From Antedon mediterranea (taxonomy: Eukaryota; Echinodermata; Crinoidea; Comatulida; Antedonidae), in NCBI RefSeq assembly GCF_964355755.1, contig NC_092677.1:27684101-27748100 (forward strand): a stretch of DNA of 64,000 bases. The letters run 5' to 3'. A program made the translations under genes and the position numbers. Under the pieces are notes generated by a model. That model searched no databases. It was not told where the DNA came from and saw only the letters and a program-made list of their open reading frames with translations. Positions 1 through 64,000 of this stretch are shown here, one piece after another (positions within the stretch are counted from its first letter, which is position 1; each line of letters starts with the position of its first letter).

Positions 1-1162
1 CGAAATGTTTTTCTTTACATCTTTTTCTCGTAGTAGATAGATGATGATGATGAACACAGACAGAATTCGGACCTTTGCGAAGCCTTATGATGAGTGAAAA
101 TTAATAGTCTTTGTGTAGCTTTAAAGACGACCATTGTATTTTATTTTTTAACAGAATAGTGTCATGTAGAGATAATGAGGCCTAAAATGTAAATTCATGT
201 TATTGTTTGAGACCAAACAAATGACCAATACTCAATGTAATCAATGTGTTTTCAATAAAAGGTATACTTATTTTATAAATTGAACACAAGTGATCATTTT
301 GTATTAGGTGACAAATAGTGATAATGTTTAGTTTTGTTTTGTGTCCATTGATTTTATATAATTTTAAGCAAATTGTAGGCGCGCGTAAAATGCATGTTTT
401 GCACGCGCACATCGCTGCAACAAACATTTTTGTTTACAGATCAATTTCAAACATCATTCAAAACTAATGGCCAAAATGTGCTCAAATTAACAATTAATTA
501 TATTAATATAAAAACTATCCGTATTTATTGTAATTATAAACGGTGCGATTTAAAATTAGCAATAAACTTTATATACATTTATCATTTGTGTGTTGTATGT
601 GTTTTGTGGATATATACATTGTAAGGAGACACGGTGTGAGTTTTATTTCAGATTTAGCGTTCATGCTGTTTTGGATAATTTGAACTTTTGCACCGCGAGT
701 CTCTTTTCCATACGGTTATTTCAAGATGATTTTTGCATATTTCAATAGCGAGCTATTCGCAGCCTCGGTAAAAGAACTGTGAATCGACCAAATGCAATCC
801 CGGAATTAACAGAAGGGTGTATATTGTATTTGTTTTAATTCACATTTATTCAGCAATATAACAAATTACATTACAGGGATTTTACAGAGACAAGTAATTG
901 TCTGTAGTCGTAAGACCCTTTAGAAAAAAAAATATTATCACAAAGGAAAAAAAACATGAAAACAGTTTTTAGTCGCGTGGACGCGACTCTATAGTTCACT
1001 ATGTCGGTCTGTCGGTCTGTCTGTCGGTCCGGTATCACTATGCGTTTTTGCACGTGACTTATGGCTGTTGGCCTTGTTAAATGTATTGTTGATATGATAA
1101 TACTGACACATCTTACAAAAATAAACAGAAAAATCTACGCAAACTGTGTATTAAGCGAGACG
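1..1162. other. no gene seen; repeats only
   Basis: No convincing coding exon is visible. The reading frames here are short, AT-driven and lack splice context. The stretch holds one copy of the GTCGGT-type dispersed repeat (about 967-1078). The last part is the 3' flank of the minus-strand speriolin-like gene. Confidence 0.5.
967..1078 (+). repeat. dispersed GTCGGT-repeat element, copy 1
   Basis: The block runs from TTTTTAGTCGCGTGGACG through a run of GTCGGTCTGTCGGTC to GGCCTTGTTAAAT. It matches 20620-20739 almost base for base, and a diverged third copy lies at 62245-62310. The flanking sequences differ, so this is an interspersed element with an internal TCGG/TCTG microsatellite. Its class is unknown. 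Confidence 0.75.
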
Positions 1163-1168
1163 TTTATT
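1163..1168 (-). terminator. polyadenylation signal for the speriolin-like gene
   Basis: AATAAA on the minus strand lies about 40 bases beyond the stop codon at 1206. Position and orientation fit a short 3' UTR. Confidence 0.5.
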
Positions 1169-1205
1169 GTTACGTTTTGTATAGGCCTTAAAATGATGTA
1201 ACCCA

Positions 1206-2369
1206 TTAAAATAGAAATAACTGAAAACCATCGATCCTCGACATTGCTTTTAGGCTGGTCAGCAATATCAACATATCAAAACGTTCGGTTTGCTCGAGTT
1301 GGAGATCATCTAATAACGCATTAAAGCACGCCTCCTCTAGGTAAGGCTCTGTCGTCTCCGCAGTTCTGTTCATAATATTGAGTCGTCCAAATTTGTTAAC
1401 AATTGCAACTAAGCGAGAAGGATGATATTCGATGTCGAAACCTAGCGGACTTAAAAATGTAACCACTTTTCGAAGTTTGTCTATGAAATGTTGACGCATT
1501 GATAAATCACCAGCACTTTCAACATCTATCATCGTTGTCATAGTAAGTAATGTGTAACCGTAGAAACGTCTTTTACTGTTTTTTTGGTCAGTCATTCTGA
1601 AAATGTAGGAGACTATTCGACGATCGAGTTGGAAAGCTATCTCACCAATTATTCTCAACTTTAATTCTCTTTCTTCTTGAGTACCTTGACTTAAAGACGC
1701 CGCGGAAGCGCCTAAACTAAAATCAGTTCTCGTCAGAGGGCGCTTGTCTATATACTCCATTTCAGTTAATGCAGATGCATCTGATAGTCTACTTCTTGAG
1801 GAGGTCTCATTCATTATATTTTTCTTAGGAGTAGAATGTATTTTGGGCTGAAATGTCTCTGTGTAAGATCTGTCAGTTTGATCACGTGATTTGTGATTTG
1901 TTTCTCTGATTGGTTGAGTGTTTTTAAATATAGGTATACTACAATCACATGTTATTCCTTCAACTGCATGCGCGCATTGTTTAGATTTATTTTCATAAAC
2001 AATTGTAGAAAGTTCCTTTTGTGGAATACTGCAACATGTTTCTCCATTATTTTCTATAAAAAGATATTTATAACATTTTATTTCTTAGTTATTATTAATC
2101 GGCGCTTTGATATATACTGCAATATAGTGATACACAGATTTTCGATATTATCACTTACCTCTAGAAATGTTCAATCGTTTTCCAGACATCCAACTTGCAA
2201 GAACACTAATCAAAGTTGCTGATTTCAAATCAGAATTTTCTTTCAGCAATTCCAGTTGAGATTTTAAAGAACGATTTTCCTCTTGTAGTAATGCGTTTGT
2301 TTCGTTGACTAATTTGTTTGATAAAACAAAGCCACTACTTTTTTCACCTTTATTGTTAAATGTGGACAT
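1206..2369 (-). CDS. SPATC1L: speriolin-like protein (SPATC1/SPATC1L family)
   Basis: Two coding exons on the minus strand: 2369-2159 (donor AG|GTAAGT) and 1858-1206 (acceptor ..TTACACAG). The phases join and give about 287 aa. Residues about 24-52 form a Leu/Glu-rich coiled coil. The C-terminal ~150 residues match the speriolin C-terminal domain: the core G-E-I-A-F-Q-L-D-R-R followed by an aromatic 'R-F-Y-G-Y/F-T' segment, then a helical end finishing in F-Q-L-F-L-F where vertebrate members end in a similar hydrophobic tail. Speriolins are centrosome or sperm-neck proteins that bind CDC20 in mammals, so a sperm or cilium role is inferred from family knowledge. The acceptor has a weak pyrimidine tract, so the exon 2 start is the least certain point. 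An extra 5' exon is not excluded. The gene is divergent from the CRAL-TRIO gene downstream. Confidence 0.8.
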
Positions 2370-2475
2370 TTTACAGAATATTTACGTCACGCCAAATGAA
2401 TACTATTAAAACCATTATTTTGTTTTACTTACTATGAACGTACGTCCGCCGTACAGTACAAATAAAAACTGCGTT

Positions 2476-2552
2476 GTATCTTAGTAACAAGAGTAACACG
2501 TTTCATTGTATCTTAGTAACAAGAGTAACGCGTTTCGCTGTATCTTAGTAAC
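2476..2552. promoter_or_regulatory. three tandem X-box-like (RFX) motifs
   Basis: GTATCTTAGTAAC occurs at 2476-2488, 2508-2520 and 2540-2552, exactly 32 bp apart, inside a direct repeat. It fits the RFX X-box form of two half-sites around a short spacer (GTHNYY..RRNAAC). The array lies 107-183 bp upstream of the start codon of the minus-strand speriolin-like gene, where a proximal promoter is expected. RFX factors drive ciliary and spermatogenic genes, which fits that gene. Binding itself is inference. Confidence 0.5.
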
Positions 2553-2947
2553 AGGAGTAACGCGCACAACTATTCCTGTTTATATTTGAAATAGCGCCAC
2601 CATGTCATAGTCTTTATCATCAATTGCGCGGCGTACGCCCTTTTGATAAGATGTTGTCAAAGGTCAATGCTATTTATCAAATCTTTATGTATTTAACCGT
2701 CAATGTTTGCATATGATTTAACATTGTGTTTTTTAATTTGAAAAAAAATGAAACTATTACACAACCACCAGGAACATAAACAGCTATAGGGCGTGAACCG
2801 AAAGATTAATGACTAGACCTAATAGTGATAATGAATTTATGAAACACATAATTATACACTTGAATCTTGATAAAAAGAAAGAAATATCAGCTAACAACTG
2901 AATGTAACGAAGATTATGAGAAGGTGGTTTGGCGTTTGGTTAGCACA

Positions 2948-3105
2948 CAATCCAATCTCACGAGGACACGCAACGCAAGGACGTCGTAAGCACAATAAGT
3001 AATTTTACCAATCACGAGCTAGATTTGTCTGCGTTTAACTGTTGTCACATTGGTAACTCGCGTGCGTTGCGCTACGTATTTGCGCGTCATAGTGGGAATC
3101 AAGAT
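2948..3105. mobile_element. MITE family A, degenerate copy
   Basis: CACGCAACGCAAGGACGT at the left and GCGTTGCGCTACG with AGTGGGAA at the right are inverted relative to each other. They match the better copies at 55242-55403 and 60761-60942. This copy is old and shows more mismatches. Confidence 0.5.
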
Positions 3106-3687
3106 TAACACACTGATTGGTAGAATAGGATCGACTCAATAACTATTGAGGCTTATGGTTATCCTGTGGGATTAAAAGTTCTATCTTCACGTCCGTAGGA
3201 GCATTGGAGGCCGAATTAACATTTCGAAATGTCACAAATATGGAAGACTGAAAGATGAGGATTGATGAATTAGACTTTGATCTGTATTAGAGGTGCATTG
3301 AATTAAAGAACGTTATGATAATAATTAATGATTAACTAAAATTGATATTTTGTATTTGCATTATCATCACTATCACCAGTAGTGGTCACTATTTCATTCC
3401 TAGACTACACAGACTACACGACATTTATTCTCAACCAAAACCAGGTAAGACTTATTTTTTCCACTTTTGTAGAAAACCTATTATTTCTAATTATTATGCC
3501 GTTATTTTTTGTTGTAAATGCGATTATAATGATATTGCTTTCCTTAAGCTGTCGTGCACTCGCACATGTGAACGCAAAATGGTTATGCCTAGCCTACTCG
3601 ATGGCTGATTGATCACAAACTACTTTGAAACTGCTTGACAGGATGACTACCCTACGACGATGGGCATCACTGATGGGACTTAATACA

Positions 3688-3985
3688 CCATGCATGTTAT
3701 AATGCACTCGGCCTAAACGCATTTTATTTGAAGACGGTATGTGCACTTGATGTAAACGCATTTGCTGACGAAAAACGCGTTTACTTTGCTGACGGTATGC
3801 GATGTAAACGCATTTAATTTGGTAAATACGGATGGGATACCATGTATAATGCACTCGACGCATTTTATTTGCTGACGGTAAGCACTCGATGTAAACGCAT
3901 TTAATTTGGTAAATACGAACGGGATACCATGTATATTGCACTCGACGCATTTTACTTGCTGACGGATAAGCATTCGAATGCGTTT
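3688..3985. repeat. degenerate tandem repeat, ~87-bp unit
   Basis: GATGTAAACGCATTT recurs at 3749, 3801 and 3888. Around it the blocks GGTAAATACG, GGGATACCATGTAT, GCACTCGACGCATTTTA and TTGCTGACGG repeat in order. The last two units are about 87 bp long and about 90% alike; the first is partial. Confidence 0.75.
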
Positions 3986-5072
3986 ATAAGCACAATACTG
4001 TAAAACACTATTTTAATTGATTATTTTACGAAGAGGCCAATGAGGACACGCCCTTCCATTTTGAAAGAAACAGAACCACGAACTTAAAATACACCGTCGA
4101 TTTCCTCCTGTAACACTCAATATAATAATTGTAGGCTACTAATTAAATATTTATTCACTGTCGTTGAGTGTGCTTGTCTAATAACAGCACGTTATTGGAT
4201 CAATCGATGTCATACCTTCTATTCATCGTTGCTTATAGAATAAGACAAACAAAGATATTCAATGAAGCTGTATTATTCAGCGATTTTTGTAGTAACTGGC
4301 GGCATGATGAGGCTCAGAAAATACTGAGTGAAGAAAGTCACAATGACAGATATGCTCACGTCGCCATGTTAACATGTTGCTGTTTTAATACATAGCCATT
4401 CATGTTGTAAGTATTATCTCGATACGGTAGCATTAACATAATATGTATAATTAATTGATATTACTAAGCGTGGTATACGTGTTAAGAGATCAGCACGATC
4501 GACGCAACGCGCGGTCAAGATGACATTCCGTGTGCTGATAAGCTCCCTGTTTATTTCATTTGACAATACAACAGCGCTTTTAACAAATAGATATATTTTT
4601 TTAGTTTTTAATTTTCATATAAAGGTAGTAAATGTCCATGAAATTAACTTTGCTTTTGAGTGCTATTAGCCAATTATAGCTGTGGTTATAATACGTAATA
4701 CTGTACGAGTATTCTAGCCGTTCGGGACCGTACAAAATGCCCAAGATACACTGACGTGAGAAACAAGCTAATTGTAAACGAGTAACCCTGCCCCACCAAA
4801 ACGACACCTTGACAGCAGTCGCCATACATACCCCACTTAAAACTCCTGGCATGATTACCCATGGCTACACTAAAACGACGCCTAGACAACAGTATCCAAC
4901 AAGTTGGTGCACAATGCTCGGATTGTGTTGTTGATTGTTGTATTTAATTTTTTTTAACGTTCATCTTTTTCACAAAGATAAGTAGGTTAAGCGTAGACTT
5001 ACCTCCTTGTGATCTTTTTGAAAATGGCAATAATTCTAGTACACAATGATACTTTTGTGTCGACCGAGTCCA

Positions 5073-5256
5073 AATACTTGACAAATAAACCACAATGCTA
5101 AAAATGTCCCGGATCCAGCCACGTGCCTTTACACTTTCAATCTTCAGTCAAGTTATTCTTTACATGTAAAGAATAACTTGACTGAAGATTGAAAGTGTAA
5201 AGGCACGTGGCTGGATCCGGGAAATGTTTAGCATTGTGGTTTATTTGTCAAGTATT
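5073..5256. repeat. 184-bp near-perfect palindrome with no loop
   Basis: The two 92-base arms are reverse complements around the centre TACA|TGTA (5164/5165), with only about two mismatches (in the AAAATGTC / GAAATGTTT segment). There is no spacer. The outer ends are AATACTTG / CAAGTATT. It contains no recognisable coding sequence. It could be a foldback element, a hairpin-derived duplication or an assembly artefact. Confidence 0.85.
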
Positions 5257-5592
5257 TTTTACTACACTACATAAAATTATTACGAGTACAAATAACGGGA
5301 AATAACGATGGTAAAGTTAAATTGATCGTAATTACAACAAAGATGACCTGTTAAGTGCATACACCGATCCATCGATAGACCTGCTCAGCAATGAACGATG
5401 GCATCGTTCATGGGAACACGTCGACAACGTATTTCATACGGTATGCTGTATACATATATAATATTGTGTGATATGAGCCGATATATCCAAATTCAACGTC
5501 ACAGAACATATGAGAAATAATCTTTTCTATTATTTAATATAAATAGGCCTATATATTGTATTTTCAGTAAAGTAAAAGACACGAAATCCAAA

Positions 5593-7351
5593 ATGCCGGC
5601 TGAGCCAAGCGATAAAGAGAAAGAAGAGAAGATGAAAGAACTCCTGTACCGGATGCAAGACGTTGAAGATGACGAAGGATTTGCAAAAATGGAAAATACG
5701 TAAGAAATCATTTTGTTACAACTTAACAGACGCGTGGCAACGCACAAGGAAGTGCGTGAGCGCAACGCAAGTAATTTGACCATTCACAAGCGGTAGATCA
5801 TTATCCGAATTATCGCTTGTCATTAACCAACTTGTTTGCGTTGCCCTTACGCCCTTTCATGCGTTGCGTCTCATAAGGGCAGGAGTTGACGTTGAAGTTT
5901 GTAACAAAACCACTTTTTAGATATCGTTTTATTTATTATCCGGTAGCTGGAATATATTTTGAAGCTGTTAAATTTATATTTTTCTTTTACAGCCGGATGC
6001 GGTACTTAGTAGGATATGAGTGGGACTTAGAAGAAGCCGAAATCCGCTTACGAGATACCGTTCAATGGAGAAAAGAACGGCGTCCTCTTGAGGCAGACTG
6101 TAAATATTGTGAGGATCAGCCTGGATTTCATGCTTGGGTAGGTTTTATATATCTTTATAATTTATGTGTTGCATAAAATTACATAATGTATTGTAATATT
6201 GTATAAATAAAAAGTAATCATAATAATAACATATTGAATTTTTAATTATGTATACATATTATGTATACATATTATGTATACGTATTTTACCTTACGTATA
6301 GCGTCAAGTTGGTCACGACAAGACTGGTAGACCTGTCATTTACTCATGCTTTGCACAAGCCTCAACTCAGCACTATACAGCCGAGGATAATGTACAGCAT
6401 TTATTACATTTGGCCGAGAACGCCAAGAGAAGTATGTTACAAGACGCTTGCAGATGGGTGTGGGTCCTTGATGTAACAGGTAGGCCAATGTTAAAACAAT
6501 TATCAGCAGCACATGAAAAAAGAAACCCATAAATTTACGCGCGCGTTCACAAAGTTCTCTTTTCATCAGCGGGTGCACGCGCAAGTCAACGTGTGTTTAT
6601 TTTTCATGGTACGTACATGTCAATCCTGTTAATTGCGTGCAATACGGTAAGATTTTAAATGTTCAATAGGCACAACTCAAGTCAGTTGACCAATTAAAGG
6701 CGACATTTCAATCCGTCTCGTCGTGATTGTCAAATTACCTACTTGTATTGTGGTAGTTTGTTTATGGTAGTATTAATGTTGACACTGTGATTGTTTTTAG
6801 GAATGACCCTATCTGCTTGTAATCCACGTCTGGGTAGCGCCGTCAACTCTGTGATAGCTACCCACTACACTGAACGTCTTGGAAACGTAATCATTGTGAA
6901 CCATGGGTGGTTGTTTGAAGGTGCTTGGAAGGCCATTAAGATATTCGTACACAAAAATACGCTAGCTAAAGCTAGGCTAGCCAGAGGTGACAACAAAATC
7001 GAAAAATGTTTCGAGGAATTCTTTGACCCAAGTCTGACACGGTGGTTTTTGCAAGAACTACGATTAAACAAGCACAAACCGATGTTGCCTTCACAAAAGT
7101 CATTCTGGAAACCACCAGATGATCCAGACTCACATGATCCACGCGGCTGTCCAGACTATGTCAGGAATTACTTGGATCCATATTACAGACAAGTTGTTTG
7201 TAAACAGACGGGAATGTCCAGGGACGAACTACCAAAGACGCCACCTATGCACGAACCTCATCCTAACTATGTCCAAGATATGCGTGAGCGCGCCAAAAGA
7301 CAACAGTCACGAAATCAAGACGATGAAGAAGATATTAACCAAGATTGGTGA
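5593..7351 (+). CDS. SEC14/CRAL-TRIO domain lipid-transfer protein
   Basis: Four exons: 5593-5699, 5993-6137, 6302-6479 and 6801-7351. All junctions are GT-AG with phases 2, 0 and 1; the product is about 326 aa. Residues about 15-85 form the helical CRAL-TRIO N-terminal part, with the typical L-V-G-Y-E-W-D-L-E-E-A run. Residues about 95-235 form the lipid-binding SEC14 fold: D-K-T-G-R-P-V near the start, W-V-L-D-V-T-G before the last junction, then the L-G-N-V-I-I-V-N strand and the W-x-x-I-K-I-F gate helix region. The tail (about 260-326) is charged and low-complexity and ends in D-E-E-D-I-N-Q-D-W. Family members move phosphoinositides or other hydrophobic ligands between membranes. The closest subfamily appears to be the single-domain SEC14-like proteins without a GOLD domain. 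The start ATG lies in AAAATGC with an in-frame charged N-terminus. The ligand cannot be told from sequence. Confidence 0.9.
5727..5880. mobile_element. MITE family A copy in CRAL-TRIO intron 1
   Basis: It contains GAGCGCAACGCAAGTAATTT and, inverted, AACTTGTTTGCGTTGCCCTT. These flank a centre with CAAGCG..CGCTTG, as in the other family A copies. It lies wholly inside intron 1. Confidence 0.6.
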
Positions 7352-9484
7352 TTGAACTTATAAATACACACCTCTCTTTAATCAACCAAGAAGAGTGATT
7401 GGATGAATATACACATTTTCGCGTACTGTATATACGCGCGCGTATCCGTTCTAGCTTAATGCGCGCCTAGTCTAGAGAGTAACTGCAACTGCACTCAATG
7501 CAAACGTGCCGTCTAATCTTAATCAGGTTGGTTCACCGGCCAACTGTACTCAACTACGCGTCTACGCTAACGCCAGTGATTCTTCGATTGTGATTGGTTG
7601 TTTGCAGCCGCGAATTTAAGTGGAAAATTAATAATTATTTTAGCAAAGAAATTTACAAATCACCACAATGGTGCTTGAGTTTTTGTGTGATACTGCTGCT
7701 GCGGCTGATGAAGTGAGAATTATGTTTAATTAGCTCAAGACTTTTCCTTGATTTGTGCAATAATCAAATATACAATTTATATACGTGTTTAACGAAATTT
7801 ATAAATTAGATATTTATAAGTGATTTTGTAAAATTATAATAAAAGATAATTTTAAACAATCATTTGACACGTCAATTCATTTTAGTAAATGTCTCTCAAA
7901 ATGCGATTTTTTATCGTTAGGAACAGTGTACGGTAAAATTAGGTAATGAAAACCGTGGTGCGGAAAAAGTATATACCGGTATTGAACAATTTGAACAACT
8001 ATAAAAAAGAGAAATGGCAACCTTTGGACTGTTTACCCAGTCTCAATAGGTCGCCCCTCTAAACCTATCAAGCCTCTGATGAAGTTTTATATCATTATAA
8101 TAACTAACCAGTGTTAGTACAGCCTCAATTGATTTATGTTGAATGCGTCCGTAAAATATTCGTATTTTGTTGTTGGCTCTATGAAAGAGATTTAATTGTG
8201 CACGGAGGAGGAAACCTGTCACAAAATAATTCGAGTTCACACACAAACCTTCATTATTATAATATACGCTCTGAACTTGTCCATTGTTTGAACAACAGAA
8301 TGGAAATACCCCAGTATACGTTGTGCTTTTGTGCCGGTAATGCGAAAGAAAATTCTAGAATCGCAGTTATTATATAATAATTGTTAAGCGTAAATATAGT
8401 AACAAAACGTAGGTGTTCTTTATCAAGACGAATGTCTAGGCATGCGCACTAGTAGTATGAACAACTGAATGTTTTTGTAGAAATAAACAAGGAAATTAAA
8501 TAGAAGAAATACAATAATGTTATAAATTCAATGTAGACTGGAATAACTAATTCCTCCTCTGTGTTATCATGACGTCATACACCAAGACAGTTCCGGGGAT
8601 TTCCACACTGCTATTTTTGCTGTGGTTTCCAATTAACAATACAACGTAGGCTAAAAGAAATCATTGATTCGTATTGTCTTCATGTCTCGGAAGTATAACC
8701 GAGCAAAGAATTGCTGTACTGGGTGTGTAAGATACATGGTAGGTTCTGTAGTCCCTGTTAAACAAACTAGGTTTATTGGTATTAATATAGGCAGGTAATT
8801 TGAAGAAGACTGTATAGCAGCCGGTAGATCATATCCTAAGCATGGCTTTATAAGCGGCTAAATTTGACTGTAGCTCGTTCTTTGTCAATGACGAAATTAT
8901 AGTTGTTGCGAAACCGATAGTCAGAAATATGCTGAATGTCCTAAAAGAGAAATTGTAAGTATATGGTATTCTAAGCAACAATAGCTAAGCTTGGTCCACA
9001 ACCGGGAATACATGGACATACACTATTCTTGAGTTTTTGCTGTTGCCAACACTCATGTTGGAAATTCCATGTTTTTCGTTTATTGTGTGCAGACATAACA
9101 CTATAGTGGCGAATGTACCATGAGAAAAATCGATTTTCTCTGAATTCAAACACCTACCAAAATGCCTCCACCATTAAATATAATGGACTGTCGAACCGGC
9201 ATGACATTTATTTATATTTTATTTAAGCTTACGTCATTATTTTCAATTATTAATACATTCTGAATTTAAATGTTTCATATGCACATTTTCAAATGTAGAG
9301 TCCGAGAAATTGGCGGGTGATATAGGATATCGTTCCGGTAGGTAACATGCCATTTTATTCCTATTTTGATTGACCTACTGTACTCAATAATTAAGAGCCT
9401 GAAAGAACGAAGTCAACAATATTCGAGTTACAAATTGACATTACGGACAACACGAACTTAGACCGAGGCGTCGAAAAGGAAACA
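7352..9484. other. intergenic, no gene recognised
   Basis: No exon or RNA gene could be supported. A candidate polyadenylation signal AATAAA lies near 7839, downstream of the CRAL-TRIO stop. The frame at 8111-8377 has no family resemblance or splice context. The end of the stretch should contain the promoter of the zinc-finger gene, but no TATA box stands out. Confidence 0.45.
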
Positions 9485-12400
9485 ATGGGCCAAAACCACA
9501 CGGGCCTTAGCGAACCAAGCTCAGATGAAGAAAAAAGGAAAACTACAAAGAACAAAAACGGAGGGAAAACAAGTGAGAAACAGAAGAAAAAATTGTCAAT
9601 AAAATCTATGAAAAGATCTATGAAACGTAGCAAAGATCAACCTGAATCTTTACAAGAAGCAACAAAACCAGCAAACACATTTGAAAATAAATGTTCGGAA
9701 GATAGGAGAGAGGAGTCGGATGTTGCATCTTCTACGTCAGAGCAATATTTGTCGTCTGCTAAATGCCGAGAATCAGAGAGCGGAGTGACGTCATCACCTA
9801 AAGATTCGTCAACGACAAATAAACCAGATGTCAAAGGTGAATACGAACTACACATAATATTCAGTGCTTACAATTAAGGGCAGTATATATTAAGACTTAT
9901 TTTCGTAAAAAATAGGGTTTGTGATACATTTCAGATATTACCTAACTGAGGCCTTATCATTTCAGAAAAAGATTTGTCTTCAAATGATTGTCAGGCGAAG
10001 ATGGAGTCACACGTTGATACACAAATGCATACTATTGACATGAATATAGGACATCTTCCAATCATCAGAATTGACCCAACTCAGAAGAAGCAGAAGAAAC
10101 AAGCTGGAGAAGACATAACACGTGCTTTAACAGATGAGGTCACTAATGACTCAAACGTTGATACAGGTAGGTTGGAATTTAGTGTACTACTGTTAAGCCT
10201 AAAATAAACTAAAAATGTTCAGTTGACGTCACTACAAAGATTATTTCAAACTAACCAATCTCTGTTTTCAAAACAGACATGTGTGAGACATGTGGAATCA
10301 AGAATGGCACAATGTCCTGTGATGTATGTGAACATTCCAGATGTGATAGTTGTGATAAAAAGTGGCACAACAATCCGAAAAGAAGAAGTCATCAACGAAG
10401 ATCTAAAAAAGAATCCTTGAATAAATCTATTGAAATAAAAGATAATTCTGATACAGGAGAAACTGAAAATGAAACAGAAGTGAATGGAATTAAGGACAAT
10501 ACTGACACATTATGTGAGACATGTGGGGTTAAGGTTGGTACCATGACTTGTGATGTATGTGGGAATTCTAGATGTGATAGTTGTGATAAAAAGTGGCACA
10601 ACAATCCCAAACGAAGAACTCATCAACGAACAGAAACTTTAAATAAATCTATTGAAATGAAGGAGCATTCTGATACAGGAAAAGCTGCAAAAGAACCAGA
10701 GTTAAATGGAACGAGGAAAGAGAGCCTAAAAGAAAATGAAAGTTTAGAAAAGTCATTGAAATCGGAAGAAGTTCAACAAAGAGGACAAAGTGTACCATTA
10801 AACAGCATTGAAATGCGATTAGAGCAAAAGAATTTAGAAAATATTGGACGTAATTATCCTGAATTAAAAAATTACGCAAATGTTCCTGAAGTATCTCACG
10901 AAAATGGTAGAGATAAATCGGATGTCTTTCAACCAAATCAGATGAGTACATGTTACAGGTCAGATAACGAAGAACTGTTAGGTGACAATAGCCAAGGTAA
11001 AAACGAAATACATAAGCCTAACATTTAGATATAACATGTTTAATTCAGTTCAAATAGACAGAAACAACAACTGGATATGTTTAACAAATACTAAATGTTT
11101 ATTTTATATAAAAGATGAGCTGTGTGTGCTCTGTGGTGTTGAAAAAGCTAGTATTCCGTGTCAACAGTGTGGTGACGCAAGATGCGTTCAATGTGACGCA
11201 AAATGGCATCGGCACAAAAACAGGAACAAACATATCAGGAACAAGACGCAAGTTTTGCAAGAGATTGCTGATGGAAATCCTAAGAAAGATACAGCCTCGA
11301 CGGCGGAAGAGTGTGAACCAGGAATCAAGAAAAATGATGAAAGAACCAACAAAACTGAATACCAAGAAAATGAAAATGATTTTGACAAACCGACTGAGTT
11401 TGGTAATTTAACTTTTTACATTTACATATTTGGTAGATTTTATAGTCAAGTCTGTAACGAAAAGAAGACGTGCTTAGATACGATAGAGCTTTTGTACGGC
11501 GCATGCGTTATATTTGTATCTTGGATGCAGATCAATGGATTTAACTTCGTTGTTGTACTGGTGATAGAAGTAATAATTTTGTACTTTAAGCTGTTTTAAT
11601 GTGATTAAAATGATTTCATTATTTTGTTTTTATCAAAACAGACATTTTTACTGAAGGCCTTACTACTCCAGAAAAAGCTTTATCTTTAAATGACCGTCAA
11701 ACGAAAGCGGATTCACATATTGATACACAAAAACATACTATAGACATGAATATAGGACCTCTTCCAATCATCAGAATTGACCCAACTCAGAAGCAGAAGA
11801 AACAAACTGCAGAAGGTATGACACGTCAAGGTTTAACAGATGAGGTCACTAATGACTCAAACGTTGATACAGGTAGGTTAGAAAATATTTTCTGCAGTTA
11901 ACGTCATTTCAAAGATTGTTTTACAAGTTAACCAATCTCTCTTAATTAAAGTAACTAAATATAACGTTTTATTCCAAACAGACATATTATGTGAGACATG
12001 TGGAGTAAAGAATGGCACGATTTCCTGTGATATATGTGAAAATTTCAGATGTGATAGTTGTGATAAAAAGTGGCATAACCACTCCAATAGAAGAACTCAT
12101 CAACCAAGACCTCGAAGGGAAACATTGAATAAAACTACTATTGAAACGGAAGAGAATTCTAAAAGAGAAGAAACTGCAGAAGAACTAGAGTTGAATGAAA
12201 TGACAGAAGAGAGCATAAAAGAAAATGTTGCAAACGTTGGACATTTCGAAAGTTTCGAAAAATCATTAAAATCGGAAAATAAAAAAGTTCAACAAAGAGG
12301 ACAAAGTGTACCATTGAGCAGTAACATTGAAGTAAACTTAGAGCAAAAGAATTTAGAAAATATTGGACGTAATTATCCTGAATTTGAAAATTACGCAACA

Positions 12401-15400
12401 GTTTCTGAATTATCTCACGAAAATTGTAGAGATAAATCAAATATCTTGCAACCAAATCAGATAAGTACAAGTTACACACCAGATAACGAAAAACTTTTAG
12501 GCGACAACATTCAAGGTAAAAATGAATTACATAACATTTAGATTGTATATGACAGAGTATAGTTTAGTAATTAAAGATATACATCAACAATTGGATATGT
12601 TTCTCACACTTTTTTTTCTTATTTTAAAAGATGAGCCGTGTGTTCTCTGTGGTGTTGAAAAAGCTATTATTCCGTGTCAACAGTGTGGTGACGCAAGATG
12701 CGTTCAGTGTGACGCAAAATGGCATCGGCACAAAAACAGGAACAAACATATCAGGAACAAGACGCAAGTTTTGAAAGAGATTGCTGATGGAAATTCTAAG
12801 AAAGATACAGCCTCAGCGGTGGAGTGTGAACCAGAAATCAAGCAAGAAACAACAAACGAAACTGAAAACCAAGAAAATGATTTCGACAAAACAAACAAAA
12901 CAGGTATTTCAATAATTGACATTTATATTTGGCAGGTTTAATAGTCGAGTACTTAGTAACGCCTTTTTAATATGATAACTATATTATTTCATTCATTAAC
13001 ATTTAACAAAAATCAAAACAACAACTTAATTGAGGCCTTTCCATTTCAGAAAAAGCTTTGAATGACTGTCAGGCGATGATGGAGTCACACGTTGATACAC
13101 ATATGCATACTATTGACATGAATATAGGACATCTTACAAACATCAGAATTGACCCAACTCAGAAGCAAGCTGAAGAAGACATGACACGTCAAGCTTTAAT
13201 AGATGAGGTCACCAGTAAAGAAGCAAAATTTGATGAAGGTTGGTTTGGAGTTTATACCTATATTAGAATATTAAAGCTTATGTACCTCTGTATACGTCTC
13301 TCCAAATAAAATTTATGAAGATAATTATAAGAATTTTAATAACGTGTTTTTTTTTAAAATAAAAAACAGACACAATTTGTGATACATGTGGAGTTAAGGT
13401 TGGTACAATGACTTGTGATGAATGTGAAAATTCCAGATGTGATAGTTGTGATCAAAAGTGGCACAACCATTCAAAAAGAAGAACTCATCAACGAAGACAT
13501 CGAAAGGAAACATTGAATAAAACTACTATTGGAGGAATGGAAGAGAATTTGGATAGAGGAGAACCAGAGTTGAAAGGAATGAAAAAGGACAGCGTCAAAG
13601 AAGCCTTTGTGAACTTTGGAAATTCGGAAAATTTAGAAAAGTCATTGAAATCGAAGGAAAATAAAGAAATTCAACAACGTGTGACATTGCACAACATTGA
13701 AATGAGCTTAAACCAAATGCATTCAGAAAATATTGTGATCAAATCGTTTAAAAATGATCCAATTGTATGTGAAGACATTGCCGACAGTAGAGGTAATGTC
13801 GATGTCAAACTGGACACGACACCCAGAGGTTATAGGTCAAACAGTATTGAAATGCAATTGGACCAAATGAATTCAGAAAATGTTGGAGGTAATCCTGAAT
13901 TTAAAAACTACCAAAAGGGTCCTGAATTATTTCCCAGAAATGGTGGAGATACATCGGATGTCTTGCAACCAAATCAGACAAGTACAGGTTATAGGTCAGA
14001 TAATGAAGATATTCAAGGTAAAAATGAAATACATTATTATACCAGTATACAATTGATATGTTTCCCACAAATGATAATGGTTTGTTTTATTGTTTTTAAA
14101 AGATGAGCCGTGTGTTCTCTGTGGTATTGAAAAAGCTAGTATTCCGTGTCAACAGTGTGGTGACGCAAGATGCGTTCAATGCGACGCAAAATGGCATCGA
14201 CACAAAAACAGGAACAAACATATCAGGAACAAGGCGCAAGTTTTGCAAGAGGTTGCTGATGGAAATCCTAAGAAAGATACAGCCTCAACGACGGAGTGTA
14301 AACCAGAAATAAAAAAAAATGATAAAGAAACAAAAGGAGGAACTGAATGCAAAGATAATGAAAATGATTTTGACAAACCGACAAAAGGTAAAGGGTCATT
14401 TTTTCTGAATTGTGAAAACTGTTTTGTTTATAAAAAAAACAAAAAAACAAGAGGAAAATGTTTGTTATCATGCTAAGAAAATGTAATAAAGAAAGTATGT
14501 TTATTTTGAATTGTTCCTTATGATTGAAGCATAGGTTACCGTACCATTTAGGAATATACTATTCTAGATCTCAATTATTTATTGTATTATTATGTTAAAG
14601 AACCATGTGTTCTTTGTGGTGTCGATGACGCAATTATCCACTGTGACGAGTGTGGTGACGCAAGATGTATAAAATGTGACACGAAATGGCATCGACACAA
14701 GAAGAGAAATTCACATAAACGAAACCAGCCTCCTTCTAATATCGAAGGTATAATAGGTTACAGCAGCACTATTACACTACCTAACATAATGCCAGAAAAG
14801 GAGTTCAGTGATCCTGGAATCGGAGACGGTGAGTTGTTCCTTATACCAAGATATATTAGGCCTACTTATGAACTGATGATTGAAATGCGCATATAATCGC
14901 GCTTTCGTTTCAAGAGAATAAATTCTTCAGTTGCCAAAAACAGACTTCAATGCATGTTATTTGTTCATTGCAGAGATTGAACCATGTGGCATTTGTGGCA
15001 AGGAAGATGGAGCTATTATTTGCAATGAATGTGTATATATTTTCTGTAAAATTTGCGATGAAAAATATCATCATCATAAAGATAGAAAGACACACGAAAG
15101 AAGACACAAAGGTAACAACAATTTGTTAACAAAATATAATTTTAATTGTATCCGTAATCTATAAGACAAAACGAGTATATATATGAATATACGCATGCGT
15201 ATAATCCAAGCGGCTTTGGGTTCGCGTGCTAATGAATTCACCTCGTGTGGAGAACAGCTTAAACTTTGTGTTGACCGCAAAATAGTCCGTTTTTCAGTTA
15301 ATATTATATTGACATCTTACAGAAAGTAACCAGAAAATATCGGACAGAGTTGAAAATAATCTGAATCAGCCGGAAACGATGCCAGTTGGCATAAACGAGG

Positions 15401-17246
15401 TTTCCCAAAAACTAAAATCCGATTATGAAGTTGTAACGGAGAAAATCAACGCATTGGAATTAAGATTACAACATATGGACTACAAAGGGGATGAAGAACG
15501 CAAAGATATAGAAGGCGAACATAAGGAATTATTACGAAAAAGGCAATTACTTATGGTACGAATAGAAGCTGTTGATGCTATTGAGAACACATCACATTCA
15601 AGCCATGCTGGTAGCACTTCTCTAAACACCTGGACGACCAAAAGTGAAGTTGCTAAATCTGATAAACCTCGAGTCGTTTCTGGAAGGTCATCACTACGAT
15701 ATGTCATAGATCACGACGTTGAAACAGATGGTCCCGTTGAATACGAAAACGGTAAGAACAAAATAAATAATGAATTTGAACTCATTATTCAGTAGTACCG
15801 AAAATACGAAAATAGCACAATATTGTGCGTTGTTGTTGATAATTAAGGAGATTCTGTATACTTTAGTCGACTCACGCTGAAAACAAGTACAGCATTTCTT
15901 ATTATTTAATTTCAGTAGCAAATCAACAACATGACTCTTCGATGCAAGATGACGTAATGATGCAGGTTAGTTCAACTTGACATGAACATATGGAATATAC
16001 AGAATAATATAGAACATTAAAATACCAAATCTTTAATGGCGTCAATTATTTAAAATCAAATAATATAAATATTTTTCATTTTAAGGAGGCGAGAAATCAG
16101 GGTTTTGATTCAGATGATATACGAATTGCCAAAGAGCAATGTAAACAATCTGGTTGTAATTTTGTTCAATGGTTAAAATTCAATTATAAGGCGTTTATTG
16201 CCGAAGTATGTAAATCCGTAACAAATGAACTTCATCAGTTAATACCAGGAGTCCGAATTGCAGAAGCCTCGGTGATACGGTCACTAGTAAAGTACCCCGG
16301 TGACGTGAACAGAGCAAAAGCAACGTGTGTTCGTAAATTCGAGGCTCAGGTAGGGACTCACTTATTTTTGCAATAGCATAGTTCTTGGTGAAACTAAAGA
16401 CAGTTTGACCATAGAAAGTAACTTGATTTGATAGACGCGCTATATAAATAGTCGCGCGCGTACGTAAGATGTTAGTACGGTACTTTAAAAATAAGGTGTC
16501 ATCATAATAATTAAATGTTACGCAGTCGCAGGTAAACTAAAAATAAATAAAATTTAATTATTGTAGATTTGCGAGATCCTTCAATTCGAGTTTAGAAAAG
16601 ACAGTCATAAACTTACTATGCACGAGGTTTCACAGTATCTGTACAAATGCAACGGTGATGTGGATAAGGTAATGGCGATGATTAAAACAGACGGCTACAA
16701 GCTTGACATTGCGGAGAGAATTTGGAAGTATGAAGACGAGATTGAGTCTGTATCTGTTCTATTGAAGAAACCAGAAGATTTTCAACAAGAAGAGGTGCGG
16801 ATAACTTATTAAAACTTGGTTCTTAATTGACGCACGGAATGGCGTACGCGCAACGCAAGTGAATCGACCAATCACAAGGGACAGATTGATCCATTGCGTC
16901 GTGATTGGTTAGTTTACTTGCATTGCGCTTACGTCCTTACGTACGACCTAGTTGAAACCAAGCTTAAAAGATCGAGATCCAACATAACAAGTTATTGTTT
17001 GCTCAACAAATACTAATGTATGTTTTAAGTGCTAGATTTCCATTTATTTACTTTATATTGTTTTGACAGAGACACAAACGCTTGATAATGGCGGAGTTTG
17101 ACCTGACCTGGGATGTAGCATCTAGATTGTTTGATAAGATTCAGGCGCATCGGCGGAATACAAAGACTGACGACAGTGAATTCAGTAGATGGGTACTGAA
17201 TACACTGCGCTACGCATCGAAACACAGAACAAATCCGACAAAATAA
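9485..17246 (+). CDS. RBR-less HOIP (RNF31) paralogue with nine B-box-like zinc fingers
   Basis: Seventeen exons join in phase (about 1,734 aa): 9485-9836, 9966-10166, 10277-10996, 11115-11402, 11672-11872, 11982-12515, 12631-12903, 13050-13238, 13370-14017, 14103-14387, 14601-14828, 14974-15111, 15323-15751, 15916-15965, 16086-16349, 16567-16794, 17070-17246. The N-terminus is Lys/Ser-rich and begins M-G-Q-N-H-T, a possible N-myristoylation site. Nine zinc fingers start near residues 187, 264, 428, 591, 769, 923, 1139, 1233 and 1311. Their pattern C-x2-C-x8-C-x2-C-x4-C-x2-C-x4-H-x7-H is B-box1-like. A coiled coil follows (about 1370-1450). Residues about 1513-1734 align exon for exon with the UBA region of the RNF31 gene at 28993-38758. 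There is no PUB, NZF, RING or catalytic Cys. It is probably a non-catalytic LUBAC-related scaffold (inference). The exon 5 start could instead be 11642, in the same frame. Confidence 0.85.
9966..14387 (+). repeat. three tandem copies of a three-exon zinc-finger module
   Basis: Modules begin at 9966, 11672 and 13050. Each has (i) a ~200-nt exon with the conserved peptide H-T-I-D-M-N-I-G and I-R-I-D-P-T-Q-K; (ii) a long exon with a C-E-T-C-type finger and an acidic linker containing Q-P-N-Q; (iii) a ~280-nt exon with a C-V-L-C-type finger and a K-K-D-T-A-S linker. The C-V-L-C exons at 11115, 12631 and 14103 are almost identical over about 120 bases. The first long exon has two fingers. Introns are also partly alike: the same ...GAGGCCTT...CAG stretch precedes each module. 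Confidence 0.9.
16813..16965. mobile_element. MITE family A copy in the last intron of the zinc-finger gene
   Basis: The left end ACTTGGTTCT and right end TTGAAACCAAGCTT are inverted. The interior carries GCGCAACGCAAGTGAATC and its inverted counterpart TTTACTTGCATTGCGC, with CCAATCACAAG / CGTGATTGG in the centre. The copy is complete but diverged. Confidence 0.7.
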
Positions 17247-18967
17247 TAATAACAATCTTTCTCCAGAAGACAACCGAAGTCAAACGTGAAGACAGTCCAG
17301 TCCCTAGGCCTACTTTTTATTTCCTTTGAACTCACCCGGTGTACCGCAAACGTGACTTTACTAATACAACTTATGAATGCTTCTATGATAAGTAACTTTA
17401 AAATTCAATGGAAATTCATTAATTCAATTCTTTGCTTCGGAATCTCTGGTCCATAGAAAGTAAAATTACATATAAATGAATTAACAATAATCACTCAAGA
17501 CTGTAATAATTACTACTAATTGAGAGATACACTTTAGGCTTAAGAAAGTAGAAAAGTGGCAATATACTGAACGCAAATGGAAAAAAACGCAGCATGTAGT
17601 AAAATACGATACGATAGAGTAAACATGCCAAAAAAACCTTTAAAAAACTTATATATCGATATAATTATATTTAGGCCTATGTCTGAGCCATCTTATAATT
17701 GATATGCTGTAGTTAACAATAGTTATTTTATTAGTTGCCTATCTACAAAATGATCTATTTCGAAAACAATGTTATTTATTTCGATAATGGTTTCTTAAAT
17801 ACAAAAATAATATTAATATAGGTCTATTCAATTAAAAAATATGAGCATAATTTCATTACGTAATCGTAAAATAAATAAGAAAATAATAAATATATGTGTA
17901 CCTGGATGATGTCAATAATTATCTCATACAAAAAAAAAACAAAACAAAAAGAGCAGCAGCGTGCAAAACATGGTAGACATTTTTGTATTGTAGAAGATTG
18001 AGGTAGGTTTCAGCTACTATTTTCAGCTTGATTAGGTTGATAAATAATATTTCTTACTGAATGTTTTAAAAGTGTATGAGACCGTTCGGACTTTACAGTT
18101 TACACATGTAATGGTCGCATGAGGTGTAAATTTTGAGATATAGGCCTAAGGAACAATTTGAACGCGTAAAAAGGTGTAAATGTAAATTTTTGTCCCTAGA
18201 GTAATTTAGGTTATACATGTGTATTTGATTTTAAAATCTGAACACAGCTCAATTGAGTTTAAAGTCCGAGCACAGCCCCCGAGTAATTTATGTTAAACGT
18301 GTAATCGAGTTTAAAGTCCGAACACAACCTTCAAGAGATAAAATGCTATATTTTTAAGCCACAGTCCTAGTAAAAATATGACCTTTTTAAGTTTTCTAAT
18401 GAAATTCATTATACCATCGTACAAAAATAAAACATTGTTGTCAATGAAATATTATGACATGAAATCACCAACAAGCGAACCGTGTGTAAAACAGACCAAT
18501 CAAAAGTATAAGTGAGTGAAATACAGCCGCGTCAACAAGCGAACCGTGTGCAAAATAGACTGTTCGACTATCATACAACCATTTTAACTGATAACAGGCG
18601 AACGTTGCTGGTTGAAAAAGTTGATGAACGAACTCACGAAGAAGCGAACCGTGTGCAAAACAGACTGTTTTAACTGAGGAACAGACGAACGGTGTGTTAA
18701 AGATGTAATGTGAGATTTTTAAGTGCAAATTAAAATTAAAAGGTAATTGATGATAATACATGTCCGTTTAAACAACTGGTGTGGACAAAACGTACCTATG
18801 GTGATATGTAGCCTTTGTACTCATGACCATGAACTTGGTCCATGGTACCATCATTAATTCATGAATATTCATTAATCTGTGATGGCATATACGGGCTAGT
18901 ATATAAAACAAAAGAAGACACATTTAAACTATTCTTCTCAATCATGGAGACATTGTACAAGCAGAAA
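17247..18967. other. intergenic region before the SLC7 pair
   Basis: AT-rich sequence with no exon recognised. It contains imperfect repeats of GAGTTTAAAGTCCGA with ACACAGC (about 18220-18330) and a set of CGAACCGTGTG repeats (18473-18705). From about 18738 the sequence matches 23581 onward, which marks the left edge of the SLC7 tandem duplication. Reading frames extending upstream of 18968 cover this duplicated 5' flank. Confidence 0.5.
18473..18705. repeat. short direct repeats upstream of the SLC7 genes
   Basis: AAGCGAACCGTGTG followed by TAAAACAGAC or CAAAAYAGACTGTT occurs near 18474, 18537 and 18643. A diverged version (ACGAACGGTGTG) lies near 18685. The spacing is irregular (about 60-105 bp). 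Confidence 0.7.
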
Positions 18968-21900
18968 ATGTCCGGTTGTAATTCGACAACGTCAAGCAAA
19001 AGTGATAGAGAAGGCGTTGCTCTTGTTCGCCAACTCTCAATCATTCCATTTTCATCGTTAATTATCGGAACGGTGATTGGATCTGGTATTTTCATTTCTC
19101 CAAAAGGAATTTTAGAATATACACATACGGTTGGATTATCCATGATAATATGGGTGGTATGTGGTTTAATTTCAACGTTAGGTGCTCTCAGTTATGGAGA
19201 ACTGGGCACAACATTCTCCAAAACTGGCGGGGATTTCATTTTTCTTTTGGAATCGTTTGGGCCTATGGCTGCGTTTTTAAGAATGTGGACCGCCATTATT
19301 GTTGTTAGGCCTGCCTCGTGGGCGGTTCTTGCTATAACATCGGCTACTTATTTAATAACGCCTTTCTATCCTAATTGTAATGTTTCATTATTAGCTGTTC
19401 GTCTTCTGGCTGCCACAATTCTTTGTAAGTATGATGATAAAATATTTTAATTAAAAATCCTTGCTATATGATTGTTGCCATTACCATTAATATTGACAAA
19501 ACGTAATGTTGAAATGTATTTAAGGGAGCTTTGATTTGCGACGACCGGGACCTAACAACTGGGCATATTATTGTGTCATTGGTCGTCTCCCTAGAATTCG
19601 CCAAAACTGTTTTTTTTTTAGGATCGAGTGCACAATAAATTATTAGTTAATTAATTATAAGTTATTTAGTAAACATTTATCAATAGTCTTGCTTTTTTAG
19701 GTGTAATTTTCTTAGTGAACTGCGTCAGTGTTCCAACAGCGTCTCGTTTGAATGTGTTTTTTACAATCGTTAAACTGTCTGGTTTGATTGTGATTGTCCT
19801 AGCCGGTATCGTGCTACTTATCCAAGGTAAACATTATTATTATTATTATTAATAATGTTATGGTAAATATAGAGTTGCATAGAGCTTGGAAAAAAAGACA
19901 ACAAATGTGAGGAGGCGAAATTGCTTCCATTATCAAGTAATCAAGTACTATTTCTTTTTGCAGGTAATACAGAACATTTTAAAGACCCATTTAAAGGAAA
20001 CGAAGAGTTTAAATGGATTGAGCTGTCGCTTGCATTTTATTCTGGATTTTTTGCATTCTCTGGTTGGTAAGTGGGTGTCATCCCTAGCTTAGACATAAAG
20101 AAAAGTAAAGCTAGAAAAAAGCAAGTCGTTTTAATTTAAGTTGTGACTGTGAAATGTAATGTATGTAATTATTGTTTTTATAATCATACTAATTATTTGT
20201 ACGTTTTTGTTTTAGGCACATTGCAGCTTCTATAACAGAAGAAGTAATAAACCCTTCAAGGTATAATATTTGTTGTGTTTTAAAATGTTTTGTTACAAAA
20301 TTCCATGCTTTACTAAGAAATTCCAAACATTATAACTGAACATAAACAACCGAAAAATTGAGGCAGGCCATTATTATTCAATATTTTGAACTCTATTAGT
20401 TCATTTTAAGAAATGAATCAAGCTTTCCTAGATTAAAAAGTAACATTCTTTTTCAAAGAAAGTTTCTATGAGTTGTAGAATTTAGAAATTCCTGACGACA
20501 GAATATGTATACGTGTGTGCAATCCCATTTCGGTTGTAAATTGCAACTCTGTAATATCAGCATTATATATTAGGCAAAGAATTGACTTGTATACCTACTA
20601 CTCTAGATTACATGGTTTTTAGTCGCGTGGACGTGACTCTATAGTTCACTATGTCGGTCGGTCGGTCTGTCGGTCTGTCTGTCGGTCCGGTATCACTATG
20701 CGTTTTAGCACGCGACTTATGGCTGTTGGCCTTGTTAAATTGTATCTGGATGATCAATAACATATATTAATTTGCAGGACAATTCCTGTATCAATAATAA
20801 TCGCCATGACGGTGATTACCAGTGTATACATCATGGCAAATATTGCATATTTCACTGTCCTATCACCAGCCGAGATTCTTGCTTCTGACGCTGTTGCATT
20901 GGTAAGTCATTCCTGATATATTTCAGTCACAAATTTACATTTCATGTCCATCTTCTTCTTCCTATTACACTCCTACTTTAACTTCTCTATATTTTCCATA
21001 TTATTTTCCATTCTCTATGTATAGCTTATATACGTTTTATTTTATCTCAACATTTTATTAACTCTCAATTTTACATATACATAATTGAATTAACATTGTA
21101 GAGTTTTGGTCAGAAGGTGTTTGGAGACTGGGCCTGGGTCTTATCAATTGTGGTAGCAGGTTCGTGTATAGGTGCAATTAATGGTGGAGTTTTGACTTCA
21201 TCAAGGTAATGTACTATTGGGTACTAAATTGTTAGAAAACTCAGATATTTTTTATTTTGTTTTATTCACGTATTGTGTCTCATTTTAGAATAAACTTTGC
21301 AGCGTCACGTGAGGGTCAATTACCTAAACTGTTATCGATGATTCACATCAACTTCAAAACACCAATGCCGTCTGCAGTCATTATGGTAACAGTACTCCAT
21401 CCTCATTTCTCGCTATCTACACACAAATAATGAATGAAAAGGTAAATTAGCGATTAACTTTTCTACTTACACTTACAAGTTATTTCTTTCTAATTTCAGC
21501 TTCCACTAACTTTACTTCTACTTGTTAGTGACAATGTTTATAGTCTTATAAATTACATGAGCTTTACATTTTGGCTGTTTATCGGCCTCACTACTGCAAG
21601 TATTCCGTACTTCAGAATGAAATATCCAGACTGGGAGCGTCCATTTAAGGTTGGCTATTATTTTTTTATTTAATTAAAAAAATGTTAGTGTTATGTTAGT
21701 GACAGTGGCGGATCCAAACATTGTGAAATGAAGTACTGAACTTCATCTCAACAACATCACCATCTATTCTTATTTTGCACCTCCACCTTTTGAATCCACC
21801 TATTAATGAACTTGAAAGAGCATACAAGGGTATTTTGAAACGTTTTTGTCTACTTTTTTTCTCCGTATTTAATGTTATATCTTGGGGTGGTTCAAACTTA

Positions 21901-22524
21901 AGGTCTTTCTGACTTATAAGACTCCCCCCACCCTACTTCATTGTATTCATTGTGTATATCCAGTATGTTATAATATTGTGGCAATTACATTGAAATTGTC
22001 TATCATTTTGCCTTATTCCAGTTTTTTTGTAAATTATTTTTTGCTGTTTTTAGTTTCCAAGTTATTATTTTTCATGGTTTCACAAGCGCCTTGAGCACTT
22101 TGTGGATATGTGCGCTTTATAAATTGTATTATGTTATCTTATCTTATCTTATTACAGGTGAACTTAGCAGTACCAATCATATTCACGTGCTTTGCGTTGT
22201 TTGTCGTTGCTATATCTCTTTACTCTGCACCAAAGGATTGTGGGGTTGGACTAGCTATTACTGTTGCGGGTATTCCACTTTATTTCATAGGTGTGCGGTG
22301 GACGAAAAAACCAGCCTGGTTTGAAGATGGGATGGGTAAGGATTTAAAAATAAATGACGGTAATATCATGGTTAAAAAAAAAAACATTTTAAATTATACC
22401 AAATAATTTGAAATCAGGGCAATTGTTTAATAATTTGTATGTTTTTTTGTCTTTAACAGATAATGTCACTTTATTTTGTCAAAAGTTAATGTTGGTGGTT
22501 GAGGCCGAGAAGAAAGAAGACTAA
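18968..22524 (+). CDS. SLC7-family amino-acid transporter light chain, copy 1
   Basis: Ten exons: 18968-19424, 19701-19826, 19964-20066, 20216-20260, 20778-20901, 21102-21205, 21289-21385, 21500-21649, 22158-22335, 22460-22524. The sum is 1,449 nt, or 482 aa, as expected for a LAT-type light chain. TM1 carries the APC signature G-x-V-I-G-S-G-I-F, the unwound substrate site. Cys137 (Y-P-N-C) sits in the loop where SLC7 light chains form a disulfide with an SLC3 heavy chain. W-x-H-I-A-x-x-I-T-E-E-V and the A-S-R-E-G-Q-L-P-K loop are also conserved. About 12 TM segments are expected. The start M-S-G was chosen because both duplicates share it; in-frame upstream ATGs lie in the duplicated 5' flank. 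Exon 8 uses a GTTGGC donor in both copies. b(0,+)AT, LAT and xCT cannot be separated here. Confidence 0.93.
20620..20739 (+). repeat. dispersed GTCGGT-repeat element, copy 2
   Basis: It lies in intron 4 of SLC7 copy 1 and is nearly identical to 967-1078. The matching intron of SLC7 copy 2 (25421-25750) lacks it. It therefore inserted after the duplication, or was lost from copy 2. Confidence 0.8.
21870..22155 (+). mobile_element. retroelement 3' end in SLC7 copy 1, intron 8
   Basis: The stretch ends in GCGCCTTGAGCACTTTGTGG, then GCGCTTTATAAATTG and a tail of TTATC repeats. This looks like the 3' end of a LINE or SINE. The tail runs straight into the acceptor of exon 9 at 22158. The matching intron end in SLC7 copy 2 is unrelated and pyrimidine-rich, so the insertion is specific to copy 1. 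The 5' limit is approximate. Confidence 0.5.
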
Positions 22525-23760
22525 AGGAAGTTATATTTATATATACGTATATATTATTATAATGATGATTTACAATCACATTAGCTATTATTGACACTAT
22601 TCCAGCCTATTGATTAAGAAAAAAAATGTTCGTAGTCCCTTTACCTATTATTCAAGTAAATTCACGGTGTAGGAATTTGATCAAATAATGTAATACAAGT
22701 TTTTAACACTAGTTAGCTTACTAGTCTGGGTTCCAGGCGGAGTTTTGACTTAATACTAGTAAAAAGATAAATATGTTTGCCCATTATCATATGCATATTA
22801 TGCACATTATGGTCTATCATTATTTTACTAGCTCTTTCATGTCTAGTACTAGCATACGGTATGACCAAGGCAATCAAACAATTCTAACTGATGCTGAGCT
22901 CCGGAGATGAAAGGGTTTATCTGTGGCTGTGACAAGATCAGTTCCACGCACCTAATAGACGTAGTCAGTACTGTTGGTATTTGTTGTTACGAACGTGTTC
23001 CTATCTTAGCAAAGTGAGCTCAGCGTCCTGTTGTTAGATTGACTTGGTATGACGGACTTAATAGTCAGCATTCACCGCAAGTACGTTAATAAACGCATGC
23101 CATAGTACTAAAGCACTTCGCTGTGGCCAAAGCATTAAAAACAAAATTATGGCCAAACGCATGAAACGGAGGCTTTGGAAGCTCGCTAGGTGGCGCCATA
23201 TTTGCCATTACAATCACACATAAACTTAAACAAGCAGAAAAAACTTTATTCAAAATATTTTATTAAAAAAAGCTAGAAAGATGCCAGGTTTTTCTAAAAG
23301 ATGCTGTTTTTGATGCATAAATATTTAAAACCAGTTCGGCAATGGTATATTTTATCACATGCGTAGGTTGTTTCCTGTTCAAAAAACGACATGCAAATTC
23401 ACTCTTGGGATGCCAGATTTAGTGTAGGAGGATGCCAAATTTGATCAAATTATGCCAGATGCTAAAAAAATCCTTGGTCTTAAACACTTTATTCTGACAG
23501 CAGCCTGCGAATTAGAGTTCTTCTCGAACATATCCTAGTCCAGAGTGATTCAATGCGATACTGATACGATAAGAATTAACAAAAAGGTAATTGATGATAA
23601 TACATGTCCGTTCAAACAATGGTGGACAATGCAGAATGGTATGTAGCCTTTGAACTCATACCATAAAAACGGTACAAGCCTAGTATATAAAACAAAAACA
23701 AACAAGAAACCTTTAAGCTCAATCAGAAAGACATTGTACAAGGAAAAGATTGGATCCAAA
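22525..23760. other. spacer between the SLC7 duplicates
   Basis: No gene was recognised. From about 23581 the sequence repeats the 5' flank of copy 1 (GGTAATTGATGATAATACAT, GTATGTAGCCTTTG), so the promoter region was duplicated with the gene. There are short AATGCCAG/GATGCCAG runs near 23280-23460. Confidence 0.5.
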
Positions 23761-26700
23761 ATGTCAGGTGGTAATTCGACAACGTCAAGCACAAGTGATA
23801 GAGAAGGCGTGGCTCTTGTCCGTCAAATCAGAATAATTCCATTTTCATCGTTAATTATCGGAACGGTGATTGGATCTGGTATTTTCATATCTCCAAAAGG
23901 AATTTTAGAATATACACATACGGTTGGATTATCCATGGTAATATGGGTGGTGTGTGGTTTAATTTCAACGTTAGGTGCTCTCAGTTATGGAGAATTAGGC
24001 ACAACATTCTCCAAAACTGGTGGTGATTTTATTTTTCTTTTGGAATCGTTTGGGCCTATGGCAGCTTTTTTAAGAGTGTGGACCACCATTATTGTGGTTA
24101 GGCCTGCCTCGTGGGCGGTTCTTGCTATAACATCGGCTACGTATATCATAACGCCTTTCTATCCTAATTGTAATGTTTCATTATCCGCTGTTCGTCTTCT
24201 TGCTGCTACGATTCTTTGTAAGTATGATAAAATATTTTATAAATTCTTTATTTAATTAATTAAATTTTATTAATTGATTAATTCGTAATGTTTATTAAAT
24301 TAAATCAAGCAGGACCCTAATAACAGAGAGCTTTCGATTTCTGACAATCTAGGACTTACTAGACGTATTATCGTTGGTCGTCCCATAGAATTCGCCTAAT
24401 CTAGTGGGATAGCGCGTCACAATGTTCCCGCATGCGCACAATGAATTACTTAACGTAACTAGATCCTAGGATGTCACAAATCGAGGAGCTGTTTGATCAA
24501 TAGTCTTGCTTGTTTTAATCTTTTAGCTACTTTTTTTAATCAGAAAATTGTGTTGTATTGTAGTGCTGTGTTGGTGCAATTTTTATGTGTATTTTTACTG
24601 TTTTATGTATATATAATTATTATGATATGCCAGTTTTCAAAACAAATTTCTGTTAATTCTTTTTAATGGACAAATAAAGATACTATGACTATTGTTACAG
24701 GTGTGGTTTTCTTAGTCAACTGTGTCAGCGTTCCATTAACTTCTCGTTTGAATGTATTTTTCACAATCGTTAAACTGTCTGGTTTGATCGTGATTGTCGT
24801 AGCCGGTATCGTGCTACTTATCCAAGGTAAGAAGTACCAGTTATCTTATGCTGCATAAATGAGACAAGGTGAGGAGCTTGTAAAAGAAAAACTTGTAAGG
24901 AGGCGAAATTGTTTCCATAAAGCTTGGTTCCCACTAGGACGCAACGCAAGGACATAAACACAACGCAAGCGTGTTGACCAATGACAAGCGACACTGCGAA
25001 TAATCAATCGCTTGTGATTGGTCAAATGAGAACCAACCATTATCAAGTAGCTGATATTTTTTGTTTGCAGGTAATACAGATAATTTTAAAGACGCCTTCA
25101 AAGGAAACGAAGAGTTTAAATGGATTGAGCTGTCGCTTGCATTTTATTCTGGACTTTTTGCATTCTCTGGTTGGTAAGTGGTAAATTAATAATATGGCGG
25201 ATTCAGGAATTTGAAATAGGGTTGAAGAAGGAGGTGACTTAACCTACAGTAATGTTCCATTGTAATTTTCAAAATTCAGAATAACGATAGGATGCCCCAA
25301 CTTAGAAACAAGGTTGGAAAAATAATATGTAATTTATTGTATTTACACAATAATCATTTGTACGTTTTGTTTTAGGCACATTGCAGCTTCTATAACAGAA
25401 GAAGTAATCAACCCATCAAGGTATTATTTTGTTTTATTTTACATTATAACATAAAACAACCGAAAAGTGAAGAAGCCATTATGATTTAATATTTCGAACT
25501 GTATTTCTTTATTTTCAGAAAACACCAGCTCATCTTAAATATTAATAAAACATAACCAATTGTTACGAATTCAGACAATCCATGACAGAATATTTATGTG
25601 CGATCCCATTTGGGTTACTAAGACACAGTTATGTATTCGAGCAATATTTTAATAGAACTATATATTATGCAAAGAATGGACATTTTACATACAAGAAGGT
25701 ATTTAGATGTACTAATTCTGATCAATAATATATGGTATATTAATTTTCAGAACTATTCCTGTTTCAACAGTCATCGCTATGACAGTGATTACCAGTGTAT
25801 ACATCATGGTAAACATTGCATATTTCACTGTTCTATCACCAGCTGAGATTCTCGCTTCTGACGCCGTTGCATTGGTAAATACCGTATTGCCTTGTTCTTT
25901 GCATCAAATTCGTCCATCAATTCTTTTCTTTATGTTCCTTCTTGACGCAATAACCTCTGCCATCTTTCTCATCAGACCGCCATTAATAATAATTTTACAG
26001 ATTTAACATTTGCATTATCGTTTAGTATATTTCTTTATAGAGTTTTGGTCAGAAGGTGTTTGGAGACTGGGCCTGGATATTATCAATTGTCGTAGCAGGT
26101 TCGTGTATAGGTGCAATCAATGGCGGAGTTTTGAGTTCTTCCAGGTAATTTAATTCAACATTTATTTTAGACAAATTGTTAGAAAATTCAGATATAGAAA
26201 TTATCTCTGTCCGAGACACATCTTTCTGTTTTCTATGTTGACATTCCAAAGTTAAAACATTGATTCTGTACCTTTATATACAATCCATTAGTACTACTAC
26301 TCACGTATTTTTGTTTCTCCTCTTAGAATGAACTTTGCAGCGTCACTTGAGGGTCAATTACCTAAACTTTTATCGATGATTCACATCAACTTCAAAACAC
26401 CAATGCCGTCTGCAGTCATTATGGTAATTAGTTTAAAATCATGCGCAGTAATTATCGACACATTGGAATGCAACTTGAAAAAGTTTAAATGTTTTTAATT
26501 CTAAAAATGTACACCATTTCATCCTTTCTCGCTAATTAAATAGAAACAATGAATGAATGATAAAAAGACATAATAAATGAAAAGGGTAAATTAAAAATAA
26601 AAATAGATTACACTTCCATATGCCAAGTTATTTCGGATTTGTTTTTTTTTCTTTCAGCTTCCACTAACTTTACTTCTACTTGTTAGTGACAATGTTTATA

Positions 26701-27482
26701 GTCTTATAAATTACATGAGCTTTACATTTTGGCTGTTTATCGGCCTCACTACTGCAAGTATTCCATACTTTAGAATGAAATATCCAGACTGGGAGCGTCC
26801 ATTTAAGGTTGGCTATTCTTTAAATAATTGATTTAGAATCATACCAACTTGTTGTGTATCTATGTTAGTGTCAGTGGTAGATAATGAGTCGTACCCAATA
26901 TTGACAGTGACTGATCTGAGGGTCTAAACATTGTGAAATCAAGTACTTAACTGGGCCAATGTTCTTGTTCTTCTTTCAAATATTGCCCCTCCCCTCTTGA
27001 ATCCGCCTATGAGTGAACTTAAAAGAGCAGTTTGAAAGGACAATGGACAATTTTATTTTCAATCTTTTGGCTTTTTTTAATTTCCAACATATTTCCCAAC
27101 CAATGTCTCTCTGTTAACAGGTAAACTTAGCAGTGCCAATCATATTCACCTGCTTTGCGTTGTTTGTCGTTGCTGTATCTCTTTACTCTGCACCAAAGGA
27201 TTGTGGGATTGGACTAGCTATTACTGTTGCGGGTATTCCACTTTATTTCATAGGTGTGCGGTGGACGGAAAAACCAATCTGGTTTGAAGATGGGATGGGT
27301 AAGGATTTTAAAATGTAGGCCTACGATTGTTACAAAAATGCTTTAAAGTATACAATATTTTAAAAGCCGAGGGAATAATATGTTTAATTAATAAACTTAT
27401 TTTTTTGTCTTTATCAGATAATTTCACTTTATTTTGTCAAAAGTTAATGTTGGTGGTTGAGGGCGAGAAGAAAGAAGACTAA
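23761..27482 (+). CDS. SLC7-family amino-acid transporter light chain, copy 2
   Basis: Ten exons: 23761-24217, 24701-24826, 25071-25173, 25376-25420, 25751-25874, 26041-26144, 26327-26423, 26658-26807, 27121-27298, 27418-27482. Every exon has exactly the length of its counterpart in copy 1 (457, 126, 103, 45, 124, 104, 97, 150, 178, 65 nt), giving 482 aa again. The APC signature in TM1 and the heavy-chain Cys are kept. Most differences are conservative, for example N-T-D-N-F-K-D-A against N-T-E-H-F-K-D-P, and S-L-E-G-Q against S-R-E-G-Q in the intracellular loop. Exon sequence is far better conserved than intron sequence, which points to selection on both copies. Exon 3 is preceded by a MITE in intron 2. 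A polyadenylation signal may lie near 27646. Confidence 0.93.
24919..25038. mobile_element. MITE family A copy in SLC7 copy 2, intron 2
   Basis: The left end AAGCTTGGTTCCCACTAG and the interior ACGCAACGCAAGGACATAAA are as in the family. The right end is shortened (AATGAGAACCAACC). The matching intron of copy 1 has the uninterrupted sequence TTGCTTCCATTATCAAG. That gives an empty site and suggests a short target duplication such as CCAT. Confidence 0.8.
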
Positions 27483-28992
27483 AGGAAGTTATAAAGGAAG
27501 GATATTATGATTTACATTATTATAATAGGCCTATTGCCAAGGTCTTTGACAAAAAAAATCTTTTGATCAATATATTTTGTAAACTTATTAACTTGTTCTA
27601 AAGATTTTTAAATACATGACTAATTTGTGATTGATTAAAAAATGTAATAAAAATTTTATTTTTTTTAAAAGTTGTTTTCAAATATATGTAAATAAAAGGA
27701 ATGTAGGAAAATTGATTACTGTATTGAATCGTTAAAATAAATGTTTTTTTATTTATAACTTTTAACTTTTATGATACAGTACATGAAAAAAAGGTAACAA
27801 CAGACATAAACCATAAAAGAACAAAAAGTTAGCTAACATGGACAAATATATAAATATTTTATAAATAAATGTTCACATTGTAGTATCTGTCAAGCAATTA
27901 AACAATTAAAATTTTTCTTTTGTTTTTAAATGTTTCCAGAGTAGCATTTTTTTCTGAATACATTTTTCTATATCATATTTCGATTTAATAAAATTAATTA
28001 ATTTAAGTCCTTCCTATATTATCATTTTGTTTACCGAGAAGATCTTCTGTCCCTCAAAATTCTGTTTTTCTGAAACCTTTTCACAAAAAAAATAAAAAAA
28101 AAATAAAAAAACTGAAAAATAGGTAAACAAATCAATCAAAACGAACAGTTATTACAAAAAAGTCTTTTAAATAATAATAAAATTGTTAAAGAAGACTTCA
28201 TTAAAAAAAGTACAGTCATTTTCTATTTTGAGTGTTATGAAATAGTCAAACCACCTGACCACAGGCTTCCAATCAATAATTGACGTTCCTTGTTTAATTT
28301 GAGGGCGCTGTGGTGTGACGCAATTCTCAATATCTGGGGGAAATTCCCGTCAGAAAAGCCAGGTCTAATTTTAGTGTTTTAGGAGTCCTCGTAGCTAATA
28401 CTTATAGTATCCAGTATGATTATTACTAATGATGATGTTACGAAAACATTAGTTCCTTCTCTAAAAACCTTTAAATTTAACTAAACTAAAGGTAGGCCTA
28501 CCTAGATTGGTCCCAGCTAACAGCAGAGTAGAAGAGAACCGGAAAAGAACGAATTTTTGCGGCGGGCAGTAGTCGAGTCGTAGTGGGTGGTGAAAAACAG
28601 GAAGGTACGTAGGAATATTTTTCTTATTCTATATATATTCTGGTCGGCTTGTTAGCCTCCTTGTTCTATTTACAATAAGCACAAATAAGGTAGTCTACTG
28701 GAATGAATAAATTATAAAATATATATATTTATATAATATAAGCCAAAACAAATGTATTAAAATGTAGCCTTATTATTATCAATCAGTACAAGTAGGCCAA
28801 GTAGATATATAATATGGACGTAATATTGTTTTAACCCGTCAGCTATTTCATAATAAGGTCGACTCTACATGTATGTGTGTACATTATGGTGATTAGGATT
28901 ACAGAAATTGTCAATAGAATAGAAGACATGCAACAAAAGATTTACATTAATCGCAAATTGGATTCTACTTATTATATAGGTGAATAAAAAAT
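27483..28992. other. intergenic region and RNF31 5' region
   Basis: It is AT-rich with no coding exon. A likely non-coding first exon of RNF31 ends at 28604 (AGGAAG|GTACGTAGG) and would splice to an acceptor at 28979 (TTATATAG|G), just before the start codon at 28993. The GC-richer patch at 28540-28600 (GCGGCGGGCAGTAGTCGAG) may be the core promoter. No TATA box was seen. Confidence 0.45.
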
Positions 28993-31900
28993 ATGGCTGA
29001 CCTCCGCAGATTGCCTTCTGGTTATATTACATCAATAACATCGGACATTTATGGCCCTCCGAGTATGGGGGATGACACGAAAAATGCACGTATGAAAATT
29101 ATCAACAGTCTTCGAGGACATCAGACTGTTGATCAGATGGAAATTGTTGATGACATTTTAGTAAGCGACAGTTCGTTACGAGGACATTATGATGTTGTTG
29201 ATGTTGTGTCGCTACTGAGGAATAACATTAGTGGAAAGGTATGGATATATTTTAAAAATCAATATATTTATAAAAAAAAATTATGTTAACTTGAATAATT
29301 TCTGGCCCAAAATACTAATGGTTAACTGTACTTACACTGTACTTGGTTTAAAAAAAATCCTGTTTTCTGACAACCAATGGTTATTTTTAAACTTTCAATT
29401 ATAATTTTTACAGTTAAATTATTTTTGTGAAGTAAACAATATGTTACATTAAAATGGCATATTCAACAACAAATTATTTTTCAGGGGGACAATATACATT
29501 GAATACGTTTAGTTCTCAAATTAAGTGGCCATTGTAAACCGGTATATTGCAGTCATTTGAACTTTGTACTCTATGATAAGACTGTGACACAGCATAGGAA
29601 ATAATGTTCTACAATACGTACTATAAACCCTTTTGTAATAAAACTAAATAAATATTTTTGATAAAGATATAACAGATAACAGATCGTATCTGTACATGAA
29701 ATATCGTATTTGGTGATTAGGATCAATACGTTTAAAATGCATGGAGTTGAGGGTGTGTGGAAGCCTTAAAGAGGGTGGGGGTTCCTCTTACCTTTTCAAA
29801 CTAGAGATATGCAGAGGAAATGATAAAATAAGCATATCTACAGTACCCTTTACCATGATCATTTTTTTCACTTTTTGTGGAAGTGGAAAAAAACAACCTG
29901 TATAAAAATCCTAGGGCTTGGTGGGGATATTGATTAATAATAATTATTGTTGCCTAAAACATTCTTTTTAGTCTGTGTCTCACATTCTTTAAACCTGAAA
30001 ATACTTTGTACATTTTCTGTACATTTAGAGAGAAAGTGAAGCTCTTCAGTTGATTAAAACTGCTGTTGGAATTTTGGAAAAATATGGACGCAATCTACTG
30101 AAGCCTACAGCAAGCCGTCCTCCAAAATGGAAGATTATTTTCTTCTCAAATGGTGTTTACAAAACAAAAGTTGGAGTAGTTGAGGTGAACTAAACTCTAT
30201 TGTCAATCATTATTATATTTCAATATTCTACAAGCTGTATAGTTGTTACCATAATATACAAGTAAAAAACAACATTTAGTAATACTAATACACAGCTTGT
30301 ATGCTTCATTATTGTTTTTCCCAAATTCTATGTATGTTTATCTTACTATTTATATATATTTTCTATCGATGTTTTTTGGGCACAGTTCAGTTTTGTACTG
30401 CTATGTCTTTTTTTTTTAATAAATCAGAATAGATAAAAAAAAATTACTAATTGTTATAATTATTGTTTTTGTTTGTTTAGGGATCAAAAACAATACTTAA
30501 TCTGCTTGGATATACCTTATCCATTGCTGATGGGTTATCGTTCCCCAATGAAGTTAACCACCCTGATGAAGATCGTGTTCTAAAGATAGTTACAGACCTT
30601 ATGATAGCTAAAGTAGAGATTGAGAAATACTTGAACAAAGTTCATCCTCATCCTGATGAAATTTACTATGTTCTTCACGGTGACAATCGAATGACATCAG
30701 TAAACACCGACATATATGGACCGGCAATGTCTGTTGATGAAAGAAAATTTCAGGATAGTAGCTATAGCTTTGGCTCTTCAATCTATGGTTCTGCTCCGAA
30801 CACATTGCCTGGTAACATTCAAGCACAAAGTCAGCATGGAACAAATTTACAGAAGGAACACATGGCAGCCCAACTGAAAGGACCTACTCACTCTCAAATT
30901 GATGGTCTTGCACAGGTTACAGAATCCGTACACAAACCAGAACCATCAAATGCTTCTAGCTCTACACTTGTTGGTCAAGTAGGTAAAGCTGAAAGTATTC
31001 CCAGTGATGGAAGTGGTAAGTAACTTGCTCGAATGTTATACAGTCGACTCTTTCTATATCGAAATCCCTAAAAACTGGAAACTAAAACAAAGGGTTCCAA
31101 ATTTGTTTTTTTACCATTCAAAATACCAACATTTTGGGAACAAAAACAGATTTATATTTTTAGTGTGTGATGTAGAGAGTTGACTGTACAGTATATCATT
31201 TTTTTTATACAAAATAGTGTTATTTCCTATTTGTGCTTGTTATCCTTCTAATAGTAATTTCTGATCGTAATTGAATAGAATAAATAACTATAAAACATTA
31301 CTTAAAAGGATGGAAGATATTTGATGACATATGCTATCTTAAAATTGCTAGAACTTTCAAGAGCTTAATACAGAAGATTTATTGTACCTAATTTCAGAAA
31401 ACAGTGAGATCGATTGTAACTTATGTGGTGAGAAAAAAGCAGCCATATACTGCAAAGATTGTAAAAATGCAAATTGTGTAGAATGCGATGGTATCTGGCA
31501 TTCGCATCCAAAACGAAAGTCTCACAAAACCGAGCCTTTAAATAAAGAGAAGGATAAGATGGCGACAGCTGCGGTACCTTTGAAGGTAGAGCCACAATCA
31601 AAATCATTTGTATCTGCTGATGACTACAGCCAGACAAAGATTGCAGCAAAAGTCAAGAGACCACCATCTGAAGTTTTTGAACATACATTTGAGAATCTAC
31701 AATATACACCCAAAGATCGACCTGAAACTTTAACATTTGTGTAAGTAGAAATTTTAGTATTACGCCTTGTTTTGCCGTATATATTACTTATGTATTATAA
31801 TTGTAATGTGTTGAACTGATTTAAAATGCAACTTAATTAACAATTAAATAAAATATGTTGTATTTCAATAGTGAACCACATGAAAGTGATCGAAAGAGAC

Positions 31901-34900
31901 CAGTTGCAACACCAAGAAAAGACAGAACACCTTCAAGTGAAGAACCAGTTACTCCTTTAAATCCTTTTACAGGAAGCAACTTGCAGATGAGATCTAAGGA
32001 AGACAAGGATTTATATACTTTGCAGCGACAAGTACCTACATCAAAGACACCAGAGGATACTGAAGAACTCAAGGGTCAGTTATTGAGAAAAAGTATTGGA
32101 ATTTTGGAAAAAATAAAATTAATTCAGGAAAAACAAGATATGATATTAGATGAGACGAGTGATGAATTCATAGTGCTGGAAAAAGAAAGAGATGTTCATA
32201 TGTCAAGAAATGAAAGCTTACAGAAGCGTATCAAGGCTTTGGATACATGTACTCCTGGAAAGAGAGAATTAAAGATCATGACCAAAGAAAGTAGTATTTC
32301 TGATCTGCTGCATCCAGTCATAAAAAAACCTCCTGTTGAAGATATTCTAAGTATGACACCAAAAAAGACACCAGAATCTGAAAATGCTGAACCAAGAAAA
32401 TTAGTCGATGAGTTGGCAAAACTTGAAATACAAAGCGAGGGTAGCCCTGATGCCAAACATTTGATAAATCCTCCAGAAATTTACACTCCACCTCAGGTTG
32501 CAAATCGAGAACCAATATTATCTGCCGTACCAGTTCCAGCTGTACGAAAGAATTTACCAAATCCAGCAAGAGAGGGAAATATCACTGTGGAACCTCCAAA
32601 ACAAACATCAGTTGTAGATCAACCTCAACAGGCAACACCAGTTATTCCTTCTGACAATGCTCACAGAATTGGATGGGGATGTCAGTATTGTACCTTCTGG
32701 AATACTGACACAAGTTCTATCATATGTGGTATGTGTTCAAAAACCACATATAGAGATGTTGGAGTGCCTTCTCAAGGTGGTGATGGTGCTCCATCAGGAG
32801 TTGCTCAACAATCGACATCTGAATCAGAATTGATAACAAGAGATGATGTAAGTTTAATAATCACATTCTATATGTCAATGCAAAGCTCTGGTCTACACTA
32901 GCAAACTAGATTGACAGAAAAAGTGTGTCCAAATATGGTAGTGATATGATGTCATCGTGTCCATATATGAGGGACATCACATTTTTTTGTCACATCAAGT
33001 TTGTTAGAGTGTAGACAGAGCTTTTATATTGTGCTATTAATTTGTAAGTTACAGTTTATAGTATAGATTTTCTCAATGATTTAATTAAATTGATATTTAT
33101 TGAAAATTTGCTTTCAGATGGTACAAGAATTAAAAGTTGAAAGTGTTGTTAAAGCAAAATCTGGTACTGATAAGAAGACTAGCTTTGCATCTCACACTAT
33201 GCCTCGAACCAAAACAAAATCTGAGGTGCCTGTATCTTTAATATCAGGTATGTTGTTGTTTAAATGCTATTTTCATATATATTGCTGGGGAGAGGGCCTC
33301 AAAATGGTTTAATTAAGTGCTGAACTTAACCTGATTTGTTTTGTATTATATTTATTTACAGGATTAAATACTATGACATTGACTGACATGAGAATAAAAA
33401 CAAAACAAGAAGAGCTTCGCAAAATGGGCCAACAGTTGGTGACAGCTATCAGAGTAAGTACACATTTTAAATTTTAATCTTGATCTAGAAATACCGAAGT
33501 GCTGCCAGCTCATGTCTCATTTAATAGCATTTGGCTTTAAAATTTATCTTCAGGATTAATTTATCTTTGTATAATTTATTCTATTTAGAAAGCACAGAAT
33601 AAAAACTTTGATTTTGACACAATTGAAATGAGTGTGGCATTAGCTGAGCAAGAAGACAAGTCAGTGGATGTCTGGCTTGAAGAAAACCATGCTGATTTTA
33701 TGGAGACAGTTACAGTCATTATAACGAATGAAATTAATGCAATTATACCAGGATCCAAAGTGTCTGAGGAACTGCTTTTGGAGCTTTTGCACAAACATGT
33801 TGGAGACATTGAAAAGGTGAAACAAGAATATGTTGGACACTTCTATCGTGAGGTAAGGATTAAGTCTTTCTGTTTACTTTATTTACTTCTTTATACTGGG
33901 AAGCATGTTCAGTATTAAACTTTTGTTCTCCTAAAGTGCCCAATATAAAATACTTCAAAATCTCTTTATGTTTGCATTCTTCATTTGGTTAAAATTAAGG
34001 GTTAATAATCATCATTAAATTTAAGGTTGCAAAAGTAATTATTAACAGTTAAGTGAAAGTCGAAAGGGGATAGATAAAGCGTTGCCCCAATGAACTCCAT
34101 TTACCATCTCCCTTCCTCCCTGATTTTGAAGTGAATTATACTGAAATGATTCATTAAAACTTAAAATGTGTAGAAAATAGATAAATATAAATAGATTTTA
34201 CATAATTTCGTCACACAGATGAAAGAGATAGAAGAATTAAAACTTGAAAGAAATGGGCAAACTCTAAAAACAGATGAGATTCAAGCAGAACTGATTAGAT
34301 GCAAAGGAGATGTTGACAAAATGATTATGGAAGTACAAAGGGAAGAAATGCAAACATTTGTTAGTAGACTTGGGAAAGAGAATCCTGACATGAAAAAAAC
34401 ATTCTTTAGTGATCCAAATGAAGATCAAGAGGTAAATTGAAAATGTATTTTCATGCTTGCTACTAAGTCTAGTGCTACAGTATGTTTATCATATAGCTAC
34501 AGTATATTTAAGTACTTTTATTTAAAAAATATTAGATCAGTAATCCAGACATTTTGTTTACGGAAAGTGAATTGAAACATATTTGGATTTTTTTTGACAG
34601 AGAAAACTTAGAAGTTTGTTTGCAGAATATGATCTAAAGGGCTGGATCAGAGCTGAGCATGCTTTGATATTATTAAATGAAAATGAAGAAAAGATTAAAG
34701 AGGATCCAGAGTATTTTGATGATGTTATTCAAGCTGTAAAAGATCAACTTCTTCTAGAAGAAGCTAAGAGCTTCCTTGAAAAAAAATGCTCTATGTGTTG
34801 GGATTTGTTGCCAATGACACGGGTATGCAGTTTACTTCACTTCTTTCATGAATTCTTGGACACCAATCTTTGTATTTATGTTGATTTTGGTTTACTTATT

Positions 34901-36087
34901 AATAAGAAAAAATAAATTATCAATACAGTACTTATAAACTTTTTTTATGATCATACTTTACAACCACACCTAAAAACTTACAATGTACTAATACTTACAA
35001 ACTAACTACAAATACTATACAACTGTATTTACTGTACAACCATACTTACACATTTACTATGCCATCTTAAAAATTCACTACAAGCTCTCTTTTACAGCAG
35101 TAATACAATCCACACTTACTGTATAAGCAATCTTTCACCCACACTTAACATTTGCATTTTTCAGATGTGGCAACCAATATTTTGTTCCCAACACAAGCAG
35201 TGTTTGGTTTGTAAAGAATGTCTTGGTACACACTTTACAATTTGCATCAAAGAAAAGAATATCATTGATGCTTCATGTCCGTCTTGTGATCTCCCAAAAC
35301 TTAAAGAAATGGGGAAAGCTGATCTGGCAAATTATTTTGCAACAATTGACCCTATGGTAAGTTACCATCAATTGTGTTTTATTCTATAATATTAAATTAT
35401 GTAATTTTTTTCTGACATGCTTACATTTGAATTTCAACAGTAGTATTTTGGTAAATTATGAATTTAAAATTCATTCCTTTTTTAGTTACGAAGTTTACTC
35501 AAGCCGGATGTTTTTGATCTTCTTCATCAAAAATTAAGAGACAGAATATTAATGGAAGATGAAAGATTCAGATGGTGTTCCGATGTAAGTAAATTAAATT
35601 AATAGTGTTGTGGCTCTGGTGCAGTTCCAGGATGCCCACACAGTACACAAACGTAGGCCTTTTTTTTTATGGTGTGTAGAATATTTTAATGTACTGAAAA
35701 AAATGTACTGTTTGTGTGTTTGTATATTTAGTGTGTCATTCCAAAACCTCACTAAATTATTTTTTGTTTTCTTCTAGTGTCGTAATGGTTTTATTAATGA
35801 AAGAAATGGACTTAAAATGCAGTGTCCGGAATGTAGAAAGTACTCATGTTTTAAATGTAAAAAAAAGGTAAATTTAACTAAAACTGTTAGCACTAATTTA
35901 TTGGTATCTTGAAAACCCAGTGAAAAATTACCTTACATCACTGGTATTCATGGTTGCCTAGTGATAGAAAGTATGACATGTTTTATTTTGCAGTGAACAT
36001 TTTAGAATATATTTTAGAATTAGATCATGGACCTATGGTGCTATAAAATTATAAACTATGTGAAAATATACTTTGCTTTCAAAGACG

Positions 36088-36120
<33 letters not shown>

Positions 36121-38758
36121 CCAGGTTAGTTGTACTATATAAGCTAATATTTGTTTTCTCTTTTCTAATTTAAAAGTGGGAAGGACAACACGACGGACTA
36201 ACATGTGAAGAATTTAAGCAATGGAAGATAGACAATGACCCTGACATGCAGGCTGCAGGACTTGCCAGACATCTAGAGGAACATGGCATAGGTATCTTAC
36301 TCTTCATTATTCAATCAATCAATCATGAATATCATGATAAACTGTTAAATAATACATTTTTAATGAGTGGCAGGCCTAATTGGTGTAGACAATTTATTTA
36401 GTCTCTTTTCACCCCTTGCCACAGGGAATTAATAATTTGAAATAATTCAACCTTCAGATTGTCCTAAATGTAAGATGAGATATGCTCTTGCTAGAGGAGG
36501 CTGTATGCACTTTACATGCACACAATGTAAACACGAATTCTGCAGTGGTTGCAACCAGGAAATGTCTTCGGTAAGGAATATATATTAATTATATTTTTTA
36601 TTTTGAGATAGGCAGACATAATTCTTAACCTATCAAAAAGCAAAGATGAATTGATTAAGGAAACATATCAATAGATGAGTTACAGTTAAAGGAGACGACA
36701 GAAAAGATTATATGTAGTAACCCTTCCCAGCAAACATTTAAAAAAAAAACATCTTTATGCATGTTTATGAATTTTGTTTTCAGACTTGTAGTCGATATGA
36801 ATCTTGTGTCCGGAAAGGAATTCATGCCCATCATCCTAGAGATTGCTTGTTTTATCTGAGAGATCAAGATATTCCTAAACTACAGAAATTACTAAAGGTA
36901 CTGTATGATCATTATTATTCTGGGTAGCTTAACAACCTAATGTAGCATTGATTTGGTTTTCGTGGGCTGATTTATTTGTATTTGTGTTTGTAGCAGAAAT
37001 TTTAATAAATAAATACGCTAATAAAATAATGTGAATGTTTGACATTAGTGCGCAATCAAAGCTCATTAGCAGAAGAATGATTTACTTCAGGTCTAGTGTG
37101 CATATTTATTATTATTATTCTTATCCTTCAGAACCACAAGGTAAAGTTTGACACAGAGAAAAGCGGTGTTGAACGAAATGTTAAATGCACTGTGCTGGAA
37201 CAGAAAGATGGCCCAGAAGGTCTTGTAGATGAAGCATGTGGAAAGGAGGTGAAAGCCCAAAATGCAGGATTATGCCAGTATGTGTGAATGTTATATTGTA
37301 TTTTATTGATAGTGCAAGCACACTTGTGCATAGAAAAATGTAATTCAAGACATCCTGCATGAATTTCATTCCATCACCATCTCAATACAAGTCAATATAA
37401 ATACAAATCAATTTTCAGTTGTATTTTTTTCTGAATTTGAAACGATAAAAATGAGGAAATCTGTGAGAATGAGAAAAAGTCGCCCCAACCGAGACTCGAA
37501 CCCGGACCGCCTGCTTGATATGCAGATGTCCTAACCATTAGACCACTGGGGCTTTCATGGTATTGTTCGAACTCGATTGGATAACGACTCTTTAACATTC
37601 TCGGCGTGGTACGGCGGAACAGCACTAGTCCTCAGTTGTACGCACGCGCAACAGAGATCAAATTGATACGGCCTCATTTATATATATATAAATAAAATAA
37701 CAGCAGAAAACTTGGTTACTTCATTGTTTTAATCACTACAAATTTGTTTCGTACGACCAGCATGTAGCTGGCCGCATTCTTCAGGTGAAATATAAAACAT
37801 AAGTGACACAGTTGTCTCATAGTGCTTAATAGAAGTGAGTCATCAGGAAGTCGTATACAATAGCCTATTGTTTTAGATAAACTATTTGGATCTGCAATTT
37901 AGTAAGAATTTTTTCCTATGTCTACAAGTAGAGACTAACTCGTTCTTACGGTTCAGTGAGCATAGCTCTGGTTGACATATAATAATATACTTTTCATATA
38001 TACATAAATTACATCTTTTGTTAATATTTGAGTAAGGTTTGCATTTCTTTATAATTTTCCATTTAATTGAGTAGTTTGTTTTAGAGTCTTTAAGTGTCCA
38101 TATATATTTACTGAGTTCCGTTGCGTTTCTTAGTTTTTCGTTCCGGAATGAAGACGTATGGTTTCTGTATCTGGTTTTAAACTGGTTTTCAGTTAGTCCG
38201 ACATATGTATTGAGCACTCGGTCTGATAATTTCAACCTGAGTATATATATATATATCCATGAGGCTCCGTGTAATAAAAATTGTAAATAAAATCTTGATA
38301 CATACTGTGGTATACCAGTTTTTTAATCTGAAATAAGCAAGAATGTTAATCAACAAGCCCCAGTGCACTTTGATATTTACCTGTTGTTGATTTGTTTTCC
38401 CTTTTCTTTTAGAGTGCATTATAAGGAGTATCTCGTTAGTTTGATTAATGAAAAGCACATTGACCCTGTTGAATTATTTACAATTATTGAATTGGAAATA
38501 TGTATCGGACGCCATGACATGAAAATACCTGAAAGAGGCAACGAACCTGAGGAGGTTTACCAAAAACGTCTCGTGCAAGTGAGTACAATAACAAAATCAT
38601 TATTTATACTAATTAAAGCCCATTTTATTAACTTATTTTTTTTTAAAATTTGTCTCATCCTTGCATAATATAGTTCAATTATTTATTTAATTATTGATTA
38701 ATAACTAATTATTTTTGTTTTTCAGATTGTGCAGACAAAGTTCCCTATTGGAAAATAA
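28993..38758 (+). CDS. RNF31: HOIP, linear-ubiquitin RBR E3 ligase (LUBAC catalytic subunit)
   Basis: Nineteen coding exons, about 1,414 aa: 28993-29238, 30029-30184, 30481-31015, 31398-31740, 31872-32847, 33118-33247, 33362-33453, 33589-33852, 34219-34431, 34601-34822, 35165-35356, 35486-35584, 35778-35867, 36177-36291, 36458-36570, 36784-36897, 37132-37277, 38413-38578, 38726-38758. Domains in order: PUB (about 70-193), a B-box-like finger (about 319-352), a coiled coil (about 490-550), one NZF (W-G-C-Q-Y-C..C-G-M-C, about 692-721), a UBA region (about 827-1035), RING1 (from C1048), IBR (about 1153-1200), RING2 with the catalytic Cys about 1240 in R-G-G-C-M-H-F, and the C-terminal LDD region. 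HOIP joins ubiquitin head to tail with HOIL-1L and SHARPIN in NF-kB signalling. The protein is longer than human HOIP (1,072 aa), mostly in linkers, and shows one NZF. The intron 37278-38412 carries a tRNA-like gene and a Penelope fragment. Confidence 0.95.
31040..31190. mobile_element. MITE family E in an RNF31 intron
   Basis: The left end ACAGTCGACTCTTTCTATAT and right end GATGTAGAGAGTTGACTGTA are imperfect inverted repeats of about 21 bases. They flank about 110 bases of non-coding sequence with GGGTTCCAAATTTG / CATTTTGGGAACA. Only one copy was seen, so the family call rests on structure. Confidence 0.55.
32882..33025. mobile_element. MITE family C, RNF31 intron copy
   Basis: The left end AAGCTCTGGTCTACACTAGC and right end TTAGAGTGTAGACAGAGCTT are inverted. 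The interior contains TGTCCAAATATGGTAGTGAT and ATGATGTCATCGTG. The same parts occur at 49511-49638 and 60092-60223. Confidence 0.8.
36090..36119. repeat. (AAT)n microsatellite in an RNF31 intron
   Basis: About ten AAT/ATA triplets in the intron just upstream of the exon at 36177. Confidence 0.8.
37482..37552 (-). tRNA. tRNA-like gene, tRNA-Asp-like with anticodon AUC
   Basis: The minus strand folds as a full cloverleaf. The 7-bp acceptor stem (GCCCCAG with TTGGGGC) has one G-U pair. The D arm holds an A-box match (TGGTCTAATGG). The anticodon stem is TCTGC/GCAGG with loop ATATCAA, so the anticodon is AUC. The T arm is CCGGG-TTCGAGT-CTCGG with a near-perfect B box. The discriminator is G. A T5 run follows within four bases, as expected of a Pol III terminator. 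Anticodon AUC would read GAU, but eukaryotic tRNA-Asp normally has GUC, so this may be a tRNA pseudogene or a tRNA-derived SINE head. It lies antisense in an RNF31 intron. Confidence 0.6.
37690..38235 (-). mobile_element. 5'-truncated Penelope-like retroelement, GIY-YIG end and pLTR
   Basis: A minus-strand frame at 38235-37882 (117 codons) matches the C-terminal endonuclease part of Penelope-like elements. It has [11 protein letters not shown]-x-R-Y (GIY-YIG), S-S-F-R-N, L-S-K-Y-I-W-x-L-K-D, C-N-L-C-x-x-E-K-Y-I-I, L-N[15 protein letters not shown]. The reverse transcriptase part is missing, as is usual after 5' truncation. The downstream non-coding part includes a hammerhead-like motif. It lies antisense within the RNF31 intron at 37278-38412. 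Confidence 0.8.
37731..37790 (-). ncRNA. hammerhead-ribozyme motif in the Penelope pLTR
   Basis: On the minus strand the order is a short stem I strand ending TCAC, CTGAAGA (784-778, fits CUGANGA), stem II GCGGCCAGC-TACAT-GCTGGTCGT, GAAAC (750-746), a tiny self-complementary stem III AAA/TTT, then GTA (739-737, fits the NUH cleavage site) and GTGA, which pairs with TCAC. This is the minimal type I hammerhead layout known from Penelope-like elements. The catalytic core is intact by eye; activity is not shown. Confidence 0.6.
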
Positions 38759-38759
38759 A
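38754..38759 (+). terminator. AATAAA overlapping the RNF31 stop codon
   Basis: The stop TAA at 38756-38758 lies inside AATAAA. If used, cleavage would leave an extremely short 3' UTR. No other clear signal was picked out downstream, so use is uncertain. Confidence 0.3.
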
Positions 38760-38889
38760 AAATACATATGTAATGTGTAAAATACATATATAATGTGTTT
38801 CAGTCAGTTATTTGTTGTTTGTAAAATTTATGTTTAAAAATGTATAATTTACTTTGATCAACTGAGGCAGATAAGATACAACACACCAT

Positions 38890-38975
38890 GGCCCTGTTTC
38901 TGCTGCCAAGAAAATACCGTATTTTATACGGTATTTTTATACCGTATTTTGAGCAGTTGCAGCAGAAACAGGCCC
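38890..38975. mobile_element. MITE family D, 86 bp
   Basis: The inverted ends GGCCCTGTTTCTGCTGC and GCAGCAGAAACAGGCC flank a core of ACCGTATTTTATACGGTATT, itself palindromic. Only one copy is in the window. Confidence 0.65.
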
Positions 38976-40350
38976 CGTGATATTCAATGTTATATTGATC
39001 AATAATCTCAATTATTAGGTCATGTAAGGGAAACAAAATATAAAATAATAATATTGATAATTCATTATATTGTAATAATTTTTATGACAAATGTTTAATA
39101 CGGTATTCAGTCTTGAAAAGAAATGGCAAAAGGGTTCCTACTTTCTAGGAACTTTATCAGATAATTATTTTGACAACTCTTGTAACTCCTAACTGTAGTT
39201 AAAAAGTGAATGCTTGATTTAATTCTGGCTTAAAGGTACATCTTGTGTTTTGGGTAAATTCGCTAAACTTAAAAAATGTGGATAAAAAAAAAACACAACA
39301 AAAGGGTCAAACATTTGTGACAAATTGTAAAATACATAAAAAAATAATAATAATAAGCAAAATAGTGAGGTCAAAGGTTGATGTTGGAATACAGTAGTCT
39401 TAAAAGATAGACCATATTAAGTACTATAAAAGGTCCCAAGACATTAGTAGCTGGACGATGGTTTTTTAATTTGAGTTAACTTTTTTTTGTTATGAAAAAT
39501 CTTTCTGTTTTTTTTGCTTTATTTTTATCAAAAATCAAATCAAAAACTTCAGTAGAGTTTGGTAGTGGTTTACATTAATATCATTGTATTTTTATCATTT
39601 CATTTATTTGATTATACATTTGACACGGACCCTTAAATTCGCGTTAATAAATAAGCTTATATAATCTCGTTGGTTAAGATTCAACATTTCAAAATAGTGA
39701 TTGTTTAATCATACTTCTGCTCACCAAATAATTCTGTATTGCAACTTGTAATGGTGTGGTTACATTTGAAAACAATTGGTATCTCAAATATGCTGCCATT
39801 TTATAGTACAATAACTGCACTCGCATTTTTACTATCTGTTTAGTCATTACTCAGAAATGTTAAATACACATTGAAATAACTACTTTAGTTGAAGGGTACT
39901 TATTGGTTCCTTAATCTTCGTCAATGTTTGTAGAAATATAATTTGTCAATGCAAAATGGTGTGTTGTAAATTTTAGGCGCCATATTGAAATACAATTATT
40001 TGTATTGGATATTGTATTGAATATTGTATTGAAATGTATATTATTAGGCCAATCTTTGTTTCATGGTGGGTTATAAATTGGTACCTAAAAGGTGCGGATC
40101 TAGACGGAGACGATGCATAAACGAAAAGTTCCTAATACATAATATATAAAATCAAGACTACTTATCACATAAAATAAATTGTGGGTAGAGTTAGAAATTT
40201 TATAGTGTACAAACTGTACTGTACTGTAAAAATTCAATCCTGATTGATATTGTAGTATGGGGTGTGGTGTTGAGAGGGCGTGCGCGTGATGCGCGGGAAA
40301 GATACGCGCGCACCCACCGTCTGGATCCGCGCCTGCCTAATCTTGTAGTA

Positions 40351-40508
40351 TTAAGGGTCTTTCACACCTGTTCCGGCACGGTTCCGGTCCGGCGAATCGA
40401 ACATCAATCGATATGCGCGTAGCCGCGTAAAATCGAAACATTGACGTTCGATTGGATTTTCCGGCGCCGGACTGGAACCGTGCCGGAACAGGTGTGAAAG
40501 ACCCTTTA
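40351..40508. mobile_element. MITE family B, complete copy (PIF/Harbinger-like)
   Basis: The inverted ends start AGGGTCTTTCACACCTGTTC and extend about 40 bases through CGGCACGGTTCC to GTCCGGCG. Both ends are flanked by TTA, a 3-bp target duplication typical of PIF/Harbinger elements. The centre has GATATGCGCGTAGCCGCG. A truncated relative lies at 44758-44845. Confidence 0.85.
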
Positions 40509-41113
40509 GGTTGCAAACCGTTACTTACCAATAATAATTATTTACTACTTTGTGATTTTTATCAATTAAAATAAAGTAAAATATATTTTATTTAATGTTT
40601 AAGACGATTCTTAATTGGTGTACGCATGCGCTGACGATATCATTGCATTTACTTTGTATAGAATACAATACGTGCACCAAATTGGTTGAATTGGTGATCT
40701 AATATATAGCTTAGCAAGTTTAAAAACACATTTTAAACTTGCCGCCTCATGTTTCATTTGATGATACTTCATTATTATCCTCTAGAAACAAATTGATAAA
40801 ATTTATCGACAAAAAAAAGTTCTAAAAGTATCTTTGTTTTTTTTTCCATTTTATTCTCACACGACACCCTCCTCATCCATCCATCCATCCAACGACATTA
40901 GAAAATGTAATATGTAAAGTGTCCATCACTGAGCCACAGTACAAATTCTATAAGTTGAAGTTGGTGTTAGGTCTATGTTTGTTGATATTTAACCAGCGTA
41001 CGGTTCCTAATTTGCATAATTAAACACTTGGAATTGGAATGTCAGAGCCTTGCGCGTCCAATCGGAACAAATCTCTTTGTGTGTACGTTTGCATCACCAC
41101 TACCGTAATAAAC

Positions 41114-44100
41114 ATGTCCAGTATGGTAATGTTTTTGTTAATTATTTCATATTTGATTGATGGTGGATTAGCAAGATTTGGTAGTCAACTAGATGATAAG
41201 ATAATAGACTCAAAGTTTGAGATTATGGGAGAAGTGAGAATTGAAGAGTTCTCGGTGGTTAACGATGTTACAACACTGGAAGTGGTGGTTGAGGATACTA
41301 TAGGTAAGGCCTTAGACGGACTAAGTGGGCCTAGGTTAGCATTTGTTATATTCTAGTATCTCTTCTAAGTGTTACTTCTTCGTATTATGTTAATGATCCC
41401 ATTTCCAACATTAGAAACATTATAGAACATAAGATGTTACGGTTTACAAACGTTTACCAGAGGCAAGGTTGAAATTCTGGTTATAGGTTGTCGACAATGA
41501 GGAGTATATGTTAGTCACCGTAATCGCCATGAATCTATATCAATATTAGATTGTAACCTGGCATTGTTTATACCATGGACCTATAAATCAGATATAGGTT
41601 CATGTTTATACCAATAAGTTTACACCAAAAAAAGAGTAATGTTGACCAGTTTGTTATTGAAAATTTACGCATGGTTATTTTTAGTATGTGTTTAGGCATT
41701 AAGGGTCATCTGGACAAGAATATTGAATAATCTTGTATACTGAGATTTTACGTATTGGAACTAAAGTAACATTAAGATATTTAACAACTATTAACATTAA
41801 TTTAGATATTGATGAATTATGGATTGTCGATTTTCAACCTCTGGACTATAACGACCAATTTCCCATTGTCCTAAAAAATGGTAGTCTCAGTTCCAGACGT
41901 ACTGGTACATGTTCAAGCATTTACAGAGATGCCGACTGGGAAGATGACTATTTTGACGACAAATATTTTATGACGTCAGATGGACAAGGAGAAAAAGATT
42001 TCTACAATACATTTGTACGCGGTAACGTTACTGAATTAAACCAGCGACACAATGAAGTAAGTTGTTGTTTATTGATTTATTTTCTACAAATGATACATAT
42101 ATAATATATATTACTAATAAATCATAAATTATTTATTAATATAGATGGTGGTGAAAATAATTCTAGAACTAGACTTTAAGCAGAGACCACCATTAACAAA
42201 ATAGAAAAAAAAACCCATTACATTACAATGAGATTGCTGTACAATAAACATATAAATGAATAAATAAATAGAACAAAATATTGTTACATTACCAAAATTA
42301 ATTGTGTTTATATTGATTTATATAAATTGAAATCTGATAACTTTTCCACAAATACAACAATACTACCATAAACAATTTTGATTTTATTTTTAATAATCTT
42401 GCATTAAAATGTTATTATTTTAGATTGCATTTAATGGTGATTTAATTACTCTCCTTGATTGTCAACAAAAAGATGGAACAAAAGCTTGGAAATTTGAAAT
42501 ATTTTATGAAGAAATCCAATACCAATCATTGCTGTATGCCAGTAATGTGCGACCTATCACAGACAACTGGACACCAGGGCTAGGAACTAATCTTCAAGTG
42601 GCTTATGTGCAAACGCATTTTAAACTTATTTGGCGAATGTCTAGATTTGCTATTTTAAAGTATGTATAATTCATTTCAACATATTTTTACCATAAATAAT
42701 TTTTTCTTTAACTTTAACTACATTTGTTTTACTGCAAAACGTATGAATTTTAATGTAAACGTTCATGATGTAGACACTACAAAAATATTGTGTATGATTA
42801 CCACCCACACTCCCCCAGCCCCGACCCACCATTTCCCCAAAAAGTGTGATACATAATTGACAGGTTATTGAGAGTTGAAACTAACGCAAATAATATATTT
42901 AATATAAACTTTTTAAAACTAATACTGCAAAGGTATTATTGTAATTTAATAAGGTATTTGTGTTAAATGATTTCACAGTACAAGCTTGAGAACTAAGGAT
43001 CCCAGTGATGATAGGCGGTAAGTGAATTTTCCTCAGCCTTTCAAGGTTAGTGTAAACAAGGAGGACTTCTTCCTCAAGCAATAAAAAAAAAAAAAAAATC
43101 TGATTATTTGAAGATTGTCACTAACCTCTTTTAAAACTTGTTAAAATCACAAATAATGTAATTATGTAGGATTAAATACCTAAATCAATTTTACTAAATT
43201 AACTGCAATTTGACCATGTATTATCATTTTCAGATTGTTCTAAATGTCTTTTTACTTTTTCAAATAGTGTATTAAATTATTCTTTGTATATATTTTTAAT
43301 GTTATACAAGACCACCCGAGTGTGTTTATACATACTTGGGTGTCTATAGGCCTACAGTCTACTTGTCTGTAAAGTAAATCATATCCGGTAGATGTATTCT
43401 TTTTATTATTTTTATTGTCAATTTTTTCCCAAATAATTGTTTCTCATTATTAAATTCAATAGTATAAAATTATGATTTTTTTTCTACATACAGTTTTTTA
43501 ATAATTGGACAACCAGAGATCATTGACGAAGTTGGTTTGATAACCGTTTTCTTTGATTTTGCTGTTGTTGATGTTGTGTATGAGAACGGTTCTCCGAATC
43601 CATCAAAAACCTACCTTACCATGGGAATCTCGACCACAATCACCGACGGTCAGTCCACCATGCTCTCCTTTAAAGATGACTCTCTGCAATACATACCAAG
43701 AAATAAAGGAAACGCGATTGATTTTATACATCAACAAGTAAGTCATTTTGAGGAGGCATTATTGGTGACATTTTGTACGAGAAATTCATTATGCGCACGC
43801 TTAGTAAAATATGAGCATAATGCAGATTAGAATGACTGTTAGACTCAATAGTTACGTAGTCGCATAAAAAACTAACTGAACTAGGTAACTTTTCCGTTGG
43901 CTTTTTTTCCTCGGTGTTTGTTGCTTCTTTGTGACACTATTGACCAATTGTTTATTTTTAGCCATCGTCTGATTTTGATGAAACACCAGCCTGTAAACCG
44001 TGGAAACTCGACGACGTTTGTGAGCAGTCCTGGTATTTTGAGTTTGAAATATCACTCAACTTAACTGGCATGACGCAAGACATTCCAGTCGATGCTACTG

Positions 44101-47100
44101 GAGATTTTGTATTTGCATTCTATACTTACCAATGTGATTACTTGCACAATAAAGCTGGTAAGTAATGTACTTAGAATTTGGATCCAAAATATTAAATTAA
44201 TATCAGCATAAGTTTCTAATGTTGTGAAGATAGTAACAATGGTGTTTAAATAGACTGTGCTCTGCTTGATATCAACCCATGGTACCTGTCAGCTGACGTC
44301 ACACTGCAAACAGTAGTTACAGTCATTGATGAAGAACAAGAAACGATTAGAGTGAGTTAAAGATTTCTCTTAGCTAGATCAAGGAAGATCTAGCGTAATC
44401 TAAATTTCTTCTGGTTTGATTGAAGTTAAACATGTTTACCCCTTTACACCATTATAGGCATATGTGTTGTATTATGTTTGTTTGTGGAAGATATTCTCAA
44501 AAGAATGAAATGCAAATCTAAATACAAATGTATTTTAACAATTTTCAGGTAAATGTGATTGAAGTATCAAACGACCAGGGTGATTTAAGAGGAGGAACAG
44601 ATGTCGGGCACAATGACAATGTCACAATGACTGTAAACCTTTCACCGGCGTACCTTCGCAAGAGCTTCGTTCTTGAGTTGTCCTTGTTTATGGTGTGTTT
44701 CGGAGCCGAGTTTGTAGAGTCAACTCGGGTAAGTGTTTGTTTCAGTCATTGTCTGAGTTAAGGGTCTTTCACACCTGATCCGGAACGGTTTCGGTCCGGC
44801 GTCGTCAAATCAAATGTTTCCATTTCTCGCGGCTACGCGCATATCTAAATTTGTAAATTTAAAATGTTTTTCAACTTTTCTATTCCATTTCCATCAATTC
44901 ATTGATTTTTTATTAAAATGGTATAATAACGTATCGATTAAATGAAAACTTTTAACCAAAGCCTCTTTCTTTTTTTAAGGGGTGCTTGGCTGCCGATGAG
45001 GATGATCGTTACACAGGATTTGTTTCCGATGATTTTGTTCTCGATTATGATCCAGCCACAGACCCAGTAGAGATGGCTGCTATGGCAGATTTTATAGGTA
45101 AGCGACTGTTGAGTATCCAAATCAACGTATGTTGCTTTTGGTAAATGGTATGTATTATATTAATTTATTGCATAGCAAAATAAATATTATTTTCAGAAAG
45201 TCAGCAATCGGAGGATGAAGAAGAGGCGACCGGAGTTGTTAATGACAAAGGTCAAATCTTAGATAATCCAGATGAAGATGGCTACCGTAAGTATACCACC
45301 TCAATAATAAATTAATTATGCACAATAAGGAACGTGTATCCTCATGCTCTGCCGTGTACCACATAGCTTTTAGTTGTTTCCAACGCATAGATTGAAGTGT
45401 CAATTTCAGTTTACACATTTTCCTGATTGACACCAATAAGACACGTACGATAGTATTATCTTGTATATATACAGACAATAATGACTGATGTGTTGTCTTC
45501 TTGTTTATAGAATGGACTTTGGTAATGAAGGCCACGGCTGGAATTGGTGAGGGACTCTATGACATCTGGACGAATCCGGGTGGATTGAATGAACTAGAAC
45601 CAGATTCGCAGATTCTTAACGACGAATTTGTTGGACATTACAAAAACTCTATTGTAGATGAGTGGGATTTACTTCAAGTTAGGAAAGTCAGTGAAGAATT
45701 AATTAGATGAACTGTTTATTTTTCTAGAATAAGGGAAGTGAAACAATGATTGCTAAATATTGCTAAAAATCAAGTACACACACTATATGGAATCATGAAA
45801 ATATAAGGAAACCTTTAATTCTGTAATTTTGTTGTTGTTGCTATAACCTGTATTATACTTTTGTGACTGCGCTTTATTGTAGGTAAAACTGGCATTATAT
45901 ACTGACGAAGAGGAAGTTGTGTATTTTATATTTGATGGTATTGGATCTACTGCCGATTCCTGGTTTTCTCAAAACTGTCTGATTGATACCACATTTACAG
46001 ATTTAAATGCAGATATCTATGTCAACTACTTCTCAATTGCAGGGTATATTATAGTTTTCGTTACTTTCAAAACTGTGTTTAATATGAATTTATCTTTGTT
46101 GTAATTGAGCAGAATGTGTATAAATGCTTAATCGATCATTTAATATTAATAAATAAATATTATTAAATGAAGAATCACAATAATATACCCGGTTCTTCAT
46201 TCAAATTCAATAAGACGTACCGAACACCAACAGATCTAAAAAAAGCGAGCTATTGTTGAATTTACCAATGAGTATATTTTATTTTAACTACGATAATGAA
46301 ATTATTTTTATTTCAGTCATTCAAGAGCAAATCTTCATCGTCGTTGGTTCATTAATAAATCGTATGCAGATTGTGGCAACGATCGTGGTTGGTTCGCCGT
46401 TATCGATGGCGTTGGTGTCTGCCCTTGGGAGAACAATATAGGTGGTTCACCACCGCAGTTTTTATATTCTCCAGGAACCACTTACAACCGATGGAGACCA
46501 GGTTTGTTTGTTATTATTTATTTATACTGAGCAACCTCTTCAAAAAAATCTCAGAGGGCCCATTCAAGATCAGTGGTGTACTAGTACACCGGGGTAACCC
46601 CCTACTCGTCTAAAAAAAAAATGAACTAGTGCACTGGACCTACGGTTTATAATCCTTATCCGAGAAGACTCGTTCTAGCACCAGAACCATGGTTACCATT
46701 TTATTTGTTACAAATGTAGTATTATCCAATTGACTAGGCAAATAATGTTTGTGACGTCAACAAAAATGTGATTTCACTGATAATTATTGAAAATTAAATA
46801 CATATCCATTTGTTTTTCATGTTTTCATATTTATCCATTTAAAAATAATAGTCTTTTAAAAATTTTTTGTAGATACTTCGCAATTTGCCGATGTCTTTGC
46901 CATTTTTGTTGAACATCAAAAGTTTCCTGGTAATGTATCTGTTTTTTTTCTTTCAGTTAATGTACTTTTTTTCAAACGATGTCTGTTGGCTTTTACTGAC
47001 AAATGTATGTCTGTTATTTTCAGTTCCTTCCTTGGTATCGACAAGTTTTATCTATACGCAGGAGACGACCAACTTATATACATTGAACCGGGGCTTTTCG

Positions 47101-50100
47101 AAAGGTTCAAGGGGTGATACACCGCAATCAACAAACTTTAATTTATTAACAACAGATAATGAATATTCATCAACTCGTCATTTCATAATGGTTGCCAACG
47201 CAACTTCACAGTTTCCCGCCATCGTAACCGACGATGAAACAACCGAAAACAGTTTTACTGTAAATTCGATATTTTATGAAGTGAATCAAGAAATCATCAG
47301 TAATAACTTGTTAGAAAGATTTTATTCAGCAGTTTCTTTTCTTCCTTCTAATTTAATTTCATATATCGGTAATAGAAATCCTCAGAGACTGACGTGTCTT
47401 ATGTTTGATGATGTGGAAGATCCAGCACAGTTTTTTTTAAAATACAAACCAGTATGGGTGAATATTGATCGAGGTCTCTTGGACTATTTCTTACGTTTGC
47501 GTGAGTTGTATAGATACCTTCTAAGCGTTTGTAACCACTTATTAGTCAATAATATTGATGCTCTAAGTTTACGAAGATCATCAATAAGTCAACTTGAAGA
47601 TATTTTGCAAAATCCTGTAGTCGTGTATGAACTTTTATCTAGTAAGATTTACTTCCGGGAGATGGGCCTGCTGGACGATAATCTCTTCGCGGTTTTAAAT
47701 GTTGCGACGTTATCGACAGAAATTGACGAAGCCGGTGAAGAGAAATGTAAACCTGTAATAGTGTACAACATTATTTATGTTATTGTTATTACACAGGACA
47801 TGGAGTTAATCGATTTTATTGATCCTTTACTAAATTTAAACTTTGCGATTAATTTTATCTATGATCTAATTGAAACTACAGAAGTTCTGCTACCGACTGC
47901 CGTCTTTCAAACTTTAACAAATGGTGTTCTGAACGGGACATATAGTGACACTGAGGTCACTGTTAAAAACTTTATTTCCGACCTCTACGACTTTCTTGCG
48001 CCTGGACGCACTCTATCCATTCCATTCATAGATAATTACGAAGAAGAGTTCTACCGCTCATTTGTTAATATTGTTATTGGTCGAAAGGCTACTCTTAATG
48101 GAAAGAAACTTGTGCCCTCTCCATTCGAGACAACTGAACCCGAGTATATTGATGGTAAATTTAGGCAGGGGTATGTTGAAACTTGTCATATTAATTGGGA
48201 TACAATTGTTCAGTTCTGGACATTTAATTCTCCGTATTATAAGGACGTTCCGGCTTTCAAAGGAGGGTGGGATAGTTGGGCAGATTGGGAAAGTTGTTCA
48301 GTAAAATGTGGAGGAGGATTACAAATACGAACACGCGAGTGCCTTGATGATATTAATGGTTGCTTTGGTGAATCTCTTCAGACAAGAGCGTGTAATCCAC
48401 TACGATGTGAGATTTACATCAACAAGCAGAGTAAGTTGGATCCACTGGAGCACAGTGTATTAACATACGAACATTTCTTTTGTAAAAAAAAAATACTCCT
48501 TGATTTCAATATATATTTCTTGGTATATTTTGAATTTAAGTTGCTCAATTTATAGGGAAAAAATCGAATTCCTAACCGTTTTTTTTTTGTCAAAATCATT
48601 ATTAGAGTTTAACATAATATGTGTCAGAATTGTATGTTTTTTCATAAGTATTATCTTAAGCGAACGCAAGTTATTAAAATCACTGATGTGGCTTGAAAAA
48701 AAAAAAGAAAAAAAAAGTTTAAATATTATTTTTCACAGTGTTTGTATTATTTCGCTTAATTAACTTGAAAACTATTACTTACTATTATTAAACTTGATAA
48801 TTAGGGATTTCTCTCTATTCTGTATTCTGACATTTTCTATGTTGCAACTAAATGGAAAATGTTTTTCTTTTATAAAGATTTTGGAACTCAATTGGTTTTC
48901 ATCAATTCGACTATGACGTCAGCAGAAGCTGTACAATATTGTGATGACGTAGGTAGTCATCTTCCAGATATTGATGATCTTGATTTAATGAAGGCTCTTT
49001 TAGATTACATGACTAATATGGAAGATACTTACATTGGTAAATTTGTAAACTTAACTAAAAACTGGCAATTGTACAATTTAAACAATTGCTTAATGTTCAA
49101 TTTCAATATTAGCCGATTTCTGTTTGTTGTACTGTATTCCTTGCCCGATTCCATGTATATGTATAATAGCAACACCAATGTAAATAGGAAAACATGACAT
49201 GATATAAACCATCAATATCTTTAACACTACAATATCATTGTCCACTGGTTAAATGATTTATGAACTTGACCTAAGTAAGAATTAATAACATAGTCCGAAA
49301 TTTATAAGTACGGTGTAACATTATAGTGCGTTTCATATTCTTTAGAGGCTGTTTATGTACTTGCATCTTCCGAGGACGACTTAATTGAATCGAGTGAATG
49401 TAAATTGTTATTGTAAGTTGTTAATGTAATTTCTTTATACGAATATTTTATCATTAAATAAAATTATTATTAATTTGTTTAATAAAGTTAGTGTGATCAA
49501 AATGGCTCGCAAAGTCCTGTCTAAACTATCAAACTAGTTTGAAGTGTGGTGTGCCCAAATATAGTAGTAATATGACACCATCGTGTTCATATATATTTGT
49601 TTTTGTCACATAAGTTTTGATATTGTAGACAGAGCTTTAATAATATCAATAATCTTTTTTTTTTTTTATAGTTTTGACGGAAAAATAACGTCGGGAGAAG
49701 ATTGTTCAGAACCTTTCAATCTATTTTGCCAGAGTGGTAATACATTTTGTTTTAGAGATTAAATTACTTTTTTTAATGAAAATTGTGAAACTAAACCGCT
49801 GATGAAAATCCTAAAATAGAATTGAGAATTGTAGTATGACTCATAATATTGAATTTCCAATCAGTAAAACAAAGAACCATGCAAGATACTACACAATTGT
49901 ATTTATTCTCTTCTTAGATTATGTAAATGTTTTAAAAGTTGAAGCTGGCTCTGGAGTAAACGTGTATGACATTTGGACCGGATCTGATACCATTAGTGAC
50001 GAAATAGGTACGACTGCTTCTAGCATATTCTCAACAGAAACTTTTAAAAGTCAGTTTGTTGAAGAATGGAACACAGATATATCAATCGAAGAGGTAAGAC

Positions 50101-53100
50101 ACACATCAATAATATAAGAGGGCATGGGCAATGGTCCAAATTAATTAATTTGGGAATTACAAAATCCTTTATTAAGTTAAAGGATTTTGGGAATTACAAG
50201 CTCCTTCCTTATGTTATTCTTTCCTTGAAGGAACTCCCACTTTCTATCAAATATTCACCAACTTTCGATTCTTTTAAAGTTAATGTTAAGGACACAGTGC
50301 TTATTTTTTCCTTCAGCTCTCCACTTCATCTTGTTTTTGCATCATGTTTGTTTTTATGTTCAGCTTATTTGTCTGCTAGAAGAAGGAATAAAATAAACAA
50401 ATAAAATAAAATTAAAAAACATGCAAATACTACCTTTCGTAGGTTAGAATAATGCTACTTGATGATGACTTAAAATCTGTTTGGAAGATGACGTTTAATG
50501 GAAGTCTAACCGATAAGATTGACTGGTTCTCAGAAGAAAATGTTCTCACATCGCAGTACAACGATTTAGAAGACTCTGGAAAAACATTTTTCAGTATCCA
50601 AGGGTGAGTTGATGATTTGGAAGTTTGATGGTTACATAAAACAGGAAATAAAAAATATAATGGTTATATTACATCTTTCTGTGGATGAAGAGGTCTAATT
50701 GACGGTGTTTTCCAATCTTCAGGAATTTTGCATCTGTCCCAATTCCCCAAATTCCTGTTTATAGAGAAGAATGGCATTCTGCGTGATACGCATGCGTTAA
50801 GAAATATTCTTATTATTCATAAATGTGACTATTTTACAGCAATAAAAGAGCTGAAAGACGCTTCTATATAAATGACAATTGCCAAGGATGTCACTTAGAC
50901 TCTGGATGGTTTATGGTTCTCGATAATCCAGGTCACTGCGCATGGGAAGAAAATTTCGCGAAGTCATCGCCACAATTTATGTATAGTGGCGGGAAAACAC
51001 AAGAGGTTTGGGCAGGTAAATCCTATCCTATTTATATATCAGATTCAACATTTTATTGATGATTGAGTGACTCTATGATTCATTAACACTTTTAACGTTT
51101 AAAACATAATTTTGGAAAATAGAAAGATGAAAGTAAACTTGTATTTTTTTAAATGGCATGTTCTATTTTTACATTTTTTTATTATAGAAAATGACAATTT
51201 TGCACGAATGTTTGTTATCTCGCTTAAATTCAGAAATGAAGGTAAGGTATTTACAGTATTGTTTTTTTTAAGTGCGAGTTTAGGTGACGCCATATAGGGG
51301 CATCGGGAAATGTGCATCGTCTTTAAAACACGCGCTTGAAATACCGTGACACTACCACTATACTAATGCATCACATACTTTTTTTTCTACATCAATATTT
51401 GTATTCTTTTTGGAAGCTGGTCGTCAGAGAGGCTATGTTGGTGCAGTAGCGGAGAGGTACAGAGCTGATTCGGTAACACCACCAACAGAGGGACAACAAT
51501 TAAACTTTGCCGAATACGACCGAGAACAAGCTTTACATGAAACTCAGTTCACCAATAAAGCAATGTCGGGTGAGATTCTACTACCGGATTTAACTGGGGG
51601 CTAAAAAAGCTTTTTCCCCCACCCTAAAATTAAACAGATAATGTATAAATTAATAATAAAATAATGACTATTTTTATTTTTCTTCAACCCGACCGATCGT
51701 TTTATCATTTATGAAATATTTAGCCCCCCTAATCAATAATTCTAGATCCCCCCAGATTACAGTTTTTGCAGTTCCAAACTGTAACTGTATGTTTATACGC
51801 AAAATTACAATTACAATCCACAATGGAATAGCCATCGCTTTTTATTGGGTCAATTCGCTTATGTTGCGCCTTACTTCCCTGTATTGCGTCCTAGTGAGAA
51901 CAGTGAAATTTACTTTATTCGATTCAATAGGAGTAACTGCAGAGTACACGTTGACGGCAGTTTATAGTTTAACACCCCAAAACAGTCGACGAAAACGACA
52001 GGCACAAGAAGATGATGACGATTATTATCGCCGTCATCGACGAAGTTTGGACGAGGCTGTTAAGAAACCTCAGGTATATTACCAACATAAAATTCCTCTA
52101 CAAATTACTAAATTTTTATTTAATAAAACTTTCAAATCTTTCCTTATTTCTAAATATTAATGCTTCCCCCTGGTGATGTGTGTTCGTGTATGTATGTGTG
52201 TGTTTGTGCATGTTCTGTATGTAGTGTCTGTTTGTGTTGTGATTCGTGTCCTGTAAGTTTGTTTGTTGTGTTATTTATTACTTCATTGTGTGGGCTTCCA
52301 CATCACAGGCTGTTGCACATGTTGCTGTTCTTTTTATATAAGGTTTATTTGATGTTATCAATATATAAAACCAATTTAAAAAAAAAAAGGAAAAAGGAAG
52401 TGAATATTAGTCTATAATTTATTGGCTATATATATATATGTATATTTATGAAATATATTATTTGAAACTCGTATTCTTTTTTAATACCTTATTTATTTGT
52501 TTTATTGTTATTGAGTGAAAGAAAGAAAATAAATGTTGACGTTGAATTGAATTCCACTTAACTGTTAATTGCAGATATTTCATATTTTGAATTATTTTAT
52601 TTTGTTTTGCAACGCAAATGAAGTATCCGCAATGCAAGGTTGACTCAATCGACGGATAACAAAACTCTTCTCTGACTGCTGAAAACGCTGCTATAGCCCA
52701 CTTTTGTTTAAAAAAAGTAGAATTATTCCTACACCGAAATACAGTAGAACTCATAAGGGGACCCAACAATTTGTCACAATAACGCTGTTCTCCGAACAAC
52801 GGTGTAGGCCTACCGAACCTAGAAAATTGAAAGTTACCAATTAATGATTTAACTACTTTTTTCAGCTTCGGAACATCAGATTCTCATTTCTTGGATGTCC
52901 TGAAGACTCAACATTCAACCCGATAGACAGGACCTGCTACTGCAATACAATAGGTCACGTGGTGCAACGAATCCCTTACAAATGTGCACCACCAACAAGG
53001 AAAATAAAAATTGATAAAGATAAAATAGAAATTATAATCGAAGGGGATCGTAGTAAACCAAATTCGTCAACTAAAAAACAATTATTTTTTTACCAAACAT

Positions 53101-53135
53101 TTATCTTTGTCTGTCTTGGTATAATTATACCGTAA
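41114..53135 (+). CDS. secreted/GPI-type mosaic protein: repeated YDIWT module, TSP1, C-type-lectin fold
   Basis: Twenty-four exons join in phase (about 1,667 aa): 41114-41303, 41806-42056, 42424-42659, 43494-43737, 43962-44157, 44254-44351, 44549-44728, 44980-45097, 45197-45286, 45511-45677, 45883-46043, 46317-46501, 46873-46929, 47024-48430, 48878-49036, 49346-49412, 49672-49736, 49918-50093, 50443-50603, 50840-51015, 51188-51241, 51417-51569, 51931-52073, 52866-53135. Features: signal peptide (1-~20); beta-rich region not recognised (~25-530); module 1 with Y-D-I-W-T (~536-725); RGD 754-756; TSP1 with W-x-x-W-x-x-C-S-V-x-C-G-G-G (~1136-1189); compact four-Cys C-type-lectin-like domain (~1195-1291); module 2 (~1292-1480); furin-type R-R-K-R (1550-1553) and R-R-H-R-R; hydrophobic end after N-S-S-T (1644-1647), fitting a GPI signal. 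Probably a cell-surface adhesion or matrix protein; its function is unknown. Confidence 0.8.
44758..44845. mobile_element. MITE family B, truncated copy
   Basis: TTA followed by AGGGTCTTTCACACCTGATC, CGGTCCGGCG and CGGCTACGCGCATATC, the left half of the 40351-40508 element in reverse orientation. The other inverted end is missing. It lies in the intron after the exon ending 44728. Confidence 0.75.
45511..46929 (+). repeat. YDIWT module, unit 1 (four exons)
   Basis: Exons of 167, 161, 185 and 57 nt encode about 190 residues. Landmarks: G-x-Y-D-I-W-T, V-x-E-W, an S-W-F-S segment, F-S-I-A-G, R-R-W-F-I-N-x-x-Y-x-x-C-x-x-D-x-G-W-F-A-V, C-x-W-E, and P-Q-F-L-Y-S. Splice phases match unit 2 at 49918-51241. 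No named domain family was recognised. Confidence 0.8.
49511..49638. mobile_element. MITE family C copy in the mosaic-protein gene
   Basis: AAAGTCCTGTCTAAACTATC at the left and GATATTGTAGACAGAGCTTT at the right are inverted. The interior has TGCCCAAATATAGTAGTAAT as in the other copies. Confidence 0.75.
49918..51241 (+). repeat. YDIWT module, unit 2 (four exons)
   Basis: Exons of 176, 161, 176 and 54 nt have the same phase order as unit 1. Landmarks: V-Y-D-I-W-T, V-E-E-W-N, D-W-F-S, F-S-I-Q-G, R-R-F-Y-I-N-x-x-C-x-x-C-x-x-D-S-G-W-F-M-V, C-A-W-E, P-Q-F-M-Y-S. It arose by duplication of a four-exon block within the gene. Confidence 0.8.
50120..50435 (+). mobile_element. probable 3' end of a non-LTR retrotransposon
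   Basis: In the intron after the exon ending 50093, a frame encodes L-P-L-S-I-K-Y-S-P-T-F-D-S-F-K-x-N. This resembles the common C-terminal end of LINE reverse transcriptases (L-P-x-x-I-R-x-S-x-x-x-x-x-F-K). An A-rich AATAAAATAAA tail follows. The match is short, so confidence is limited. Confidence 0.45.
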
Positions 53136-53401
53136 TACTACCTAAAATAAAGTCAGGTATCAATGATCTAGAATTATTTGTTAGTATGGTAGGCCTATCA
53201 TCATGTTGGTTTATGGATTAAGAATACATTTCTATTTATTATAAAATTTAAATCTTTGCAATGTTAATTATTACCCCACTAATTTTCCGTCAAAAGCAGA
53301 ACAAGCGCCGTGTGAAATAAGTCTTTCTTAAAAGTGTTACTAAAGGAATTTTCTCGTAATGTTATAAGATAGGAAATTACCAGACTTTATACCCGGAGCT
53401 A

Positions 53402-54530
53402 CCCTTTAAACAGAGCCATATAATTATAATATAATAATATATATGCAGATCAAATTGTGTCAAACTTGTCTCCATTAATGCATGTAACTGATAAACTGAT
53501 AAACTGATAAAATACTTTTATTGCAACTTTTGGGTTGAATTATACAAAAATATATACTTATACTTAAATGAAAAAATATATCAAATCCATCAACGATATA
53601 AATCAAATAACACAAAAACATCGAAGAACAGACAAACTGAAGTCAAGTCAGGGAACGAAGCGACTGTGCAGGGATATATATGTATGCTTACCACTTGTGA
53701 AAGAGACCAAAGTTTACAATAACATTTTTTGATCGTTCCGTTTTTATTTTTGGAATGCAAAATTCTTTAACTTGTCTTAAATTGTATCTAAATTTTGGCG
53801 CTTTTGGAAGAAGGTGAAGGTAGTCTATGGGAAGGGTTTTAAAGTTTCTGATAGTAATCCTTGCACAGTCTAGTTCGACGTTCACATAGCACAGGCACAT
53901 TACATTGAGCCATTGCTTTGTTGTAACTGAGCTCTGGGAACGTGATTCTAAGCGCCCTTCGTTGGATACTTTCCAGTTGGTCAGACTGCAATTTAGTTAA
54001 TAAACGGGGACGGCGTATTCTAGTACAGGTAAAGTATAGGAGCAACAAAATACTTTCAACTTTTTCTTATATTAAATTTTACGGTGAAATATCGACGTGC
54101 ACAGCGTACACAGAAGTACTTGTGTATATAGCAACACTATAACACTATAACACTATAACACTTTATTATTTTATTTAGTCATCAAAGCATGCATTATGAA
54201 TTGAAAATATTACATAATTGTTATTAATAGGACGTAGTTATGGGATGTTTTGTTCCAAAATCAATCAATCGAACGTTATAATGTACTAGCGCACGCGCGC
54301 GCAATATTCTTTGCCGCAAGTACTTCTGTACGCTGTGCACATCGATATTTCATCGTAAAATGTGCAATTACATTTTTTTTAATACAAGAAAAAATTGAAA
54401 GTATTTTGTTGCTCCTATACTTTACATGCATTAATGCAGACAAGTTTGACACATTTTGATCTGCATATCACGTGACTATAATCCAATGTCGTAACTCTTT
54501 ATATATATGGCTCTGCCTTTAATTAAAAAA
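53402..54530. mobile_element. foldback element interrupted by a LINE
   Basis: The outer arms are inverted: left 53402-53487 with CAGAGCCATATA, ATGCAGATCAAA and GTGTCAAACTTGTCT; right 54428-54530 with the reverse complements. The inner arms continue as 54029-54122 against 54316-54428 (GTAAAGTATAGGAGCAACAA and its inverse). With the LINE at 53488-54028 removed, the left arm becomes continuous, about 180 bp. Confidence 0.75.
53488..54028 (-). pseudogene. CR1-like LINE fragment (reverse transcriptase C-terminus)
   Basis: Read on the minus strand, 54048-53839 encodes Q-S-D-Q-L-E-S-I-Q-R-R-A-L-R-I, typical of the LINE reverse transcriptase end. After a frameshift, about 53860-53688 continues with a F-R-Y-N-L-R segment. 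The 3' end carries three 8-bp repeats (TTTATCAG), a CR1-type hallmark. GTAA flanks both sides (53484-53487 and 54029-54032) and is a plausible target duplication. It is 5'-truncated and not functional. Confidence 0.75.
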
Positions 54531-55241
54531 CAGCGCCCTCTATCATTAGCACCCTCAATCATTAGCGCCCTCTGTTAATTATTCATTATTATAACGGTCA
54601 TGTGAAGTAGGGTATGCAACCTAATCATTTTATAACAAATGCAACTAAAAGCAATAATTGAATGTTCATATTTGTTTGGTCCAATGTTTGGCACCGAAAT
54701 AAAAATGCTACTTAAAAATTTAATTTCAGAACGGTACAAAACTATCTTTACAAAACATTAATTCCATTGATTGTATATAGCAACACTATAACACTATAAC
54801 ACTATAACACTAATAGCGCCCTCTATCATATATTATTAACTTTTGCTGCTGCTGCTACTCTGCAAAACAACAAGTGTGAGTACGACGTGTGTGCCTGTCT
54901 ACTACTGTACTGCTAGTTAGTAAATGAAGGTAGGCCTATGTTATGTAATCATTATTATTGTAATAAGCAGATAAAGTACTTAAGTTGATCTACTACTAGA
55001 CCTAGAGAAGCATAGGAGTAGTCAAACAAATGAGTAGAGCCTTCTAAATCTAGGGTCCACACTAGTACTAAAACTAGACTAGCTGGGCCTAGGCCTAGCC
55101 CTAGTAGTAGTAGCTAGAAGAGAGACCTTGGCTAGGCCTAGTAGGCCTACTCTACTATTATAGTAGTACTCTAGCTAGCCAGCGTAGGCCTACCTGTCAC
55201 TCTTTAGCTAGAGGCCTTGGGCAAGCTAGATACTAGCCCTT

Positions 55242-55403
55242 GCTTGGTTCCCACTAGAATGTAACGCAAGGACGTAAACGCAACGCAAGCGTTTTAACCA
55301 ATGACAAGCGAAGTTATAGACAGTTAGCAATAACAAGCGTATAAACCATCATCGCTTGTGTTTGGTCAATTCACTTGCTCGCTCGCTAGTGGGAACCACG
55401 CTT
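55242..55403. mobile_element. MITE family A, good copy upstream of PNKP
   Basis: The ends GCTTGGTTCCCACTAG and CTAGTGGGAACCACGC are inverted. The interior has GTAAACGCAACGCAAGCGTT and CCAATGACAAGCG with the inverse CGCTTGTGTTTGG. It is about 94% alike to 60761-60942 by eye. Confidence 0.85.
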
Positions 55404-55519
55404 TATTTGGGGCCCGAGTTGTCCGACCTACGGTATCACAACAATTACAGAATAAAAAAAATGCCAAGAAGGATTGTAAAATAATGTATTTCAATATAAA
55501 TTAATTTTTTTACAGAACA

Positions 55520-58500
55520 ATGAGCCACATAGCTTTCTTTGAATGTGTCAATGGAAGTCATGAACGAATTCGGCTACCTCATCTCAAAGCTGTTATGATT
55601 GGTCGAGGTCCACATACAAAAATTAAGGACAAACGTTTATCAAGACAACAATGTAAGTAAGTATTGACCCAAGTTTTGATAAAAACAATACCATCATTCT
55701 CTGCATAAAAACAATACCATCATTCTCTTCATAAAAAATGCATATATGTAATTCTTATATAATAATAATAATTTATTTGGAAGCAACACTTTTGAAATAG
55801 TGGCACACTTCTTGAATGAAGGTGCGTCCAGAGTAAGTAAAATAAAAGTTAGAAGAAAAAAATAGGTCTATTTATGAAAAGGAAATTATGTACAAGATAT
55901 AAAAAATTAACAAAACATTAACAAAAGTATAATACTTGACAAGGAAACTTAAACCTAATTATGTGCAAGATATAAAAATAACAAAAGTAATACAGGATTT
56001 AAAAAGCAAAGAACTAATCATTCTAACTGAATAATGTTGTCTTTTATAGTTGAACTTACAGCCAATTGCAGCAACCAAACAGTTGAACTGAGACAGGTAA
56101 CTCTTTCAATGTACTTAAATTCAATGAAAAAAAAAATATTAAAAACTGCCCTTTAATAAATGTACTTTTTAATGTGTGAAATGAAATACAGTACCAACAA
56201 TTGTGATTATTCGTACAGTAACTCTGTACCATCCTACAAAATGCATTTATTCACGAGTAACTCTGTACCATTTCAGATAGGTGGAAATGCTTCGTGTGTG
56301 GAAGATAAAGAAGTTAAAGCAGGGAACACTGTCATTTTAAATGATAGTACTGAGATTCAATTACTACCTGACTTGTACTCATATCGTATTGTGTTTGAGA
56401 TATCCAGTAAAAAGACATCTACAGATGTTGAAACAGACTCATCTGCACACTCAACAAACAAGAGAAAGATCCAAGAAACGGAGGGAGAACCAAACTTGAA
56501 ACGAGTTTGCAAAAACAAACCAACAAAAAATGAGGATTCAGTTGAAAGTAATCCAGAATCTGTTAGTGACAAATTAAAATGGTTGCAGGACCAAGCAGCA
56601 AAAAGTAAAACTAATATAAATAAAGACTTGCCATCCTCAAATGATGGAAACAAATATGAAAATGAATCCATTACAACTGATGCCAACATTAAACCATGCC
56701 AAAAAGCCAAGTGGGAGGAGTTGAAGAAATTGATTGTCCACACAAGTAAAGGCGTATGTGCTAGTAGCAAGGTATGTCACCTGCTCTCTCATCTTAAATA
56801 ACTCATTTTGATTTTGGTATGTTTTTCTAATATGCTATTCCATGACACTATTAGACAATATATGAAAATAACAATTACTTAATTGAATTCTTTTTTTTCT
56901 CCAAAAAAATGTATAGATTGCTGGTTTTGATATTGATGGCACAATCATTACCACTAAGTCTGGCAAAGTCTTTCCACAAAACATTGATGATTGGCGGTAA
57001 GTCTTTTGGAGCTGTGTTCACCAATCCCACCAAGTATTTCAAGCGGATCCATCAACAACAAAAAACAAACAAAGATAATCATTGTATCACATAACTTGTC
57101 ATATAAATCAAATTAAATATTGTTTTTTTTTTTAAACTTAGAATCAACTTTCAAAATATTCAAAAAAAGATACAGTCACTTCATAAAGATGGTTTTAAGG
57201 TGAGATGCCTGCTAATCAAGTTATGAACCCTTTAATCCAGTAGCTTTACATACATTGTATGCTATCTACTGAATAATGTTAGTTTTAATCTCTTATGCCA
57301 ATATACTTACACGATTCACAAGTTAGTTGGCAAATTGATGTTATACTATGTAATGTAATATAAAATGTTACTCTTTTAAGATCATTTTCTGTCTTTTTAG
57401 ATTGTGTTTTTCACCAATCAGGTAAGTGATATAATTACCCAGTTACAAAGTCAGACATTTAATTTATATAGAGACTGGAAACAAACACTTAATGACATCC
57501 ATCAACTCTGAAAAAGGTTTTCAAAATTCTCATTCTGGTTGACATTCTTTTGAACTTTTTTGTTTTTCTTATGTGGGTTCATCCCACTTTTATTTCATCA
57601 TTTTTTTAAATATTTAAATACATTGTATCTAATAAATAAAATCAATAAATATATGTATTTTGAACTTTACTAGCTTGGAATTGGCAGAGGAAAACTTAAA
57701 GTAGAGGATGCTAAGAAGAAATTTGAAAAAGTTTTAGAAACTATTGGTATTCCCATTCAGGTGAGAGTTAAGGGCGACACTCACTTGTTTAAGAAGGGCA
57801 CTCACTTGTTTAAGAGGGACACTCACTTGTTTAAGAGGGGCACTCACTTGTTTAAGAGGGGCACTCACTTGTTTAAGAGGGGCACTCACTTGTTTTAAAA
57901 GGGGCACTCACTTGTTTAAGAGGGGCACTCACTTGTTTAAGAGGACACTCACTTGTTTAAGAGGGGCACTCACATGTTTAAGAGGGGCACTCATTTGTTT
58001 AAAAGGGGCACTCACTTGTTTAAGAGGGGCACTCACATGTTTAAGAGGACACTCACTTGTTTAACTCACTTCTTTAATATTTGATAGGGACACTCGTTTC
58101 TTTTTTCAGATTTTTATAGCAACAGGATATGGTATGTATCGTAAGCCTGCTATTGGTATGTGGGAGCATCTCGTACAGAAGGCCAATGATGGTGTTCCCA
58201 TCAATATTCAGGACAGTTTTTATGTTGGAGGTAATGGAAAAACTTTATTGATTATTATTAATTGGTCAGATGTTTTGCCATATTGTTATTTTTTTCTTCT
58301 TAATGTACTGGGTACAGGTAGTACATGTCAGAATAGGGGAAAGGATCTGACCAATTAATTTAACTTAATTATTCAATATAATTTTAACATCTTTTAATTG
58401 TTTTACTAATTAGATGCAGCTGGTCGTCCAGTTTCATGGTGTCCTGGTAAGAAAAAGGACTTTTCCAAGAGTGATCGCTTATTTGCTTTGAACATTGGTC

Positions 58501-61414
58501 TTTCATTTCACACACCCGAGGAGTACTTCTTGGGCTACCCAAAAGCTAGATTTGACATGCCAGACTTTGACCCTGTAAGTGTGTATAACTGTTGGTGGAG
58601 TGCAGTTATTTTATACATCAATGCTTAGCGTTAGTTATACAATGTTTTGCTAATCTCTTATTTCTTGTAAATCCCTGATTGTCATTGCAAGCAAGGACGA
58701 GCCAGTAAATTAACCAATCATGCAGGGAATAATTTCGCCAGTGTAGCATAGCAAAAAGCTATACAAAACAACCTTCTTGCTACACATTTCTAACATTGTG
58801 TAGCAAAAAATACAAAACAAACTATGTTTCTCGACTAAAAAATCAGTTTGATTAGCAATAATTGCTAAACAAAATTTTAAAATGAAATTTTTCCCTGTCA
58901 TGACAAGATGGATCATCTGAACTGTTGCTTGCGATTGGTCAACTAACTTGCGTTGTACTTATGTCATTGTGTTGCGTCCAAGTGGCAACAAAGCTTTAGG
59001 AGCTGTATTTCTGTTTAAAATTGTAACTTTTATATATTTTCTAGAAATCTTTTGACACTACAATGCCTCTGTTTAAACAGCCAGATGGAAAGTTAGTATC
59101 AAAGGATATGGAGGTATGGTTCTTAGTTTCTGTTCACACATTTTTAGTTACCAATTTGCATTCATTGTCCCTGTATGTCCACACACAAACCAAATTTAAC
59201 CAATAATAAACACTGTGTGTTTCATGATTATGTTTTTTCTTGTATTTCTTTACAAAAGGTGATTGTTCTTGTGGGATCTCCTGCTTGTAAGTGATAATAT
59301 TGATTTTACCTTAATGAAAATACAAGAATATCATCACACATAAAATCATAAGTATAATAGAACTTTCAATTGCAACAACCTATGACCTAGGTCAATTAGT
59401 TCAGGTCAACAGAAGTGTCATTGGTTGTCTCCTTAAAATGACACATCTGTGTCAAGGTGGGGAGCAAGGACGCCTGTCCCAACATGTTCAATGAATTAAC
59501 GTGATATAGATAGGTCGTTGGTCAAAAGTTTTCTATTGAAAATGATTAAAAATCAACTTATGGTATCTTATTCTGTCTACAGCTGGTAAAAGTACATTTG
59601 TTGCTACTCATCTTAGCAAACATAACTATGTTCATGTCAATCGAGTAAGTTCTTATTATTAACTTTATTGCATATTAAAAATACCACATATTAGAAAAAT
59701 AAATAAATTAATATAAAATCACAGTACAAAATACAAATAATTGTGCAGCTCAAAAGAAAGCTAAACTGGTATTGGTATTGGTACGGGTATTGGTATTGGT
59801 ATTGGTACGGGTATTGGTATTGGTATTGGTACGGGTATTGGTATTGGTATTGGTACGGGTATTGGTATTGGTATTGGTACGGGTATTGGTATTGGTACTG
59901 GTATTGGGTACAAAAACGTATATACAATTTTAAAGAAATTTAATCTTTACTTTATTTATTTAAAGGATATGTTAGGAAGCTGGCAGAAATGTGTGGCTGA
60001 ATGTAGCAAAGCCTTGAAGAGTGGCAAGAGTGTGGTGATTGACAACACAAACCCAGATGTTGAGTCTCGCAAACGGTAACAAGTGTCTTCTTAACTTCTG
60101 TTTACACTATCAAACTTAATGTGATGTACCCATATATATGACACAATGACATCATATCACTACCATATTTGGGCACATCACACATATTTTGTCAAATAAG
60201 TTTGATAGTGTAGACAGAGCTTTGCATAATAATTAGCGTAATAAATAGTTGCATGTTCTACTCATAAACATTTATTATTTGTATAATATGAAAAAATATA
60301 ATTTAAAATTGTTAATAGAACTAATAGTATAAAATAGACAATAGTACATTTAAATTTAAAAAGAATTAAAATCTAGAAATTGCTTATAACAAAATAATGG
60401 TGATCTTATTGTTAATTTATTATACTCTTGTTTCTTTAGTTATATTTCGTGTGCTAATTCAGCCTCGGTTGCTTGTAGATGTTTTGTGTTTGCAACAACA
60501 ATTACACATTGCTTTCATAATGAAAGAGTAAGTAAATTTATTAATTTATGAGTTGATGGCTTTATAATCTCATAGACTTTGGTTCAAATCGGGTTCATCG
60601 TCAATCTGTACCAGGATTTTCTACCATAAGGCACATATTTTAGTAATAAGGTACATATACTGTAGTGGATCCTTCCATTCCTTCCAATCTCAAGGTCCAG
60701 GGTTCAATCATGACCTAGTGTCAGGTTTTACAACTCATGACTCTTTCAACTCCACTCCCTAAAGCTTGGTTCCCACTAGAACGTAATGCAAGGATGTAAA
60801 CGCAACGCAAGCGTTTTAACCAATGACAAGCGAAGTTATAGACAGTTAGCAATCACAAGCGAATAAGCCATCGCTTGTGATTAGTCAATTCACTTGCGTT
60901 GCGTTACGTCCTTGTGTTGCGTCGCTAGTGGGAACCACGCTTCAATGAGAATTTATATAAGCATGATAAATTACAATATAGTATCCAAGTTGCTCGCTGT
61001 TGGATGTGTATGAAATGAAAATAAATTTAAAAAACCCCAACCAATATTTACATTATTTGTTGTATTTTTTTGTAAATAATAATGTAGTATGATTTATTGA
61101 CTTCTCTTCCTAAGTTAATGTAACTGCGCTCTAATATTACATATCTCCTTCAGCCCTTATATGCCGTTTCCTTATTGTTTTTATTAAGAATTTGTTATTA
61201 ACAAGTTACTTTGTTGTTATAGTTTCGGCAACTAACACAGACGTCATCCCAGCATGCACCATTGACGGATATGATATTTCACTCCTACAAGAATAAGTTT
61301 GTTTATCCAACGGTCTGCGAAGGGTTTCAGGAAGTATTGGATGTGAACTTTGTGGCAAATTACAGCGATAACAAACAAAAATACCTATATCAACAATACC
61401 TTCTTGAAAAATAG
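55520..61414 (+). CDS. PNKP: bifunctional polynucleotide kinase 3'-phosphatase
   Basis: Fifteen coding exons, about 583 aa: 55520-55652, 56050-56096, 56277-56771, 56917-56996, 57142-57199, 57401-57421, 57674-57760, 58110-58230, 58414-58574, 59045-59113, 59259-59286, 59583-59644, 59966-60075, 60440-60527, 61223-61414. An N-terminal FHA domain (~1-108) has the phosphopeptide Arg in I-G-R-G (R29). An acidic linker with K-R-K-I and K-R-V-C patches follows; such patches may be nuclear signals. The HAD phosphatase has D-I-D-G-T (D230, D232), F-F-T-N-Q, R-K-P and V-G-D-A-A-G-R. The kinase has the Walker A loop G-S-P-A-S-G-K-S-T (~430-438), H-V-N-R-D and D-N-T-N-P-D. The enzyme restores 5'-phosphate and 3'-OH ends for ligation, and its FHA domain binds XRCC1/XRCC4. 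Exon 6 is a 21-nt micro-exon. Introns carry minisatellites and MITEs. Confidence 0.96.
57775..58069. repeat. ~21-bp minisatellite in PNKP intron 7
   Basis: About 14 copies of a unit GGGCACTCACTTGTTTAAGA(G), with a few CATG and GGACAC variants. It ends about 40 bases before the acceptor of the exon at 58110. Confidence 0.95.
58686..58996. mobile_element. MITE family A, degenerate copy with nested insertion
   Basis: The ends are GCAAGGACGAGCCAGTAAAT and, inverted, ACTTGCGTTGTACTTATG..AAGCTTT. A central block of about 190 bases with TAGCA..TGCTA palindromes splits the family interior, so another element probably inserted here. Confidence 0.5.
59769..59908. repeat. 24-bp minisatellite (TATTGG x3 + TACGGG) in PNKP intron 12
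   Basis: Hexamers TATTGG repeat in groups of three, then TACGGG, giving a 24-bp higher-order unit repeated about five times. Both strands are open and read as W-Y-W-Y or Y-Q-Y-Q peptides, which are artefacts of the 6-bp period. Confidence 0.95.
60092..60223. mobile_element. MITE family C copy in a PNKP intron
   Basis: CTGTTTACACTATCAAACTT at the left and TTTGATAGTGTAGACAGAGC at the right are inverted. The interior (ATGACATCATATCACTACC, ATATTTGGGCACATCACA) is the reverse of the 32882 copy. Confidence 0.85.
60761..60942. mobile_element. MITE family A, best-preserved copy
   Basis: The ends AAAGCTTGGTTCCCACTAG and CTAGTGGGAACCACGCTT are inverted. The inner repeats ACGCAACGCAAGCGTT / ACTTGCGTTGCGTTACG and AATGACAAGCG / CGCTTGTGATT are also inverted. 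It is about 182 bp, non-coding, in the last PNKP intron. Confidence 0.88.
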
Positions 61415-61668
61415 ACTACTATATCTAATGCTGAATGCAGTATGGCCCCTCAGTCTCTCAAGGCTTAATATGCTAAGACCAGTATTCACTTTGACACTTA
61501 TACTATATCTAATGCTGAATGCAGTATGGCCCCTCAGTCTCTCAAGGCTTAATATGCTAAGACCAGTATTCACTTTGACACTTATACTATATCTAATGCT
61601 GAATGCAGTATGGCCCCTCAGTCTCTCAAGGCTTAATATGCTAAGACCAGTATTCACTTTGACACTTA
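61415..61668. repeat. three identical 84-bp tandem repeats after PNKP
   Basis: Units begin near 61419, 61503 and 61587 (period exactly 84). The block ATATCTAATGCTGAATGCAG repeats without visible change. The array starts just after the PNKP stop codon and so lies in its 3' UTR. 84 is a multiple of three and the unit has no stop in one frame of each strand, which produces spurious 28-residue repeat peptides. Confidence 0.95.
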
Positions 61669-61794
61669 TTTAAAACATAACTAGCTTCTATGTTTGCATA
61701 AAATATATGCACATATATAGCAATTGAATTGAATTTGAAGTCCATTTTTATCAATGGCGACTCTTTTACTACTCTTTCACTCCAGTATCACTAT

Positions 61795-61800
61795 AATAAA
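61795..61800 (+). terminator. candidate PNKP polyadenylation signal
   Basis: AATAAA follows the 84-bp repeats, about 380 bases after the stop codon, within CACTATAATAAATG. Position fits a 3' UTR end; use is not shown. Confidence 0.4.
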
Positions 61801-61849
61801 TGAAATGAGTTATCACGTAATGTGGTCTGTTAAAAAATTCCTGTTCAGG

Positions 61850-62170
61850 GATTTTGTTTGAAAAATGGCCAAATTACGCACTTTTTAAAATACTATTTTT
61901 ATGCGATATTATTGCTATATGTGCACATATATTGCTTTATAGACCTATAGTGATGATTTAAGTCAAAAGATAAAATGGTCGAATATCGGCCATTTGAAAA
62001 AAAAAAAACCCCATACTATTATTAGGGATTTTTTCGAAAAATGGCCAAAATACGCACTTTTTAAAATGCTATTATTATGCAATAATATTGCTATATATGC
62101 GCATATATTATCATGTTATAGACCTATAATAACCATTTATGTCAAAAAATAAAAAAGTCGAAATTGAATA
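61850..62170. repeat. tandem pair of a ~178-bp AT-rich unit
   Basis: GAAAAATGGCCAAATTACGC, CACTTTTTAAAATACTATT, ATTGCTATATGTGC and TATAGACCTATA recur in order in both units. A shorter third part (AAAATAAAATGGTCGAAAAC, about 62211-62240) leads into the GTCGGT element. Confidence 0.8.
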
Positions 62171-62244
62171 TAAACATGCATAATAAAAATGTGCTATAGT
62201 AACAATTTTTATCGAAAAATAAAATGGTCGAAAACTGGCCATCT

Positions 62245-62310
62245 TTAGTTGAGTGCAACGCGACTCTACAGCTCACTATGTCGGTTGGTCGGTCGGTCGG
62301 TCGGTCGGTA
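62245..62310. repeat. dispersed GTCGGT-repeat element, copy 3 (partial)
   Basis: TTTAGTTGAGTGCAACGCGA, CTCACTATGTCGGT and a run of GTCGGTCG. It shares the left part of the copies at 967 and 20620, then diverges after the microsatellite. Confidence 0.65.
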
Positions 62311-63192
62311 AACACTAACTTGTATATGGTCTTGTCTTGATATCAGTTTCATCTAGCAAAGTCAATTTTTCACAGTATATTCCTTATGGCCAGGAATCGA
62401 TGTGATTATGTTTTCACGGTGCGCAACGAAATCATATCTTCACAAGCATGAATCGCAATTAAATAAAATTTGGTACTCATAATTTTCAGGGCATAAATCA
62501 CCATATGGCATTACAATTACGTGCGTAATGTAATATAGTGTTATGAGGTTTCTGAATTGTAATGAAGACTCTACTCGCTTGACTTTAGTAACACATATAT
62601 TGTTTATTCAATAATACGTTATATACTCAATACAATATAGAAACAGGAACAGAGGATACAGTGATGCTGTCGGTGAGGTGTGAGTGTAGATGTTCTTCTG
62701 AAGAAGTGGCTGTGAGGTGTGTCTGGGCTCTTCTGAAACTTGGGGTATATCGGTTTTGGTTCATTAGCATATGTCATTACGTCATCTCAGAAGCTAATGA
62801 TTGGTCATAAGTTGATCCAGGGGTGTTTAAGTGGAAATGATTGATCTTATCTGGGGAGGTTACAATGATGAATTGGCCCTGTCGAATCTCTGCTTAAAAC
62901 TGTCAATATCTAATTGTTTTACGATGGGAATGGTTAGGGAGGCCAAATAAACTGTTTACTTTTGGGATTTAATTATGAACTAAATGGACATTAAAACATC
63001 TAGATAATTTTTCCACTGGTCTTTCTAGGCCAAGTTCGTGAACTTAGTTGAATTCTAATTAAATACAAAGGTTGATTTCTTAATTATAAATGTATATCAT
63101 TATATTACATCCCTCTGTTTCCCCACTTTTTTTTCTCTAATCTATTTAAAATATAAAAATGGTTATAATAGTGGCATGCAAAATTAAAGTTA

Positions 63193-63229
63193 CTAGATGG
63201 CACGCTCGCTTCGCTCGCGTACCATCTAG
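63193..63229. repeat. 37-bp imperfect hairpin
   Basis: CTAGATGGCACGCTCGC and GCTCGCGTACCATCTAG pair around a short TTC loop with one or two mismatches. The stem is GC-richer than the surroundings. It may be a fragment of a transposon end; only one copy was seen. Confidence 0.6.
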
Positions 63230-64000
63230 GTCGTGCCCACAGATGGTTCTCGAATACACAGTATTTCCAGCGAGAAAAAAATGGAGATTTCAAATGTACG
63301 TACCGAAGGACTATAATACATTGTCGTTTACAGAAACGAATAAATATACACAATGATTTATGTAGTCAACCAAAATTAGCACCCTGGGAATTACTTCCGA
63401 GAGAGAAACAAAATGAGTCAAATTTTTTTATTTGGACTCATTTAAACAAACCCAATTTGTGTTTTGTATGTAACATTAAGGGTTGAGGGATGAGGGAAGA
63501 AGATAGGTACAAAGAGGAAACATTTTAAAATATATTCTTATCCACTCAGTAACGAAATATTGTTTTTAATGTTTTATAGGCCTATAAATAATATACCACT
63601 AAATACAGTAAAACATTTACGATTTAATACGGTACTTTGTTAAAACTCTCACTGTCATAGTCGATTGAAATAGTAAAGTACATGTAACGATACACCACTA
63701 CGACGTTTATATATTTTTAAATTATTAATTAATACAAACGTTGAGAAGCAACTGTCAGTAATAACGTTTATTTATTTGTATATTATATGTTTATAATCTA
63801 ACAGTAGGGCCTACCCACACTCACAGTAATAAAGTTTATTTGTATATATTTTTATATTACATCTAACAGTACCAACACTCACAGTAAGAAATTTGCGATT
63901 CAAATTGCGATCAAAAGTGGTTAATACCTTAACAGTATTGTACAGCATTGCAATACTATTTATGTTTATTCTCCAAGGGGCCCATAAATCTAAATCTATA

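Follow-up and report, generated by a model that had tools for sequence, protein, structure and literature searches.

A HOIP paralogue with nine B-box-like fingers and no ligase domain in the crinoid Antedon mediterranea

Linear ubiquitin chains are made by HOIP (RNF31), the catalytic subunit of LUBAC. The stretch of Antedon mediterranea DNA analysed here (64,000 nucleotides, hereafter called the window) contains a full HOIP gene, referred to as gene B, and upstream of it a second gene, gene A, which appeared to retain the UBA region of HOIP and none of its ligase domains. This locus therefore raises the question of whether gene A is a genuine HOIP paralogue that is maintained as a protein and, if so, what a HOIP without a ligase may do.

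Gene model and domain content of gene A

We rebuilt gene A from the DNA, and the 17-exon model that had been proposed at 9485-17246 on the forward strand was reproduced. All of its 16 introns are of the GT-AG type, every exon is in phase with the next, and splicing gives a single reading frame of 5,235 nt that runs from an ATG at 9485 to a TAA at 17246 and encodes 1,744 amino acids, with no stop among the 1,744 codons. The starting phase is 1 for exons 2-14 and 0 for exons 15-17. Exon 1 (9485-9836) carries the start codon and a low-complexity N-terminus, and exons 2-10 consist of an exon triplet present three times in tandem. The nine B-box-like fingers of the original prediction were all recovered in a profile search with the Pfam model ANCHR-like_BBOX (PF22586), which matched nine stretches of the protein (E 6.2e-27). 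Fingers 1 and 2 are encoded by exon 3 and finger 3 by exon 4, both in the first triplet (exons 2-4, 9966-11402), fingers 4 and 5 by the second triplet (exons 5-7, 11642-12903), fingers 6 and 7 by the third (exons 8-10, 13050-14387), finger 8 by exon 11 (14601-14828) and finger 9 by exon 12 (14974-15111). Exon 13 (15323-15751) encodes a charged stretch that is probably helical. Exon 14 (15916-15965) is the expected site of helix 1 of UBA1, which is the SHARPIN-contact helix in mammals, and the contact residues are not kept there. UBA1 and the middle helix are found in exon 15 (16086-16349), which has 88 codons, and UBA2 in exon 16 (16567-16794); both exons are phase 0 on either side, as are their counterparts in gene B, exons 8 and 9. 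Exon 17 (17070-17246) corresponds to the 5' part of gene B exon 10, and its stop precedes the first RING1 cysteine.

The UBA_HOIP profile (PF16678) matched gene A with an E-value of 6.8e-13 and 49.3 bits, compared to a curated cut-off of 22.4 bits, and this score is as high as that of gene B. Pfam profiles for PUB, NZF, RING1 and LDD gave no match in gene A, and the IBR matches were half-profile cross-hits on the fingers, the best stretch covering profile positions 41-62 of 65. Similarly, when the whole gene B protein was compared by tblastn with the region 7400-28900, the matches were confined to the B-box and the UBA apart from weak cross-hits on fingers, and no ligase remnant was seen around gene A. 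The absence of PUB, NZF, RING1, IBR, RING2 and LDD was thus confirmed by both approaches, neither of which detected an RBR (RING1-IBR-RING2) with a catalytic cysteine. Throughout the genome, the LDD profile (PF18091) matched only gene B and a third gene, gene C, which is described below.

Elsewhere in the window, an ORF at 1206-2084 on the reverse strand contains the Speriolin C-terminal domain (PF15059), and a 560-aa ORF at 46873-48555 contains a thrombospondin-like WSxWxxCSxxCGGG motif and probably belongs to a large extracellular protein.

Descent from HOIP and coding constraint

Gene B (28993-38758, forward strand) has 19 exons encoding 1,414 amino acids and was recognised by Pfam as a full HOIP/RNF31. 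Its domains are PUB, one B-box, NZF, the double UBA, RNF31 UBA, RBR and LDD, of which the NZF-like finger in exon 5 was read from the sequence and has no Pfam score. The sole B-box is located in exon 4 (31398-31740, forward strand), which is preceded by a phase-1 intron in the same way as the finger exons of gene A, and exons 8-10 (33589-34822, forward strand) encode the UBA region, whose homologue in gene A is encoded by exons 15-17. Genes A and B are separated by a tandem pair of amino acid permease-type transporter genes (18833-26006). Intron 17 of gene B contains a sequence that resembles a tRNA but has an odd ATC anticodon (37481-37552, reverse strand); it is perhaps a tRNA-derived repeat.

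The exon pairs A15/B8, A16/B9 and A17/B10 have the same phase 0 boundaries, and A15 and B8 are both 264 bp long. By BLASTP the two UBA regions matched each other at E 5e-18 with 27% identity. When the gene A UBA region was searched against the 354 Mb genome, that of gene B was the only non-self match below E 5 (4.2e-7), and the reverse search with the gene B region found that of gene A only (2.7e-6). The fingers of gene A likewise had a single match outside gene A, namely the gene B finger (6.9e-8), to which finger 8 is nearest (47% identity); the main finger types are 35-47% identical, both among themselves and to the gene B finger. Moreover, the order of modules, finger followed by UBA, is common to the two genes. 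Given the shared phases of the UBA exons, the 264 bp pair, the BLASTP match and the genome-wide only-matches, common descent with HOIP is well supported, and the proposed homology of the UBA region to the nearby RNF31 is thereby substantiated.

The divergence between genes A and B is saturated (22-30% identity). Searches of PDB sequences gave no match for the gene A UBA region as a single-sequence query, one chance match only for a two-sequence UBA profile and chance matches only for a single finger; the gene B UBA region alone found human and mouse HOIP UBA at E-values of 0.03-0.08. The coiled coil of gene A had also been thought homologous to that of gene B, but the comparison of exon 13 with gene B exon 5 gave a score of 35, which was equalled in 60% of shuffles, and this part of the prediction was dropped.

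With regard to constraint, indels between the three tandem triplets were multiples of 3 in 36 of 43 cases in exons compared to 11 of 37 in introns, the pairs compared not being independent of one another. The dN/dS values for the fingers of exons 4, 7 and 10 were 0.14-0.22, and those for their tails 0.36-0.78. In addition, each of the nine fingers has kept all eight zinc ligands (C2-C2-C2-H2), that is, 72 of 72. The in-frame indels, the low dN/dS of the fingers, the preserved ligands and the UBA_HOIP score together argue for selection on gene A as a protein. Regarding both identity and descent, we consider it almost certain that gene A is intact, codes for a protein and is paralogous to HOIP/RNF31.

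The UBA region and its putative partners

The expectation that the C-terminal region folds as the HOIP UBA was supported for one of the two exons modelled. The AF2 model of exon 15, for which the gene B exon was the sole relative in the alignment, consisted of five helices with a mean pLDDT of 79, and its best Foldseek and VIA-align matches were the HOIP UBA crystals 7uyk, 5x0w and 5y3t. The top five Foldseek and the top three VIA matches were all HOIP, and the match was in register, placing residues 29-88 on HOIP 519-579 (Z 6.0, rmsd 1.8). It should be underlined that the Foldseek E-values were weak (best 0.13) and that a helical domain may be expected to reach a Z of 6 without difficulty. 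As helical domains readily find matches and the E-values here are modest, we take the modelled fold as support for a HOIP-type UBA1, not as proof. Exon 16 (UBA2) modelled alone displayed odd strands, and HOIP UBA was not among its structure matches.

Mutation of R474/L483/V486 in mouse HOIP impairs binding to SHARPIN, and mutation of Q607/L611/F614 impairs binding to HOIL-1L (PMC6044281). We compared these six positions in an alignment of genes A and B with human and mouse HOIP, in which the placement of UBA1 helix 1 is uncertain. Gene A has V, M, D, K, Y and I at these positions, none of them identical to mouse HOIP, the HOIL-1L-contact Q/L/F in exon 16 being changed to K/Y/I. Gene B, on the other hand, has K, Q, V, Q, M and F, of which three are identical and two conservative. 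A contrast of this size was seen in about 0.5% of random six-column sets (P about 0.005). The overall identity to human HOIP over 151 positions is nearly equal for the two genes (36 for gene B and 31 for gene A), and the contrast is therefore specific to the contact faces.

An orthologue of HOIL-1L (RBCK1) with exons matching UBL, NZF and RBR is present on the contig from which the window comes (C8:9712956-9717815, reverse strand). The query was a human HOIL-1L sequence, the UBL part of which was verified against PDB entries; in the list of RBR proteins drawn from PF22191 matches, HOIL-1L was not recognised by eye. No separate SHARPIN gene was seen in the genome search. As a HOIL-1L gene is present and the contact residues are kept in gene B and changed in gene A, gene B probably binds HOIL-1L, and gene A probably binds it differently or not at all. 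The UBA2 contact positions of gene A are still partly hydrophobic (Y and I), and given these residues some HOIL-1L binding may survive.

From these data we infer the following as the most likely mode of action for gene A. The repeated exons indicate that the finger was multiplied when phase-1 exon triplets were duplicated in tandem. The resulting nine B-boxes would form an array to which one or more proteins bind, and the UBA pair would dock a UBL-bearing partner, which may be HOIL-1L, contacted via an altered surface, or a different protein with a UBL. The partner would probably not be bound in the way HOIP binds HOIL-1L and SHARPIN, because the residues contacting UBL in mammals have been replaced. 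Our judgement is evenly balanced on whether gene A works as a ligase-less multivalent adaptor in this manner; the explanation taken as a whole, a HOIP paralogue serving as a ligase-less adaptor with altered UBL docking, is one that we slightly favour.

The original prediction had instead envisaged a decoy, scaffold or brake in linear-ubiquitin signalling that operates through HOIL-1L and SHARPIN. Gene A would then take HOIL-1L, together with SHARPIN if present, from gene B via the canonical UBA-UBL faces. Several elements of this proposal stand, namely the descent from HOIP with retention of its double UBA, the loss of the ligase and the presence in the genome of HOIL-1L, including an exon for its UBL. 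It is nevertheless weakened by the contact residues (none of six identical in gene A against three plus two conservative in gene B), by the poorly kept helix-1 region of UBA1 and by the failure to find a separate SHARPIN match in the genome, and we regard it as unlikely.

Less likely still is that the exons at 9485-17246 do not constitute one gene, either because they come from two genes or because exons 1-16 are spliced to gene B exon 10 to give a long LUBEL-like ligase. Such splicing would be compatible with the phases (phase 0 on both sides) and with the location of both genes on the forward strand, and LUBEL is indeed a long gene with multiple isoforms (PMC5090701). However, gene A possesses a last exon of its own, homologous to gene B exon 10 and ending in a stop, and is separated from gene B by the two permease-type genes; furthermore, its fingers and UBA follow the same order as in gene B, and all its exons join in phase.

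Gene C, related proteins and implications

The LDD search led to gene C, a second intact HOIP paralogue on another contig (C2:18975768-18985998). Its exons join into one frame of 819 amino acids with the order PUB, NZF, RING1-IBR twice, RING2 with the catalytic GGC motif, and LDD (Pfam, 1.5e-31), and neither UBA_HOIP nor a B-box was found in it by Pfam. The PUB domain is 63% identical to that of gene B over 77 residues, its Pfam match being weak. Two exons of gene C are fused, one combining the end of PUB, the NZF and the start of RING1, and the other the end of IBR and the start of the second RING1; internal deletion and duplication are thus marked. Most exons are 56-78% identical to those of gene B, with dS mostly 0.3-0.6. 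Judged by these divergences, gene C arose more recently than gene A, or else gene A has evolved much faster. The RBR of HOIP together with its helical base is active alone, whereas full-length HOIP is inactive (reviewed in PMC3940038), and by analogy a HOIP without the UBA region, such as gene C, may be less restrained.

Genes A and C have no domain in common and together make up the domain set of gene B. Since they are complementary in domains and not in age, we do not claim a single split of HOIP. The functions of HOIP might still have been divided between the two genes, with the binding half, in multiplied form, in gene A and the catalytic half, free of UBA, in gene C. The halves would work in trans or would form independent branches of linear-ubiquitin signalling, under different control, next to the full HOIP, although this appears improbable. 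Even more doubtful is the narrower proposal that the two genes act in trans, with gene A supplying the partner-binding half that gene C is missing. The complementary domains and the single open frame of gene C, including the RING2 'GGC' motif and LDD, are in line with it, but the ages differ (saturated divergence between A and B), which probably excludes one common duplication event, and there is no sign of contact between genes A and C. Finally, it is hardly credible that gene A is a duplicated HOIP in decay. The missing domains and the rapid evolution of the linkers (dN/dS up to about 1 in places) might raise this suspicion, but it is largely refuted by the open frame, the kept zinc ligands, the mostly in-frame indels and a UBA_HOIP score as high as that of gene B.

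Compared to HOIP/RNF31, gene A has the double UBA with common intron positions and phases, the B-box and the module order, but it is devoid of PUB, NZF, RBR and LDD, contains nine fingers instead of one and has its UBL-contact residues replaced. In Drosophila, some LUBEL isoforms are without UBA2 or the catalytic RBR, and the RBR-less ones have been proposed to be adapters; moreover, LUBEL has a HOIP-type UBA that does not bind ubiquitin chains (PMC5090701). Both observations fit the adaptor view of gene A. The short LUBEL isoforms resemble gene A in being ligase-less products with HOIP-type modules (PMC5090701), but they are isoforms of a ligase gene, whereas gene A occupies a locus of its own, has no NZF and carries an array of nine fingers. 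ANCHR (ZFYVE19)-type proteins match the same Pfam B-box model (PF22586) as the gene A fingers; gene A, however, has no detected FYVE domain, carries a HOIP UBA, and its fingers are nearest to that of gene B. As in TRIM proteins, the B-box fingers of gene A are followed by a helical stretch, but gene A has no RING or typical TRIM C-terminal domain, and its fingers come from HOIP. Assignment to the TRIM family was rejected because Pfam detected no RING finger ahead of the B-box. The claim that no protein with the architecture of gene A has been described agreed with our literature searches, which found none, but it has to be qualified by the LUBEL isoforms that do without UBA2 or RBR (PMC5090701). 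No RNF31 paralogues in sea urchins were found in a literature search.

Descriptions of linear-ubiquitin signalling usually include just one HOIP. A genome in which a full HOIP coexists with one copy that has no ligase and another that has no UBA represents a natural separation-of-function set, which can show whether the UBA is needed to restrain or activate the ligase, and also what role is played by the little-studied B-box of HOIP.
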